This document shows positions 1-64,000 of a stretch of 64,000 bases of DNA, one piece after another. The position numbers were made by a program, and so were the translations under genes. Within the stretch, counting starts at the first letter, position 1; every line of letters begins with the position of its first letter. The stretch lies in NCBI GenBank assembly GCA_037951105.1, contig JBAMJV010010141.1, positions 17,079 through 81,078 on the forward strand, in the 5' to 3' direction. The notes under the pieces were generated by a model. It worked only from the letters and a program-made list of their open reading frames with translations. It ran no database searches and had not been told where the DNA came from. Source of the stretch: Echinarachnius parma. Its lineage: Eukaryota > Echinodermata > Echinoidea > Clypeasteroida > Echinarachniidae.

Positions 1-329
1 TCAAAGTGTTGCATGATAACATTATAGCTAATTTGCAAATTATGCAAATCTCATTGTTATTATAAGCATAGATATAAATCCAACATGTTAGATGAATGTT
101 AATAGCAACATTGAATATTAGTTCACAAATATAAAAATACATACAAAATCAATAATTGTTATTAAAATTATAGATAATGTGGTTATTATGCAAATGTCAT
201 TAATATTATACGTATGGCTATGAGTCACTCATGTTGAAGGAATATTGGCAAATGAATGTCCGTTCCTTGGGGATTTATTATAATATAAGAATAAAGCACG
301 TATCTCATTGAGCTCCCTCACACTCCGCA
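1..329. other. AT-rich non-coding stretch
   Basis: AT-rich DNA with no open frame of note, no clear repeat structure and no recognised RNA gene. I see nothing specific in it. Confidence 0.4.
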
Positions 330-985
330 ATGGCAGGGACTATTCGGAGGTCTTTTGTATGACTGAGAGATACAAGATAAGTGCTCTGCCATACCTCATA
401 AGGCTATGGAATGCAAACTCATAATTCATTCATAAAACATTGTATTGTTGTTAAGGAAACATATTGTGTGATACCACCAGACGTTTTGACTTACTGTATT
501 CGCATTTGACTTTTATAAATGAAGATGTTATATCTTTTGAACTTCCTCTTCTGCCCTAAACACTAACATTATAGCCTACAATCCACCATAATTGACTTGA
601 CTTGTAGTTACGATTATTGAAGTATGATACAAACCATTTTCTCGGTGCAATATGTTATACTCCTCAATTAATATGGTAAGAAATAGGATCCGTATTATAT
701 GCATACATTTTGTTTGTTAATAATGTTTGTATTGTATTAATATTTTTTTCAATTTAAATTGAATGAATTAGATAATAATTTACAATTGGAATGATATGAC
801 AGTAAATAATTTTAAATTGAATCATTTTATGTTATGAACACTTGTATATTTGTATATTTGTAATATGTTCTTTTAAAGTAATGTGTTTTACATGTACAAT
901 ATTTCAATTCATTGTAAATTTTACTAAATTCAACCTGTTGGCTGCCATGTACAATATTTTACCACAATAAATAAATAAATACATT
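330..985 (+). pseudogene. 3' remnant of a non-LTR retrotransposon
   Basis: Around 360-432 one frame reads TERYKISALPYLIRLWNANS and then stops, which resembles the extreme C-terminus of RT proteins in several non-LTR clades. The following ~550 bp is AT-rich and ends in an AATAAATAAATAAATA tail near 965-985, a typical short-repeat 3' terminus of CR1/Jockey-type elements. Everything upstream (endonuclease, RT catalytic motifs) is missing, so this would be a strongly 5'-truncated copy. The protein match is short and made by eye, so the call is tentative. Confidence 0.4.
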
Positions 986-1682
986 TTTTACCCGAATTTG
1001 AGGTGCGTTTTGCCCGAATACTATGGCCGTTTTCTAAACTCTAGGAGGGTTGCCCCATCCAAGGCCCCCGCCTCCTACGCAGCCCTATGGTTATCCCCTC
1101 ATATTTGCTAGCGTGCCCATCCTCACCATAGCTAGACTCTGTATGCGTTCATATATTTAGCACGTCAAACCACGTTTCTGCATCACATAATGATGAATTG
1201 TTGTCAGTTATACTCACCAGAAAAAAACATCAACAAGGAATTCGTGAATAAAATTATTATCAAGCCGCACATTTGCAGAATACTTCCTTTTAGGAGTCCA
1301 GCCGAATATTAGACAAGAATTGCCGCTCGTAGTGGTATAAAATCGTACTACATTGTACACACTGCATAATGTAGTTTTCACTTTATAATAATAGTAAGTA
1401 GTCGTTGACGTCAGCTGGGTCACAAGTGCATGCTTGGCTAAGCCCAATCTCAAAGATGTAATAATGAGTCAAACACATATTTGTGGTGTTTGCACGCACA
1501 GTTGGAAATATACGATGACGATATTTCCTTAACGTATATCATTTGTCATGAAATCAACGTCTATTTATATGTCGCGTGGTTATTTCAGTGTATTGATTGT
1601 TACCGTAATAGAGAATGTGAACCCATCTGATTTTAATAAATGAGGACGTTAGAAAAAGAGGATTGTTGCGATATGAACCAAA
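986..1682. other. Unassigned non-coding DNA
   Basis: A short GC-richer patch near 1040-1100 is followed by mixed-composition DNA. The only sizeable open frame (79 codons, minus) has no recognisable motif. I see no supported feature. Confidence 0.35.
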
Positions 1683-1790
1683 GTCACTTCCAGTTTCAGT
1701 TTATTGCCCAAAAATAAATGTACAATTCATAATAATGTAACATCATAATAAGCAATACAAAAAAACATTTGGTTACAGAATATAATGCGC
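1683..1790 (-). mobile_element. Possible 3' tail of a minus-strand non-LTR element
   Basis: The sequence begins CAGTTTCAGTTTATTGCCC and continues as A-rich DNA. Read on the minus strand this is an AATAAACTGAAACTG-type end, much like the minus-strand element tails at about 32,336 and 53,150. No coding sequence is attached. Low confidence. Confidence 0.25.
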
Positions 1791-1800
1791 TTGCGTATTT

Positions 1801-2270
1801 CCAATCCTAAAGCAGCACCACTGGCTTCCAGTTCAGAAAAGGATTGAATACAAACTCCTAACACTTGTATTTAAGGCACTCAATAACATTGCACCCAAGT
1901 ACCTACAAGATCTCCTCACCATGAAGTCATCCCATTACGCACTCCGCTCTGCTTCTTCACCCATCCTTGAAGTCCCTAGAACCAGAACCGCCTACGGTGA
2001 TCGTGCATTCGCGCATGTTGCCCCTGTCCTATGGAATAGATTACCCATTAACATTCGTAATGCTCAGTGCCTGGAAACTTTCCAGAGGCATCTGAAGACT
2101 TTCTTATTTACCCAAAGTTATCAGTAGAATTTTATTTGTAAGTAGTTTGCTAAATTTTGTAGAGAGATAGTACTGTTGAATGTTTTGTTCTGTTTTGTTC
2201 GTAGTATAAGCGCCTTGAGTAATTTTTTAGATAAGTGCGCTTTATAAATATTTATATTATTATTATTATT
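1801..2270 (+). pseudogene. 5'-truncated L2/CR1-type retrotransposon (RT C-terminus and 3' end)
   Basis: One frame is open from 1801 to the stop at 2125-2127 and encodes the RT C-terminal domain typical of L2/CR1-like elements: HHWLPVQKRIEYKL, then NNIAPKYLQDLL, then APVLWNRLPINIR and a final FQRHLKTFLF. The 3' UTR carries AGCGCCTTGAGTA and GTGCGCTTTATAAAT followed by (ATT)n. That is the characteristic 3' end shared by many L2-like elements of aquatic animals. The catalytic RT core and endonuclease are absent, so it is a dead 5'-truncated insertion. The ATG at 1921 is internal to the domain and not a real start. Confidence 0.8.
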
Positions 2271-2440
<170 letters not shown>

Positions 2441-2743
2441 CAGGGGTAAATATTATGAGAAACAATACCCATCGTTACGTTGACTATGCCACAACCACTT
2501 TGTTCACGCTCACGGTATACATACATATCGTCAGGCAACTTCTCAACGCGAATTAATTTTCTGAATCAATGGACAAGAAAACACAAACTCGGTGTTGCTC
2601 ACTGCCAAAATAATTGTTAAATAATTTAGACCTCACCTGCCAACGGAGACTTGCATATAGTGTACAAGAATCTTTACCAGACATGAACACACTGGAGTCT
2701 TCTGCAAAACGTCCCGTAATGGCCCTCAAAAACTCCTACTTCC

Positions 2744-3260
2744 ATGGGCCAACCATCTCGCATAATAAGGACATCTCTCCGCATATACCACATTAATGCT
2801 GAAGGTATGTCACGTGCAAAACGTGACTACCTCGCTAGATCAGCAAAGGATATTGACATCGACGTTATCCTTCTTCAAGAAAGCCATATCCCTGATGAGA
2901 CGTGTGCATCTAATCTCCGCGTCTACGGCTTCAAGCTCATTGCGGCCGTGCATCAGTATGGAGTTGCTACCTACCTAAGACATGACCGGACAGACTGTTG
3001 TGTCCTTGGGAAATCCTACAATAATGACATCTTCACGGCCACCGTGAAAGTTGGAGATACTAATCAGAAACATAAACAAACCACCAAAAACGAACTGACC
3101 CTCTCCTGCACTTCAGACCCATGCCCACCATGAAGTCCATGCTGAAGATTTCAACAGCCACCACTCATCCTGGGGCTATGCCAAAGATGACCAGAATGGA
3201 GAGGAACTGGAGATGTGGGCATCAGCCTGCGACCGCTACCTCCTTCATGATGCTGAATAA
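2744..3260 (+). pseudogene. Fragment of a non-LTR retrotransposon AP-endonuclease
   Basis: The frame from 2744 gives LRIYHINAEGMSRAKRDYL and DIDVILLQESHIPDE, the N-terminal β-strand and 'LLQE' motif of the exonuclease/endonuclease/phosphatase fold used to nick target DNA. After about residue 105 the frame is lost. A second frame from ~3125 resumes with EDFNSHHSSWGYAKDDQ and ends at the TAA at 3258. This is the GDFNxHHxxWG motif, with the first Gly replaced by Glu. No RT follows. It is a frameshifted, 3'-truncated relic of a Jockey/I/RTE-like element. Confidence 0.75.
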
Positions 3261-3840
3261 ATGAAATGTCCTGGCCTAAAGCCATACTGATGATCTGGTA
3301 TAATAATCGCATTTTTTTAAAAACAATGTGTTCACCTTTCTTTTGACTACCCAATTGATCCCGCTGTATATTCCAAATACGTTTTGGCTTCTATAAAAAT
3401 TTCAAGGACGTATTTTTTAGCTTTTTTCAATTTTTTCATCAACTAAATTTCAAAACCTTTTAAAAACATCAAATATATTTTATATGCAACAACCATTATT
3501 TATTGCATATCTGACGTAAAGTACTTATAAACCAGGGTTTATGTTTACATTTCTTGCTTTTTTCCCCAGGTTTTACAGGTAAAAAATCATTATAACATTT
3601 CAAAAGTTGATATAATGTAAACAAAAACAGTGAAAGCTAATGCTTGGGGTCTTCATTTAGTTTCCATGTAATGTGTTAAGTTTTATTTATATACTTTGTA
3701 ATGTTTGTTTTACTGTGATCACGCTTTTCAAAAGTACATTCCGGATTGTTACTTTGCTTATTGCCCTAACAAATACACAAAATACATAAATGATCACTTA
3801 CATCTGCAGCCAAGACACATGTTAACATATTGTATAATCA
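3261..3840. other. AT-rich non-coding stretch
   Basis: AT-rich DNA between two endonuclease relics, with no open frame, tandem structure or recognised element end. Confidence 0.35.
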
Positions 3841-4035
3841 TTAGTACATATTATCAAGTAAAGAGCATGTATTTTGTGTAATGCCAGTAGGAAAATGAAA
3901 TAAAGGATACATACATTTAACCATAAATATATCTAGAAAATCATTAACATAATGTGTATGTAACAACTTTAACGAATCTATATTATAATCCCCCATCAAA
4001 AATAGATCTTTATTTTCAGCCAAGCAGTTGCACAC
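3841..4035 (-). pseudogene. Endonuclease fragment of a CR1-like retrotransposon
   Basis: A 64-codon frame contains FLMGDYNIDSLKL followed by NDFLDIFM, FPTGITQNTC and SLLDNMY. It lines up with residues ~230-285 of the intact protein at 53,922-57,035 (FIMGDYNINLL, EFLEIFLSASFLPLVSKPTR, ATLIDNIFS). The GDYN motif is the magnesium-binding part of the AP-endonuclease. Nothing before or after it in frame is recognisable, so it is an isolated relic of a related family. Confidence 0.7.
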
Positions 4036-4660
4036 TGCTTACAAAAACAAGCTCATGGTTAGCGCGTTAATCAACCTGTTAAAAGACAATGGTCTTTAAA
4101 ATGAGAATACGAAGGCTGAATGAGACACAGCTTAGAGCCATACAATGTAGGCGTGGTGCTAGATCATTTGGGATGAACTTATTTCAGCTCTTTCGATAAC
4201 TCACCAAGTTGCTTCTTTAAAGCTTCTTGTTTATTTCGCCATTGACAAAAAACAGAAAACCTGATGCCATTAATTTTCCAGCAGAGGGATGTTTCTCTCT
4301 AGGGCATGTTTTGTCCATAGCGTTGGAAAATACTATACCCTACCAAAGATAATTGTTTTTTTAGAAAAGGTTTCGTTTTGCCACAAGATTCATATTATTA
4401 TAGATAATACTGTTCATGCCAACCCAAGCATTTTTTGTTGTATACATAGACACAAGCTACATTGCCAACTCGGAATGGAGCATGACAACTACAGAAAAAT
4501 AATATTTTATACATGGAGTGGGACTTTGGGAAATGGCAATTGGTACCGCAAAGAGGCACATCCATGAGTACGCGTTGGTTTAACAAACACTGATCCGTGT
4601 AACGTTGCATGCAGTGTCATCTTCAGTGGCGTCAGTGGCGTAATGACGGGAGCATGGGGG
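4036..4660. other. Unassigned non-coding DNA
   Basis: Several unsupported frames of 70-92 codons overlap here on both strands with no motif. The last ~40 bp reads CAGTGGCGTCAGTGGCGTAA, which resembles the CAGTG-type end of hAT-like MITEs, but no convincing partner end was found. Confidence 0.3.
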
Positions 4661-4670
4661 GCACGACGTG

Positions 4671-4830
4671 GCATCCCCCCCCCCCCCCCCCCCACCCGTC
4701 CACCCTCCCGAAAAAAATGTATTTGAAAACACAACAGGACACATAAGGGGACATTAAAACAAATACATACATTTGGTTTGCCCCCCCCCCCCCCCCTATT
4801 TTTTGCGTGACCACACCGTTCCCCCCCTCC
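4671..4830. repeat. Poly-C tracts
   Basis: Two uninterrupted or nearly uninterrupted C-runs of about 15-20 nt lie near 4674-4694 and 4782-4796, with further C-rich DNA to 4830. Similar long G/C homopolymers recur through the window (13.87, 14.02, 20.2, 20.43, 21.15, 23.0, 39.7, 42.9, 43.0 and 63.3 kb). Confidence 0.85.
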
Positions 4831-4999
4831 CCCACAGTTAGTCTACTCACGCTAGGCCACACTGCTCATCGTAGTTATTACTATGCATCAAAGGTGCAAC
4901 GTATTGGAGACGCGCTGATACATCAGACACGAACTATCTCACATACTTTTTCCTGGCTAACCTTTTCAAACAAAGGAAATATGATAACAAATGCAATTT

Positions 5000-7900
5000 T
5001 TTCATTCATTCAATTCAATAAGGGTTTATTCAGATGACGTTCTTGCAGCCGAAGCTGAATTGCATGGTCATTTACAAGGTAAAAAGCATCATTATGGTTA
5101 AAATACAGCAATGCACAGGTAAACATCAAATATAGATTACATATCAAAGAGTAAATAGAAATATACTAGATAAAGTCATACGTATAATTAAAAAGCAACA
5201 TAATTAAACATCAAAACAAATATACGACATGCATGCGAGTTACTGTTGTGAATAATAATCATTTAAAATGCGAACAAAATAGGGAATAGAGCTATTCTTA
5301 AATCGGTTGGTTTTACAATTAAATGGAGTATATTTCTGAACATTTCGTAAATTAAAATTGACAATTCTTTGACTTGGCAGCCACGAGGAACAAAATTCAT
5401 GTTTTTCTAAGTTAATGGCAAAATCAAAACAAAGTTTATTCCTACGTTCCTCCAATGTTAATAAATTGCACAATTCCAAAGCATGATTATATGATTCATA
5501 ATAAAGTCCCAACATAATTATACATGCCCTTTTTTGTATTCGTTCAATATCATCTGTTTGTTTGATTGTTAAATTGGAATGAAAAAGTGGTGCACAGTAC
5601 TCTAATATTGGTCTTATATATCCAATATAAACAATAACGAGATCACTAATGGGTAAATTAAAACGTTTCAAGGTACGTAACATATATAACTTTCTATTGC
5701 ACTTCTTTATCATTTCCTTTACTTGAGTATCCCATTTTAAATCACATTGAATATAAATTCCAAGAACTTTAATTACATTTTCTTCATTTAAAAGTGTCCC
5801 ATTAATATACAACAATTGGCGAGTTTGAGTTTTCATAAAAGAGACCGTCATGACAATGCATTTAGTTGGGTTTAATTTCATGTTATTGAGTAAAGACCAA
5901 TTCTCTAATGACAATACTTCTGATTGCAATTTTGATATTTGTGTACAAGTCCGACTTTCTACAATAGTTAAATCATCAACATACTTATAAAAAGGGAGTA
6001 AACAATCATGACATGCATCATTAACCATTATTAAGAATAAAATAGGCCCCAACTTTGTACCTTGAGGAACTCCTACATTATTAATTTTTACATCAGAAAT
6101 ATGACCTTTATATCTTACTACTTGTTGGCGGCATTCTAAAAAATCAACTATTAATGAAATGACACATGGTCGTACACCCAATTTAACAAGTTTACAAATT
6201 AAAATATTATGATCGATCCGGTCAAACGCTTTAGAAAAATCAGTTAAAACTATAGTTGAAATTGTTTTTTGTTTATCTGCATTTTTATATAGATTATGTA
6301 ACATCCCAATTAAATAATGGCAAGTTGAAAGGCCTCGACGATTCCCATACTGATTTTTATCAATCACATCACCAATATCCTCCCACAACCACTTAGCAAT
6401 GAAAGTTTCTGCTATTTTAGCAAAATAAGAAGTTAGGGCTATGGGTCGTAATTCAAGAAGAGTTGGTGGATATGATTTGGGTACTGGTATTATCTCGGCA
6501 TACTTCCAAACTTGCGGAAAAACCCCTTGTTTAAATGCAAAATTAAGAATACAACATAATGGATAAGATAACTCATAAGCAAATTCACGTAAAATTCGAA
6601 CAGGCAAGTCGCCTAAAATAGTTGATTTCTGCAAATTGAGTTTACGTAACAAATCATACACATCTTTCGGTTCTATTATTGGGCAATCAACAGGTGAAGG
6701 TAAATATGCTGGTAACTTTGTTTTATCAAGTTTCGGGAGATCTGCTGCCACAGATAAAAACTTATTATTAATACAATTAGCTGCTTCCTTAAAATGTTCA
6801 GGTTGATCAGCTGCAAGACCTGGTATGTCGATCGATGGTTGATCTTGAGGTCCTTGGGTAATGAGTTTTATATGTCGATACCAATCAGCAGGATTATTTA
6901 TTTTAAGTGTATGAATTCTTCTATTATAAAATGAGTCCTTAGCCAATATTATTGCATCTATAACTTTATCTCGAAAGTATTTCCATAGCTCGATATCATC
7001 AGAGTGCCAAGCTTGCTGTCTTCTTTTAATTAATGATTTAATCTCACAAGATATCCAAGGCTTATCAGTTTGATGAAATTTGACAGTCTTAGTAGGTAAG
7101 GACTGATCAATATGTTCTCGCACAACACTATAAAATAAATTACACATATCCGTAGGATCAGAAATTTGATATAAATCTTCCCACGTGTGATGGGTTATCC
7201 AAGTGCCAAAATCTCGGAGTCCACTATCTGTCAGAGGGCGCACTATCTTTGTCCGCGTCTCGTTGGTCAGCTTGCCAGGTTGACAGAAGAGGGCTGAAGG
7301 GCGCCACAGGATGCCGTTGTGGTCGCTCATCCCTAGCGGTGCAAGGATCTCAACCGGTTCATATGCGTAATTAAAATTTGTAATAATTTTATCTAATATA
7401 TTTTGACCTCTTGTTGGTTTGTTAACAACTTGACAAAAGGCATCATTTGCTAAAATTTGGTTCACATCAAGATCATTAAAATCTCCTACTATAGCAAATC
7501 CTGCCTCTGGATATTGTATTAATAAATGATCGATAGTGGAAACTAGATGATCAATGTATATATCGGAAGTCGGGTGCTTAGGAGGGTAGTATACGACACA
7601 AACTATGATGCTCGAGATTCTCCTAGGTAACCGCGGTGGTCGCAGGTGAATCCAGATGACTTCCAGCTCATCAGGTACGTTGATCGGGAGGGCCCGTGGT
7701 TTGAAGCGATGCTTGATGTAGGCTGCTACTCCACCGCCTTTCTTCCCAACTCGTGGCTTGGAGAAAGACATGTATCCGGCCATCAAGAAGTAATCAATCG
7801 GTGTATCAGGATCCAGCCAGGTTTCCGTGATCGCCAAAACATCAGCATTATAATTGTTAACTGCAACGACGATTTCATCAAATTTGTTTTTTATTGATCT

Positions 7901-8570
7901 CGCGTTCATCAAATAAAGAGTTGGTAGATCATAAGTTCTCTTCACATTCAATAAGACAGATGGTTTAATATGAATAAGATTGCTTGCACAGCTTATTCTC
8001 TTTTCAAAACGTTTACTTCGAGTCTTGTGTGGTTGTAATAAAACTGAGATCTGCTGACTGACATTCAGTAACGAAGTCAAATAAATGTACTCTCGTTGAA
8101 TAGGTGTGAGTTTGCGCGTCCCAGCGCGCTTTCCCCGATGAGTACGGGTAGGGCACTTTGAAATACCAAGTTCGACGACGGTTTTCCATGTTGCAGATGG
8201 TAAATGATTACATTCATTGTGTGATCGCAGTTTATAAAGTTCAGAAATCGAATAATGCTGGTTACGTTTCACAAAGACGGGACCAGGATTTTGGTGTATG
8301 TCACCACACACCAAAATATCAATGTGTAAACATGCTGAAGAGTTTGAGTAATATAAAGTCGGTGCCTTTAAATACTTGTGATGGTGAAGCAACTTTCCAG
8401 TTAATCTTGGATAATAACTAGATTTACTCGTAATGTTAATTGTACATACTTGTTTATCGTGTTTATTGCAACACACAATCAGTGCAAACAAGATGGCAGT
8501 ACACGGCCAGTTCATGATGAATAGCTGTTTAGATGCACTATTTACAGCAAACAAATCTTTTGTCCCAGTT
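5000..8570 (-). mobile_element. Apparently intact non-LTR (CR1/Jockey-superfamily) retrotransposon with a 2A-like N-terminus
   Basis: This element carries the 5,240-8,515 reading frame. On its own strand the 3' UTR is about 240 bp and ends near 5000 in AATAAACCCTTATTGAATTG followed by AATGAATG repeats, a short-repeat 3' terminus typical of CR1/Jockey-type elements. The 5' limit is not defined: the frame is closed by a TGA at 8570-8572, and a 5' UTR probably runs further into 8,573-8,980. I could not identify target-site duplications. There are no internal stops or frameshifts, which suggests recent insertion. Confidence 0.8.
5240..8515 (-). CDS. Endonuclease-reverse transcriptase polyprotein with DIHQNPGP 2A-like motif
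   Basis: Target-primed retrotransposition protein, about 1,091 residues from the first ATG at 8515. The frame is open 13 codons further up (to 8554) but with no ATG, and a TGA closes it at 8570-8572. Residues ~1-16 are hydrophobic (MNWPCTAILFALIVCC), signal- or anchor-like. At ~72-79 lies DIHQNPGP, a 2A-like 'ribosome skipping' motif with His where the canonical DxExNPGP has Glu. The AP-endonuclease spans ~200-400: LYLMNARSIKNK, ITETWLD, GGGVAAYI, GDFND, SDHN. The RT spans ~665-920: TDFSKAFD with the first catalytic Asp, GVPQGTKLGP, and YVDD with the metal-binding pair (YVDD rather than the FADD of the other elements here). The C-terminal domain follows. All catalytic residues expected by eye are present. 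Confidence 0.9.
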   Translation of the reverse strand: MNWPCTAILFALIVCCNKHDKQVCTINITSKSSYYPRLTGKLLHHHKYLKAPTLYYSNSSACLHIDILVCGDIHQNPGPVFVKRNQHYSISELYKLRSHNECNHLPSATWKTVVELGISKCPTRTHRGKRAGTRKLTPIQREYIYLTSLLNVSQQISVLLQPHKTRSKRFEKRISCASNLIHIKPSVLLNVKRTYDLPTLYLMNARSIKNKFDEIVVAVNNYNADVLAITETWLDPDTPIDYFLMAGYMSFSKPRVGKKGGGVAAYIKHRFKPRALPINVPDELEVIWIHLRPPRLPRRISSIIVCVVYYPPKHPTSDIYIDHLVSTIDHLLIQYPEAGFAIVGDFNDLDVNQILANDAFCQVVNKPTRGQNILDKIITNFNYAYEPVEILAPLGMSDHNGILWRPSALFCQPGKLTNETRTKIVRPLTDSGLRDFGTWITHHTWEDLYQISDPTDMCNLFYSVVREHIDQSLPTKTVKFHQTDKPWISCEIKSLIKRRQQAWHSDDIELWKYFRDKVIDAIILAKDSFYNRRIHTLKINNPADWYRHIKLITQGPQDQPSIDIPGLAADQPEHFKEAANCINNKFLSVAADLPKLDKTKLPAYLPSPVDCPIIEPKDVYDLLRKLNLQKSTILGDLPVRILREFAYELSYPLCCILNFAFKQGVFPQVWKYAEIIPVPKSYPPTLLELRPIALTSYFAKIAETFIAKWLWEDIGDVIDKNQYGNRRGLSTCHYLIGMLHNLYKNADKQKTISTIVLTDFSKAFDRIDHNILICKLVKLGVRPCVISLIVDFLECRQQVVRYKGHISDVKINNVGVPQGTKLGPILFLIMVNDACHDCLLPFYKYVDDLTIVESRTCTQISKLQSEVLSLENWSLLNNMKLNPTKCIVMTVSFMKTQTRQLLYINGTLLNEENVIKVLGIYIQCDLKWDTQVKEMIKKCNRKLYMLRTLKRFNLPISDLVIVYIGYIRPILEYCAPLFHSNLTIKQTDDIERIQKRACIIMLGLYYESYNHALELCNLLTLEERRNKLCFDFAINLEKHEFCSSWLPSQRIVNFNLRNVQKYTPFNCKTNRFKNSSIPYFVRILNDYYSQQ

Positions 8571-8572
8571 CA

Positions 8573-8983
8573 ATTGGTTTGTTGGCTTGAGTGCTTCAGA
8601 TACAAAAGAATGTCCAAACAAGTCAATACATTCAATGGAGTGTGTACTTAGCTATGGTACTGCTAACATGGCTGTACATAGGCTTGTAGTACTGTAGGCA
8701 AAATTCAAGTCCAAAATGTTTCTTCAAATTACACACAAACAGATGACCAAAAACTTCCAAAATTTGTCCAGCAGAACCCTTGTTCTATCAAAATTCATAT
8801 GATAACAACTTGGTGACTGGTCCACACAATACATGTTAGTATAACCAAACATTTTCCGAGCACAGAGCGGAGGTCGACCTGTTAGGCGAGCCATCACATT
8901 TAAGTATTTAAACTCGCTCTCAAAGGAAATATTAATATGAACGTTTAAGCTAATTTGTGGATGGATTTTTCTTTTAACATAAA
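8573..8983. other. Probable 5' UTR or flank of the 5,240-8,515 element
   Basis: Non-coding DNA directly upstream, on the minus strand, of the intact retrotransposon frame. It may include its 5' UTR and internal promoter. No tandem repeat or element boundary is visible. Confidence 0.3.
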
Positions 8984-9200
8984 CATAGGGTTCGATATTT
9001 CGATGGTTCGTTTATCCGAAAATTAACTCGGGTTCGTTAATCCGAAAATTAATTCCTCTTTCGGCTAAACGAACGTCATTTCATTTTCAGATTAACGAAC
9101 CTTCGGAATAGCGACCCTCCGGAGTATTCGACCCTTCGGAATAACAAACCTAGGGTTAGCATAACGAGCTGTAACCATAGTTAACGAACCACAGAGGAAC
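8984..9200. repeat. Iterated TTCGTTAATCCGAA / GGTCGCTATTCCGAA motif cluster
   Basis: A cluster of related short motifs in both orientations: GGTTCGTTTATCCGAAAA, GGTTCGTTAATCCGAAAA, AACGAACCTTCGGAATAG, CGACCCTCCGGAGTATTCGA and CCCTTCGGAATAACAAACC. The copies are ~15-20 bp and spaced irregularly over ~200 bp, so this is a motif cluster rather than a clean tandem array. The reverse of one piece (GGGTCGCTATTCCGAAGG) resembles the GGTCGCTATTCATAA array at 42.45-42.77 kb. Confidence 0.6.
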
Positions 9201-9516
9201 CAGCAGCCATACTACTAACCTTAACATCCCCGGCACCAAAGTTAATTTGCCATCGTCAAAATCTTGCATAGTCTGTTACCATCACATTTGAAATACCATC
9301 AAACATAACAATCATCACAACAAACATAACAACGAATAAACACCGTTTTACATTTTCGCTTCTCTGCACAGAACATAACATCGAAATATGTGGGTTCGAA
9401 CCCTGAACGATCTCGACAGACTGTGAGGTACACACTTTGAAAAACCTTTTGTCTTTTTAACTTTAAATCATTAAAAACCCATGTATCTCTTGCAAAAAAG
9501 TTGTAAAACATAACCA

Positions 9517-12500
9517 TAATGCTATCATCTGATCATGTGTATATGTTGTAAAGAATGGGCACATTTGACATGTTCTTCTGCTTCACGGGCATTGTTTTTA
9601 TCACAAAAGGATTGGATATGCACATCGTGCATGTTCAAAGAGTTACCAAACAACCTCGATTGCTTAAGTTTTCTAGTAACAGATCACGAGACCCCTCCCA
9701 CTGACGAGCTAAATAACGATTATCCTCATTTAGCTGCACAAGAAGAACGGAAGAACGAATCATACAAGAACTTTGATGCTATGCAGAACTTGATGAAATC
9801 CCAGAATGGATTACATTTGATTCATTTAAATGTTTGTTCGCTTTATAAATGTATTGATGAGATTAGAAGCAAATTTGTGAACGCCAGTTTTGATATTTTG
9901 ACCTTTAGTGAAACCATGCTTGACTCCTCCATTCCAGATTCTTGTGTTAATATTGACGGATTCTCAATGATACGCAAATATAGAAATAGACACGGTGGTG
10001 GAGTTATAGCATACGTGAAGAATTGTATAACATATACAATAAGAAATTATTTAAGTTGTGATGATTTAGAAATGATCATACTACAGGTTGATCCACCAAA
10101 GCAAAAACCCTTTCTTGTTTGTACATGGTATAGACCACCTAATTCTTCGTTGGAGGTTTTTGATAAATTAGAAAAATTGCTACAAAATATTAAATCAACT
10201 GGACTCGAAGTTTTGTTGATGGGTGACTTAAATTGTGATATAATGAACCCCCACCCAAGTTGTATTACTAATCGGCTTTTGACACTGCTTGAAAACTACC
10301 ATTTAAAGCAATTTAATCTCTAAACCGACTAGAATTACTCGTAACTCTAGTAGTACAATTGATTTAATCATTTCCTCCAGCGAAGAAAAGGTCAGTTTTA
10401 ATGATGTAGTTCAGATTGGCTTGAGTGATCACTACATGATTGTAGCCTCGTGGGGCAACGTCAGAACTAGGGTCAATGCACATAAGTATATCTCTTTTCG
10501 TGATGTTAAAAAGATGAATGTTGATAATTTCCAAGCAGAATTGTTAAATGTATCATGGAATGATGTATACAATACAAACGATGTGGATGAATCTTATTGT
10601 ACATTTGCAACAACGTTTAAAAAGATTGTTGATAAACATGCCCCAATGAAAACGAAGAGGGTCTAGCAAAATAATGTCCCATGGATAACAAAAGAAATAA
10701 AGGACATGATGAAAGAAAGAGATAAACAGAAGAGGAAAGCAACACGGATTGGCAATGATGTTGAATGGGAAAGTTATAAGAAGTTAAGAAATAGTGTTAC
10801 TACATTCATGCGAAATTCAAAAAAGGTGTCCTTACAAGATAAAATTAAGGAGAATGTATGTAATAGTGCTGCGATTTGGAAAGCACTTAGATGTATGATT
10901 CCTAATAAACGGAATAATAACAATCATGACATGGCCAACATTTTCAATGACTATTTTGTCAGTGTTGCACGAAAATTACATGATGGTTGTAATTCAGATG
11001 GTGATTTTACTTCCTTTTTAAAAAGGGCAGATACAACATTTGAATTTAAGGCTGTTCTGATTGAAGATGTAAAAAGAGTGCTGAAAAATATTCCTGAAAA
11101 TAAGGCCACTGGTTTGGATGACTTACCGGCTAAAATCATTAAAATGGCAATGTCCTACATTGCCTCACCATTGACACACTTGATAAATTTGTCTCTAACC
11201 AGTGGCGTTTTCCCGAAGGAATGGAAAATTGCATTAGTAATCCCCATATTCAAAAGTGGGGATGCTTTTGAATTGTCGAACTACCGACCAATCTCGATTC
11301 TCCCGATTCTATCTAAAGTTATTGAGAGGATTGTGCATGAACAGGTCACTAAATATCTCACACAAAACTCGTTGTTGTATAGTCACCAATCTGGATTTTG
11401 CAAAAATTATTCATCCGCAACAGCCCTCTTGAACCTTACTGAAGGTCTATTCTCTAATATGGATAACGGTCTGGTAACCACATTTGTAGCGTTGGGTTTA
11501 AAGAAAGCGTTTGATACTGTAGATCAAAATCTGCTCGTAAAGAAACTCGAATGGTATGGATTTTATCTAAACAGCGCATCTTGGTTTAACAATTATTTGA
11601 GTGAGCGCACTCAAGTCACTAAAGTTAATGGTATAACTTCATCTTCTGGGAAAGTAGAGTGCGGAGTTCCACAACGATCTATTTTGGGACCGATGTTATT
11701 CCTAATATTTATAAATGACATTGCAAATGTGGTGAAGCATTCATCCATTTCATTATTTGCAGATGATACGTGTATATACTACTCTTCCAATAGTGCCAAT
11801 GATGTATCGAACAAGGTTAATGATGATTTAAATTCTGTAACTTCATGGCTGAATGCTAACAGGCTGATACTTAATATGAGCAAAACTGAATATATGCTTA
11901 TTGGATCCCAGAAAAGTGTAAAGCAGTTTCATAATGTACATTTAGATATACACATTGGTAATAATGCACTGAAAGAAGTTTATAGTTGTAAATATCTTGG
12001 CGTAATTATTGATCCTAGTTTGAATTGGAAACTGCATATAGACCATGTACGCAAAAAAGTTGTCTGAGGATTATTTCTCTTTCGTAAAGTAAGACCTATT
12101 GTTGACTTGTGTACTGCTAGAATGCTATACTTTAGTATTATTCAAACACACTTTGATTATTGCTCTATAATTTTGGCTACTCAAGTCGTTTTAAATAAGC
12201 TACGTGTTCTACAGAATAGAGCTCTGCGGATCATGATTAAGGCACCTTTTGAGCAAAGAACTCGCGAAATCTACCAACAAGCAAAGGTAGTCCCAATTGT
12301 TGATAGATGGGAAAGAGGCAATTTAATCATGTTATTCAAAATAATGCATGACTTAACTCCAACTTGCTTATCTTCACGAGTTGAATTACGACATAATCCT
12401 CACAACTTAAGAAATAGCGATTAAAAAAATCCAGCTTCCAAAGCCCAAAGACCGAGTTCTTGAGAAGAAGTTTCTTTTATCATAGCTCCAAATTATTCAA

Positions 12501-12540
12501 TTGTCTCTCTTTTTAAACGCGAACCTTGTATGGCCAGGGT
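9517..12540 (+). pseudogene. Decayed CR1-like retrotransposon (PHD finger, endonuclease, RT)
   Basis: In order: the C-terminal half of a PHD-type zinc finger (MCICCKEWAHLTC ... WICTSC, 9535-9640); an AP-endonuclease (LIHLNVCSLYKCIDEI, FSETMLDSSI, GGGVIAYVKN, MGDLNCD, SDHYMI); then an RT (TGLDDLPAKI, NYRPISILP, FADDTCIYY, YLGVIIDPSLNW) and C-terminal domain. Damage is plain. A one-base shift near 10,320 separates endonuclease from KPTRITRNSSSTIDLI. There is an in-frame TAG at 10,664 and a TGA at 12,065, and another frame change after 12,424. RT motif A reads ALGLKKAFD, so the catalytic Asp is Gly, and motif B reads GVPQRS instead of GVPQGS. The first half of the zinc finger is not found, so it is also 5'-truncated. 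Related in architecture to PHD-containing CR1 elements. Confidence 0.88.
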
Positions 12541-13299
12541 TAAGGTAAGGGTTGTATATTGCTGTTATAAAATAAAATCTTAATCCTAACCGTATGAACC
12601 ATTCTTATCACTCCTCAAACTCATCGCTGCTGGTAGAAGATATTGCATCTCGGCCGAACTCAAATGCATGCATTCAACAAAATGACAACAAACAAAACTC
12701 GGTGATGATAATATTATGTGTGCAATTGTCGATAGGTTTAATACTAAGAAAATATCTAATGTGCAGTGTACTTTTCTAGTGGTACATGTAAACAACATAA
12801 AACGCACATACTGTAATAATACACATTGTTTGTAACGCATTCTGGAACGGTTGATATGCAATTTACTAACCCATTTCAGCATTAGTTTAGAAATGAATAA
12901 TGCATATATACAAGCTGAATCATTTATTTTGTTTGTTCAATACATTCAGTTCTTTGAATTAAATACACCACTTAAGTTTGTATTATGATATCTCTGAATC
13001 AATTCGAAATAAAATTGTAAACTTGTACATACGTTAAAAGGGGCAATTCAAATGAACTAACATGTTGTTTTGATATTCATGCCAGATTATTCCTTGGTAG
13101 TATGATACAAATACGCATATAACAAAAAATGCAACGTACTATATACATACAATCTGAACCATGCAAGACACTTTTTTTGTAGACGTTTGTTTTGGGGCGA
13201 ACGCTGGGGATTTGACATGAATATTTAAACAATAAACATGGTAAACGGAAATAAAAAAATGAGCACCACTACATTCAAAATAGACCATAGGCGTACTCA
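12541..13299. other. Unassigned non-coding DNA
   Basis: AT-rich DNA following the decayed retrotransposon. It may include its 3' UTR at the start. Overlapping 61- and 98-codon frames on opposite strands show no motif. Confidence 0.3.
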
Positions 13300-13980
13300 A
13301 GATTTTTTAAGGGAGGAGGGTTATTTCGTCAGCGAAAATCGTCAAAGTCTTGACCGCGACCATTAGTTAAGAGACGTGTAAGCGGGGAGGGTCCTGAACA
13401 AATTTTGAAGCCGAGACTAAGATCAATAATTGTCGGTCCATCAACCAAGACCAGATAATGATTGACATTTCGTGTAAGGAGGGGAGGGAGGGGGGAGGGG
13501 AGGGCGGAAGGGGAGACGGAACTATTGTTAAGGATGGTCGAGACCGCTAAAAAGTGGACTCGAGACACATTAAAAGTAATTAAGTCTTCTTAAACCCCTT
13601 TTTGATAATGCTAAACTGCCCAAATCCAAAATCTTCCGGGGCTGCGCCCCTGGAACCCCCATTAAGGTTATTTGACCCAGTACCAGCCATGTACACATTA
13701 AATAGTTTTATTCAGGACTAATTCTCTCTTGGCAAACTTTCAGGCGATCCTGGCCCACCGTGCGTTTGCGCTTCGCTCACCAAATTTCGTAGCAGAGACT
13801 GGGATACATCAAAAATTGTCGAGGGCGAGACAGAGACCACATACTGGTTGACATTTCGTGTAAGCATGGGGGGGGGGGGGGGGGGAGCGTAAGGGGATAC
13901 GAAACCATTGAACCATTTATGATGGTCCAGACCGCCACAATGTGGACTCGAGACCCGTTAAAAGTGGTAAAGGGGGACGG
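13300..13980. repeat. Two diverged copies of a dispersed repeat
   Basis: The segments ~13,425-13,590 and ~13,815-13,975 share an ordered set of phrases: TTGACATTTCGTGTAAG, a G-rich run, GGATGGTC(G/C)AGACCGC or its variant, GTGGACTCGAGAC, and TTAAAAGTGG/TAAT. Each copy is centred on a poly-G stretch. They look like two aged copies of one non-autonomous element; no clear termini were found. Confidence 0.55.
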
Positions 13981-14100
13981 ATGTTGAACCCAAAAAACAT
14001 CAATCGTTCATACAAAAAGGGGGGGGGGGGTGGGGGGGGGTTAACCATACCCCAACCCCATAATCCCCACACCTTCCTACAACACCCACCTACCCCCTCC
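13868..14100. repeat. Poly-G tracts and C-rich strand
   Basis: G-runs of about 17 nt at 13,868-13,884 and a pair of G-runs at 14,020-14,040 split by one T, followed by a C-rich segment to ~14,103. Frames through it are Gly/Pro artefacts. Such tracts can form G-quadruplexes. Confidence 0.8.
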
Positions 14101-14470
14101 CCCACTGATTACGTCTATGAAACAAACCGTATAAATGCGACCACTAATTCTACAACCCTTTTTTTTTTATTTGCATCGTAACATGACAAACAACTATTCT
14201 TAAGTATATTGACAACCACACAAATTCAATGCACCTATTCTATAAGAAAATTAATTTACAATGCCAATGCATCTGGTCTGCATGCAAACAACAAAGCACA
14301 ACATGTATGATTGTATTACATGTCTTACTCAATGAGTGCTTGAGAAGATTTCCTTGACGTATACCAATGGCGTCGTTTTAAGTTTGCTGTTATTTTAAAT
14401 TACGAATGCATGCATGCACACTTGTTACCTTCTTTGATGAATGTTTAAACGTGTATATGCTTTATAACAT

Positions 14471-14712
14471 CAAAATAGTATCAGACTTAAATGATTACCA
14501 AACGCCGAGTGAATTATACAAATTATTAGCCTTTCATGTTGGGTTGTCTGTTCACAAACATATACTAGAAACTTAATGTTGATACATAGTCCAAAATAGT
14601 ATCAGACTTAAATGATTACCAAACGCCGAGTGAATTATACAAATTATTAGCCTTTCATGTTGGGTTGTCTGTTCACAAACATATACTAGAAACTTAATGT
14701 TGATACATAGTC
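14471..14712. repeat. Perfect 121-bp tandem duplication
   Basis: The 121-bp unit starting CAAAATAGTATCAGACTTAA at 14,471 is repeated head to tail at 14,592 with no difference that I can see. This implies a very recent duplication or local gene conversion. It lies immediately before the large minisatellite but is unrelated in sequence. Confidence 0.95.
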
Positions 14713-17700
14713 CAACAAGTTAATTTTGAAACATGTTTACATATTTACATGTATTAAAATAAATTTATTTCACAAGAGACTCAAAGAAAGCTAGTGCATA
14801 GTCAACCAGGGTCCCTGGGTGTACTTGTTAACACATCTACATATATTAATAAAGATACATGTATTTCATATGAGACTCTTAACTGGTACTAGTTCTATTA
14901 AGCTATAGTCACTGTTGTACATGTATACATATTTACATATATTAATATACATGTATTTCACAAGAGACTCAAGGAAAGCTAGTACCTAGTCAGCAAGGGT
15001 CACTGGTGTACATGTATACATATTTACATATATTAATACACATTTATTTAACAAGAGACTCAAGGAAAGCTAGTACCTAGTCAGCCCGAGTCACTGTTGT
15101 ACATGTATACATATTTACATATATTAAGATACATTTATGTCACAGGAGACTCAAAGAAAGCTAGTACCTAGTCAGCAAGGGTCACTGGTGTACATGTATA
15201 CATATTTACATATATTAATACACATCTATTTCACAAGAGACTCAAAGAAAGTTAGTACCTAGTCAGCCAGAGTCACTGTTGTACATGTATACATATTTAC
15301 ATATATTAATACAGATACATGTATTTCACAAGAGACGCATAGCTGGTACTAGTTCTAGTTAGCTATGGTCACTGTTGTACATGTATACATATTTACATTA
15401 TATCAATACACATTTATTTCACAAGAGACTCAAAGAAAGCTAGTACCTAGTCAGCCAGAGTCACTGTTGTACATGCATACATATTTACATGTATTAATAC
15501 ACATCTATTTCACAAGAGACTCAAAGAAAGCTAGTGCCTAGTCAGCCAGAGTCACTGTTGTACATGTATACATATTTACATATATTAATAGACATTTATT
15601 TCACAAAAGACTCAAAGAAAGCTACTACCTAGTCAGCAAGCGTCAATGTTGTACATGTATACATATTTACATATATTAAGATACATCTATTTCACAAGAG
15701 ACTCAAAGAAAGCTAGTACCTAGCCAGCCAGAGTCACTGTTGTACATGTATACATACATGTATTTACATATATTGAGATACATGTATGTCACAGGAGCTC
15801 AAAGAAAGCTAGTGCCTAGCCAGCAAGGGTCACTGTTGTACATGTATATATATTTACATATATTGAGATACATGTATGTCACAGGAGACTCAAAGAAAGC
15901 TAGTACCTAGCCAGCAAGGGACACTGTTGTACATGTATATATATTTACATATATTAATACACATTTATTTAACAAGAGACTCAAGGAAAGCTAGTACCTA
16001 GTCAGCCAGAGTCACTGTTGTACATGTATACATATTTACATATATTAAGATACATGTATGTCACAAGAGACTCAAAGAAAGCTACTACCTAGTCAGCAAG
16101 GGTCACTGTTGTACATGTATACATATTTACATATATTAATACACCTCTATTTCACAATAGACTCAAAGAAAGCTAGTACCTAGTCAGCCAGAGTCACTGT
16201 TGTACATGTATACATATTTACATATATTAATAAAGATACATGTATTTCACAAGAGATTCATAGCTGGTACTAGTTCTAGCTAGCTATGGTCACTGTTGTA
16301 CATGTATACATACATGTATTTACATATATTGAGATACATGTATGTCACAGGAGCTCAAAGAGTGCTAGTACCTAGTCAGCCAGAGTCACTGTTGTAAATG
16401 TATACATATTTACATATATTAATACACATTTATTTCACAAGAGACTCAATGAAAGCTAGTACCTAGTCAGCCAGAGTCACTGTTGTAAATGTATACATAT
16501 TTACATATATTAATACACATTTATTTCACAAGAGACTCAATGAAAGCTAATAACTAGTCAGCCAGAGTCACTGTTGTACATGTATACATATTTACATATA
16601 TTAATACAAATCTATTTCACAAGAGACTCAAAGAAAGCTAGTACCTAGTCAGCCAGAGTCACTGTTGTACATGTATACATATTTACATATATTAATACAC
16701 ATTTATTTCACAAGAGACGCATAGCTGGTACTAGTTCTAGTTAGCTATGGTCACTGTTGTACATGTATACATATTTACATTATATCAATACACATTTATT
16801 TCACAAGAGACTCAAAGAAAGCTAGTACCTAGTCAGCAAGGGTCACTGTTGTACATGTATATATATTTACATATATTGAGATACATGTATGTAACAGGAG
16901 ACTCAAAGAAAGTTAGTGCCTAGTCAGCCAGAGTCACTGTTGTACATGTATACATATTTACATATATTAATACACATTTATTTCACAAGAGACTCGAAGA
17001 AAGCTAATACCTAGTCAGCCAGAGTCACTGTTGTACATGTATACATATTTACATATATTAAGATACATGTATGTCACAAGAGACTCAAAGAAAGCTACTA
17101 CCTAGTCAGCAAGGGTCACTGTTGTACATGTATACATATTTACATATATTAATACACATCTATTTCACAAGAGACTCAAAGAAAGCTAGTACCTAGTCAG
17201 CCAGAGTCACTGTTGTACATGTATACATATTTACATATATTAATAAAGATACATGTATTTCACAAGAGATTCATAGCTGGTACTAGTTCTAGCTAGCTAT
17301 GGTCACTGTTGTACATGTATACATACATGTATTTACATATATTGAGATACATGTATGTCACAGGAGCTCAAAGAGTGCTAGTACCTAGTCAGCCAGAGTC
17401 ACTGTTGTAAATGTATACATATTTACATATATTAATACACATTTATTTCACAAGAGACTCAATGAAAGCTAATACCTAGTCAGCCAGAGTCACTGTTGTA
17501 CATGTATACATATTTACATATATTAATACAAATCTATTTCACAAGAGACTCAAAGAAAGCTAGTACCTAGTCAGCCAGAGTCACTGTTGTACATGTATAC
17601 ATATTTACATATATTAATATACATTTATTTCACAAGACAAGAGCACAAGACACTCAAAGAAAGCTAGTACCTAGTCAGGCAAGAGTCACTGTTGTACATG

Positions 17701-18815
17701 TATATATATTTACATATATGAATACACATTTATTTCACAGGAGACTCAACGGAAGCTAGTACCTAGTCAGCCAGAGTCACTGTTGTACATGTATACATAT
17801 TTACATATATTAATACACATTTATTTCACAAGACAAGAGACTCAAAGAAAGCTAGTACCTAGTCAGCAAGGGTCACTGTTGTACATGTATATATATTTAC
17901 ATATATTGAGATACATGTATGTAACAGGAGACCCAAAGAAAGCTAGTGCCTAGTCAGCCAGAGTCACTGTTGTACATGTATACATATTTACATAATATAT
18001 TAATACACATTTATTTCACAAGAGACTCAAAGAAAGCTAATACCTAGTCAGCCAGAGTCACTGTTGTACATGTATACATATTTACATATATTAATACACA
18101 TCTATTTCACAAGAGACTCAAAGAAAGCTAGTACCTAGTCAGCAAGGGTCACTGTTGTACATGTATATATATTTACATATATTGAGATACATGTATGTCA
18201 CAGGAGACTCAAAGAAAGCTAGTGCCTAGTCAGCCAGAGTCACTGTTGTACATGTATACATATTTACATATATTAATATACATCTATTCCACAAGAGACT
18301 CAAAGAAAGCTAAGTACTGCAAGTGTCACTGGTGTACATGTATACATATTTACATATATTAATACACATATATTTCACAAGAGACTCAGATAATGCTAAG
18401 TACAGCAAGTGTCACTGGTATACATGTAAACATATTTACATATATTAACTAAGATACATGTATGTCACAAGAGACTCAGAGAAAGCTAAGTACTGCAAGT
18501 GTCACTGGTGTACATGTATACATATTTATATTATTAATACACATTTATTTCCCAAGACACTCAGAGAATGCTAGTACCTAGTCAGCCAGAGTCACTGTTG
18601 TACATGTATGCATATTTACATATATTAACTAAGATACATGTATTTCACAAGAGACTCAAAGAAAGCTAGTACCTAGTCAGCCCGAGTCACTGTTATACAT
18701 GTATATATATTTACACATATTAACTAAGATACATGTACTTCACAAAAGACTCAAAGATAGTACCTAGTCAGCCAGGGTCGCTGTTGTACATGTATACATA
18801 TTTACATATACTCTG
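14713..18815. repeat. 4.1-kb minisatellite of ~91-bp units with higher-order structure
   Basis: Roughly 45 head-to-tail copies of a unit of about 91 bp. Landmarks are GTACATGTATACATATTTAC, ATATTAATACACAT, TTCACAAGAGACTCAAAGAA, AGCTAGTACCTAGTC and AGCCAGAGTCACTGTT. Distinct variants exist: ones with TATTGAGATACATGTATGTC; ones with CAGCAAGGGTCAC; and a longer-diverged unit with AGCTGGTACTAGTTCTAG. The order of variants recurs. The TAAAGATACATG unit at 16,231 recurs at 17,244, AGATACATGTATGTC at 16,048 recurs at 17,061, and TATTGAG at 15,861 recurs at 16,873. All show a shift of 1,012-1,013 bp. Another variant recurs at a shift of 1,382 bp. Units decay toward the 3' edge (18.3-18.8 kb). No coding potential. 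Confidence 0.97.
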
Positions 18816-19277
18816 CAAAAAAAGAAACTGGACACTTGTAAAAGTTTAAACATTTCATATTTATGTATGATGAAGTGTAGATTATCATACATCAAATTGA
18901 AGGGAATTTAGTCCTCTGCATGCAGGGTTTAAATTAAAGGTGTAATCGTTCATGCATGAACTGCCATGGTCAATTAACAATAGCAAGGTCTGTTTTCAAA
19001 AATAGCAAAAACAATAGCACAATGATAAAGAATGTTAGATATAAAGATATACTTATGAAATTAACTTCATACTAATATAAAGCTTGATACTGTCTCTTGT
19101 AAGCGTGTATAGGGATATGCACGACTGCTCTATCATGTCTATATCGGGATACATTTATTTCACAAAATAACTCATAGATGGTACCAAATCAGTCATGTTC
19201 ACTGTTTAGATGTACAATGGGATTTAATTTGAAAATAATATCACTACATTATTTTATTCAACAATAAACAAAATAGT
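18816..19277. other. Non-coding flank after the minisatellite
   Basis: The array stops abruptly at CTCTGCAAAAAAAGAAAC, which looks like the end of some other interspersed element that joined the array. One diverged satellite-like phrase (GGATACATTTATTTCACAAA) reappears near 19,147-19,166. No gene seen. Confidence 0.35.
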
Positions 19278-20013
19278 CTATTGAGAAACATATCCTTGGG
19301 CAGTTTCATTGGAATACCCCTCTATCTCAAAAATTGCAAAGTTCTCATAGAGATTGATGCTGCAGAAATCTTCTTTTCGATTGGGGCTGGTGACTAGAAC
19401 TCGACTTTTAGCCAACCACTCAGCCCGTATCATTTTAATAATACCGGACTCCCTATAGTTCATGGACTCGACGGACAAAATGTTCTCGTTGTACTCGGCA
19501 GAGCCATCTAGAATAATGACACACCTGTCTTCATTTTCTTCAATCAGATGTTCAATGTCTTCTGGTTTGACATGGGGCTGGTTTGCTAGAAGTTGAGATT
19601 GTATTGTTCTTCCAAGAGACATATTTCTGTCCAAATTACGAAACTTCAGCACGAACAAAAGAGCTACATCAAGAAGAGGGGAATGACGAACCCCTCAGCC
19701 CAGTCATGCGAAAGTTTGTCAGATGCCGTAGCGTTGCCCAGACCTGTTTGTCGAGAAGGAGCATGCGAGACGGAAATATGCCGTTGACCTCTTTTGTGAA
19801 ATACCGTTTATCGAGTCTTCTACTGGTATCTGCTTGGTTCAAGTTCTTGCTGTCCTATGTCTGTGTTCAGAAGATTAATTATAGTGTGTAGGTTATCACA
19901 GTCAGAACAGTCATCCTTGTCCGAAAGCTTCAGCTGAAGCATCTTCATCTTGTACAGCTCAATGAGGATTGCCTTACAGTGTTCAACGGTGAGTGTCGGC
20001 TCGGGTCGATATT
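19278..20013 (-). pseudogene. NACHT-domain (NLR-like) receptor pseudogene fragment
   Basis: Read on the minus strand. A pyrimidine-rich tract and ..GTCAG at ~20,014 look like a splice acceptor. One frame then gives EYRPEPTLTVEHCKAIL ... LNTDIGQQELEPSRY and stops at ~19,820. In a second frame HAPSRQTGLG and DKLSHDWAEG follow, matching the P-loop surroundings of a NACHT ATPase (GxPGxGKTT ... KLAxDWA) but without an intact GKT. A third frame (19,658-19,278) continues LLDVALLFVLKFRNLDRNMS, then CVIILDGSAEY (Walker B, with Ala where a second Asp is usual), SRVLVTSPNRKEDFC and FAIFEIEGYSNETA. The NACHT order is thus preserved across two frame changes. NLR proteins are cytosolic innate immune sensors, expanded in sea urchins, lancelets and corals. 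No ligand-binding repeats were found downstream, so this is a dead fragment. Confidence 0.75.
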
Positions 20014-20199
20014 CTGACGCGATTGCGTAACATGAGAGGAAGAGAAAAGAGCGCGATAAAACAAAAATGTGACAGAAGTATATAAATATGTTAACAGTAA
20101 AATGTATCATCGAGGCTAGACTCCTGTAGTTATACAACCATGGCATGTGTTTGAAGCTGAGAAGGGGTAGGGCTATTTTAAATATTGTTACGGCCTGCG

Positions 20200-20228
20200 G
20201 AGGGAGGAGGGGGGGGGGGGGGGGGGGT
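20200..20228. repeat. Poly-G tract
   Basis: A run of about 25 G with one T at the end, inside otherwise unassigned DNA between the NACHT relic and the TTAA element. Confidence 0.85.
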
Positions 20229-20388
20229 GGTTATTCACTTGTCAAATAAAGTTTATAGACTACTATGGTCATTTATGTTTTGGAACGATTCACTCATGTG
20301 AATATTCATGTAATAATTCAGGTCATAACGAACTAACGGTTGGTCCGATGATCCACAAATTTGGTTTTAAAAGATGCGCAAGACTTAA

Positions 20389-21179
20389 CCCTAAAAGACT
20401 GGGCTATTTTGCATAAAAAAACTGGGGGGGGGGGGGGCTAAAAGGGCCCCCCCCCCCCCTAAGATCTCGGCAACCGAAACTCCAATCGACTCCAAATTTG
20501 GCATCGTGATAGATGTCCATAAGGTCTACAATATTGCGTAGTTAAAAAAAAATAATAATTAGAATATGCTAATTAGAGCTAATTAATTATGCAAAAATGG
20601 TATTTTTTTGTAATTTTTGTAGTTATCTTGGCAATCGAAACTCCAATCGACTCCAAATTTAGCATGGTGATATATGTCCATGAGCCATACAATATTGCAT
20701 AGTTAATTTTTTTGTTTTAATTATAATATGCTAATTAGAGCTAATTAATTATGCGAAAATTGCATTTTTTCGTATTTTTTGCATTTTTAAAATATTTGTT
20801 ATATATTTTTTCCGATGGAATAAAATATTAACCATTATTCAACCATTTGTAGCCCAAAATTAAATAATTGCAGTGATCAGAATGAAAAATAATGAAGATT
20901 TTGTCTATTCTAGGAAAAAGTCAATTTCCATAGGATTTGTACACAAATCACAAAATTTAGCGATTTTCGGGCCGACGCTTACTTACAAAAGGTCACGTAA
21001 CTTTAGAACGGTACACCCGGTTGTCGCAAATTTGGTATCAAAAGTTGCGCAAGACTCTAAGGAAAAAAGTCATGAAGTGGCACTGTAAAATATTTAAGCG
21101 TTGCGAAGTAATCGCGAAAATAGAGGAGGAAGGGGGGGGGGGCTAAATCAGCCCCCCCCCCCCCCCAGTCTTTTTAGGG
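20389..21179. mobile_element. piggyBac-like non-autonomous element with TTAA duplication
   Basis: Flanked by TTAA at 20,385-20,388 and 21,180-21,183. The left end reads CCCTAAAAGACTGGGC and the right end, reversed, reads CCCTAAAAAGACTGGG, so the termini are near-perfect inverted repeats. TTAA targets and CCC-starting ends are the hallmark of piggyBac transposons (TTAACCCTAGAAAG in the type element). Inside are poly-G/poly-C runs next to each terminus, a pair of ~165-bp direct repeats (CCAATCGACTCCAAATTT ... GCTAATTAATTATGC at ~20,475 and ~20,640), and no transposase frame. The 71-codon frame at 20,873 has no motif. It is therefore a MITE-scale passenger of about 791 bp. Confidence 0.8.
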
Positions 21180-21183
21180 TTAA

Positions 21184-21433
21184 ACAAAAAGTCATAACAC
21201 GACGGGTCATGATAGAACAACATCGCAGAGTGGGTGCCATAATGGCCTCACGGCATGATCAGGGTTAAGGTGTGCCAGTTTCCGTTACACTGTTCAGGTT
21301 TCTGCAAATGCAGGATACATTTATACGTAATGATTACATATAAAGCAAAGTTCAAAGGTGTTTTTTTTTTCGAGCGGCTATAGTGAAAACACAATATGGT
21401 CATTATATAATTCAAAGTAGCACAGTCGAAATA
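21184..21433. other. Flank of the TTAA element
   Basis: The first ~25 bp (ACAAAAAGTCAT...) continue the repeat interrupted by the piggyBac-like insertion. The remainder is unassigned. Confidence 0.35.
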
Positions 21434-21435
21434 TA

Positions 21436-22438
21436 TGCCTCCGCCATTGCGCGATATATGACATTCATGTTTGACGTTTGACCTAACGGCCCTTTAAATA
21501 TTATTAGTCCATTGGCTACTCAAGATACATTCATGTACCAAGTAATATGGCAATCTATCAATACAATCTTGAGATATCACGATTACGAGCTATTTTTCAC
21601 CTACAATGAGATATGTAGTATTTGACCTTTGACCCCATGACCCCAATATGTGATCACTTTATTCTCTCATTAAAAGGATAGTTGTCTTGAGTATTGGTAT
21701 GAAGGGCGCTACGTAAAACAATTTTGTTGTGAGATAATGGAAACTGAGTGTCAAATATGAAAGAGCATATAATGTTAATGATATAATAAACTTTATGTTT
21801 GTACGGCTGAAATATCCCAAAACAGTACAATTTGTAACATTTGTGTTGCCCCACAAATATTCAATAATTTTGAACCAGCCGTAAATGTTTTGTTTAAATG
21901 ATGATCTAATCACTGTTTCAACCAAACGTCATCTGCACAATATTTAATATTATATGTCGTTGAAACCAATGAGTGTTTAGAGAGCTCCCTCTATTTGAAT
22001 GATAACAGACTTTGTACTTGTTTTTGATTTGTAATGTTGTATTCCTTTCGAGCATGGTGGAGTTATAACTATTAGTTTGTAGTGCAATAATGCATGTTTT
22101 GGTTACTAAAATTCAGTTTGACTAAAAACTGTACTCTCTTTACTAAAGCTAAACTTTCCCTTTAAGATACATTCATGTACCAAGTTTGGTGAGAATACGT
22201 CATTTGGTTCTCGAGATTCTAGGATAACTAGCCATGTTCACATATATAATGAGTGCTGTTACCTTTGACCTCATGACCCCAACATCTAACCAGTTCATTG
22301 GTTTTTCAAGGTACATACATTTCCTAAGTTTGGTGGAAACCCGGAAACCAGTTATAAAGATATCGCGATAACAAGAACGGGACGTACGTACGGACGGACG
22401 GACAACCGTGCACTTCGTTGCGGAGGCATACACACGTA
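21436..22438. mobile_element. TA-flanked TGCCTCCGC element with nuclear-receptor-like half-sites
   Basis: Starts TGCCTCCGC after TA (21,434) and ends GCGGAGGCA before TA (22,439). The terminal inverted repeat and TA duplication suggest a Tc1/mariner-type non-autonomous element. Inside are iterated TTTGACC, CATGACCCC and ATACATTCATGTACCAAG phrases, and a subterminal GGACGGACGGAC run near 22,390. About 500 bp of different sequence (~21,655-22,160) appears to interrupt it, because the ATACATTCATGTACCAAG phrase occurs on both sides. A second, cleaner copy lies at 37,162-38,035. Confidence 0.65.
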
Positions 22439-22534
22439 GATCATTGTGATCGACAATGCACCGACTAACATCATCTAGAGAATATAGAGAGGCGTCGTGT
22501 ATACAGACTATGGGGTGAAGTTCTTTTGATGACG

Positions 22535-22735
22535 TCACATCAATAGAGGGCAGTATTATCGAATTTTGGCGATTAAAAAGGGGTGTTCCCAGAACAATTA
22601 TATATCAACTTATTACCCAAGAATGATTTCATGGGAAATGCCTGCCATATTTTTTTTTCTTGCGGAAAACAATACCTAATTGTCAAAATTAGGCAATCTA
22701 GATGCTGTAGTCCCGTTAAGGCAGAAGCGAGTTTT
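22535..22735. repeat. Diverged copy of the 50,985-51,429 TTAA repeat family
   Basis: Ordered phrases AAAAAGGGGTGTTCCCAG, AACAATTA, TTGTCAAAATTAGGCAATCT and AGATGCTGTAGTCCCGTTAA match the right half of the elements at 51,240-51,429 and 60,300-60,479. This copy is older. Its right boundary GTCCC(G)TTAA is still visible. Confidence 0.65.
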
Positions 22736-23190
22736 CTCTGAGACGGGGTAATTTCCGTTGCTTTACGACTCGTGTGCGTATCCCAAAATACTCCTCCTAA
22801 AGCCAACTTCAATTATGTGTTCATGTATGTGTGCCCGCCCCTGCGAATTTATACCAAATACTACCGTATATTTACAATTCAACATTCATTTTAAGTTGAA
22901 TGTATGTCACACACAGTCATGTAACGTTACCACCTATTTACTGGACCAGTACAAACACATCATTGCCATTTGCAATTGTTGGACGAGGGGATCGCAGTAT
23001 TAGGCGTATCCGGGGCGGGGGGGGGGGGGGGGGGGGGGGGGAGATTCTCACGTTCATCCCGTCCATCCCGTTATCAGCCCCACCACATGTCCCATGTACT
23101 GGTCAATTTTGAAGGCCTTGTATACAAATAACAACACATCAATCAATTGTATCACAACCGATCCATTTACATACCCAGTTAACTCATTCT
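22736..23190. other. Non-coding DNA with a long poly-G tract
   Basis: No gene recognised. Positions ~23,013-23,041 are an almost uninterrupted G-run of about 29 nt, the longest in the window. Confidence 0.6.
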
Positions 23191-23193
23191 CAC

Positions 23194-23371
23194 CTGTTAC
23201 GCTTATAGTCGTCATCCCATCTGTATCTTTATTGCCGACCATATTCACCGCAACGTGTCTATAGAACCCGGCATCTCGACCATCCGTTCGATCATCCCTT
23301 CGGTGTGTTAACAAGCGACGTGAAATTGTTTTGTGGACAATGAGTAGGCCTACGAAGGCCAATATCAAAAT
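23194..23371 (-). CDS. Candidate internal exon: transmembrane segment and basic cytoplasmic tail
   Basis: On the minus strand, TTCTATTACAG (acceptor) precedes 178 bp of open sequence ending ...ACAG|GTGAGA (a strong donor at 23,193). The phase-0 start translates as ILILAFVGLLIV followed by HKTISRRLLTHRRDDR: a 12-residue hydrophobic core, then a basic stop-transfer, then a polar tail ending MTTISVT. A possible 45-bp exon upstream (23,603-23,647, minus; INIKQKSAARRFPIE) ends with a GTGAGT donor and joins in phase. This would suit the membrane exon of a single-pass receptor. I do not recognise the gene, and no ectodomain exon was found in the surrounding repeats. It could be a chance open stretch. 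Confidence 0.35.
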
Positions 23372-23733
23372 CTGTAATAGAACACAGCAATCAAAATTAA
23401 AATATTAAAGGCTTCCATTAAACTTAAAGTCATAAACCTTATACGATTCATCAACAACTTATATATTCGTCTTTACTAATATACCAAAATCATTGTAAGC
23501 TTCTTCTAAATGATAATTAGATACAATTAACTTTGACGATTGGTAACAGTATTCTAATTCGGATACCTATCAACGATCCAAATTAAGGTATTTTTTACTC
23601 ACTTCAATCGGAAATCTTCTAGCAGCGCTTTTCTGTTTAATATTAATCTGCATAATTCGAAATCAGAACCAATTTATCTTCTGTTACCATATGGCAAACA
23701 AGAAGGTAAACGTACAGTGTGAACGTACCAATA

Positions 23734-23974
23734 GGCCGTGGGACGGGAAGCTGAAAATGCTTTTGTGTTCAAGTTTTGTTAACGTGGTAAGAGGAATTAA
23801 ACAACAAACTCCAAGAGTAGTGTATCAAGTGAGCTTCTTAAATTTAATATAATGAGAATGTGATTGGGAACGAAACTAATTCAATTATTTAGCAAAATGA
23901 CATCGCGATTGAATTGTGCAATCCCGCTTACCACGTTATCAAAACTGACAGAAAAACGGGTTCGTCCCACGGCC
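23734..23974. mobile_element. 241-bp TA-flanked MITE
   Basis: TA|GGCCGTGGGACG at the left and CGTCCCACGGCC|TA at the right. The inverted similarity extends inward (GTTTTGTTAACGTGGTAAG against the reverse of CTTACCACGTTATCAAAACT), giving arms of roughly 60-70 bp. No coding sequence. Consistent with a mariner-type MITE. Confidence 0.8.
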
Positions 23975-24285
23975 TACACATGATTTTTTGTTGAATGTAA
24001 CCAATGTAATGAATTACTTCAACAATCTCGCGTGTCTCGATACCGGAAAAAAGTCTCAGTAATTGTATATGTATTGATTGCAGAAATTAAAAAATAACTA
24101 AAAGGTTGGATTCATATTGCTATGTTATCTCCCATATCACACATTTAGCAGTTAATATATTAAATTTAATGTGGACTCTTTGCTGCAATAAAGTTAAAAT
24201 TCATAATTTTATAATCAGCTATACATGTACACATTAAAACAAAACTAATAGGAGGAAAAATATAGCCCTGTATCAATAAACAATA

Positions 24286-24829
24286 CAGGGTGCCCCAAAC
24301 AAACGGAACGGGGCACTTCCCAAAATATAGTAACAGCATTATTATGTCCATCGGATAGGGTGTCTTTTTCAATAAAACAAAAACTAGACTAAGAACAGTA
24401 ATTTTGGTACTGTAGTTTTTGTTTTAGGGCGCTGTGAGTGACACCCTGTCAGGTTCCCCTTTTTGTCAATTTTTGCTAAGTCAGTGCTTGATGAATCGCT
24501 ATAACTTCCTGTCATAGCATCACACAACGAGCAATAAACGCGCTAGTTTTAGTGTTCATTATTGTTCGATTCGATGCTACGAAGGGCAGACAGTGCGATT
24601 CATCAGGCAACGACTTGGTGAAAATTGACAAAAGTGGGAACCTGACATGTTCTCACTTATGACGTCCTTAAATAAAAACCACTCGTCCAACATTACTGTT
24701 CTTGGAATGAATTTCTTTCAAAAAAATGCCCTATACAAAAATGCCGTGGGACGAACTCTATAGAGAACCTAGTCATAATGTTTCGTTATAAGTGCAAGTA
24801 CCCTGTTCCGTGTTTTGGGGGCCACCCTG
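24286..24829. mobile_element. 544-bp palindromic TA-flanked MITE (CAGGGTG ends)
   Basis: TA|CAGGGTGCCCC at 24,284-24,296 and CCACCCTG|TA at 24,822-24,831. Inverted similarity continues along nearly the full length. AAGAACAGTAATTTTGG at ~24,391 pairs with the reverse of ~24,700, and GTCAGGTTCCC with TGTCAATTTT at ~24,448 pairs with ~24,600-24,650. The whole element could fold into one long imperfect hairpin. CAGGG-type ends and TA targets are common in mariner-like MITEs. Confidence 0.8.
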
Positions 24830-24904
24830 TATTAGTCCAGTAGACGGTTCCATATGTCGTGTATTAGACCTGGAGACATTCATAAGTACAAAGTTTGTTT
24901 TTGC

Positions 24905-25180
24905 TATTCATGTTCTAAATGGTTTATAGAGAAAATTCAGCAGCTTGTATTGCCACCTCGGCAACATTGAGCGATTTGCTGTATAAGCATTGTAAAGATA
25001 ATGAGCTGATTTGCATATATCTAAAATAAGGTCACAGCTCATTTGCTATCTAGGAATAGTGCAAACATAATGAAAACTATTATTTAAAGGGGGTTTTGGG
25101 TAAGGTATCCATTTCCGCTGCTCATTAGCGTGTGCCATATTGGCAACACCCTGAAATCTAATATGGCTGCCCCTAATTTG
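24905..25180. repeat. Dispersed repeat copy (reverse of 32,160-32,340)
   Basis: Shares, in reverse orientation, the phrases GGCAACACCCTGAAATC, GCTGCCCCTAATTTGCAT, AAAACTATTATTTAAAG and ATAATGAGCT with 32,165-32,335. The flanking TTGCCACCTCGGCAAC also recurs at 40,980, 52,740 and 61,793. An interspersed non-coding family. Confidence 0.65.
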
Positions 25181-25614
25181 CATATTGATGTGGCGGAGAC
25201 CATAAATAAACAAAAAGGGTAGGGTATTCTTTTTCATTCATGTTCTGCATGCGTAGTTAAGATATTTCAGCTGATGTGCCACCTTGGCAACAATCAGCAA
25301 TGCATATAATTAGCATAATTAGGTGTTTCACCTAATTTGCATATTCCCATAAATCGAGTGGGGAGTGGCGATGTACCTATTAGTGCTGATCACCCAATCC
25401 TTGACCAAGTGGTAATCTATACCATCTGATTACCCGAACTGCAATGAGTCATCGGATGCTTTCAGTTTAGGTCATGCATAGCACACATCCCTGCCGCACT
25501 GTTTAAGGGTGTTTATAATGGGCACTGGGCCAGCACCCCGGCGTTCAATTATTTAACTTCGCCAAAAACAAGAATAAAAATCCTCGAACGGACGGATTAA
25601 AACGGAACCGACTC

Positions 25615-28600
25615 ATGCCTGCCCAACGACTACGTGAAACGGATTTGAGTATACTAGAAGTGAACATAAGAGGCCTAAGGTCTAACATAGGTGAGCTAAG
25701 TAACCTCTGTCATGAGATAAAACCAGCTATTGTTGTTGTCGTGGAGACATTCGTAGACGAGACTGTTAAGGATGGAGCCGACTGTATCACCATTCCTGGC
25801 TACTCACTTTCCTGTCGCAGAGCCCGACCCCACACAACGGGTGGATGGATTGCCATCTATTGCCTGGAAGGAATTGCCATTTACCATGAAGCTGATCTCG
25901 ACCCTACCGACTTTGAACTGATGTGGTTCACAGTGGCTCTAAGAACACAGAAAATCCTATGTGCAGCAATCTACAGACCCCCAAATGCCAACAGCGACAT
26001 CATTGACTATCTTGATTCTTCAACCTTTTCTAAACTAACGGAACTCAACGCCCAGTCTGTGATCCTCCTTGGAGATTTCAACGTACATCATACAGACTGG
26101 CTCGGCAGACACATCACCGACACAGCTCGCAGGCGTGCATTAGAGATGACGAACACTTTGGGACTTAAACAAATTTTTGATGAACCAACCAGGGAAGATC
26201 AGATCTTAGATCTTGTTCTGTCTGACGTGCCTCCCACATCCACATCATTCGCAAGACTTGGTACATCCGACCACAACCCGTTTCTGGTGAAATTAGATGT
26301 CCCACTTTACCGCGACAAGCCTTACGACAAGGCCGACTACTGGGGAATGCGTGGTCACCTCTCCTCTGTAGACTGGACCCATGCCCTTCAAACTGATCCC
26401 GAAACAGCGTGTAGAAATGTTACTAAAATAATTTATCACAGTAAATACAGTACATGCCGCTGCGGTGTTATTTTTTTGCGATATACAATGGCAATATTAA
26501 AATGGTAATTCGCAAGTCAACGTCAAGGGGCTGTACACATACCGTACCCGGTACCGCCGTATCGTACCATGTTACTTGTATGCATGTCAGGTGACTCTCG
26601 CGGGCAGAAGCGAACGAAAGGAAAAAACAAACGAAAATCAACGATTTTCAGTACAATTGGATCAGAAAGTGACCTGGTAAACATAATCGAAGGAAACAAT
26701 AAACAAATAGTTATGATATACATGAGTGATCTGAATATGTTGAGATATTAGTGCTGATAAAGGGAATCGTAAATACGCCGATCGACTTTTGTGCACATGA
26801 TTCATGAATATTGGGTGAATTCTGCATTGTGCGTGTGATGTGTGTAGCGCCCAGTGTTTCTGTGATGAGCGAGTGAAACGGATTTTGACAGTCAGATGAT
26901 AAAACAGTTACTAAATTTGTTGTCGGGAAAATCACGGAATATTCCTACCCTCTGGATTTCAAATCCTATTTCGTGAAGAAAATAAGTCCCTCGACTTCGT
27001 CTCGGGACTTATTTACTCTTCCCTCGGGATGTAATATTCCGTGCTATACCCTCCACCGCAATTTAATAACAGTATAATATGATGCTATGGATATCTACAT
27101 CCCAAGCAAGGAAGTTACTGGGGCGACGGGTGAAAAGGCCTGGTTTGATGATCGCTGAAAGGAAACTGCTACCAGAAAGAGACGTCTCTACAAGCAGATG
27201 AAAAAAGACGACACACAGGCAAATAGAGATACATCCAAAGTAACAAGAGTAGAGTACAACAAGGCATACAAACAGGCAAGGAGACAACATAGCAAGAAAC
27301 TGAAAAAGGAGCAGACCGATGGAAGCCTCAGCAGTAAGGAATGGTGGAACAAGATGAACACCCTTTCTGGAAGAAAGACTAAATCAGACAAACCTGTCCT
27401 GAATGATCAGGACCAGGTCTACTCCTCTGCAAAGGAGAAAGCAAACGTTCTCAGCCAGGTCTTTGCTAGGAAGTGCCATCCCGATGATGCATAAGAGCCT
27501 GCTCCTGAAGTCCCACAAAGTACTCAGCATGAGATGGAAAAAGTAACATTCAAAGCCAAAGATGTAAAGAGACACCTGCGGAAACTAAGTCCTGATAAAG
27601 CGACTGGCCCAGATGAGATTCCCTCTAGAGTCCTTAAGGAATGTAGCGCTGAACTAGCTAGACCACTCAGCTGCCTTTTCGTGCTCTGCTTCTCAAGTGG
27701 AGTTTTTCCGAGTCAGTGGAAGACTTCAAATGTGATCCCAATACATAAGAGGGATTCAAAGTCCAATCCATCGATGTACCGCCCATCTCTCCTCAGCAAC
27801 ATCAGTAAGGTTATGGAATCAATTGTACAGAAACAACTCAAGAACTACCTCCTTCAACATCAGCTCATATCCGACAGACAGTATGGCTTCAGACCTCACC
27901 ACAGTACCGCATAAATTCTTACTATCCTTTCCCAGCAATGGTCGAACACCTTAGATAGAGGACATGAAGTTCGTGTTGTTGCGCTAGACATCAAGGGAGC
28001 CTTTGATAAGGTGTGGCACAGCGGACTCTACGCCAAGCTGAAAGGCAAAGGAATCACTGGCAAGCTACTGACCTGGATAGAGAGCTACCTATATAATAGA
28101 TCTTTTAAAGTCGTCATGTCGGGCCAAACATCAAGCTCCACCACCATCAATGCTTCAGTGCCTCAGGGTTCAGGAGATAATTGCGAGAACTCCTTGCACA
28201 TTTACGCAGACGATTCCACCATGTTCTGCGAAATAAGATCACCAGGAGAATATGAGGCAGCAAGTTCAACACAGAGATCTGAAGAACATGAGGCAATGAG
28301 CTGACAAGTGGAAGGTGACATTTGAGCCAACGAAGTGCAATGCATTAAGCATCTCAAGGAAGAGAAGCCCAACAAGAATATATTTGTACATTGGAAACAC
28401 CAAACTAACTGAAATAGGCTCAAATTCGCAGCATGATGGAGTATGCCTCTCTGTGTTAGATAAATGCGTCCGCCACAACACTTGGATTGCTGTACCGTAT
28501 CCAGAGCAAAGCCCTGCGCATTATCGGTGTGGACGAGAAAGTGGCATGCTCTGAACTAAACATCCCCTCCCTACAACACAGACGGAAAGTAGCTGCTGAT

Positions 28601-28880
28601 ACCGTTCTCTACACACAGGTATCTGTCCTTCAGACCTGAAAGCAATGCTGCCTCAACCCTACCTCATAAGGCGCGCAACTCGCACCAGTCTGTCGATGCC
28701 AAGTCACGCTCTCCAATAACCTTCATCTAGAACTCACTCAACTGGCAGGAGTTTCATCCACACGGCAGTCACCGTCTGGAATAGCCTACCATGGAACGTA
28801 GATGGAGGTATTCATGACAGTAGAGCTCAATCTTTCAAGACTCGAGTGCATTAGCACCTGCTGCAGATGGCATCACGTAG
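25615..28880 (+). pseudogene. Broken Jockey-superfamily non-LTR retrotransposon (EN-RT)
   Basis: The ATG at 25,615 opens an AP-endonuclease: LSILEVNIRGLRSNIGEL, GDFNVHHTDWLGR, DLVLSDVP and TSDHNPFLV. At ~26,430 the frame is cut by an inserted ~650-bp sequence and resumes at 27,082 with AMDIYIPSKEVTG and EKAWFDDR. In-frame stops follow at 27,156, 27,492 and 27,912. The RT reads ATGPDEIPSRVL, VVALDIKGAFDKVWH (motif A Asp present), SVPQGS, then jumps to DNCENSLHIYADDS. The ~15 residues normally between motif B and the YADD box are deleted. A frameshift near 28,300 leads to WKVTFEPTKC, and a last recognisable piece near 28,760-28,850 reads TAVTVWNSLPWNVDGG. Clearly dead. Confidence 0.88.
26430..27081. 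mobile_element. Insertion interrupting the endonuclease-RT linker
   Basis: About 650 bp with no similarity to retrotransposon coding sequence separates VTKII from YDAMDIYIP. The joined flanks would keep the frame. Inside, AATAAGTCCC and GGGACTTATT form a hairpin (~26,981-27,013), and ATCACGGAATATTCCTACCCTC is echoed in reverse by TAATATTCCGTGCTATACCC. ATAAT occurs at both junctions and could be the target duplication. The superfamily is undetermined. Confidence 0.5.
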
Positions 28881-29236
28881 CTAAGGGCGCTTTCAATTTT
28901 TCTTAAGCTGCTGTGAACCATTGATTGGCCCATGAGGATGTCTTATATAGTGCATTACATGTATTGTCTATATTTGAGTTTGACCTGTGTCTCGCCTTAT
29001 GGACTATTGTTCACTATAGAATATTATATAAAACAAAACATTTAAAAAAGTAAACTCGTATATATTGTGAACCGGATAACTACAAATTACGAAAAATACT
29101 ACTTTGTCAAGGTTTTTTTTATATTTAAATTTGTATTATTATTAATTGTTTTTATTTATTTACTTACTTTTTATTTAGTATTATTATTATTTATTTGTAT
29201 TTTTATTATTATTTTTTATTTATTTTTTATTTTTTT

Positions 29237-29583
29237 TTGGGGGGGCAACAAATCTATTTAAGATACTTAATTCGACATATCTCCATGGCAACCGATATAA
29301 ATCCAAGATGGCGGTTCCCAACATTACATGTATTCATTATTTGAGTTTAAAAAGATCGTGATGATCATTTTTCTTTGTTTCAATCATTGGAATAATCAAC
29401 TAGAATACTGGACTCGCAATTCATTTTAGTCTTAACAGTAAAAACTAATACATTTATAAAATAAATGTGACTAATAAAATTATTTCCTTACAAACCAAAG
29501 ACGGCCATCTTGGATGTTTGTGTGTTGCCATGGTTTTATGTTGAGTTAAGTATCATAAATGGATGTGTTGCCCCCCAAAACCT
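29237..29583. mobile_element. Inverted-repeat (foldback/MITE-like) element
   Basis: The left arm (TTTGGGGGGGCAACAAATC ... ATCCAAGATGGCGGTTCCC, ~29,237-29,319) pairs with the right arm (ACGGCCATCTTGGATG ... GGCAACACA reversed, ~29,500-29,583). Arms are ~83 bp with moderate divergence, around a ~180-bp AT-rich core. No frame inside. The target duplication is not clear. Confidence 0.7.
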
Positions 29584-29589
29584 TAGAAA

Positions 29590-30394
29590 AGAGGTAAATG
29601 TATAACTCGTAATTTTAGTTGTTGGGTTTACAATATACGATTTTACTTTATTTCTGGGAACATGCAAATTAGGTGAAAACCATTATTATCTAAAAAGGAG
29701 AATTCCGGACGAGTTAAAACAAAATACAGAATATTAGAAATAAATCTAGGGATATGCTTGAATATTTTCAGGATTTTACTCTCTTTGATTGATTTATAAG
29801 AAATTTGTCTAATGTCATTAACTCTGAGGAAATAATTAAATTTACAGCACATCATGAGACCCTTACGTATCACCTTCACTTTGCTTCATTTCTTGAGTAG
29901 GCTTTAATCCGGTGCCACTGCATTGTGATCAGTGCATGTGTCATTAATAAAAGCCGGTCATGCAGAGCCAACGAATTCAATAACCACGTTTACAGGACTT
30001 TGTGTCTATTCAAATTCCAATGAAAGCCAAACGTGTTACAATTTGGGGCAAACGGTTCAACAATGCAGTAATGCTCACAGGCACGATTGAGTGGCGCATC
30101 GTGGACTAAACTATTCATGATCGAGCATTGTATTGGTCCAATCAAAATAACACATTCGCTGCAGTGTAAAAACATAGACAGGCGCATAGTGACGGTCGTA
30201 CGTCACAAATTGGTGCATTGTGGGATAGAACGAGCTTGCTCGCGAATAAATGTCATTATATTTTCAAGGCCAATTTTGTGCTTGTTGACCTAGAATATAT
30301 TTTCTTAGAAGCTTGAAATCGTGTGGAAGTCCACTTTAGTTAATATATGCATTGCTGATTTAGCCAATTGGGTGGCAACACAGCTGAAATATCT
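29590..30394. other. Unassigned non-coding DNA
   Basis: Contains 65-78 codon frames on both strands with no recognisable motif and no visible repeat structure. Confidence 0.3.
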
Positions 30395-30398
30395 TTAA

Positions 30399-31123
30399 AG
30401 GAGGGGTGCAATCCCGGCTTTGATTCAGGTTTATAGCTTTAAATATGTGCCTTTATTGATATACCACACTCTTTTTTTCAAAGAAATCCTTAAGTTGGGA
30501 AAAAAAGGTAAATTTCATGCAACTTTTTTGCTTTATTACGCATCGGCGTTCCATGCTCCTAAAAAAAGTCATTTATAGCAGAGCGGAAATGTGCGCACGT
30601 GTCACCCGATTCATGACATCACATGCAGACCGCAACGCGGAGGAATGTGCATTGTTTACATGCAGAGCCTATGACTTGCCTGTAAAACAAACTCGTTTTT
30701 GCTTGTAAATTGAGGTTTTACTGAAAATGCTTAAGAATTGCTAAGAAATGAATTGTAGCAGGATGTAGCTACACATCTGAGTGTATATCGTCCCATGATA
30801 TAAACCTGAACAAATGTTTGCAAATATTGAAACAAATGGAAATAATATCTCTGTGTCAACGTGAGTATTGTACTCAGCGTGTACGTCTATGACCGAGCTA
30901 AACTGCGATTGCCTGCAGGTGACGTCACAAAGATGACGTCATTTTTTGTTCGCCCGGGACTCAGTTTTTTTACGGGGGTTCCGAAAGAGAATTTACAAGT
31001 TGATTTTTTTATTTTACCGGGTTTTCCCACGAGGAAAATATGTTTGTATTAGTAATCTTCATGAAAATCTACCTTAGATACAGTAAAAACCAATTTTGAG
31101 GCAGTTTTCTTGTCACCATACCT
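30399..31123. mobile_element. TTAA-flanked element (AGG...CCT ends)
   Basis: TTAA at 30,395-30,398 and 31,124-31,127. Ends are AGGAGGGGTGCAA and, reversed from the right, AGGTATGGTGACAAG. About 725 bp with no transposase. A second copy without its right end starts at 61,888 after TTAA and shares CCCGGCTTTGATTCAGGTTT, ATATGTGCCTTTATTGATAT and GTCGGCGTTCCAT. TTAA targets occur in both piggyBac and Kolobok; the AGG start argues against piggyBac. Superfamily not settled. Confidence 0.65.
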
Positions 31124-31312
31124 TTAATACATATGTAAAACATGATTAAAACTTAAACTCCTGTACTCTTTGCCCATGAATGGATTAAACTACCAACAAC
31201 CAATAATATTTATAATTATATCCTACATGAATGAAATCCTGTTCAGTGATTGGTCTACATAGCGTCATGTGACCAAACATAGTAATGCCCATGGAGAAAA
31301 ATGTGCTATGCG

Positions 31313-31358
31313 TGACGTCATTCATGGAATAGTAAATGCTATTCCATGAATGACGTCA
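31313..31358. repeat. Perfect 20-bp palindrome with CRE-like cores
   Basis: TGACGTCATTCATGGAATAG (31,313-31,332) is followed after six bases by its exact reverse complement (31,339-31,358). Each arm carries TGACGTCA, the full cAMP-response-element palindrome. No gene is assigned nearby, so a regulatory role is only a possibility. Confidence 0.85.
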
Positions 31359-31990
31359 TAGACGCCGGGTGATCATATTGAGCCCATAGAGATGCGTGTT
31401 ATAAAACTTCCCCGCGAGCAGAGGTCTTGTTTTAGCTTGCGAAAGATGCTTGACGAGATTTCTCAAAGAGTTATTTAAAAAGAAATACAGCATATTTTCA
31501 CCCGTGAATATCAATAAGTTCCAAAGAATATTCTAGAGATGCATTTCATGTATAACGTAGCGGTATTCAAATTAAAAAATTACGACAATGGTGCACATTG
31601 TGCATTGTTGTCCTTCTGTGGTCGTGACACTAATTCGTCATTAGAAAATTGGCCGCGGTGTGCACTACACTAGCTGTATGTGTAATGTACGAATAACTAG
31701 TTTCTCCATACAATTACACTTGTGTAGTAATGTAAAGCAGGTTAATTATTCAATTTGATGCGCGCGTTTTGCATTTGGGTGCGCATTAGTTGTTAAGGCG
31801 CGGAACCATGAATGGAAAGATAGCGCAATACGCGCTCTGCGCTAGGACTATTGCGCAAAGGGGGTCAGTGTCACAAACAGAACATAGTCAGTGCAGTGAT
31901 GGTTCCATGATCAATGCTTTGTTTTTCTTTATATTTTTCTTTAATTTAATTGAAATCATTAATTTTTGCGATGATTATGATTATGCGAAG
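31359..31990. other. Unassigned non-coding DNA
   Basis: Contains a patch rich in GCGC and CGCG (31,750-31,860, GATGCGCGCGTTTTGC) but no supported gene. The 151-codon frame beginning at 31,790 runs through the 32,032-32,134 palindrome and is rejected as coding. Confidence 0.35.
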
Positions 31991-32031
31991 GATATAAAAC
32001 AAATATATCATGCACTATTTCGAGCCACTAG

Positions 32032-32134
32032 TGAAATTATGGATTCCTCGGTGACAGAAAAAGCACTATGTTCTTCGGGTCTACGACCCTCAGAACATAG
32101 TGCTTTTCCTGTCACCTCGGAATCCATAATTTCA
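32032..32134. repeat. Long hairpin, 43-bp arms
   Basis: The left arm TGAAATTATGGATTCC...AAGCACTATGTTCT (32,032-32,074) pairs with 32,092-32,134 with three or four mismatches. The 17-nt loop contains its own small stem GGGTC/GACCC. A miniature foldback element or an old MITE core. Confidence 0.85.
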
Positions 32135-32164
32135 ACTAGAGACTCTCAGTGCATGGTATATTTG

Positions 32165-32335
32165 TTTACTATGCAAATTAGGGGCAGCCATCTTGGATTT
32201 CAGGGTGTTGCCCATATGGCAAATGAAAATGGGTACCGGAAATGAGATCCTTACTCTAAAAAACCTTTAAATAATAGTTTTCATTATTTTTGCACTATTC
32301 AATCAATAGCGAATGACCTTAGCTCATTATCTTTC
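32165..32335. repeat. Dispersed repeat copy (reverse of 24,905-25,180)
   Basis: Shares TGCAAATTAGGGGCAGCCAT, GATTTCAGGGTGTTGCC and AATAATAGTTTTCATTAT with the 25-kb copy in opposite orientation. Confidence 0.65.
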
Positions 32336-32673
32336 AGTTTCAATTTCAATTTTAATTGTATTCTTGCTTCCAACATAACATTACAACTCAATTATTACTA
32401 TTTACACAAAATTAAGATATACATATTGGAAACAAGAGGGGTCCAATAAAAAGCACAATTGTGGACCCCTCAAATAATAGTTATTGTATATTTAAAGTAA
32501 CACATTCTAGACTACAAAATAAATATAGAGAGGAAAAAAGGGGTGCCAGCAGAAACCAACATGGAACAAGAAATAACTTTACATGGAAAAAATAGCAGAA
32601 GACGGACACAATAAAACAATTACACACTGCCAACAGGAAGTGAGAGATCGGGGGTACACATCTATTATATTAA
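32336..32673 (-). mobile_element. 3' UTR remnant of a minus-strand CR1-like element (empty-site copy)
   Basis: Begins (on plus) TTTCAGTTTCAATTTCAATT, the reverse of a TTGAAA-repeat 3' end, then matches the minus-strand element tails at 50,880-51,600 and 59,940-60,655: ATATTGGAAACAAGAGGGGT, ACACATTCTAGACTACAAAA and GTGCCAGCAGAAACCAACAT. Unlike those copies it reads straight through TATTTAAAGTAACACATTC with no inserted element, so it preserves the pre-insertion state. No coding part remains; the TTAA element at 32,674 cuts it off. Confidence 0.75.
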
Positions 32674-33116
32674 AGGCATATATGCGTGGGTTATAAAGGG
32701 TAGTCAGCAAATTCCAACTCGACTCCACCGTAATCTCTCGAGGTAAACTCAAGATATATGTTGGATCGATCGAAGAGACGTGCTTCGAAATATCTGAACA
32801 AAGGCCTTCTTATGAAATTGCATGCAGCAGACAAATTTCTCACGCTATCACCTAGCCATCAAACGGCGGCACTTTGAAGTCGGTTGCGGTTAAGCGTGTT
32901 ACGTGATATTTTCGCTCGTAAACATCTCTGATGGATCTCCATTCGACTAGTACAAACATTCCGAACGCGACTATTTTTAATGTATTTTTGACTCGGGTAT
33001 TCAGAAGTGGGACAGTTTGCGATCGCTACTTATAACTGAGCCAATGGGGATTACGTACCGTGCGTAAAAGTTCGCAAGATGGATCCACGCGTCTAATAAC
33101 CCACGCATATATGCCT
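32674..33116. mobile_element. 443-bp TTAA-flanked MITE
   Basis: TTAA at 32,670-32,673 and 33,117-33,120. Ends AGGCATATATGCGTGGGTTA and the exact reverse complement at the right give perfect inverted termini of at least 20 bp. No coding sequence. Such perfect termini suggest recent activity of an unseen autonomous partner. Confidence 0.85.
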
Positions 33117-33120
33117 TTAA

Positions 33121-33760
33121 TACGGGTAGCTTCAACCCCCCAAATGCCTCCCACTCGAGATATCCTAACCCCGAGAATTCGGCGACTCCCCGACCGTCGG
33201 GATCGAAGGATATATGTTTTGCGGAGGACAATAAGGTATTCCCGAGTCGCCCCCGCCCCGTGGTCGTCCTCCAGATCGAAGAAAAGGGAAAGTCAGCAAT
33301 GCGATTGCTAAAGTTAAGGCGCCGAGCATCGACTAACGATTTACCACCAAGACTTTGTTTAATGAATATAAAACGGAGTTGATAAAGCAAGATATATATT
33401 GAGAAACAGTTTTTAAGTTTACAAGTGGCAAAATTACCCCGGTTTAGATAAATATAAATATTATTATTATACAAATGGTGGATATGATCTGTAGGTCTTA
33501 AATTGACAACGCAGGTGCTTTGTAATCGTAGTGTAATAGTTGTAAGGTTCAATTCGCTGCGCGTATATCCCACTATAGAGTACTGCAAACGTATGTACAC
33601 GCCTCGGAATCATCTCAACCCCCATTCGGCCAAGAGGCCGCATGTTTATTTGCACACCGATCCGTTGACGCGCTCTCAGCTGCCCGCTCCACGGACTGCA
33701 ATTACCCCAGCATGTGACGAGATGCATTATTTTGTCAGGGAGGGGGTTTATCGATGTTGC
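33121..33760. other. Unassigned DNA, locally GC-rich
   Basis: Somewhat GC-richer (33,170-33,310), with overlapping open frames on both strands (199 codons minus from 33,600; 83 codons plus). I recognise no domain, and the longest frame runs into the MITE, so I do not call a gene. Confidence 0.3.
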
Positions 33761-34226
33761 TAAATAACCCCCAAAATGGCATTTTATTACATGCATGTAG
33801 AGACAGCTAAAGTCATTCCCTTCAAGGAAATATATCACCGGGTTTGAACGTATAGCAAGGACTGAATTTGAAAATTAAACCTTTTTAACATCATGTGGAT
33901 ATGGGAACGGGTATAAATAACCCCCCAAATGGCATTTTATTACATGCATGTAGAGACAGCTAAAGTCATTCCCTTCAAGGAAATATATCACCGGGTTTGA
34001 ACGTATAGCAAGGACTGAATTTGAAAATTAAACCTTTTTAACATCATGTGGATATGGGAACGGGTATAAATAACCCCCCAAATGGCATTTGATTACATGC
34101 ATGTAGAGAGACAGCTAAAGTCATTCCCTTCAAGGAAATATATCACCGGGTTTGAACGTATAGCAAGGAATATACTGAATTTGAAAATTAAACCTTTTTA
34201 ACATCATGTGGATATGGGAACGGGTA
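33761..34226. repeat. Three tandem copies of a 153-bp repeat
   Basis: Units start at 33,761, 33,914 and 34,067 (TAAATAACCCCCCAAATGGC), each running to GATATGGGAACGGGTA. The copies are nearly identical; the third has small insertions. A diverged relative of the middle part (AGAAACAGCTATGATCATTC, TCACGGGTTTCACAAGG) occurs at ~39,365-39,425. Confidence 0.92.
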
Positions 34227-34304
34227 AGAATTAAGGCATGCAATCATCGTCCCAATCCTTACTCAAAACTTCGCAAAAGTTTAAATTAAAAAATCACGAC
34301 TTAT
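34227..34304. repeat. Host repeat interrupted by the 34,305-36,423 insertion (left part)
   Basis: Reads CCAATCCTTACTCAAAACTT and AAATCACGACTTAT. The same phrases recur uninterrupted at ~36,537-36,590 (CATTCCTTACTTAAAACTTT, ATCACGACTTATGTATTCAG). Confidence 0.65.
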
Positions 34305-35528
34305 TATGATACATATGGCCTTCTGAATAATCAGCAACACGGCTTTTCTAAAGGTCGGAGTTGTGTTACCCAACTTGTCAACGTTTTGCATTCTTGGCAA
34401 TCTATCCTCGATAGTCGCCGTTCACCACGCATTGATGCTATTTTTCTCGATATGTCCAAGGCGTTTGATAAGATGCCCCACCATTCTCTCCTCACCAAAC
34501 TAGCCACAAATTTCAATATCCGGGGTAACATTTGGCAGTGGATCTCATCCTTCTTATCAAACCGCCAGCAAAGGGTCCTCTTCCTTGGTCACACCTCTGC
34601 CTGGACCGGGGTATCATCCGGTGTACCCCAGGGTAGTGTTCTTGGACCTAAGCTCTTCAACCTTTTCGTTAATGACATTTCTGCTCATATCTCCTCCCAT
34701 TGTGCCTTGTTTGCAGATGATATAGTGTTGTTTAAAACAATTACTTCATCTGATGACGAAAAAGTTTTGCAAAAAGACATTGACGTCTTACACCAATGGG
34801 CAATTACTAATGGTATGTTATTCAATCCAACGAAAACAAAAGTAATGCACATTACTAGAAAGCGTGCTTTTTTACGTCCTACATACAAACTTGGCGAAGT
34901 AGTGCTTACATTTACCCCTTCATTTCGATATTTAGGAGTAACAATTAGTTCGGATTTGTCGTGGAATACCCACATCACTACAATAACTGCTCGAGCAAAT
35001 AGACTTCTAGGATTTATCAGGGTTGTAGCCCGAGGTGCCTCCACTAATGCCATCTTCTCCTTATACAAGTCCTTGGTGCTACCTATACTCGAGTATGGCG
35101 TACCTGCATGGCACCCCAAAACATTGGCACAAATTCAACAGGTTGAGCGCGTTCAACGGACAGCTACGCGCGTAGCACTTAAACAGATGAGGGGTGAGAT
35201 GGCCTATGCCGATAGACTTAAAGCTCTCAACTGGTTTACATTGTCATCAAGGAGAGACTATCTCCTTTGTTCCTTTTCCTTCAAATGTCTATCTGGTATA
35301 TGTAACTGTTCAATGCTCTCTGGAAACATTATTGTGAATCCTCGACACCCTGACAGTTTGACATGTCAGCATCTAACTTCTAGAACACAATCTCTTTTTT
35401 GTTCGCCATCTCGTCGTTTGCCTAGAGTCTGGAACAGTCTGCCATCTAGTGTCAAAGATGCTGCCATTCTTTCACCTTTCCCTGCATTCCTTTTCCTTTT
35501 AAAGTCGTCTATCCTCTCTGTTCAATAG
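34305..35528 (+). CDS. Reverse transcriptase, 5'-truncated but otherwise open
   Basis: The frame is open from the insertion junction to the TAG ending at 35,528, about 407 codons, with no disruption. It starts inside the RT fingers (YDTYGLLNNQQHGFSKGRS). It continues with IFLDMSKAFDKMPHHSLL (catalytic Asp of motif A), SGVPQGSVLGPKLFNLFVND (motif B), ALFADDIVLF (motif C metal-binding Asp pair) and FRYLGVTISSDLSWN. The C-terminal domain follows, ending PRVWNSLPSSVKDA. The endonuclease and N-terminus were lost at insertion, so it cannot retrotranspose by itself, and no start codon of its own is evident. The lack of stops argues that it is young. Confidence 0.85.
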   Translation, partial: YDTYGLLNNQQHGFSKGRSCVTQLVNVLHSWQSILDSRRSPRIDAIFLDMSKAFDKMPHHSLLTKLATNFNIRGNIWQWISSFLSNRQQRVLFLGHTSAWTGVSSGVPQGSVLGPKLFNLFVNDISAHISSHCALFADDIVLFKTITSSDDEKVLQKDIDVLHQWAITNGMLFNPTKTKVMHITRKRAFLRPTYKLGEVVLTFTPSFRYLGVTISSDLSWNTHITTITARANRLLGFIRVVARGASTNAIFSLYKSLVLPILEYGVPAWHPKTLAQIQQVERVQRTATRVALKQMRGEMAYADRLKALNWFTLSSRRDYLLCSFSFKCLSGICNCSMLSGNIIVNPRHPDSLTCQHLTSRTQSLFCSPSRRLPRVWNSLPSSVKDAAILSPFPAFLFLLKSSILSVQ

Positions 35529-36070
35529 GCTCATTTGGCTACCAAGGTCATTAAGTTGCAATTATTAATATGCAACTTCGCTTTAGTGTTGTTCCTTTAT
35601 ACATAAATAGTCGAGGGAGCGGTAATACTCCCAATGCCCTTATTACCTCGAAACATGTAGAGCAAAGCATGTTTACTTTTCATAACTCATTCATAATATA
35701 TTTTCCTTATATCCATAATATATGAACCACGTTAATTGTTAGAATCATTCATTAATTTATTCCTTTTAAAGTCGTCTATCCTCTCTGTTCAATAGGCTCA
35801 TTTTGACTCACAAGGCCATACAGTTGCAGTTATTTGATACGCATCTTTGCTTTAGTATTGTTCCCTACCATTTTACACGGTCTGGGTCTTATTATAAATA
35901 GTCGATGGAGCGGTGATACTAATGTCCAATGCCTTTATTACCGCGAAACATGTATACAATTTTTGCATGTTTTCTTCATATAACTCATACATAATATTAT
36001 TGTATTCCCGTATATACAGATAAATATGAGACACATTAGTTGATATAATCATTTTCATTAATTTATTCTT
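35495..36070 (+). repeat. Tandem duplication of the retrotransposon 3' UTR
   Basis: TTTTAAAGTCGTCTATCCTC at ~35,497 recurs at ~35,763, and the two ~266-300-bp units then run in parallel through ATAGTCGA(G/T)GGAGCGGT, CGAAACATGTA and ATTCATTAATTTATTC. The unit includes the last ~10 codons plus UTR. Units differ at many positions, so the duplication is probably a feature of the family and not unique to this insertion. Confidence 0.8.
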
Positions 36071-36393
36071 TATTTAATGTGGTTAAGATATTAAGATATT
36101 AAGATAATTTTGTTATATTTGGACGTTGATAGATAATTTTTAAACCATCTTCGTATACGTTAATTGTTATTTATGTTCCGTAATGCTGCATCTCCTGGAG
36201 CCAGTATGTGAGGGTTCACATGCCCTAGGGCAACAGTGATGTATTTTACTTTTGTGTACCCTGGCCCACATACTGCTCCTCACTATTTTCTTTTGTCTAG
36301 TCTTCAGTTTTGTAACTTGTATCTTTGTATTATGTGCATATATGTTTATAGTTGTGTTGTATTTGACATTGTATTATGCTATTTGGTCGAATA

Positions 36394-36423
<30 letters not shown>

Positions 36424-36424
<1 letters not shown>

Positions 36425-36699
36425 TATTCATTCGTCAATAGTCTTTTCACGCATACAATTTTATCATATTTGCATTACAATTATTGTTAACAATTTAAAC
36501 AGAGTGTTTATACCGGGGAAGTGATGATATCTTCATCCCATTCCTTACTTAAAACTTTGCACAAATTTCAATTATAATCACGACTTATGTATTCAGTCGT
36601 CCAGTCTTAATGCATACAATATCATCATAAGCATTATGATCATTGTAAACAATTTAAACAGAGTGTATATACCGGGGAAAGTGATTATAATTATGTTCA
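36424..36699. repeat. Two tandem copies of a ~125-bp host repeat
   Basis: AACAATTTAAACAGAGTGT, TATACCGGGGAA and GTGAT occur at ~36,490 and ~36,648, with CATTCGTCAATAG / CAGTCGTCCAG before them. A third relative is at ~39,598-39,620 (TTTTAAACAGAGTGTACCGG). Confidence 0.6.
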
Positions 36700-37161
36700 G
36701 GGCAATTCCACGATAAAGTGGACATGACCACCAAATTTTCAAAATGGTCAGATAGTTTCAATTTTGGTATCAAAATAAAGCTTAAGAACTGAATTTTTAA
36801 AGTCTGACCTTAAAAATAGAAATATACATCAGGAACATATTAAAATATGCGCATAAAATATGAATAATTAATTTTCACCCAAATGTCTGGAAAACGTGTT
36901 GAAAATAAATCAATGTAGCAAGAGCAAGTAAGACAGGAGGTAAAAACTTATTATATTTTCTCAGAGGTTTAGGGTTGAATGTAATTAAAAAAATCATTGA
37001 AGTTCATTTTTTTCATTTTGATACGCTTCAATGAACAATTCATTTATGATAAAGAATATTGTCCCGGTGTTATGGTAAAAACTGATATTTTTAGCATTGT
37101 AAGAAAATTACGAACACAAAAAAAAATAGATGGATCTTCGATTGCGCGCAATCGAAAATTA

Positions 37162-38035
37162 TGCCTCCGCTATCGCACGATTTTAATATCAAGCCCAAAT
37201 TAACATGCACTGATTTAATTTTTACAAATATTTTTCATATATTTTGAGTCCTGTGACCTTGACCATATGACCCCAATCTTTGATGGCTCCCTAAAAAACA
37301 TTCAGGTACCAAGTTTGATTGAAATCTGACATTTAGTTCTTGAGATTTTGGCATTACAAGATTGTTTGCATGTATAATGAGTCCCGTGACCTTGACCTCA
37401 TGACCCCAACATTTTATGGCTACGTTGACTCCTTTATGATACATTCAGGTACCGAGTTTTATTGAAATCTGACATTAAGTTCTTGAAACTTTGCCATTAC
37501 AAGCCATTTTCGCATACATATTGAGTCCTGTGACCTTGACCTTTGACCTCATGACCCCCAAATCTAATCAGATCAGTGGCACCCCGATATGTACACGCAT
37601 ACCAAGTTTGAAATTGATCCGTCAACCGGTTCTTGAGATATCGCAAGAAAAAGGAATTTTTGCACATACATTGAGTCCTGTGACCTTGACCTTTGACCCA
37701 ATGAACCCCAAAATCTAATCAGATCATTGCCACCCCAATATCTGTACTAATACCAAGTTTGAATTTGATCCGTCAACCAGTTCTTGAGATATCGCGAGAA
37801 CGAGGCATTTTTGCATATATATTGAGTCCTGTGACCTTGACCTTTGACCTCATGACCCCTAAAATCTAATCAGATCATTGTCACCCCAATATTTACACTC
37901 ATACCAAGTTTGAAATTGATCCGTCAACTGGTTCTTGAGATATCGCGAGAACGAAAACGGTACGTACGGACGGACGGACGGACGGACGGACAACCCTAAA
38001 GCATAATGCCTCCGGCCACTTCGTTGGCGGAGGCA
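37162..38035. mobile_element. TA-flanked TGCCTCCGC element, copy 2, with iterated TGACCTTTGACCT
   Basis: TA|TGCCTCCGC at 37,160-37,170 and GGCGGAGGCA|TA at 38,026-38,037. The interior consists of about six units of ~120-150 bp, each with TGACCTTGACCTTTGACC or variants, CATGACCCC, TACCAAGTTTGA and GTTCTTGAGATATCGC. A GGACGGAC run and a small hairpin (TGCCTCCGGCCA / TGGCGGAGGCA) mark the right end. TGACCTTTGACC is a DR1-type direct repeat of the nuclear-receptor half-site AGGTCA; that these are bound in vivo is not shown. It is inserted inside element I. Confidence 0.75.
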
Positions 38036-38339
38036 TAAAAACTTAAATTGCCCAAATCGTGACCACACATATCTACCATAAACAAGTATCAAAATGATGA
38101 TTGGACATTTCATTAATTAATTAAAAATGGTTGAATAGTGGTCCCGATGTTACGGTCACTGTAACACCGGGACTGTAACACCGGGACTTACATTGCAATA
38201 GTACAGGGAGCATAGAGAATCACTGCATACTAAAGTGACCAGCTAGTTTCTGTCATGTTGGGGTGGTAGCTTGATGTATACATACTAAATTGTTGCTTGA
38301 TCTACTACCTAAAGTAAAACTGTTTTGAGTTTTTAGTAA

Positions 38340-39010
38340 GACAACCCATTTTTCCATAGACTTTGTACATTACAGTCCCGGTGTTACGGTACAATTTTGT
38401 ATACTCTAGTTCATAATTATCTTGATAATAGATTTTTTTTACAAATAACACCCAATTATTATTATTGAGTCTCTACTACACCAAATCAACATAGCCACTT
38501 TTCAAAATGTTCACTAACTTCTCAGAGTTTTGCCAGTAAAGTAAGACAACCTGATTTTCCATAGACTTTGTACATTACAGTCCCGGTGTTACGGTACAAT
38601 TTTGTATACTCTAGTTCATAATTATCTTGATAATAGATTTTTTTTACAAATAACACCCAATTATTATTATTGAGTCTCTACTACACCAAATCAACATAGC
38701 CACTTTTCAAAATGTTCACTAACTTCTCAGAGTTTTGCCAGTAAAGTACGACAACCTAATTTTCCATAGACTTTGTACATGCCCTTTCAGAGGTCCCGGT
38801 GTTACGGTCACGGTGTTACGGTACAATTTTTTATATGCTAGTTCATAATTATCTTCATGATAGATTTTTTTTCCAATTAACACCTAATTATTATTATTGA
38901 GTCTCTACTAAACCAAATAAATATAGCCAAGTTTCAAAATGTTCATTAACTTCACAGAGTTTTGCCAGTATGTAAAGTGTTAAAAAAAGCATGTCCTTTT
39001 TGCGTCCCGG
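38340..39010. repeat. ~205-213-bp tandem repeat inside element I
   Basis: TCCATAGACTTTGTAC, then TCCCGGTGTTACGGTAC, ATAATTATCTTGATAATAGA, TTATTATTATTGAGTCTC and CTCAGAGTTTTGCCAGTA recur in that order. The motif starts at 38,376, 38,581, 38,794 and 39,005. The first two units are almost identical; later ones diverge. Confidence 0.9.
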
Positions 39011-39210
39011 TGTTACAGTAGTAATTAATGATGCGTAACTCATTAATAAATGAAAATTTTGTATTAATTTTTTTCTTTCAAAGTTGCTTGTGATAACAGT
39101 CAAAGATATACAATAAAAGATTGTTCTCATTCTTTACACTTAGTTTGTTATTTACATTTGGAAAGTGAAAATGTGTTCTGAAGTGTCCCGGTGTTATCGT
39201 GGAATTGCCC

Positions 39211-39841
39211 TTCATTGAAAACCCTTTGGATTGTGAGTAAATTATTTACCCGCCTTTCTACAACATGATGCACAAGAAAAGAAGGTTTAGCCTAACCATC
39301 TCGCAATCCGCTCAGGATTGATAATACAATATACTAAAGGGTGTAATTGTATTAAATGCATGAAGAAACAGCTATGATCATTCCCTTCAAGGCAATGTAT
39401 TCACGGGTTTCACAAGGATAAACATACCATATTAGTATTATAATACTAAATTTGGAAATCAAACTTATAGGACAAAATCCCGCCGATTTGGAGATAGAGG
39501 CTTACTTACTAACTTCGCAAATGTGTTGGTATAATTTTTCGTCATGTGTTTGTCATGCATACAATTTTATTATGTTTGCGTTAGTATTATTATAAACTTT
39601 TAAACAGAGTGTACCGGGGATGGGTCGGGTTTATAATTTTCACTAAAAGGTTGTATCGCAATGACATGTGCAAAAGAGAGGGGTGGCGGAGGGGGGGGGG
39701 GGGGGGGGGGGTAAAACGTCTGAGTCTCTTTCATATTTCCATGTGGAAAGGAAATCATTTTTTAAGAGGTCGTTGTGGTCTTAAAATCGTGATCGCTTTT
39801 CTCTGACAAAAAAAAAACGCGGATTTCCGCGGGTCCCGCTA
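39211..39841. other. Non-coding DNA with poly-G tract
   Basis: Holds the diverged relatives of the 153-bp repeat (~39,360) and the ACAGAGTG repeat (~39,600), and a G-run of about 21 nt at 39,690-39,711. No gene. Confidence 0.5.
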
Positions 39842-41052
39842 GTATAATCATTATTAGAAAAGGATGAGCTGCATGTGTGGTTCAAGTGAAAATGAGGAAG
39901 AAGAGTTGCGCTTAGAAAGGAGCTGTGCATGAGAAGGCTCAATATATCATATCAGATTACATTTTGAGTCTGCGAGTAAAGAAATACATTGTTCAGGATG
40001 ACGTAAGGACGGACACAGAATAAATGGGCGATATTATTTAATGATATTCATTAGATTTTAATAAAAAACAATTGAAAATTTTCTTACAAAATAATATTAA
40101 TCGATGGAGCATTTTTTATTAGAGAATTCCATAATTTGGAGCCTTCATGATATATAACTGTATGTTGAGCAAGGAGGGTCTGCAAGGGAGGTAAATACAA
40201 TTCTTCAGAATGTCTAGTTGGATAACTATTGACTGAGCTATTAAAAAAAAAAAAAATCTTGAAAAAACAGATGGCAACATATTATTATCATAAATATACA
40301 TAAATTGACCAAGTTGAAATAAATATAGATCTTTTACATTCCGTATCTTATTTAAAAACAAACATAGAGTCTGTATGGGAGAGAAAGGGGGAATTACAAA
40401 TAATACGAATATTCTTCTTTTGTAATAACAACACTTTATATAATAAAACTTCATGAGTGTTACCCCGAACTAAGATACCATAATGGGAGTATCAAAGAAG
40501 TATAAAGCATACTTAATGAATTAAAAGGAAGACATGTCTTCACTTTATAAATTATACCAATGTTACGAGAAATAATTTTACAAATATTATCAATATGAAA
40601 TTTCCAAGTAAGGTTATTATCAACCGTTACACCCACAAATTTAAAGAATGAAACACACTCCAATGTGGTGTTTTACAAAACTTTGTTAGCCGGTAACATA
40701 TCTATAGGTTTACTAAACAAAATATATTTTGTTTTCTGGATATTCAATGATAAAATTGTTCGCTCTAATCCACAATAAAATATGATTCATTTCAATATCA
40801 ATTTGTTCAACTAATCTATAAGAATCATTATGAGAAAAGACACATTCGTATCATCAGCAAAAAGTACGAAAGACAACATTTCAGATGATCGACAAAAGTC
40901 ATTAATATATAAAATGAAGAAAAGTGGGCCTAATACACTACCTTTCTAATGTTTAAAACAAAAATGCTCAATGTTTCCGAGGTGGCAACACAGCCGAATT
41001 TCTCTATAAAACATTTAGAACTACTGGACTATATGGTATACACGTATACATA
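39842..41052 (-). pseudogene. Truncated CR1-like RT pseudogene, copy A
   Basis: Minus-strand pieces across frames read: GPLFFILYINDFCRSSEMLS and FADDTN (~40,840-40,950), ECVSFFKFVGVTVDNNLTWK and HIDNICKIISRNIGIIYK (40,460-40,660), then LYLFQLGQFMYIYDNNMLPS (~40,280). They align with the C-terminal third of the intact protein at 53,922-57,035 (FIKFLGVIVDDKLSWK, LYLYQLGQFMYKYDNN), so it is a sister family. Several frame changes kill it. It matches 51,603-52,810 and 60,655-61,863 at high identity, but here the 3' UTR is shorter. Confidence 0.8.
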
Positions 41053-42917
41053 TACCGGGCGTATCAAAAAAAGCGTTACACTTTTGAAAAAATTGTCAAC
41101 ATTACACTTTATATATTTATAAGATTTTTTCATGTCGATGGATGCCCCATGGTCTCATCTATCAAGTGCCACTAACAAAACAAATTTTCGTTCACGCTTG
41201 GGCGAACACTGACAGTTTTTGTACAGAGTGTCAAAAATGGCTTGCGCCAAATTGAAAGAAGAGGGACAATTAAACCAGGAGACTGAATAAGTACTCCCAT
41301 TCAAACAAATTGCTCTTTGCCATAAATTTAAGAATATTTTATGATTGTGTAATAATTTTGTGGCAATTTTCTATCATAATTTAACTGATTTCATTGTTTT
41401 ATATGCGGGCCTGTTTCAAAAAGATCGTAATCATGTCGGACAGAATTCGATAGCAAATGTGGCTGTCATTTTTGTTCCAGAGGTAGTGGGCTTACATTAT
41501 TGTACATGGATATGGAGAGCATGTACATGGTTTTCAGGATATCAAAGTATCTTTCCAAATTTATTTTCTAAATTTGGTCAGGGCTGCAAAAATTGACCAT
41601 GTCGGACGGAATCGATAGAAATGATGACCCCACACTTTTTGTATTCAAGTTGATATTCTATCAAAAGTTTAACTGATTAGTTTCAAATTCAGTCACATGA
41701 ACAGACAAACAAGTATAGATTTAATTCTCAGAAAGCCTTTATTAAAACCTTGTTGTCATGGAAACAGAAACTTCTAAAAAGAAGGTCATGTCGGACGGAA
41801 CACATACATGTCGGACGGAATTAAAAATGTTACTATTTTGGCAACTTGCCAAAATCATTAATTCTGTACCTTTGGTAGAAAGGTTATGATAGGTACTAAT
41901 GTTGTGGATAGTTGAAAAGAGTTCACCTCTATTCATAAATTTGATATCATGGAAACATTGAACAAATTCCGTCCGACACGTTCGTTTCCGTCCGACATGA
42001 TCAAGCAACTGTTTTCAGCGTTGTGAATTATGCCTTGTTTCACAAAAAAAATACTATGTAGGTTTGAAAAGCTCACAATTTACAAGATTAAGAATGAATT
42101 GGGCATTATAAACTGCAGTTAATTTGGGGATAAAATCAAATGAGAAATGTAGGAAATTACATGAAAATTGTGATCCTTTTGTGACCTTTTCAACTGACCC
42201 ACGATCAAAGTTACAAAATTTCCATTTTGCATTTTCATTAAAAAAGTGGTGCAAATTTTCACGCAAGTTCAGTTGTCAATGATAAATCTAAGATTCTAAC
42301 AGAAATACATGTCAAAACCTGACCTTTTATTATATTTCTGATTTTGTAAATTGATTTCTGGGTAGTTTCAAAATAACAATCAAAGGAAATTCAGAGGAGT
42401 ATGTACAGATTTCCTTTCATTAATGATTTATAAATTCATTTTTTAGGGAAGCATAAGGACCGCTATTCATAAGGACTGCTATTCATAGGGACCGCTATTC
42501 GATATTTGAAAAAGGGTCATTATTCATAAGGACCGCTATTCATAATCGATAAAGAGGGTTGCTATTCCTAATATGAGAAGAGGGTCGATTTTCATAATTT
42601 ACAAAATCGGGGTCGCTATTTATAATTTACAAAATCGAGGTCAAAGAAGAGGGTCGCTACTCATAATATGAGAAGATGGTTGCTATTCATAATACTGAAT
42701 GAGAGTCGCTATTTATAATTACAAGCATAGGGTCGCTATTCATATGAGAAATGGGTTGCACTTCATAAAATATGATTCAAATTTCCCTTTTCAATGATCC
42801 TTATTAAATGATCCATAAAATTTGCCCCGATTATTTACGTGACCCCCAAACAAGGCCGATCCAGGCATGATAAATGCTATTGTGCCAACAGTTGCGATCA
42901 GGCTGAGTGGTAGGGGT

Positions 42918-42934
42918 GGGGGGGGGGGGGGGGT
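42918..42934. repeat. Poly-G tract
   Basis: An uninterrupted run of about 17 G within the nested element region. Confidence 0.85.
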
Positions 42935-43012
42935 AGATATCGTATTTGCAAATATTGATTCCTACGCCCTAGTTTACCGTGAATTGCGCGATTCCATTAA
43001 GAATGTCATTTC

Positions 43013-43278
43013 AGTGGCGGATCCAGGGGGGGGGGGGGGGGGTTAGGGGGTTTAACCCCCCCCCCCCCCCCCCCCTTGGGCTGCCAAGTGAAAATGTATC
43101 AGTGAAAAAGGAGAAAAAAAAAGTGACAAAAAAATCACTTACGGGGTTCAAAATAGCAACAACAAAAAATCGCCGAGAGGGGGGACACCCCCCTCTCTCC
43201 AGACTCTCCCCCCACTTCCCGCTACACGGCTCGGAGCGAACCCCCCGTTACCTAAAAGCTAGATCCTCCCTGCATTTA
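43013..43278. mobile_element. hAT-like MITE remnant with G/C homopolymers
   Basis: The left end CAGTGGCGGATCCAGG followed by a G-run and a C-run is the typical start of a widespread hAT-type MITE. The right end, CTAGATCCTCCCTG, is an imperfect inverted match. CATTT occurs just outside both ends, partially consistent with a hAT 8-bp duplication. No transposase. Confidence 0.5.
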
Positions 43279-44840
43279 TGCAATTCCATGATTAGAGGAA
43301 CATTCAACACCATATTCTATTTAATTTTTCTCAAATCCTGTTTCTTTTTCAAGCTTCTTTTTCTCAGGAATCACAATTAAATTGAGAGAGCTTTGATTTC
43401 CGACCTCTAAATCACACTGTCGTGTCCTTGTTACAGAGAAACAGAACTATACATGAAATGGCACATGTGGGACTACACATGCTTCTAAACACAGTTTTAT
43501 GGGATTTTAAAGAAATATAAATTTCTTTTCCATTTCTTTCTTTTGGATACTATAAAACACTTCATATTACACCAACCAGTGTCTCCTCTATGAATTTTAA
43601 ATGCATAAAAACATCATTTTAATTTGGATGGACAAACTGTAACGTACTCACCAGGTTTTCATTTTTACTAAAACTAAACAGACATATTTCAATATTTGAT
43701 ACATCACACCACTTGCAAAGTCACTGTTAATGGTGTTATAATACAAATTTGTTTCAGATGACTCCTGTTTAAATAAAAGAAATATTTTTCACAAGGACTC
43801 ATGTTTTTGTCCATGTCCTTTTTTTATAACGTTACTAACCAAAGTTTGAGTCTGTATTGTCACTGGAATTGTTTTTAATTACTGTGTGAAGAAGGTTTTG
43901 TCGGGTGGTATAAAATGTACCAGAAATTTAAAGAAAATATTCAGGCATCTTTATGTAACATCCTATTACATTCAGGGCCACTTGTATGAATTAGGAATAC
44001 AATGTAGTGCCCTTTCTTCATGATTGTGAATAGCGAGTTAAGCGATCCTGATTTTGTTTCATGAATAGCAATCCTCATCTCACATTATGAATAGTGGTCC
44101 TTATGCCTTTATGAATTAGAGTGATCCCTTTTGCATTTCATGAATAGGTTCTTATGACTAGCGAGGTTACCCAGGAATTAAGCTTCCTAGGATATAGTAC
44201 ATACAAGTACATGTAATTGTAAAGTGTCAATTAAATGAAACTTAATGTTGAACTACATGTAGCATGTATACATAGATGTTTTTGACAATTTGAAGTGAAA
44301 TTAATTGATTATGAAGTGATCTATCATGCATTATCTTGTCCTGTTTTGCCTCTAATATTGCTGTAAATTAAAGTGTGCTTGGAATATGAGCTTCTTTCTC
44401 CTGAAAATACGTTAATCATAAGGTTTAGAGACAATCTGCAAATTACAGTGTATGTCTCCCTTTGTATGAATGTGCTGTCTCACAACAAATTCCGTCCGAC
44501 ATGCCAGTTTTTATGTCGGACGGAAAAAATGTCCACCCTTATTTTTCCTTACTTGATGAAGGTATTTTGTCAAATTAATTATTTGTGCTTGAACTACATT
44601 TAAGTTATTAATACTTGCCAGGGAAGAATAAATAAAATTGTTGATATTTTTTTATGGGAAAAACTTCTCGGAAAATTTGTGCATGTCGGACGGAAAATTT
44701 TGAGTTCATATTTTAAAAATTGCAGGAAATCTACATTTCATCATATCTGGCTCCAATTTATTAATAAAGTGGTTGATATAGATGTTTTATAATATCTATG
44801 TGCAGATACATTTGCAACAAAGAAATTAAACTGCTACATG

Positions 44841-45868
44841 GTCGCATGTCACAAGGTCGTGAAATTTGTGTTACATGGTCAAAATGGTCAAAAAAAGTAT
44901 TTTTGGATATGTTATAGATATTGTCAAACTCTAGTTATTCATACCATTTTCGTCTTCAAAATGTTTGTCGTTAAGGCATAATTGCATAATTAATGACTAA
45001 TTAGTCCATAGACTGCAATGTAAATCAGAATATTCTAATGCGTTTTTCTCAAAATGAACCCTTTGCACTTAAGGCAGTCTAAAATTGTAATGCTTTCATG
45101 TATCAAAGTCATATTTTCAGGATATATTATGGATACCCTAATAATCAAATTGAGAAGTGAAAGTTAATTCTAAGTCATGTCAATAGGTTGTTAATTACAC
45201 TTTAATTAATTACCTAATTATACGGTACCGCAGTACAGCAATACTGATGCTCCTATGAGTCTTTGAAATATCTTATTGCCAAAAAAGTTGTCTTTTTACA
45301 TGCAGATATTAATGTTTAGTTAACAGTAACTTCAAATTGGAAGATTTCTTAATTAGCATACTTTAATTTGGCTAATTAATTTAATTAACTGTCATGTGTA
45401 GGCCTACACAATACGGTGTACAACCTAGCTGTTCTCTAAAAATAATAAATGGGCCTTTTACAAAAAAATCAAATGAAATTCATGTTCAAGACCTATAAAA
45501 TGTTTTTATATTTGCTGTAAAATGGATAATTCCATAAAGCAACACAAATTAAATAAGATAAACAACAATTTTGACATGTAAATTACTCATTTCCTCCTCC
45601 TCCTCCTCCACCTGCTCCTCCTCCACCTGCTCCGCCACCCCTACAACTTGTAATATATACAGCTGCCATTTTTTAGTATTAACTTTGTTTTCAATAGTAT
45701 TTTCCACATTGGTAGCCCTATATTTCAGCTTTAAAATGAGACCTTAACTGGGTTAATAGCACAAGGGGTTGCTGAACTATGACATTTTTTCTTCGCAAGC
45801 GTTCAGAAAAATGTAACAACGCCACCCTTTTTGCCTACGAGGTGGTGACATGCGACCACATAGGACCT
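44841..45868. mobile_element. Nested inverted-repeat segment (TGGTCGCATGTCAC)
   Basis: CATGGTCGCATGTCACAAGG at ~44,838 and GGTGACATGCGACCACATAG at ~45,852 form inverted ends of 14 matching bases (TGGTCGCATGTCAC). Between them is AT-rich, non-coding DNA with CCATAGACTGCAATGT and AATTAATTA phrases, and a CTC-rich stretch (~45,592-45,640). It is placed between motif copies of element II. It could be a further small member of the same style of element. Boundaries approximate. Confidence 0.45.
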
Positions 45869-46199
45869 TGTCCTTTCATAGAAAAAATTCCGTCTGACAT
45901 GCTTGCAAATTGGCATAATGTTACATAAATGACAAAATAATTACTAAATCATGAAATATTTGCATGGAAATAGATATTTTGTGAAAGAGCAGGTATGAAT
46001 AAAGCCCAAAATGTAAATAAACATCATTTACAACTAAGTTTTAAAATTCAGCAAGATGGTTACCCATTTTGAAACAGGCCCATGCATGGGTGAGAATCAA
46101 TAATGGGTAATTACTTCAAGATCTTTTTTAAAGCACAGACACATCAAAACCACATGCCAGTCATTCATTCAAAAAGTACCAAATCAATTAATCTTCAAA

Positions 46200-46315
46200 T
46201 CCTTCAACCGATTCATCAATCAATCAATGAGAAATCAATCCATCAATCCATTAATCAATCCATCAATCATGTCCATCAATCTATCAATCCAATCAGCCCA
46301 TCAATCTATCAACAT
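46200..46315. repeat. ATCA/ATCC imperfect tetranucleotide microsatellite
   Basis: Repeated CAATCAATCAAT and CATCAATCCATCAAT units, in the short piece of host element lying between motif-iterating elements II and III. Confidence 0.9.
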
Positions 46316-46329
46316 GAATATTCGTTAAT

Positions 46330-49131
46330 GGGCAGGTCCAAGCTATTTGACTTGTGACGTACGGGACATTCACAGCTTTCAAGTGAATATTATTCAAAGG
46401 AAGGAGCTATGATCTGGAATCTTTTTGGTGCTTTGGAAAGCTACTTATAGTCCCTTCCTAAAATGCAAAAAAAAATATTCAAAATGCTCGTTAAAATTTA
46501 ATTATGCTAATAAATATGCAGCGTGACGTACGGGACCAGAGAAATTATGACTTAAAAAAAAAAATGTGTATTGTGAAAACTCTCTGAATCTACATGGCAG
46601 ATAACAACTTATTCCTGATATATGCATTTGGTCATGCGTCCTCAGGTCGCCTCCTTTTGCGTTACATGCCGTTTTGGGCTTCTGCGGGACAATGTTACAG
46701 TTGAGAGCAAATATTTTCTGAGGAAGACCCCCTACCCTATCAAAACTATACATATTCTGAAAGGAAATTACCCAAGGAACCCAAATATGCACTCAGAAAG
46801 AACACTAGGTGTACAGGTAATTTTTCACATTAACCAAAACATGAAAAAAAAATTACAGATTTAGAGGTCAATATTTTCCTGATAACTTTTTCTAATGTAG
46901 TACTAGACAAGAAATTATAATGTTTTCTTGCAGAGCAGACTTAGACCTTTACAGCAATATAATATTGTATGGGGTCAATTATTATTTTGCAGGACATTTT
47001 TTCATTCATACTTCAGGAATTTTGAAATTTTAAATAATCAATACTTTTCACTAAGTAGGAGTCTCTAGATGAATTGAATATAGAGTAAAGCCTAAATATG
47101 ATGAGCCATAATAGAGTTTGATAAGTAAGCTTTAATTTGATACCAAATTTGTATTTTGAAACCTTTTATTTATAAAAATATTAACGTTTTTACCAAGAAT
47201 TCACAAGATGTATCGGTCAAGAGTTTGCCCCCATAGAGTCTGTACAGGAAACCCCCAATTTTCTATGTTTGTGTTGATTTAATTAAAATTTGATGTGGCA
47301 AAAACACTTTCCAATCATTTGACATTAAAGTTCAATGTCTTAGCTTTCATTTGATACCAACGTTGTTGATATACATCTAGTTTTGACAAAGTTATTAACG
47401 TTTTAAGAAAAATTGCACTTCGAGAGACATTTCCCCATAGACTTTGTACAGGGGCGCCGCTTCCTGCGGCGCCGCTTCCTGCGCCACCCTCTTGCTCCAA
47501 CCTTCAAATAGCTGTATCTCCACTTTGGGAAGAGGTATACCTTTCAAACTTTGCAGAAAGATAGCATTCTGGGAGCTCTTTAAAATGATACCAAATTTGT
47601 GAAGAAAGGTTTTCAGGTTTTGAAGAAAATTAAGAAAATGTTAGCAAAAAAACTCAAAATGTAACGGCGCCACCCTATATGGAGGCGAGTTCATGACACA
47701 TGACCATTTAGTAACCATTAATATACGCACTGCAAAAAAAAAAAAAAAATTATGACCTTTTATCCCATGATAATTAATGAAAGAAAATAGGTATGCGCGT
47801 GACGTACGGGACATGTGACGTACGGGACATTTTTCCCTCATGTTTTATTTGTCATTTTCCTGCTTTTATTTTTAATTCTTTGGGTCCATTTTGCAATATA
47901 TTTGTTCTTATTGTATTTATTCAATATTGTGATGATTTAAAACTCAAAAACAGCTTCCGCAATACATTATAATACGACTTTAACAAATTGAAGCTCTGAA
48001 ATCCGATAATTTGCATTAATTATGCTAATTACTAATTAAGAATTAATATTTGATTTGGCTTCAAAAGATGTGGGATACATCTATCTGATGTAAATTTCTT
48101 TCAATATTGACAAAAAAGATTTGAATATGAGAAAATTAAACAGAATCATCATAAATTTGGCAACTTACATGAAATCCTACACATGGGACTATTTAGAACA
48201 AAAACTACAAATATTTTGTGCCTTTTTAGCACTTTCTTGCAGTTTTTGAACCTGTTTGGAAGGTCTTGGTGTACTGAACCAATGTAATACTATATTTCCT
48301 TCATTGACATGCAGTTTCCCTACTCAAATTGACTGTCTAGTAGTTTAGATAATTATTTAAAGGTAATTATGAGGTATTTCAAATTTCCCCCTCCAGACAC
48401 ATTTTCATCAGTATGTAGCTATAACGCGAAGTATGATGTGGTAATTATGTAATTACTTTTAGAGGTAACTCCTAAAGGTAAGAAGTATTTATTCTGAAAT
48501 TTTTAAGAGTATCTAAGCAAGAATCAGTGGTAAAACACAAAACAAATAATTTTCACCTGGCTTGCCATTGCTTTAACACTGAAAATGTCCCGTACGTCAC
48601 ACTTTTGTCCCGTACGTCACATGTCTCAATTAGCTAATAAAATCAAAACGAAAAATGCTGTTTTCATAAAACTTAGCTAGCCAGTCAAGAGTATGATAAA
48701 TTAGAACTTCACAAAATATGAAAGAAAAAAATTAAGTGTTTCATACTGAAATATAAAAAAAGGTGTTCATTTTTGTGACGTACGGGACATTGCAGTTTGG
48801 ACACGCCCTAAATAGCATAATTAATTAATTTTGACCCTTACAAATTTGGTCAACTATTGCTAGTGATTAGTTTTACTAGTCCCCATATATGAAATTAAAG
48901 CTTGATTGATAAAATTAAAATTAAAAATAGAAATACAATGTCCCGTACGTCACGCTAATATTTGAAATATGCAAATTAGATGCTCACTACTCGTTAAATA
49001 TGCATATTATGCAAATTTCTGTACTAAAAATCTAAACTTCAGACTTTTAGCTTTGAAATGATACCAAATTTGTAAAGCTAACATGAAGATGAATTTTCAC
49101 CATCAAGGGGGACATTAGCTTGGACCTGCCC
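46330..49131. mobile_element. Motif-iterating GGGC-end element III (GTGACGTACGGGACAT)
   Basis: The left end GGGCAGGTCCAAGCTA and the right end TAGCTTGGACCTGCCC are perfect inverted repeats. The outside tetranucleotides are TAAT and TTAT (3 of 4 match). The interior (2.8 kb) is AT-rich and non-coding, with about nine copies of GTGACGTACGGGACAT in both orientations, singly and as close pairs (46,356; 46,523; 47,800/47,815; 48,586/48,607; 48,775; 48,939). It also repeats the phrases TTTGATACCAAATTTGT (47,138; 47,588; 49,058) and CCATAGACTTTGTACAG (47,432), which have counterparts in element I. No transposase. Confidence 0.8.
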
Positions 49132-49176
49132 TTATGCATGCTTCTGGGTCATCTTTTGTATGTGTCACACTCGATG

Positions 49177-49242
49177 AAAGGATTTGCATCGTTAATGAGG
49201 ACAGGCTGGACATTTTGTCATTTAACGATGCAAATCCTTTTA
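49177..49242. repeat. Hairpin with octamer-like ATTTGCAT arms
   Basis: AAAGGATTTGCATCGTTAA and TTAACGATGCAAATCCTTT are exact inverted arms separated by about 28 nt, next to the right edge of element III within the host inverted-repeat element. ATTTGCAT is the POU-factor octamer; significance unknown. Confidence 0.8.
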
Positions 49243-49633
49243 TTATCTATCAATCTATGGCTTATTTATTCTAACCCATGCATAAAGCAATGAAATCATT
49301 TAAATTATGATAGAAAATTGCCACAAAATGATTACACTATCATAAAATAATCTTAAATTCATGGCAAAGAGCAATTTGTTTGAATGGGAGTACTTATTCT
49401 GTCTGCTGGTTTAATTGTCCCTCTTCTTTCAAATTGGCGCAAGCCATTTTTGACACTCTGTACAAAAACAGTCAGTGTTCGCCCAAGCGTGAACGAAAAT
49501 TTGTTAAAGTTAGTGGCACTTGATAGATGAGACCATTGGGCATCCATCGACATGAAAAAATCTTCTAAATATATAAAAATGTAATTTTGAAAAAATGTTC
49601 AAAAGTGTAACGCTTTTTTTGATACGCTCTGTA

Positions 49634-50241
49634 TTATGCAAATTAACTGTGACTTCGTTGTGTAGAGTGGGTCTGACCCCGCGCGGTCTCCACTCATGTC
49701 CGCACCATAAGTAGCCTACATTACATAGCCTAGGGAAACCGACTTGATTTTTAGTTCAGAATTAATTTCCCCAAATCCCTGTTTGACTAAAAACTATTTT
49801 TACAATTTATTCGACACAAATTCCTCAAAGAAGCCACTTTCCTGAGCGTTTACAACGAGCTACAGGAACGGGAATTCTGGCGCGCGAGTTGCTAACAATG
49901 GCTAAGCAAACTAGCGTGCACCTTCGGCCATGGCTGGCTGACTTTGAGAGGCCGCAGGACCATCGTGGCCGTACTACTTGCAAAATACAATACACCAGCT
50001 AATTATCATGATAATGCATGCATGCCTATACCTAGTCACTGATGTGGCTAGCATTTATGAAATGTCTGTACATTATATGTTTTAATTGTAGGGGGTATCG
50101 CGAATCATGTTCACTGTCAATCTCAGCCACATAATGTGTAATTCATTTTGCAAATGCTTTGATATGAATTTCATTAAAGAATACCAAATAAAGCAACGAT
50201 TCACAAAATAATATAGACCCTGATCTCTAAATACGAGGATC
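49634..50241. other. Unassigned non-coding DNA
   Basis: Follows the large inverted-repeat element. No recognised gene or repeat, with one GC-richer patch near 49,660-49,700. Confidence 0.3.
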
Positions 50242-50879
50242 GAAAAATATCCTTTAAAAGGACATTCCCTCTTTTGCAAGCCATATTTCAAAAGTTGCGA
50301 GGTTTTGTTTTTATATGATAGAAAATGTCATTTAATAGCATATGCCTGAAAAAAGTAGGTCTTGAAATCTCTTCTTCGTGGAGTTATAGACTTAAATCTA
50401 AAAAACTATCGTCCAGCGGTTAATTATGCAAGTGCAATATTGTTGTAATGTTATGCTAAATCAATGTTGTTTGTAAACCCTAAATAATGTACACGTTTTC
50501 AACATGTGGTTTTTTATTGTTAAAACTTTTAATTAACAAATGATACAATTTTCGTAAACATCGGCGGTCACATCCGATTTTTACTATTCTTTCATTCTAC
50601 GTAATGTTAGAATGATATTGCATGCGTAGCAAATGTGGTTAATAATCTTATGTATTATTTATGCATATTCATTTAAGACTTGTAACCTCGGAATTCCGTA
50701 CAATATTGTTTGAAAACGTTCGTTTTTCATTGCTTGATTTAAGGATCTCGACAAATTGCCAAATTAGGCCTTTAAACACGCTAAAACATATTTGTAGTGT
50801 TTCCTATAAAAATACGCTCCAGAAAATATGTAGATACCCCTACTTTCAGAAACATGTTAGACGAAACACTATTTACATA

Positions 50880-52710
50880 CAATTGAGATATACATATTGG
50901 AAACAAGAGGGGTCCACTAAAAAGCAATGCTTGTACAATTGTAGACCCCTGAAATAATAGTTAGAAATATTATTGTACATTTAAAGGACCTAAATAATAC
51001 AACGTACTTTGGCACTTATTCAATAGTTGATGACTTGTAAAATAGGTCTGCCGAAAAAAAATCCATCAAAATAAACACTTAGTGATCTTTAAGACTAATT
51101 TTCTGATGCCAAATCTCATTTAGCAGCCAATTTACGCCCCACCCACATTTAGGGTCCAGAATCGGCAGCGTGATTGACACGTGATTGACAATTCATTGGC
51201 TTACGTCATGACGCGTCATCTACAGAATTTAGTTCATTAGTCCGTTCTTTAGATGACGTCACATTTTTGCGATTTAAAAGGGGCGTTCCCAGGACAATTA
51301 GATATTTACTAATTACCCCAAAATTGATTGATTTCATGAAATATGACTGCCAATTCCTTTTTCTTCAGGAATAATTACGTATAGAGAGCCGAATTGTGAA
51401 AATTAGGCCATCTAGACGCTGTAGTCCCTTTAAAGTGACACATTCTAGACTACAAAATAAGTATACAGAGGAAAAAAAGGGGTGCCAGCAGAAACCAACA
51501 TGGAACAAGAGAGAACTTTACATGGCAAAAATAGCAGAACACGGACACAATACAAACAATTACACACTGCCAAAAGGAAGTGAGAGATCGGGGGTACACA
51601 TATAATCATTAGTAGAAAAGGATGAGCTGCATGTGTGGTTCAAGTGAACATGAGGAAGAAGAGTTGCGCTTAAAAAAGAGCTGTGCATGAGAAGGCACAA
51701 TATATCATATCAGATTACATTTTGAGTCTCCGAGTAAAGAAATACATTGTTCAGGATGACGTTAGGACGGAGAAAGAATAAATGGGCGATATTATTCAAT
51801 GATGTTCATTAGATTTTAATAAAAAAAACAATTTAATTTTTGTCTTTAAAATATTAATCGATGGAGCATTTTTTATTTCAGTACTTAGAGAATTCCATAA
51901 TTTGGAGCCTTCATAATATATAACTGTATTTTGAGCAAGGAGTGTCTGCAAGAGAGGTAAATACAATTCTTCAGAATGTCAAGTTGGATAATTATTGACT
52001 GAGCTATTTAAAAAAAAAACATTTCTTGAAAAACAGATGGCAACATATTATTATCAAAATTATATATAAATTGACCAAGTTGAAATAAATATAGGTCTGT
52101 TACATTCTGTATCTTATAAAAAAAAAAATATAGAGTCTGTATGGTAGAGAAAGGGGTAATTACAAATAATACGAATATCCTTCTTTTGTAATAACAACAC
52201 TTTATCTAATACAACTTCATGAGTGTTACCCCGAACTAAGATACCATAATGGGAGTATCAAAGAAGTATAAAGCATACTTAATGAATTAAAAGGATGACA
52301 TGTCTTCACTTTATAAATTATACCAATGTTACGAGAAATAATTTTACAAATATTATCAATATGAAATTTCCAAGTAAGGTTATTATCAACCGTTACACCC
52401 ACAAATTTAAAGAATGAAACACACTCCAATGTGGTGTTTTACAAAACTGTGTTAGCCGGTAACATATCTATAGGTATACTAAACAACATATAATTCGTTT
52501 TCTGGATATTCAATGATAATTTGTTCGCTCTAATCCACAATAAAATATGATTCATTTCAATATCAATTTGTTCAACTAATCTATAAGAATCATTATGAGA
52601 AAAGACACATTCGTATCATCAGCAAAAGTACGAAAGACAACATTTCAGATGATCGACAAAAGTCATTAATATATAAAATGAAGAAAAGTGGGCCTAATAC
52701 ACTACCTTTC
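50880..52710 (-). pseudogene. Truncated CR1-like RT pseudogene, copy B (with 3' UTR)
   Basis: Minus strand. RT pieces run from FADDTN (~52,615) through ECVSFFKFVGVTVDNNLTWK (52,226-52,429) to the C-terminus near 52,000. The long 3' UTR runs down to AAGAGGGGTCCACTAAAAAG at 50,900 and is split by the TTAA element 50,985-51,429. Copy B lacks one A in the AGCAAAAGTACG stretch beside the FADD box (copies A and C have one more), an additional frameshift. Multiple other frame breaks are shared by all copies. Confidence 0.8.
50985..51429. mobile_element. 445-bp TTAA-flanked MITE in copy B
   Basis: TTAA|AGGACCTAAATAAT at the left (50,981) and CTGTAGTCCCT|TTAA at the right (51,430). The empty site TATTTAAAGTAACACATTC survives at ~32,488-32,506. 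The short inverted ends (AGGAC/AGGGAC) are imperfect. Contains TGACGTCACATTTTTGCGAT. No coding sequence. Confidence 0.85.
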
Positions 52711-52810
52711 TAATGTTTAAAACAAAAATGCTCAATGTTTCCGAGGTGGCAACACAGCCGAATTTCTCTATAAAACATTTAGAACTACTGGACTATATGG
52801 TATACACGTA

Positions 52811-53130
52811 TACCAACGCTCGAAATTAACTTTTTTTGCTGGTGGCCCGGTCGGGCCAGTAAAATTAGTATTTTTTCAATTTTGGTGGCCCGAAACCAAA
52901 ATCTACTGGCCCGAAAAAAAATAAAGAAAAACATAATTAAATTACTACAATAACATAGTTCCTGGGTACTAGGCTAGATATTACTTTTTATTAACACTAA
53001 TTTGTTTTTTGCAAGCATGAATGAGGATGAATGTGAGTGTGTCAGGTCTTTTAATTCATTATCTTCATCAAAACATCACAGCGATCGAATATAAAAAGTA
53101 TTGTTGACATTACAATTTCACTTCAATGTT
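52811..53130. other. Non-coding DNA with iterated GGCCCG motif
   Basis: 52,839-52,915 repeats TGGCCCG / CGGGCCA four times within T- and A-rich DNA (GGTGGCCCGGTCGGGCCAGT, TGGTGGCCCGAAACC, CTGGCCCGAAAAA). The remainder to 53,130 is AT-rich with no gene. Confidence 0.5.
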
Positions 53131-56100
53131 CAATGTTCAATGTTCAGTTTATTCATTTTCAACAAGAATTTACATATATTTTACAAAGAATAGGTCACAA
53201 CATTTGTGAATTATAAACAATAAATTTTACACATTGGCAATACAAACAATTTGTGTAAAATAATCATTAATTAAATACGACATTTTAAAAAAATTTTGAA
53301 TAAGGTAATGATGACATTTAGAAATAATAATGTCATAAGAGCGGAATCAGAAAATAAACGAATGTTGCTGTATGATTAATTTCAAGTGAAAATGGAGGGA
53401 TCCACTAAAAAAGCGTGGCTTGTAGAATGTGGAACCCCTCAAAGAGTAATATTTTACAAAGTAATGGAAGTATCAAATACGAAAAAAATACGAATAATCA
53501 AAAACGGAAGAACTATGAATTATAAAATACAAAAAAAAACAAAAAAACAATCAAGATAATCAAAATAAAGTGATCAGAAGTATTACAAAAAAAAATGTAA
53601 TTATTGCAAAACTTGTAAGTTTTCAAAATAGTGTTTAAAATAGAGTTGTGCCTACGAAGACTACTGAATAGAAGATGTATGAAAAATAAAACGCAGTGTG
53701 GAAGCATACTGTGAAAAGAAGATGCTGTACAAAAGACAATGAAAATGTATAAGATATGAATGGATTGAGAAGGTATGGAATGAGAAGGTAAGGACCAGTC
53801 CTGCAAGACTAAAATAAATGTTATAAAGTAGAATTGAATCAAAGGCGCAATTTCAAAAATAAGCAACAATAATGTTTAATGGCTCGTTACGATGACCCCT
53901 TTTCATTACCAAAAGATTAGTTTAACTAATATCATAGCGTTTAGTTAAATACATTTTAAGTTTACGTTTAAAAGAATTAAGTGAAGGTACATTTTTCATA
54001 TCTATATCAAGAGTATTCCAAAATTTAGGACCATCATAAATAAACGTATTCTTTGCTAACAAAGTTCTTAAAAGGGGTAAATGAAATTCATTTGACTGTC
54101 TAGTTGGATAATTATGAACCGATTGATTTTTAAAAAACATAAAATCGAAAGCTGGAGGTAATAAATTATTATCATATTTATACATAAATTGACCTAATTG
54201 ATATAAATACAAGTCATGAATTTTTAATAATTTATTATGAAAAAATAAAGGGTCAGTGTGGGAGCGTGCAGTGGAATCACAAATTATACGAATAATCCTC
54301 TTTTGTAGCAATAATAGCCTATCTAAAAACGATTGATGCGTGTTCCCCCAAGCAAGAAGTCCATAGTTTAAGTACGGCAATATTAAAGATGAGTATAACA
54401 TAAACAAAGAATACATTGGGAGACAAGTTTGTAATCGTTTTATCACTCCAATATTACGCGAAATAGTTTTACAAATACTATCAATATGACATTTCCATGA
54501 AAGTTTATCATCAACAATGACTCCCAAAAATTTAATAAAAGGCACCTTTTCCAATACATTATTATCAAAAACAATATTTAAGGGCAAAGAATCTATTGAT
54601 TTACTAAAAAGCATAAATTTTGTTTTCTGAAAATTTAAAGACAATTTATTAGCTCTTATCCACTGGGAAATTTTAAATAACTCAATATTAATCGTTTCTA
54701 CTAAACTATGTGGATTTCTGTGAGAAAAAAATAAATTAGTGTCATCAGCAAATAGTATGAATGACAATATATCGGATGATTTACAAAAATCATTTATATA
54801 AATAATAAATAAAAGTGGACCCAATATGCTTCCCTGGGGAACGCCACAAGTAACATGACGAAATTCAGAATTAACATCATTTAAAGAAACATACTGCTTT
54901 CTATCAGAAAGATAGCTCCGAAACCATTCCAAGGCCTTCCCACGTATACCATAATTAGAAAGTTTATAGAGTAAAATATTGTGGTTAATAGTGTCGAAGG
55001 CCTTGGAGAAGTCAAGGAAAATTCCTACTGTGTGTAATGATTTATCAATAGCATGTGCCACCTTATCTACAAAAGACAATAAAGCATGAATCGTGCTATG
55101 TTTTTCCCTAAATCCAAATTGAAAATTAGAAAAAATATCATTATTCTTTAAAAAGGAAATAGTACGAGTATATATTACCTTTTCTAAAACTTTAGAAAGT
55201 GTAGATAACAAAGAAATTGGACGATAATTGCCAACATCTAGTTTGTCTCCTTTTTTAAAGAGGGGGACAACCTTAGCAATTTTCATAATATCCGGGACTT
55301 GACCATTTAATAAAGATAAATTAAAAATATGGACGAGAGGATCAACTATAGACAGAATAATACCTTTTAATAAGAAATTATTTATACCATCGTAGCCTGA
55401 ACTTTTCTTATTATCTAAATTAGAGACTATATCCAAAATCTCATTTTTATGAATAGGTACAAAAAAAATCGAATCAGGATTGGGAGTACTTAAAAAATCT
55501 GTAAAATGTTTATCAGAAGCAGGAATATTTTGAGCAAGATTCTCTCCAATTAAAGAAAAGTATTCATTAAAAGTATTACTTATTTTACCAGGATCATCAA
55601 CAATTACATTATCCTGTCGAATACTAGTTATTTTTAATTTATTTGTATTTAAATTCATTGCTTGTTTAATGATCTTCCAAGTTTTCTGCATGTCATTTTT
55701 AGATAATTCTAATCGATTAACAAAATACCTTCTTTTTTCCAAACGTATGAGTTTAATCAATGTATTTTTATAAGAAGTATATTTTAATTTAAGTTTATCA
55801 GTACCTTTTAATTTATATTTATAATATAAATTATTTTTTCTATTTATCGATCGCAGTAAAGATTTAGATATCCAGGGGAGTCTTGGGGAGGTTTTATAAT
55901 TACAAGATTTATCTCTTTGTTGGGGGATATCAATATCTAATTGACCATCAAAAATATTTAAAAATTTATCGTATGATGAATTTACATCATTATCATTATA
56001 CACAACAGACCAATCAATATTATCCAAACTAGCGCCAAGACGCGCTACATTTTCATGCGTTACTTTACGAATTAAACGGGAAGGATCATCATATTTGACC

Positions 56101-57100
56101 ACTGGAGCTACATTATATTGAGTTAAAATGGGATAATGATCAGTAATGTCAGAAAGAACAATATAAGAATTCGGGTGAGGTATAACATTACTAAAAATAT
56201 TATCAATAAGGGTGGCAGAAGAATCTGCAACACGAGTGGGCTTAGAAACAAGAGGGAGAAAAGAGGCCGACAAAAATATTTCAAGAAATTCATGTGACAC
56301 ATTATTATCAGCATGTTTCAATAAATTTATATTATAGTCACCCATTATAAAGCAATCTTTATTCACAAATAGGGGGTTCTTAATTAAGTCAGTAAAATAC
56401 ATTAAAAAATCTTTTAAACTAGAATTCGGTGGACGATAAATGACTCCAACTAATATATTTTTATGGCCCGGCAATATAACTTCAATAAATAGGGACTCTA
56501 TTATATCATTTATTAATGAAATATTTTCATGCACTATGTAACTAAACCGTTTTAGTACATACATAGCTACACCACCTCCTAATCGATCTTGTCTATTTCT
56601 ATAAACAAACTCATAATCATTAAGGGCATGTGATGAATCTACATCTTGAGTTAACCAAGTTTCAGTCAAACCAATTACAGAGAGAGGTGTTTGAGAGGGG
56701 ATATCTAACAATAATTGCAAATCATCAAAATGTTTATTTAAGCTTCTAATATTCAAATGTAATAACGAAAAAATATCTTTACTATAATCTTTAACCACAT
56801 TATGGAATTGTTTATTTGTTATATAACTAGTGAGAGTTTCTGTTGCTGGGTCATCAAAATGAAAATCGAGGTTTAATTCCTCTGATAAAGCATTAAAAGT
56901 ATGACCCACAGAATCATCATATTGTCCCACTGGATCATTATTTATATCAATATTCCCTAAATCTGGTCTTAATAAATAAAAAAGGTCATCGTTATTCAAT
57001 GAATTGAATGGAACGTTGTTATTCAAATTAGCCATTAATAACCAAAACCATATCCCTAAGAAAATGAACGCCAAGTACAAAGTTTATAAATAATAATAAC
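53131..57100 (-). mobile_element. Apparently intact CR1-like non-LTR retrotransposon
   Basis: The 3' end (low coordinates) consists of the reverse of CAATGTTCAATGTTCAATGT (53,143-53,165), that is three ACATTGA repeats, preceded on the element strand by AATAAACTG. The 3' UTR is ~790 bp and contains a GGGATCCACTAAAAAAGCG block (53,397) homologous to the tails of copies A-D. The single long frame is intact. The 5' UTR probably extends beyond 57,100 toward ~58,250. Target duplications were not identified. Confidence 0.8.
53922..57035 (-). CDS. Endonuclease-reverse transcriptase of a CR1-like element
   Basis: About 1,037 residues from the ATG at 57,035. The frame is open 15 codons further but with no ATG, and a TAA closes it at 57,084-57,086. 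After a polar ~90-residue N-terminus come an AP-endonuclease (LLHLNIRSLNKHFDDL ~92, LTETWL ~124, GGGVAMYV, VIYRPPNSSL, MGDYNIN ~231, SDITDHYPI ~295) and a linker. The RT follows: NYRPISLLSTLSKVLEK; FLDFSKAFDTINHN with motif A Asp ~675; CGVPQGSILGPLLF ~730; ILFADDTNLF with the metal-binding pair ~764-765; FLGVIVDDKLSW. The C-terminal domain is LYLYQLGQFMYKYDNNLLPP. No stop or frameshift is seen, and length and order match a complete ORF2 of the CR1/Jockey superfamily. No zinc finger or ORF1 was found upstream. Confidence 0.92.
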   Translation of the reverse strand: MANLNNNVPFNSLNNDDLFYLLRPDLGNIDINNDPVGQYDDSVGHTFNALSEELNLDFHFDDPATETLTSYITNKQFHNVVKDYSKDIFSLLHLNIRSLNKHFDDLQLLLDIPSQTPLSVIGLTETWLTQDVDSSHALNDYEFVYRNRQDRLGGGVAMYVLKRFSYIVHENISLINDIIESLFIEVILPGHKNILVGVIYRPPNSSLKDFLMYFTDLIKNPLFVNKDCFIMGDYNINLLKHADNNVSHEFLEIFLSASFLPLVSKPTRVADSSATLIDNIFSNVIPHPNSYIVLSDITDHYPILTQYNVAPVVKYDDPSRLIRKVTHENVARLGASLDNIDWSVVYNDNDVNSSYDKFLNIFDGQLDIDIPQQRDKSCNYKTSPRLPWISKSLLRSINRKNNLYYKYKLKGTDKLKLKYTSYKNTLIKLIRLEKRRYFVNRLELSKNDMQKTWKIIKQAMNLNTNKLKITSIRQDNVIVDDPGKISNTFNEYFSLIGENLAQNIPASDKHFTDFLSTPNPDSIFFVPIHKNEILDIVSNLDNKKSSGYDGINNFLLKGIILSIVDPLVHIFNLSLLNGQVPDIMKIAKVVPLFKKGDKLDVGNYRPISLLSTLSKVLEKVIYTRTISFLKNNDIFSNFQFGFREKHSTIHALLSFVDKVAHAIDKSLHTVGIFLDFSKAFDTINHNILLYKLSNYGIRGKALEWFRSYLSDRKQYVSLNDVNSEFRHVTCGVPQGSILGPLLFIIYINDFCKSSDILSFILFADDTNLFFSHRNPHSLVETINIELFKISQWIRANKLSLNFQKTKFMLFSKSIDSLPLNIVFDNNVLEKVPFIKFLGVIVDDKLSWKCHIDSICKTISRNIGVIKRLQTCLPMYSLFMLYSSLILPYLNYGLLAWGNTHQSFLDRLLLLQKRIIRIICDSTARSHTDPLFFHNKLLKIHDLYLYQLGQFMYKYDNNLLPPAFDFMFFKNQSVHNYPTRQSNEFHLPLLRTLLAKNTFIYDGPKFWNTLDIDMKNVPSLNSFKRKLKMYLTKRYDIS

Positions 57101-58257
57101 AATATAGTATAAATAATGCGCGCTTTTGCATAAGAAAAGGATCGGGTCCAAATCAAAGAAGACAGTGGTGAATGAATATAATAGTCAGTAGGGTACAGCA
57201 ATAAAAACATAGTGATGGAAATATGTGCACAGATTTCGAGGAAGACATATGAACAGTTACAAGAAAAGAATACGGGAGAGGTCTCCGTAGGCAACTCGGA
57301 TAAATACAGTTGAGCAATCGAACTACGAGAACGCAACATTACTGGAAGTGTCAAGGGAGATCCCTATATAATTATAACAATTATAAATAAATAAATCCCT
57401 GGTAAGAGATAGTGGGATATAGTAAGGCTGGAGCAAGAAATAACAAGTGAGAATAAGAATGAAAAAAAAAACAACAAACAAACAAACAAACAAACAAACT
57501 ACTAAGCAACAGAGCTTTATATATAACATTTTCAATAGAACGTGCATAAGAAATAAGTAGGGCGCGGTCAACGGCCCGGGGCTGAATCATTGGGTAGTGT
57601 AAAGAAGAAAAAAAAAAATCCAATACATAATGTCAGCAAATGACACAGGATTAGTAAAATTGGGTCAATGATTCCCGGTCGTAACGTGGCCCTACCTGTA
57701 CAAAGAGAATAACACAAGTGTAAAAGCGGATCGTGATTAAGGGGCCTAAACAAAAGGGTTATTTAGCTGCGTAACACAGAGAATACTGATCTGATCGGTT
57801 ACAAATAGGGCGCTAAACAAATGTAGTATGTGTGAATTCAACCATAAAAGTAAATAAACATAACAATCGTATAGAAAAAAACACGTGTGTAAAAATGAAG
57901 TTGGCGGCTGGTAGAAAAACAAAAAATAAAAATCGAACAGACGCCAAGGAAGCATTTCCGTTACAGGAAAGTACATATATAACACGCACACGACGCCGGA
58001 CTCCCGTCGTCAAGCCTAACAACTGTAACCAGGTCAGGCAAGCACGCCTGCCGGACATTGTCACAACTGCTAATCAGTCAAACGGGTAGCCCGACGCCAT
58101 ACGCCTATCACGAACACTATTTACTAAGTGTATCAATGGGGGTTAAAATTAGGGGGAATGCGGGTCTGCATAAAATGGTTATTTAGCTGTATAAGTTTAT
58201 ATGACATTTACAATAGAAAGTATACATAAGAAATAAACTTCCAAAAGAGACACAGTC
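57101..58257. other. Probable 5' UTR/flank of the CR1-like element with repeated blocks
   Basis: Non-coding DNA upstream (minus sense) of the intact CDS. GGTTATTTAGCTG occurs at ~57,759 and ~58,179, and CAATAGAA(C/A)GT..CATAAGAAATAA at ~57,531 and ~58,211, so two diverged direct repeats of roughly 420-680 bp spacing are present. A (CAAA)n microsatellite lies at 57,471-57,500. Frames on both strands show no motif. Confidence 0.45.
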
Positions 58258-58270
58258 TAGGCATAGGCTA
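58258..58270. repeat. 13-bp direct repeat, left of foldback
   Basis: TAGGCATAGGCTA abuts the left arm of the foldback. The identical 13-mer stands at 58,869-58,881 beyond the right arm, as expected for a target-site duplication. Confidence 0.8.
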
Positions 58271-58868
58271 ACTCAAGTGAACGCTAGCGGGGCTAGCGTT
58301 CAAGGTCGGGCTGATAGTCCCCCTGAATTTATGATCTAATGTGCACAATAAGTGTGCTTAAAATTATACATATGATACGGTACTTACCACCAATTAGATG
58401 ATACATATGTGATGCAACTATGGGGTGGATCAGAATGATGATTTTTCGCTCCATTCCGCATCAAAATGAGTGATTTATGCACATCATCGACTTCTATCTG
58501 TGTTGTATCGCGACTTCTGAACGATCGATTACCGTACGACCACTAAACGCGCGAGTCAGATCTGCCGTCTATTCGGCGGGCGCGGTACTTGAATGGAGAC
58601 CGTTCGCGCGATCATCGATCGTTCAGAAGTCGCGATACAACACAGATAGAAGTCGATGATGTGCATAAATCACTCATTTTGATGCGGAATGGAGCGAAAA
58701 ATCATCATTCTGATCCACCCCATAGTTGCATCACATATCATCTAATCGGTGGTAAGTACCGTATCATATGTATAATTTTAAGCACACTTATTGTGCACAT
58801 TATATCATAAATTCGGGGGCACTATCAGCCCGACCTTGAACGCTAGCCCCGCTAGCGTTCACTTGAGT
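58271..58868. mobile_element. 598-bp foldback element with ~255-bp inverted arms
   Basis: Arms 58,271-58,529 and 58,614-58,868 are inverted copies differing by a few substitutions and one 4-bp indel (ATACAT versus AT). The 84-bp centre is GC-richer. The outer end of each arm, ACTCAAGTG..., contains its own hairpin GAACGCTAGC-GGG-GCTAGCGTTC. Flanked by 13-bp direct repeats TAGGCATAGGCTA. No coding sequence. Terminal nested palindromes plus very long arms resemble foldback-type elements, but a 13-bp duplication is longer than the 8-10 bp usual for hAT, Mutator or sea-urchin TU elements. Confidence 0.88.
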
Positions 58869-58881
58869 TAGGCATAGGCTA
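58869..58881. repeat. 13-bp direct repeat, right of foldback
   Basis: TAGGCATAGGCTA, identical to 58,258-58,270. Confidence 0.8.
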
Positions 58882-59301
58882 GCCTCGGCAGGTTCTGTGA
58901 CAAAACAAAAATGGTAGAAGAGGACAAATTCACCATTTTTTTACCTCAAAATTCTGTGCGATTTTGTCTGAAAACATGCCATATTTTTAAATTGTGGTGT
59001 TTTATTGATCAAACACACATCAGATTCTTCGTAAACAAATATCGGCAAGTCACAACATCGAGGCTTCACAACTCACAATCACATTCACCGACAGTCACGT
59101 CACATGCACACATGGCACAGGCAATCTAGCGCTACTGCACTGCATGAACAAATTTCATAATTTAGAAAATATACTCTCACATTTCAGACAGATGAGTGAT
59201 GACCTTACTTTTTTTTGTAGATTACTGTTTGAAAACCTCATAAAATGAAATATTTTCGAATTGTGGAGTTTTATTCTTGTCAAAACAAACACTGACAATT
59301 C
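58882..59301. other. Unassigned non-coding DNA
   Basis: Contains a 72-codon plus-strand frame (from 58,911) without motif and an AT-rich remainder. No supported feature. Confidence 0.3.
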
Positions 59302-59939
59302 AAAAATATCCTTTAAAAGGACATTCCCTCTTTTGCAAGCCATATTTCAAAAGTTGCGAGGTTTTGTTTTTATATGATAGAAAATGTCATTTAATAGCAT
59401 ATGCCTGCAAAAAGTAGGTCTTGAAATCTCTTCTTCGTGGAGTTATAGACTTAAATCTAAAAAACTATCGTCCAGCGGTTAATTATGCAAGTGCAATATT
59501 GTTGTAATGTTATGCTAAATCAATGTTGTTTGTAAACCCTAAATAATGTACACGTTTTCAACATTATTGTTAAAACTTTTAATTAACAAATGATACAATT
59601 TTCGTAAACATCGGCGGTCGCATCAGATTTTTACTATTCTTTCATTCTACGTAATGTTAGAATGATATTGCATGCGTAGCAAATGTGGTTAATAATCTTA
59701 TGTATTATTTAAATGCATATTCATTTAAGACTTGTAACCTCGGAATTCCGTACAATATTGTTTGAAAACGTTCGTTTTTCATTGCTTGATTTAAGGATCT
59801 CGACAAATTGCCAAATTAGGCCTTTAAACACGCTAAAACATATTTGTAGTGTTTCCTATAAAAATACGCTCCAGAAAATATGTAGATACCCCTACTTTCA
59901 GAAACATGTTAGACGAAACACTATTTACATACAATTGAG

Positions 59940-61760
59940 ATATACATATTGGAAACAAGAGGGGTCCACTAAAAAGCAATGCTTGTACAATTGTAGACCC
60001 CTGAAATAATAGTTAGAAATATTATTGTACATTTAAAGGACCTAAATAATACAACGTACTTTGGCACTTATTCAATAGTTGATGACTTGTAAAATAGGTC
60101 TGCCGAAAAAAAATCCATCAAAATAAACACTTAGTGATTTAAGACTAATTTTCTGATGCCAAATCTCATTTAGCAGCCAATTTACGCCCCACCCACATTT
60201 AGGGTCCAGAATCGGCAGCGTGATTGACACGTGATTGACAATTCATTGGCTTACGTCATGACGCGTCATCTACAGAATTTAGTTCATTAGTCCGTTCTTT
60301 AGATGACGTCACATTTTTGCGATTTAAAAGGGGCGTTCCCAGGACAATTAGATATTTACTAATTACCCCAAAATTGATTGATTTCATGAGAAATTACTGC
60401 CAATTCCTTTTTCTTCAGGAATAATTACGTATAGAGAGCCGAATTGTGAAAATTAGGCCATCTAGACACTGTAGTCCCTTTAAAGTAACACATTCTAGAC
60501 TACAAAATAAGTATACAGAGGAAAAAAAGGGGTGCCAGCAGAAACCAACATGGAACAAGAGAGAACTTTACATGGCAAAAATAGCAGAACACGGACACAA
60601 TACAAACAATTACACACTGCCAAAAGGAAGTGAGAGATCGGGGGTACACATATAATCATTAGTAGAAAAGGATGAGCTGCATGTGTGGTTCAAGAGAACA
60701 TGAGGAAGAAGAGTTGCGCTTAAAAAAGAGCTGTGCATGAGAAGGCACAATATATCATATCAGATTACATTTTGAGTCTCCGAGTAAAGAAATACATTGT
60801 TCAGGATGACGTTAGGACGGAGAAAGAATAAATGGGCGATATTATTCAATGATGTTCATTAGATTTTAATAAAAAAAACAATTTAATTTTTGTCTTTAAA
60901 ATATTAATCGATGGAGCGTTTTTTATTTCAGTACTTAGAGAATTCCATAATTTGGAGCCTTCATAATATATAACTGTATTTTGAGCAAGGAGTGTCTGCA
61001 AGAGAGGTAAATACAATTCTTCAGAATGTCAAGTTGGATAATTATTGACTGAGCTATTTAAAAAAAAAACATTTCTTGAAAAACAGATGGCAACATATTA
61101 TTATCAAAATTATATATAAATTGACCAAGTTGAAATAAATATAGGTCTGTTACATTCTGTATCTTATAAAAAAAAAATATAGAGTCTGTATGGTAGAGAA
61201 AGGGGTAATTATAAATAATACGAATATCCTTCTTTTGTAATAACAACACTTTATCTAATACAACTTCATGAGTGTTACCCCGAACTAAGATACCATAATG
61301 GGAGTATCAAAGAAGTATACAGCATACTTAATGAATTAAAAGGATGACATGTCTTCACTTTATAAATTATACCAATGTTACGAGAAATAATTTTACAAAT
61401 ATTATCAATATGAAATTTCCAAGTAAGGTTATTATCAACCGTTACACCCACAAATTTAAAGAATGAAACACACTCCAATGTGGTGTTTTACAAAACTTTG
61501 TTAGCCGGTAACATATCTATAGGTTTACTAAACAACATATAATTCGTTTTCTGGATATTCAATGATAATTTGTTCGCTCTAATCCACAATAAAATATGAT
61601 TCATTTCAATATCAATTTGTTCAACTAATCTATAAGAATCATTATGAGAAAAGACACATTCGTATCATCAGCAAAAAGTACGAAAGACAACATTTCAGAT
61701 GATCGACAAAAGTCATTAACATATAAAATGAAGAAAAGTGGGCCTAATATATTATAACCT
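59940..61760 (-). pseudogene. Truncated CR1-like RT pseudogene, copy C (with 3' UTR)
   Basis: Same structure as copy B. GPLFFILYVNDFCRSSEMLS and LFADDTN are readable in one frame (61,660-61,760), ECVSFFKFVGVTVDNNLTWK at 61,275-61,478, and DLYLFQLGQFIYNFDNNMLP near 61,080-61,170. Frame breaks between these blocks make it non-functional. The endonuclease and the first half of the RT are absent. Confidence 0.8.
60037..60479. mobile_element. 443-bp TTAA-flanked MITE in copy C
   Basis: TTAA|AGGACCTAAATAAT (60,033) and CTGTAGTCCCT|TTAA (60,480). It is at the same site as in copy B, so the insertion pre-dates the segmental duplication. No coding sequence. Confidence 0.85.
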
Positions 61761-61887
61761 TTATAATGTTTAAAACAAAAATGCTCAATGTTGCCGAGGT
61801 GGCAACACAGCCGAATTTCTCTATAAAACATTTAGAACTACTGGACTATATGGTATACACGTAGTATACATATATTCTGCAACTTAA

Positions 61888-62260
61888 AGGAGGGGGGAAA
61901 TCCCGGCTTTGATTCAGGTTTATAACTTTGAATATGTGCCTTTATTGATATACCACATTCTTTTTAAACAAAAATCCTTAAGTTGGGCAAAAAAGGAAAA
62001 TTTCATGCACATTTTTGGCTCTTTTTCGCGTCGGCGTTCCATACTCCTAAAAAAGTAATTTTAGCGGAGCGATGAGCTCATGAGTCATGACGTCGCCCAC
62101 AGGCAATAACACGGAAGAGCGAGAATTGTTTACAACGTGGTTCAATGCAAACACTTTGACTTGCTAGTAATAGAAACTCGTATTTGCTTGAAAATTGAGG
62201 ATTAACTGAAATTGCCTCAGGAATGAATTTTAGCAGGATGCAGCAACACATCTAAGGAAA
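61888..62260. mobile_element. Truncated second copy of the 30,399-31,123 TTAA element
   Basis: Starts TTAA|AGGAGGGGGGAAATCCCG at 61,884 and follows the first copy through CCCGGCTTTGATTCAGGTTT, AAAATCCTTAAGTTGGG and TTTTAGCAGGATGCAGC, then diverges near 62,260. The right terminus is missing. Confidence 0.7.
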
Positions 62261-64000
62261 GTATTAGCCTGCACCGTTTTCCATAAGGATCAACGTATGA
62301 GGCGGATTTAGAACTCAAAGGTTAAATTAACGAGGGCCGACCGGGAAGGACCTAGCGAGTGTGTGCAGGTCTGCCGGAGTTTCGGGGGGCCGCGCGGCAA
62401 GACAGGTTATGCTCTCGCATGCTAGCTGCCGCGCCAACTACCTATTACCAGTGAGAGAAAAGGTCCCATTAAGGAGATCTCTTATACGGGGTATACTCAG
62501 CGTACGGACGCAGGATTCATAGCTCAACGCACTGAAAGTTGGCATACACTATGGTATACACACGCAAGAACCACAATGCTTTCGTCTCTACTACTGCGCT
62601 ATAGCGAAAGTTCAATGAACCGAGGCGCTCGGGTAACTTATTTGGCAGGGCTAAAACTGTGTTTATCTCAATCAAGGGTCTGATTTTAAAAGAATGACCG
62701 TGGCAAATTAGAATTTACCGTGCCGTTTTCAAGAAATTTAAGGAAATATAAAGATACTAACATGCGTAAGTCATTTTGAAACGACTGGTAGACTCCGCTC
62801 TAGTCTCCCCTGTAAAGGCATGCCCGATCAAAAAAGGCGCGCAGTGCAACGTACAGTCCCATGGACTTTGCCCCGCACGATGCGAGTCGAGTGTATGAGC
62901 GTAGCACATGGCGATGCATGTGTGCCCATGATTGTGTGTAACGTAAATGTTTCACATTCGTCCATTCGCCTGGCCTGATCTACTCCCAGTGCGTCTGTTA
63001 ATCATGTTGGCTATATATTCCATTTCGTTATTTCGTATATATCAAGATTCAGAACTCAGAAGATAGAGTGGATCTTGGCTTTTAGGACTAATGGTTTGTA
63101 AAGGGTTAGGATAATATTAGTTTTATGTTTGGTTGGGTATTATTATTAGGGTCAAGTTCGAGTTGCGGAACTTAAAGCCTGTTAAATGGAGTCCTATCCC
63201 CGTCCCATCACGAACTAGGCATAACGAGACGTATAACTAATGGGTGTAGACCAACGTGACCAAGATAACGCGCTCCATTCCAGGGCGGAGATATTTTCCC
63301 ACGGTCAGTCACAGGCATATCATGTAACGTAGGGGAAGAGGGGGGGGGGGGGGATTTCCTTGTAAATTGTGATTGTTATCATTACTGTTGGTCGCTATTT
63401 AGTGTTTATTACAACAATACTTCTTACAACTGAGAGCGAGAGTAAAAACGCTCATTTAAATAAAACAATCATTTTATTCCGAAATATAATATACCTGTTC
63501 ATGTACTTGCTAAGTCATTCTTCAATACAATATACAAGCACGGTCGTTATAAATAACTTGAAATGTGTTGTTCATGTTACATGATCACGCAAAGATATGT
63601 ACACACATATGTTTTTTGTAAATATTAATTTCAATCCCCCTTCCCAATCGTAATGATATTAAAAAGATGATCATGATATTAGTTTGATATAAACTGATCA
63701 GTAAGTATGCTAATTTCGAGAAAACAATTAACACATTCTGCTAAGCTAGCTAGCGCGCTCTCCTCTGTGTGATATACATGATCGGCTTCGCTACGATACA
63801 CATACTGAATTACGCGTAAAACGACTCAAACTACAATCTAGTCGGAGCGATTAGTTTGCTCGCTCAAGTGGCTGAAATATGACACCTGCGCCTCGCAAGC
63901 CAGCGTACGTGATTCTCCGTTGGGGGGGAAAGCTAGTATCTCCGTAATGGGACCCTTTCCCTCACTGATTACAAGTTCTGAAAAGTAACGAAAATGCAAG
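62261..64000. other. Unassigned DNA, GC-richer, with a diverged inverted pair
   Basis: No recognised gene. A GC-richer patch (62,340-62,450) precedes TACCAGTGAGAGAAAAGGTC (62,445 on). Its diverged reverse complement is at 63,938-63,971 (34-bp match, five differences). A G-run of about 16 nt lies near 63,339-63,353. The 71-codon frame at 63,369 has no motif. Confidence 0.4.
62444..62478. repeat. Left member of a 34-bp inverted repeat pair
   Basis: Matches 63,938-63,971 in reverse (29 of 34 positions). The 1.5-kb span between could be an element whose ends are too diverged to see. Confidence 0.5.

Follow-up and report, generated by a model that had tools for sequence, protein, structure and literature searches.

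Three elements (I, II and III) in a 64,000-nucleotide stretch of the Echinarachnius parma genome, hereafter the window, are probably non-autonomous cut-and-paste DNA transposons of a single superfamily, with a private motif in each that would serve as the binding site of a transposase. Their GGGC termini, 4-bp target duplications (TSDs) and common motif slots unite the three in one class, as a preliminary description of this DNA had proposed.

That description placed the ends of all three elements exactly. Each element has perfect inverted GGGC termini (TIRs) of 15–17 bp and the 4-bp TSD assigned to it, that of III with one mismatch (Table 1). Exact genome-wide searches with the termini, suggested there as a check, recovered many dispersed copies: 263 for terminus I, 84 for terminus II and 559 for terminus III, against 0 for each reversed-pattern control. 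Motif III, likewise matched exactly, occurs 1766 times versus 6 for its reversed pattern, and the class is abundant, one shared terminus occurring 10089 times versus 75 for its control. The 4-bp TSD, which follows the pattern WNNW, was expected to recur at many loci and does so, being exact in 51 of 63 copies and extending to 5 bp in none. Inverted termini, a TSD of constant length and many copies are as expected of non-autonomous TIR DNA transposons. Every window copy is swollen by one nested insertion of about 0.9–1.1 kb, which makes the distance between some motifs seem greater than in clean copies.

Table 1. Elements I–III and their parts, in window positions
Feature	Position	Strand	Details
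Element I	36700..39210	-	TIR GGGCAATTCCACGATAA, 17 bp; TSD TTCA/TTCA; non-autonomous copy; left end 39210, where a site adjoins the TIR; slot map reads flipped
TSD of I	36696..36699		TTCA; partner 39211-39214
Left array of I	38793..39197	-	near 39210 end; motif starts 38793, 38807, 39004, 39185
Additional motif copies in I	starts 38375, 38580		listed with left array of I
Right array of I	37061..38187		near 36700 end; motif starts 37061, 38141, 38161, 38175; spread by nested insertion
Foreign insertion in I	37127..38038		edges approximate; inverted pair TTATGCCTCCGC at 37159 and 38038
Element II	41407..46081	+	TIR GGGCCTGTTTCAAAA, 15 bp; TSD ATGC/ATGC; non-autonomous copy; left end 41407
TSD of II	41403..41406		ATGC; partner 46082-46085
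Left array of II	41434..41997		motif starts 41434, 41600, 41789, 41809, 41967, 41986
Right array of II	44490..45899		motif starts 44490, 44514, 44684, 45888; spread by nested insertion
Foreign insertion in II	44840..45857		inverted ends GGTCGCATGTCAC; 4-bp duplication ACAT
Element III	46330..49131	+	TIR GGGCAGGTCCAAGCTA, 16 bp; TSD TAAT/TTAT, one mismatch; non-autonomous copy; left end 46330
TSD of III	46326..46329		TAAT; partner TTAT 49132-49135
Left array of III	46354..47829	+	motif starts 46354, 46523, 47799, 47815; spread by nested insertion
Right array of III	48586..48953		motif starts 48586, 48606, 48775, 48939
Foreign insertion in III	46630..47705		edges approximate; imperfect inverted ends GGTCATG..; 4-bp duplication ATTT

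Counting at 0–1 mismatch in both orientations gave 10 motif copies in I, 10 in II and 8 in III, in agreement with the 8–10 per element first reported. This repetition exceeds chance: with the poly-C run of II left out, the top 10-mer containing at least four G/C has eight copies in every one of the three elements, whereas no such 10-mer exceeded 2–3 copies in 100 dinucleotide shuffles. Across all 64 kb, a scan for non-simple 10-mers that contain CG and occur at least four times inside 6 kb picked up words of the three motifs and, apart from these, just a single short repeat at about 58.3–58.9 kb. The interiors had been described as studded with motifs; the copies are indeed many, but the full-length family I element has two subterminal arrays rather than an even scatter.

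Counted from the element ends, motif slots coincide among families that differ in both motif and spacer. Left slots lie near 14–28, 182–194 and 370–406 bp from the end and right slots near 193, 357–378 and 526–575 bp, with a step of about 188–196 bp that is close to the nucleosome repeat. Across families I–IV the slots agree to 9.3 bp on the left and 10.9 bp on the right, and on either side none of 20000 random sets was as good. Periods of 188 bp in I–IV (0 of 2000) and 196 bp in V–VIII (1 of 2000) were obtained against a null whose grid of periods was slightly coarser than that for the data; I–IV are relatives, and their period is therefore not independent evidence. The slots of V and VII are unlike those of I–IV, the step excepted. 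Slots also led to the ends of a further family, XII, nested in a copy of III (L031), and six held-out blocks missed the slots by a mean of 9.2 bp (0 of 100000 as good). The sharing of slots among I, II and III had escaped the preliminary description and is part of the evidence for one class. Folded as single-strand DNA, one end (L045, 201–700) ranked below 99 of 100 shuffles in stability.

Contrary to the earlier view of a class without a transposase, full-length relatives carry a putative one. In family I this is L025, a 5.5-kb element with the TIR, the TSD ATGT and an ORF for a 687-aa protein of DDE/D appearance; two further families read nearly whole, L086 (TIR GGGCAATTCCATAA, TSD ATAT) and L085 (TSD AGCA), likewise encode a putative transposase, and all three elements contain their own private motif. 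Full elements of the class are 5.3–6.8 kb long and encode proteins of 687–831 aa; D359, D439 and D480, candidate residues of a DDD transposase, are invariant across the three proteins and lie in the blocks DFxEN, (S/T)DxxxSQ and HGKGxxDGxGG. The L025 protein has 66 matches in this genome, no match in Pfam or among plasmids, and none in the PDB below E 1.5. Library scans of the three proteins gave nothing above curated cut-offs, the best sub-threshold matches being Pfam Stk19 for L086 (E 0.016) and an unknown PHROG for L085 (E 0.003). Pattern searches for bacterial or viral relatives produced 71 and 41 matches, none of them confirmed. Several more families, partly read, have related proteins and other private motifs. 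Among ten further protein-match loci, five have their own motif in the flanks, C501 has a weak motif only, and C8225, C2032, C2726 and C2812, in pieces placed by estimate, have none.

By their sequence, the short copies of family I derive from the full-length element through internal deletion: in those listed, both ends align with L025 at 87–94% and the middle is absent, and a 29-aa remnant of the L025 protein survives in L050 (65%, E 1.6e-5). The earlier statement that MITEs do not look like this is not supported, given the deletion origin of these copies and the private, diverging subterminal repeats described for CACTA elements in the cited passages of PMC2613891. A longer GGGC relative with a putative transposase, of the kind which that description had proposed to seek, exists for I, but none was tied to II, among all 84 terminus II sites, or to III, among the first 100 listed, both of its 559 termini and of its 213 right-end clusters. 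We provisionally place II and III in the class by their ends, duplication and slots. Long ORFs in two copies of I (L027, L028) and one of III (L032) were rejected as transposases; they encode reverse transcriptase domains instead, with additional endonuclease domains in the L027 and L032 frames. The ~5-kb insert of L031 gave a weak tblastn match (E 0.91) and was at first a candidate for the transposase of III; it is foreign DNA holding the nested family XII element.

Could the three be unrelated transposon families, alike by coincidence? Their termini and motifs do differ beyond GGGC, no transposase is available for II or III, and a Repbase rule on terminal positions 1–11, as worded in the cited passage, would not join II and III to I (PMC4455052). 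We nonetheless consider coincidence very improbable, given TSDs of equal length, the same slots at both ends and a common motif orientation in I, II and III at the outer three slots on the left and the ~374 slot on the right. Moreover, the right ends of I and IV are 74% identical over 54 bp, and those of I and III are alignable at 61–98 in both.

Granted one class of transposons, the arrays might be sites not for the transposase but for a chromatin-organising host factor, be it a silencer, an insulator or a transcription factor. The step is close to the nucleosome repeat, and in L025, L086 and the C3306 locus the right-end motif cluster sits upstream of where the gene starts, both consistent with such a role; we regard it as unlikely, since it leaves unexplained why each family fills the same slots with a different motif when the proteins are different as well, and why I, IV and XII have a site next to or overlapping the TIR at one of their ends. 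Very unlikely, in our judgement, is that the motifs have no function and arose passively as end sequence was duplicated in tandem and segmentally. Within each of II, III and IV the two ends resemble each other mostly in the motif and directly beside it, slots agree among families with unrelated spacers, and the sites of III are far less diverged than its spacers. Family I, however, has ~205-bp tandem copies containing the motif and sites no less diverged than spacers, and family V has a ~417-bp repeat of its site spacing, points that favour duplication.

Under the preferred reading of one transposon superfamily, each motif would be the binding site for its own family's transposase. The preliminary description had invoked a trans-acting protein for each private motif, which is our best explanation too, with binding as a prediction. 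The arrays may help to draw the two element ends together, the right-end cluster may also regulate the gene, and the spacing would suit a single site in every nucleosome linker. To move, short copies would retain both arrays and borrow the enzyme. A possible but speculative extension is a superfamily with ends measured in nucleosomes, each nucleosome step at either end carrying roughly one site specific to the transposase. Selection would keep the slots, and the site sequence, in many cases with a GTNAC half retained, would be swapped at 8–10 slots in concert with each new specificity, yielding many natural enzyme-plus-site pairs per genome.

We are aware of no example in which motifs change but stay in conserved slots that are spaced at a nucleosome-like step. 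Titles and abstracts of the open-licence literature gave no such report among the matches listed, and a text search for GGGCAATTCCA gave no evident transposon paper among those listed. Private subterminal repeats are already known in CACTA; conserved slots with changing motifs would be the new part. If true, the class would let one follow a DNA-binding protein and its eight to ten sites as they shift specificity together, and test whether chromatin sets the layout of transposon ends. The class is a good place for studying joint change of a mobile-DNA enzyme and its docking sites.

Kolobok elements target TTAA, found here in 2 of 51 exact TSDs, and PIF/Harbinger TSDs are 3 bp long rather than 4 bp. 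Ginger transposases are Gypsy-integrase-like, for which an integrase Pfam match is expected; the three transposases gave none. The 8-bp TSD of hAT and P elements is also absent, with none of the 63 copies reaching even 5 bp. The class is perhaps Sola-like, a likeness drawn from published descriptions of Sola. Sola1–3 are described as having a 4-bp TSD, a DDD-type transposase, variable TIRs and lengths of 2–9 kb (PMC10741241), and Sola2 an AT-rich 4-bp TSD and an 888-aa transposase (PMC3627910). The 4-bp TSD is common to the class, L086 and L085 included; the cited passages of both descriptions mention neither iterated motifs nor slots.

In CACTA (En/Spm) elements, a TNPA-like protein binds subterminal repeats, which diverge among families even within one species, and deletion derivatives are mobilised in trans (PMC2613891). 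The private subterminal repeats of our class resemble these in architecture only: CACTA elements have CACTA termini and 3-bp duplications, unlike the GGGC termini and 4-bp TSD here, and the cited passages mention no conserved ~190-bp slots. Hermes (hAT) likewise has many subterminal repeats, recognised by the BED domain of its transposase, and requires about 220 bp per end in cells (PMC10368747). About 70% of its activity remained after mutation of internal repeats, so such repeats need not be essential. Hermes differs from our class in its 8-bp target site and in 4-bp repeats concentrated near the tips. The P element has transposase sites at unequal distances from its two TIRs and internally deleted copies (PMC7776569), both as in our class, but each of its ends has a single 10-bp site plus a subterminal repeat of 11 bp, and its TSD is 8 bp long.

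Elements I, II and III of the window belong to a transposon class that is real, large and coherent, and whose apparently novel part is the combination of conserved motif slots with a nucleosome-like step. Re-reading of the sequence bears out the positions, perfect inverted termini and 4-bp target duplications given for all three in the preliminary description. The ∼8–10 private motif copies that it ascribed to each element are likewise present (10, 10 and 8, respectively, at 0–1 mismatch). The commonest 10-mer with at least four G/C has eight copies in each element, vs a shuffle maximum of 2–3, with the poly-C run in element II excluded. Across the 64-kb window, the CG-containing, non-simple 10-mers with at least four copies in a 6-kb span were words of motifs I, II and III, together with one short repeat near 58.3–58.9 kb. 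A palindromic short word, CTAGCGTTC, occurs at 58278–58861 as two pairs of copies (four in all). Elements II and III contain nested elements of ∼1 kb that both begin with GGTC (44840–45857, duplication ACAT, and 46630–47705, duplication ATTT), possibly another family group with 4-bp duplications. Element I carries an insertion at about 37127–38038 that has inverted ends TTATGCCTCCGC and in which a GTGACCTTGACC-type stretch is imperfectly repeated several times. Stop-free frames of 1109 aa (5243–8569) and 1053 aa (53925–57083) lie on the minus strand of the window.

Representative copies, private motifs and usual site starts (bp from the left or right end) of the transposon families
Family	Location	Inverted termini	Target duplication	Motif	Left site starts	Right site starts
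I	window, 36700–39210	17 bp, perfect	TTCA	GTAACACCGGGAC	14, 194, 391, 405, 618	575, 561, 541, 374
II	window, 41407–46081	15 bp, perfect	ATGC	TGTCGGACGGAA	28, 192, 383, 403, 561, 580	569, 546, 376, 194
III	window, 46330–49131	16 bp, perfect	TAAT/TTAT	GTGACGTACGGGACA	25, 194, 390, 406	546, 526, 357, 193
IV	C2632, 547–5825 of L086	GGGCAATTCCATAA	ATAT	GTTACGGACGTACA	14, 182, 370, 384, 406	567, 554, 533, 378
V	C5374, 585–7338 of L085	GGCCCATTCTCC and GGCGAATTCTCC	AGCA	GGTAACGTATCTGT		
VI	C3306			GTAACGGAATTACA		
VII	C5036			TGGTAACGTATGTTACA		
VIII	C806			TGTTACGTCG		
IX	C3628			GTAACACCCGTAACG		
X	C7241			GTGACTCGCGTGACA		
XII	L031, 1596 to 4213	GGGCAATTCCACGGTTA; partner 2/16 mismatched	ATAG, exact	GTAACGTTAC	14, 193, 379, 394	591, 559, 542, 377

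In the 1.2-Gb assembly containing the window (14790 contigs), exact termini occur 263 (I), 84 (II) and 559 (III) times, and reversed controls not at all. Sixty regions bounded on each side by exact termini (26 for I, 5 for II and 29 for III) were drawn from the places listed (for I and III, the first 100) and analysed with the three window elements. Exact 4-bp duplications flank 25 of 27 copies of I, three of six of II and 23 of 30 of III; a further 2, 1 and 6 copies have one mismatch, and 0, 2 and 1 have two or more (for L033, a region with two left termini, the inner one alone was used). The duplication extends to 5 bp in none of the 63 copies, and neither of the contrary outcomes named in the preliminary description, copies ending elsewhere or an absence of 4-bp duplications, was found among them. 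Within exact duplications, position 1 is A/T in 22/25 (I) and 21/23 (III) and position 4 in 25/25 and 22/23, a WNNW target-site pattern. The sequence GGGCAATTCCA, common to families I, IV and XII (family VI has GGGCAATTCCG instead), occurs 10089 times genome-wide vs 75 for its control. Family I accounts for a small fraction of these occurrences, and spacings near 2.0 and 2.5 kb recur among the 100 places listed. On contigs C285, C1536 and C2912, II termini recur many times consecutively, as if II-derived units lay in arrays.

The preliminary description reported no transposase in the three elements. A putative transposase was found for family I and none, so far as searched, for II or III. L025, a 5532-bp full-length family I copy (target duplication ATGT), has an open frame of 707 aa, or 687 aa from the first Met. 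For II, no protein match adjoins any of the 84 termini; for III, no transposase was found among the first 100 termini and first 100 right-end clusters listed. Short I copies (L045, L046, L063 and L064) align at 87–94% to ∼930 bp at the left end and ∼660 bp at the right end of L025 and lack its middle, and L050 retains a 29-aa piece of its protein; the short form is therefore an internal-deletion derivative of the full element. The L025 protein has at least 66 matching places in the genome, the best relatives sharing 28–42% identity across most of its length, and two of these loci, L086 and L085, were read nearly whole. Library scans of the three proteins gave no match at the curated cut-off. 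D359, D439 and D480 are invariant among them, within the blocks DFxEN, (S/T)DxxxSQ and HGKGxxDGxGG, and may constitute a DDD-type core. Motif III copies lie on both flanks of the L086 element, which thus probably inserted in a III copy. The L085 protein recurs at ten other places with a rounded identity of 100%, in eight of which no stop interrupts it, suggesting that family V was very recently active.

Ten further protein-match loci, counted here as loci rather than as separate lineages, were sampled on one flank each, some pieces being placed by estimated gene start. Five have their own repeated motif (VI–X), the C501 flank contains a weak motif within a tandem duplication, and no repeated motif was found in the sampled flank pieces of C8225 (two pieces), C2032, C2726 and C2812. 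A GTNAC half is common to motifs I–X except that of II. Motif III occurs 1766 times in the genome vs 6 for its control, and motif X 481 times vs 4.

The motif sites occupy similar slots in families I–IV. The three outermost left slots and the right slot at ∼374 each have one site orientation across the four families; in the 526–575 right cluster orientation varies. The ends are asymmetric: a site lies 14–28 bp in from the left terminus, and the right terminus has no counterpart at that distance. Mean between-family slot distance is 9.3 bp (left) and 10.9 bp (right) vs 49.5 and 80.9 bp for random blocks, with 0/20000 as good on either side; here clusters were entered by hand as blocks, and the left null keeps the outermost block fixed. 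Outside the sites the ends are barely alignable (right ends of I/IV, 74% over 54 bp; I/III, over 61–98). Blocks are spaced 164–220 bp apart, with a best period of 188 bp in I–IV (0/2000 as good in the null) and 196 bp in V, VI, VII and VIII (1/2000, IX being left out and the null run on a slightly coarser grid). V and VII retain the step and not the I–IV slots. Among the first 100 family X sites listed, 40 gaps exceed 60 bp, mainly ∼167, 182–196 and 357–387 bp, few of them independent because the copies are relatives. Nucleosomes may have some role in this step.

The slots also guided us to the termini of family XII. In the foreign insert of the III copy L031, its repeated word lies at slot-like distances, from which termini were expected near 1595 and 4205–4211; this expectation was derived ahead of the terminus search, and is reflected in the search ranges rather than in a written record. 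The terminus lies at 1596 and its inverted partner ends at 4213. Six held-out blocks (XII and the VI right end) miss the slots by a mean of 9.2 bp, with 0/100000 random placements as good. The same insert contains ten near-identical tandem units of ∼156 bp at 4622–6060.

Private, diverging subterminal repeats are shared with CACTA elements, where passages of PMC2613891 describe them as bound by TNPA-like proteins, so the private motifs are already a known kind of feature. The 4-bp duplication and DDD-type reading fit Sola as characterised in parts of PMC10741241 and PMC3627910; the comparison is by description, and we do not file the elements as Sola. The Repbase rule, which in the relevant portion of PMC4455052 groups families by terminal positions 1–11, would on the ends alone join I, IV, VI and XII, and not II and III. 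Most likely, a family-specific DNA-binding part of the transposase recognises the motif of its own family, and the core of the protein binds the TIR. Arrays at both ends would aid pairing of the ends, and deleted copies retaining both arrays could be mobilised in trans.

Site constraint, measured as divergence from the majority sequence (nine I, three II and 15 III copies), differs among families. It is absent in I, where sites (11/889) and spacers (157/12752) show no difference at non-CpG positions, and is suggestive in II (0/239 vs 103/10165; 149/5000 random spacer sets as low). It is clear in III, where sites differ at 4/1254 non-CpG and 5/516 CpG positions vs 670/23202 and 37/375 in spacers, with 0/5000 random spacer sets as low.
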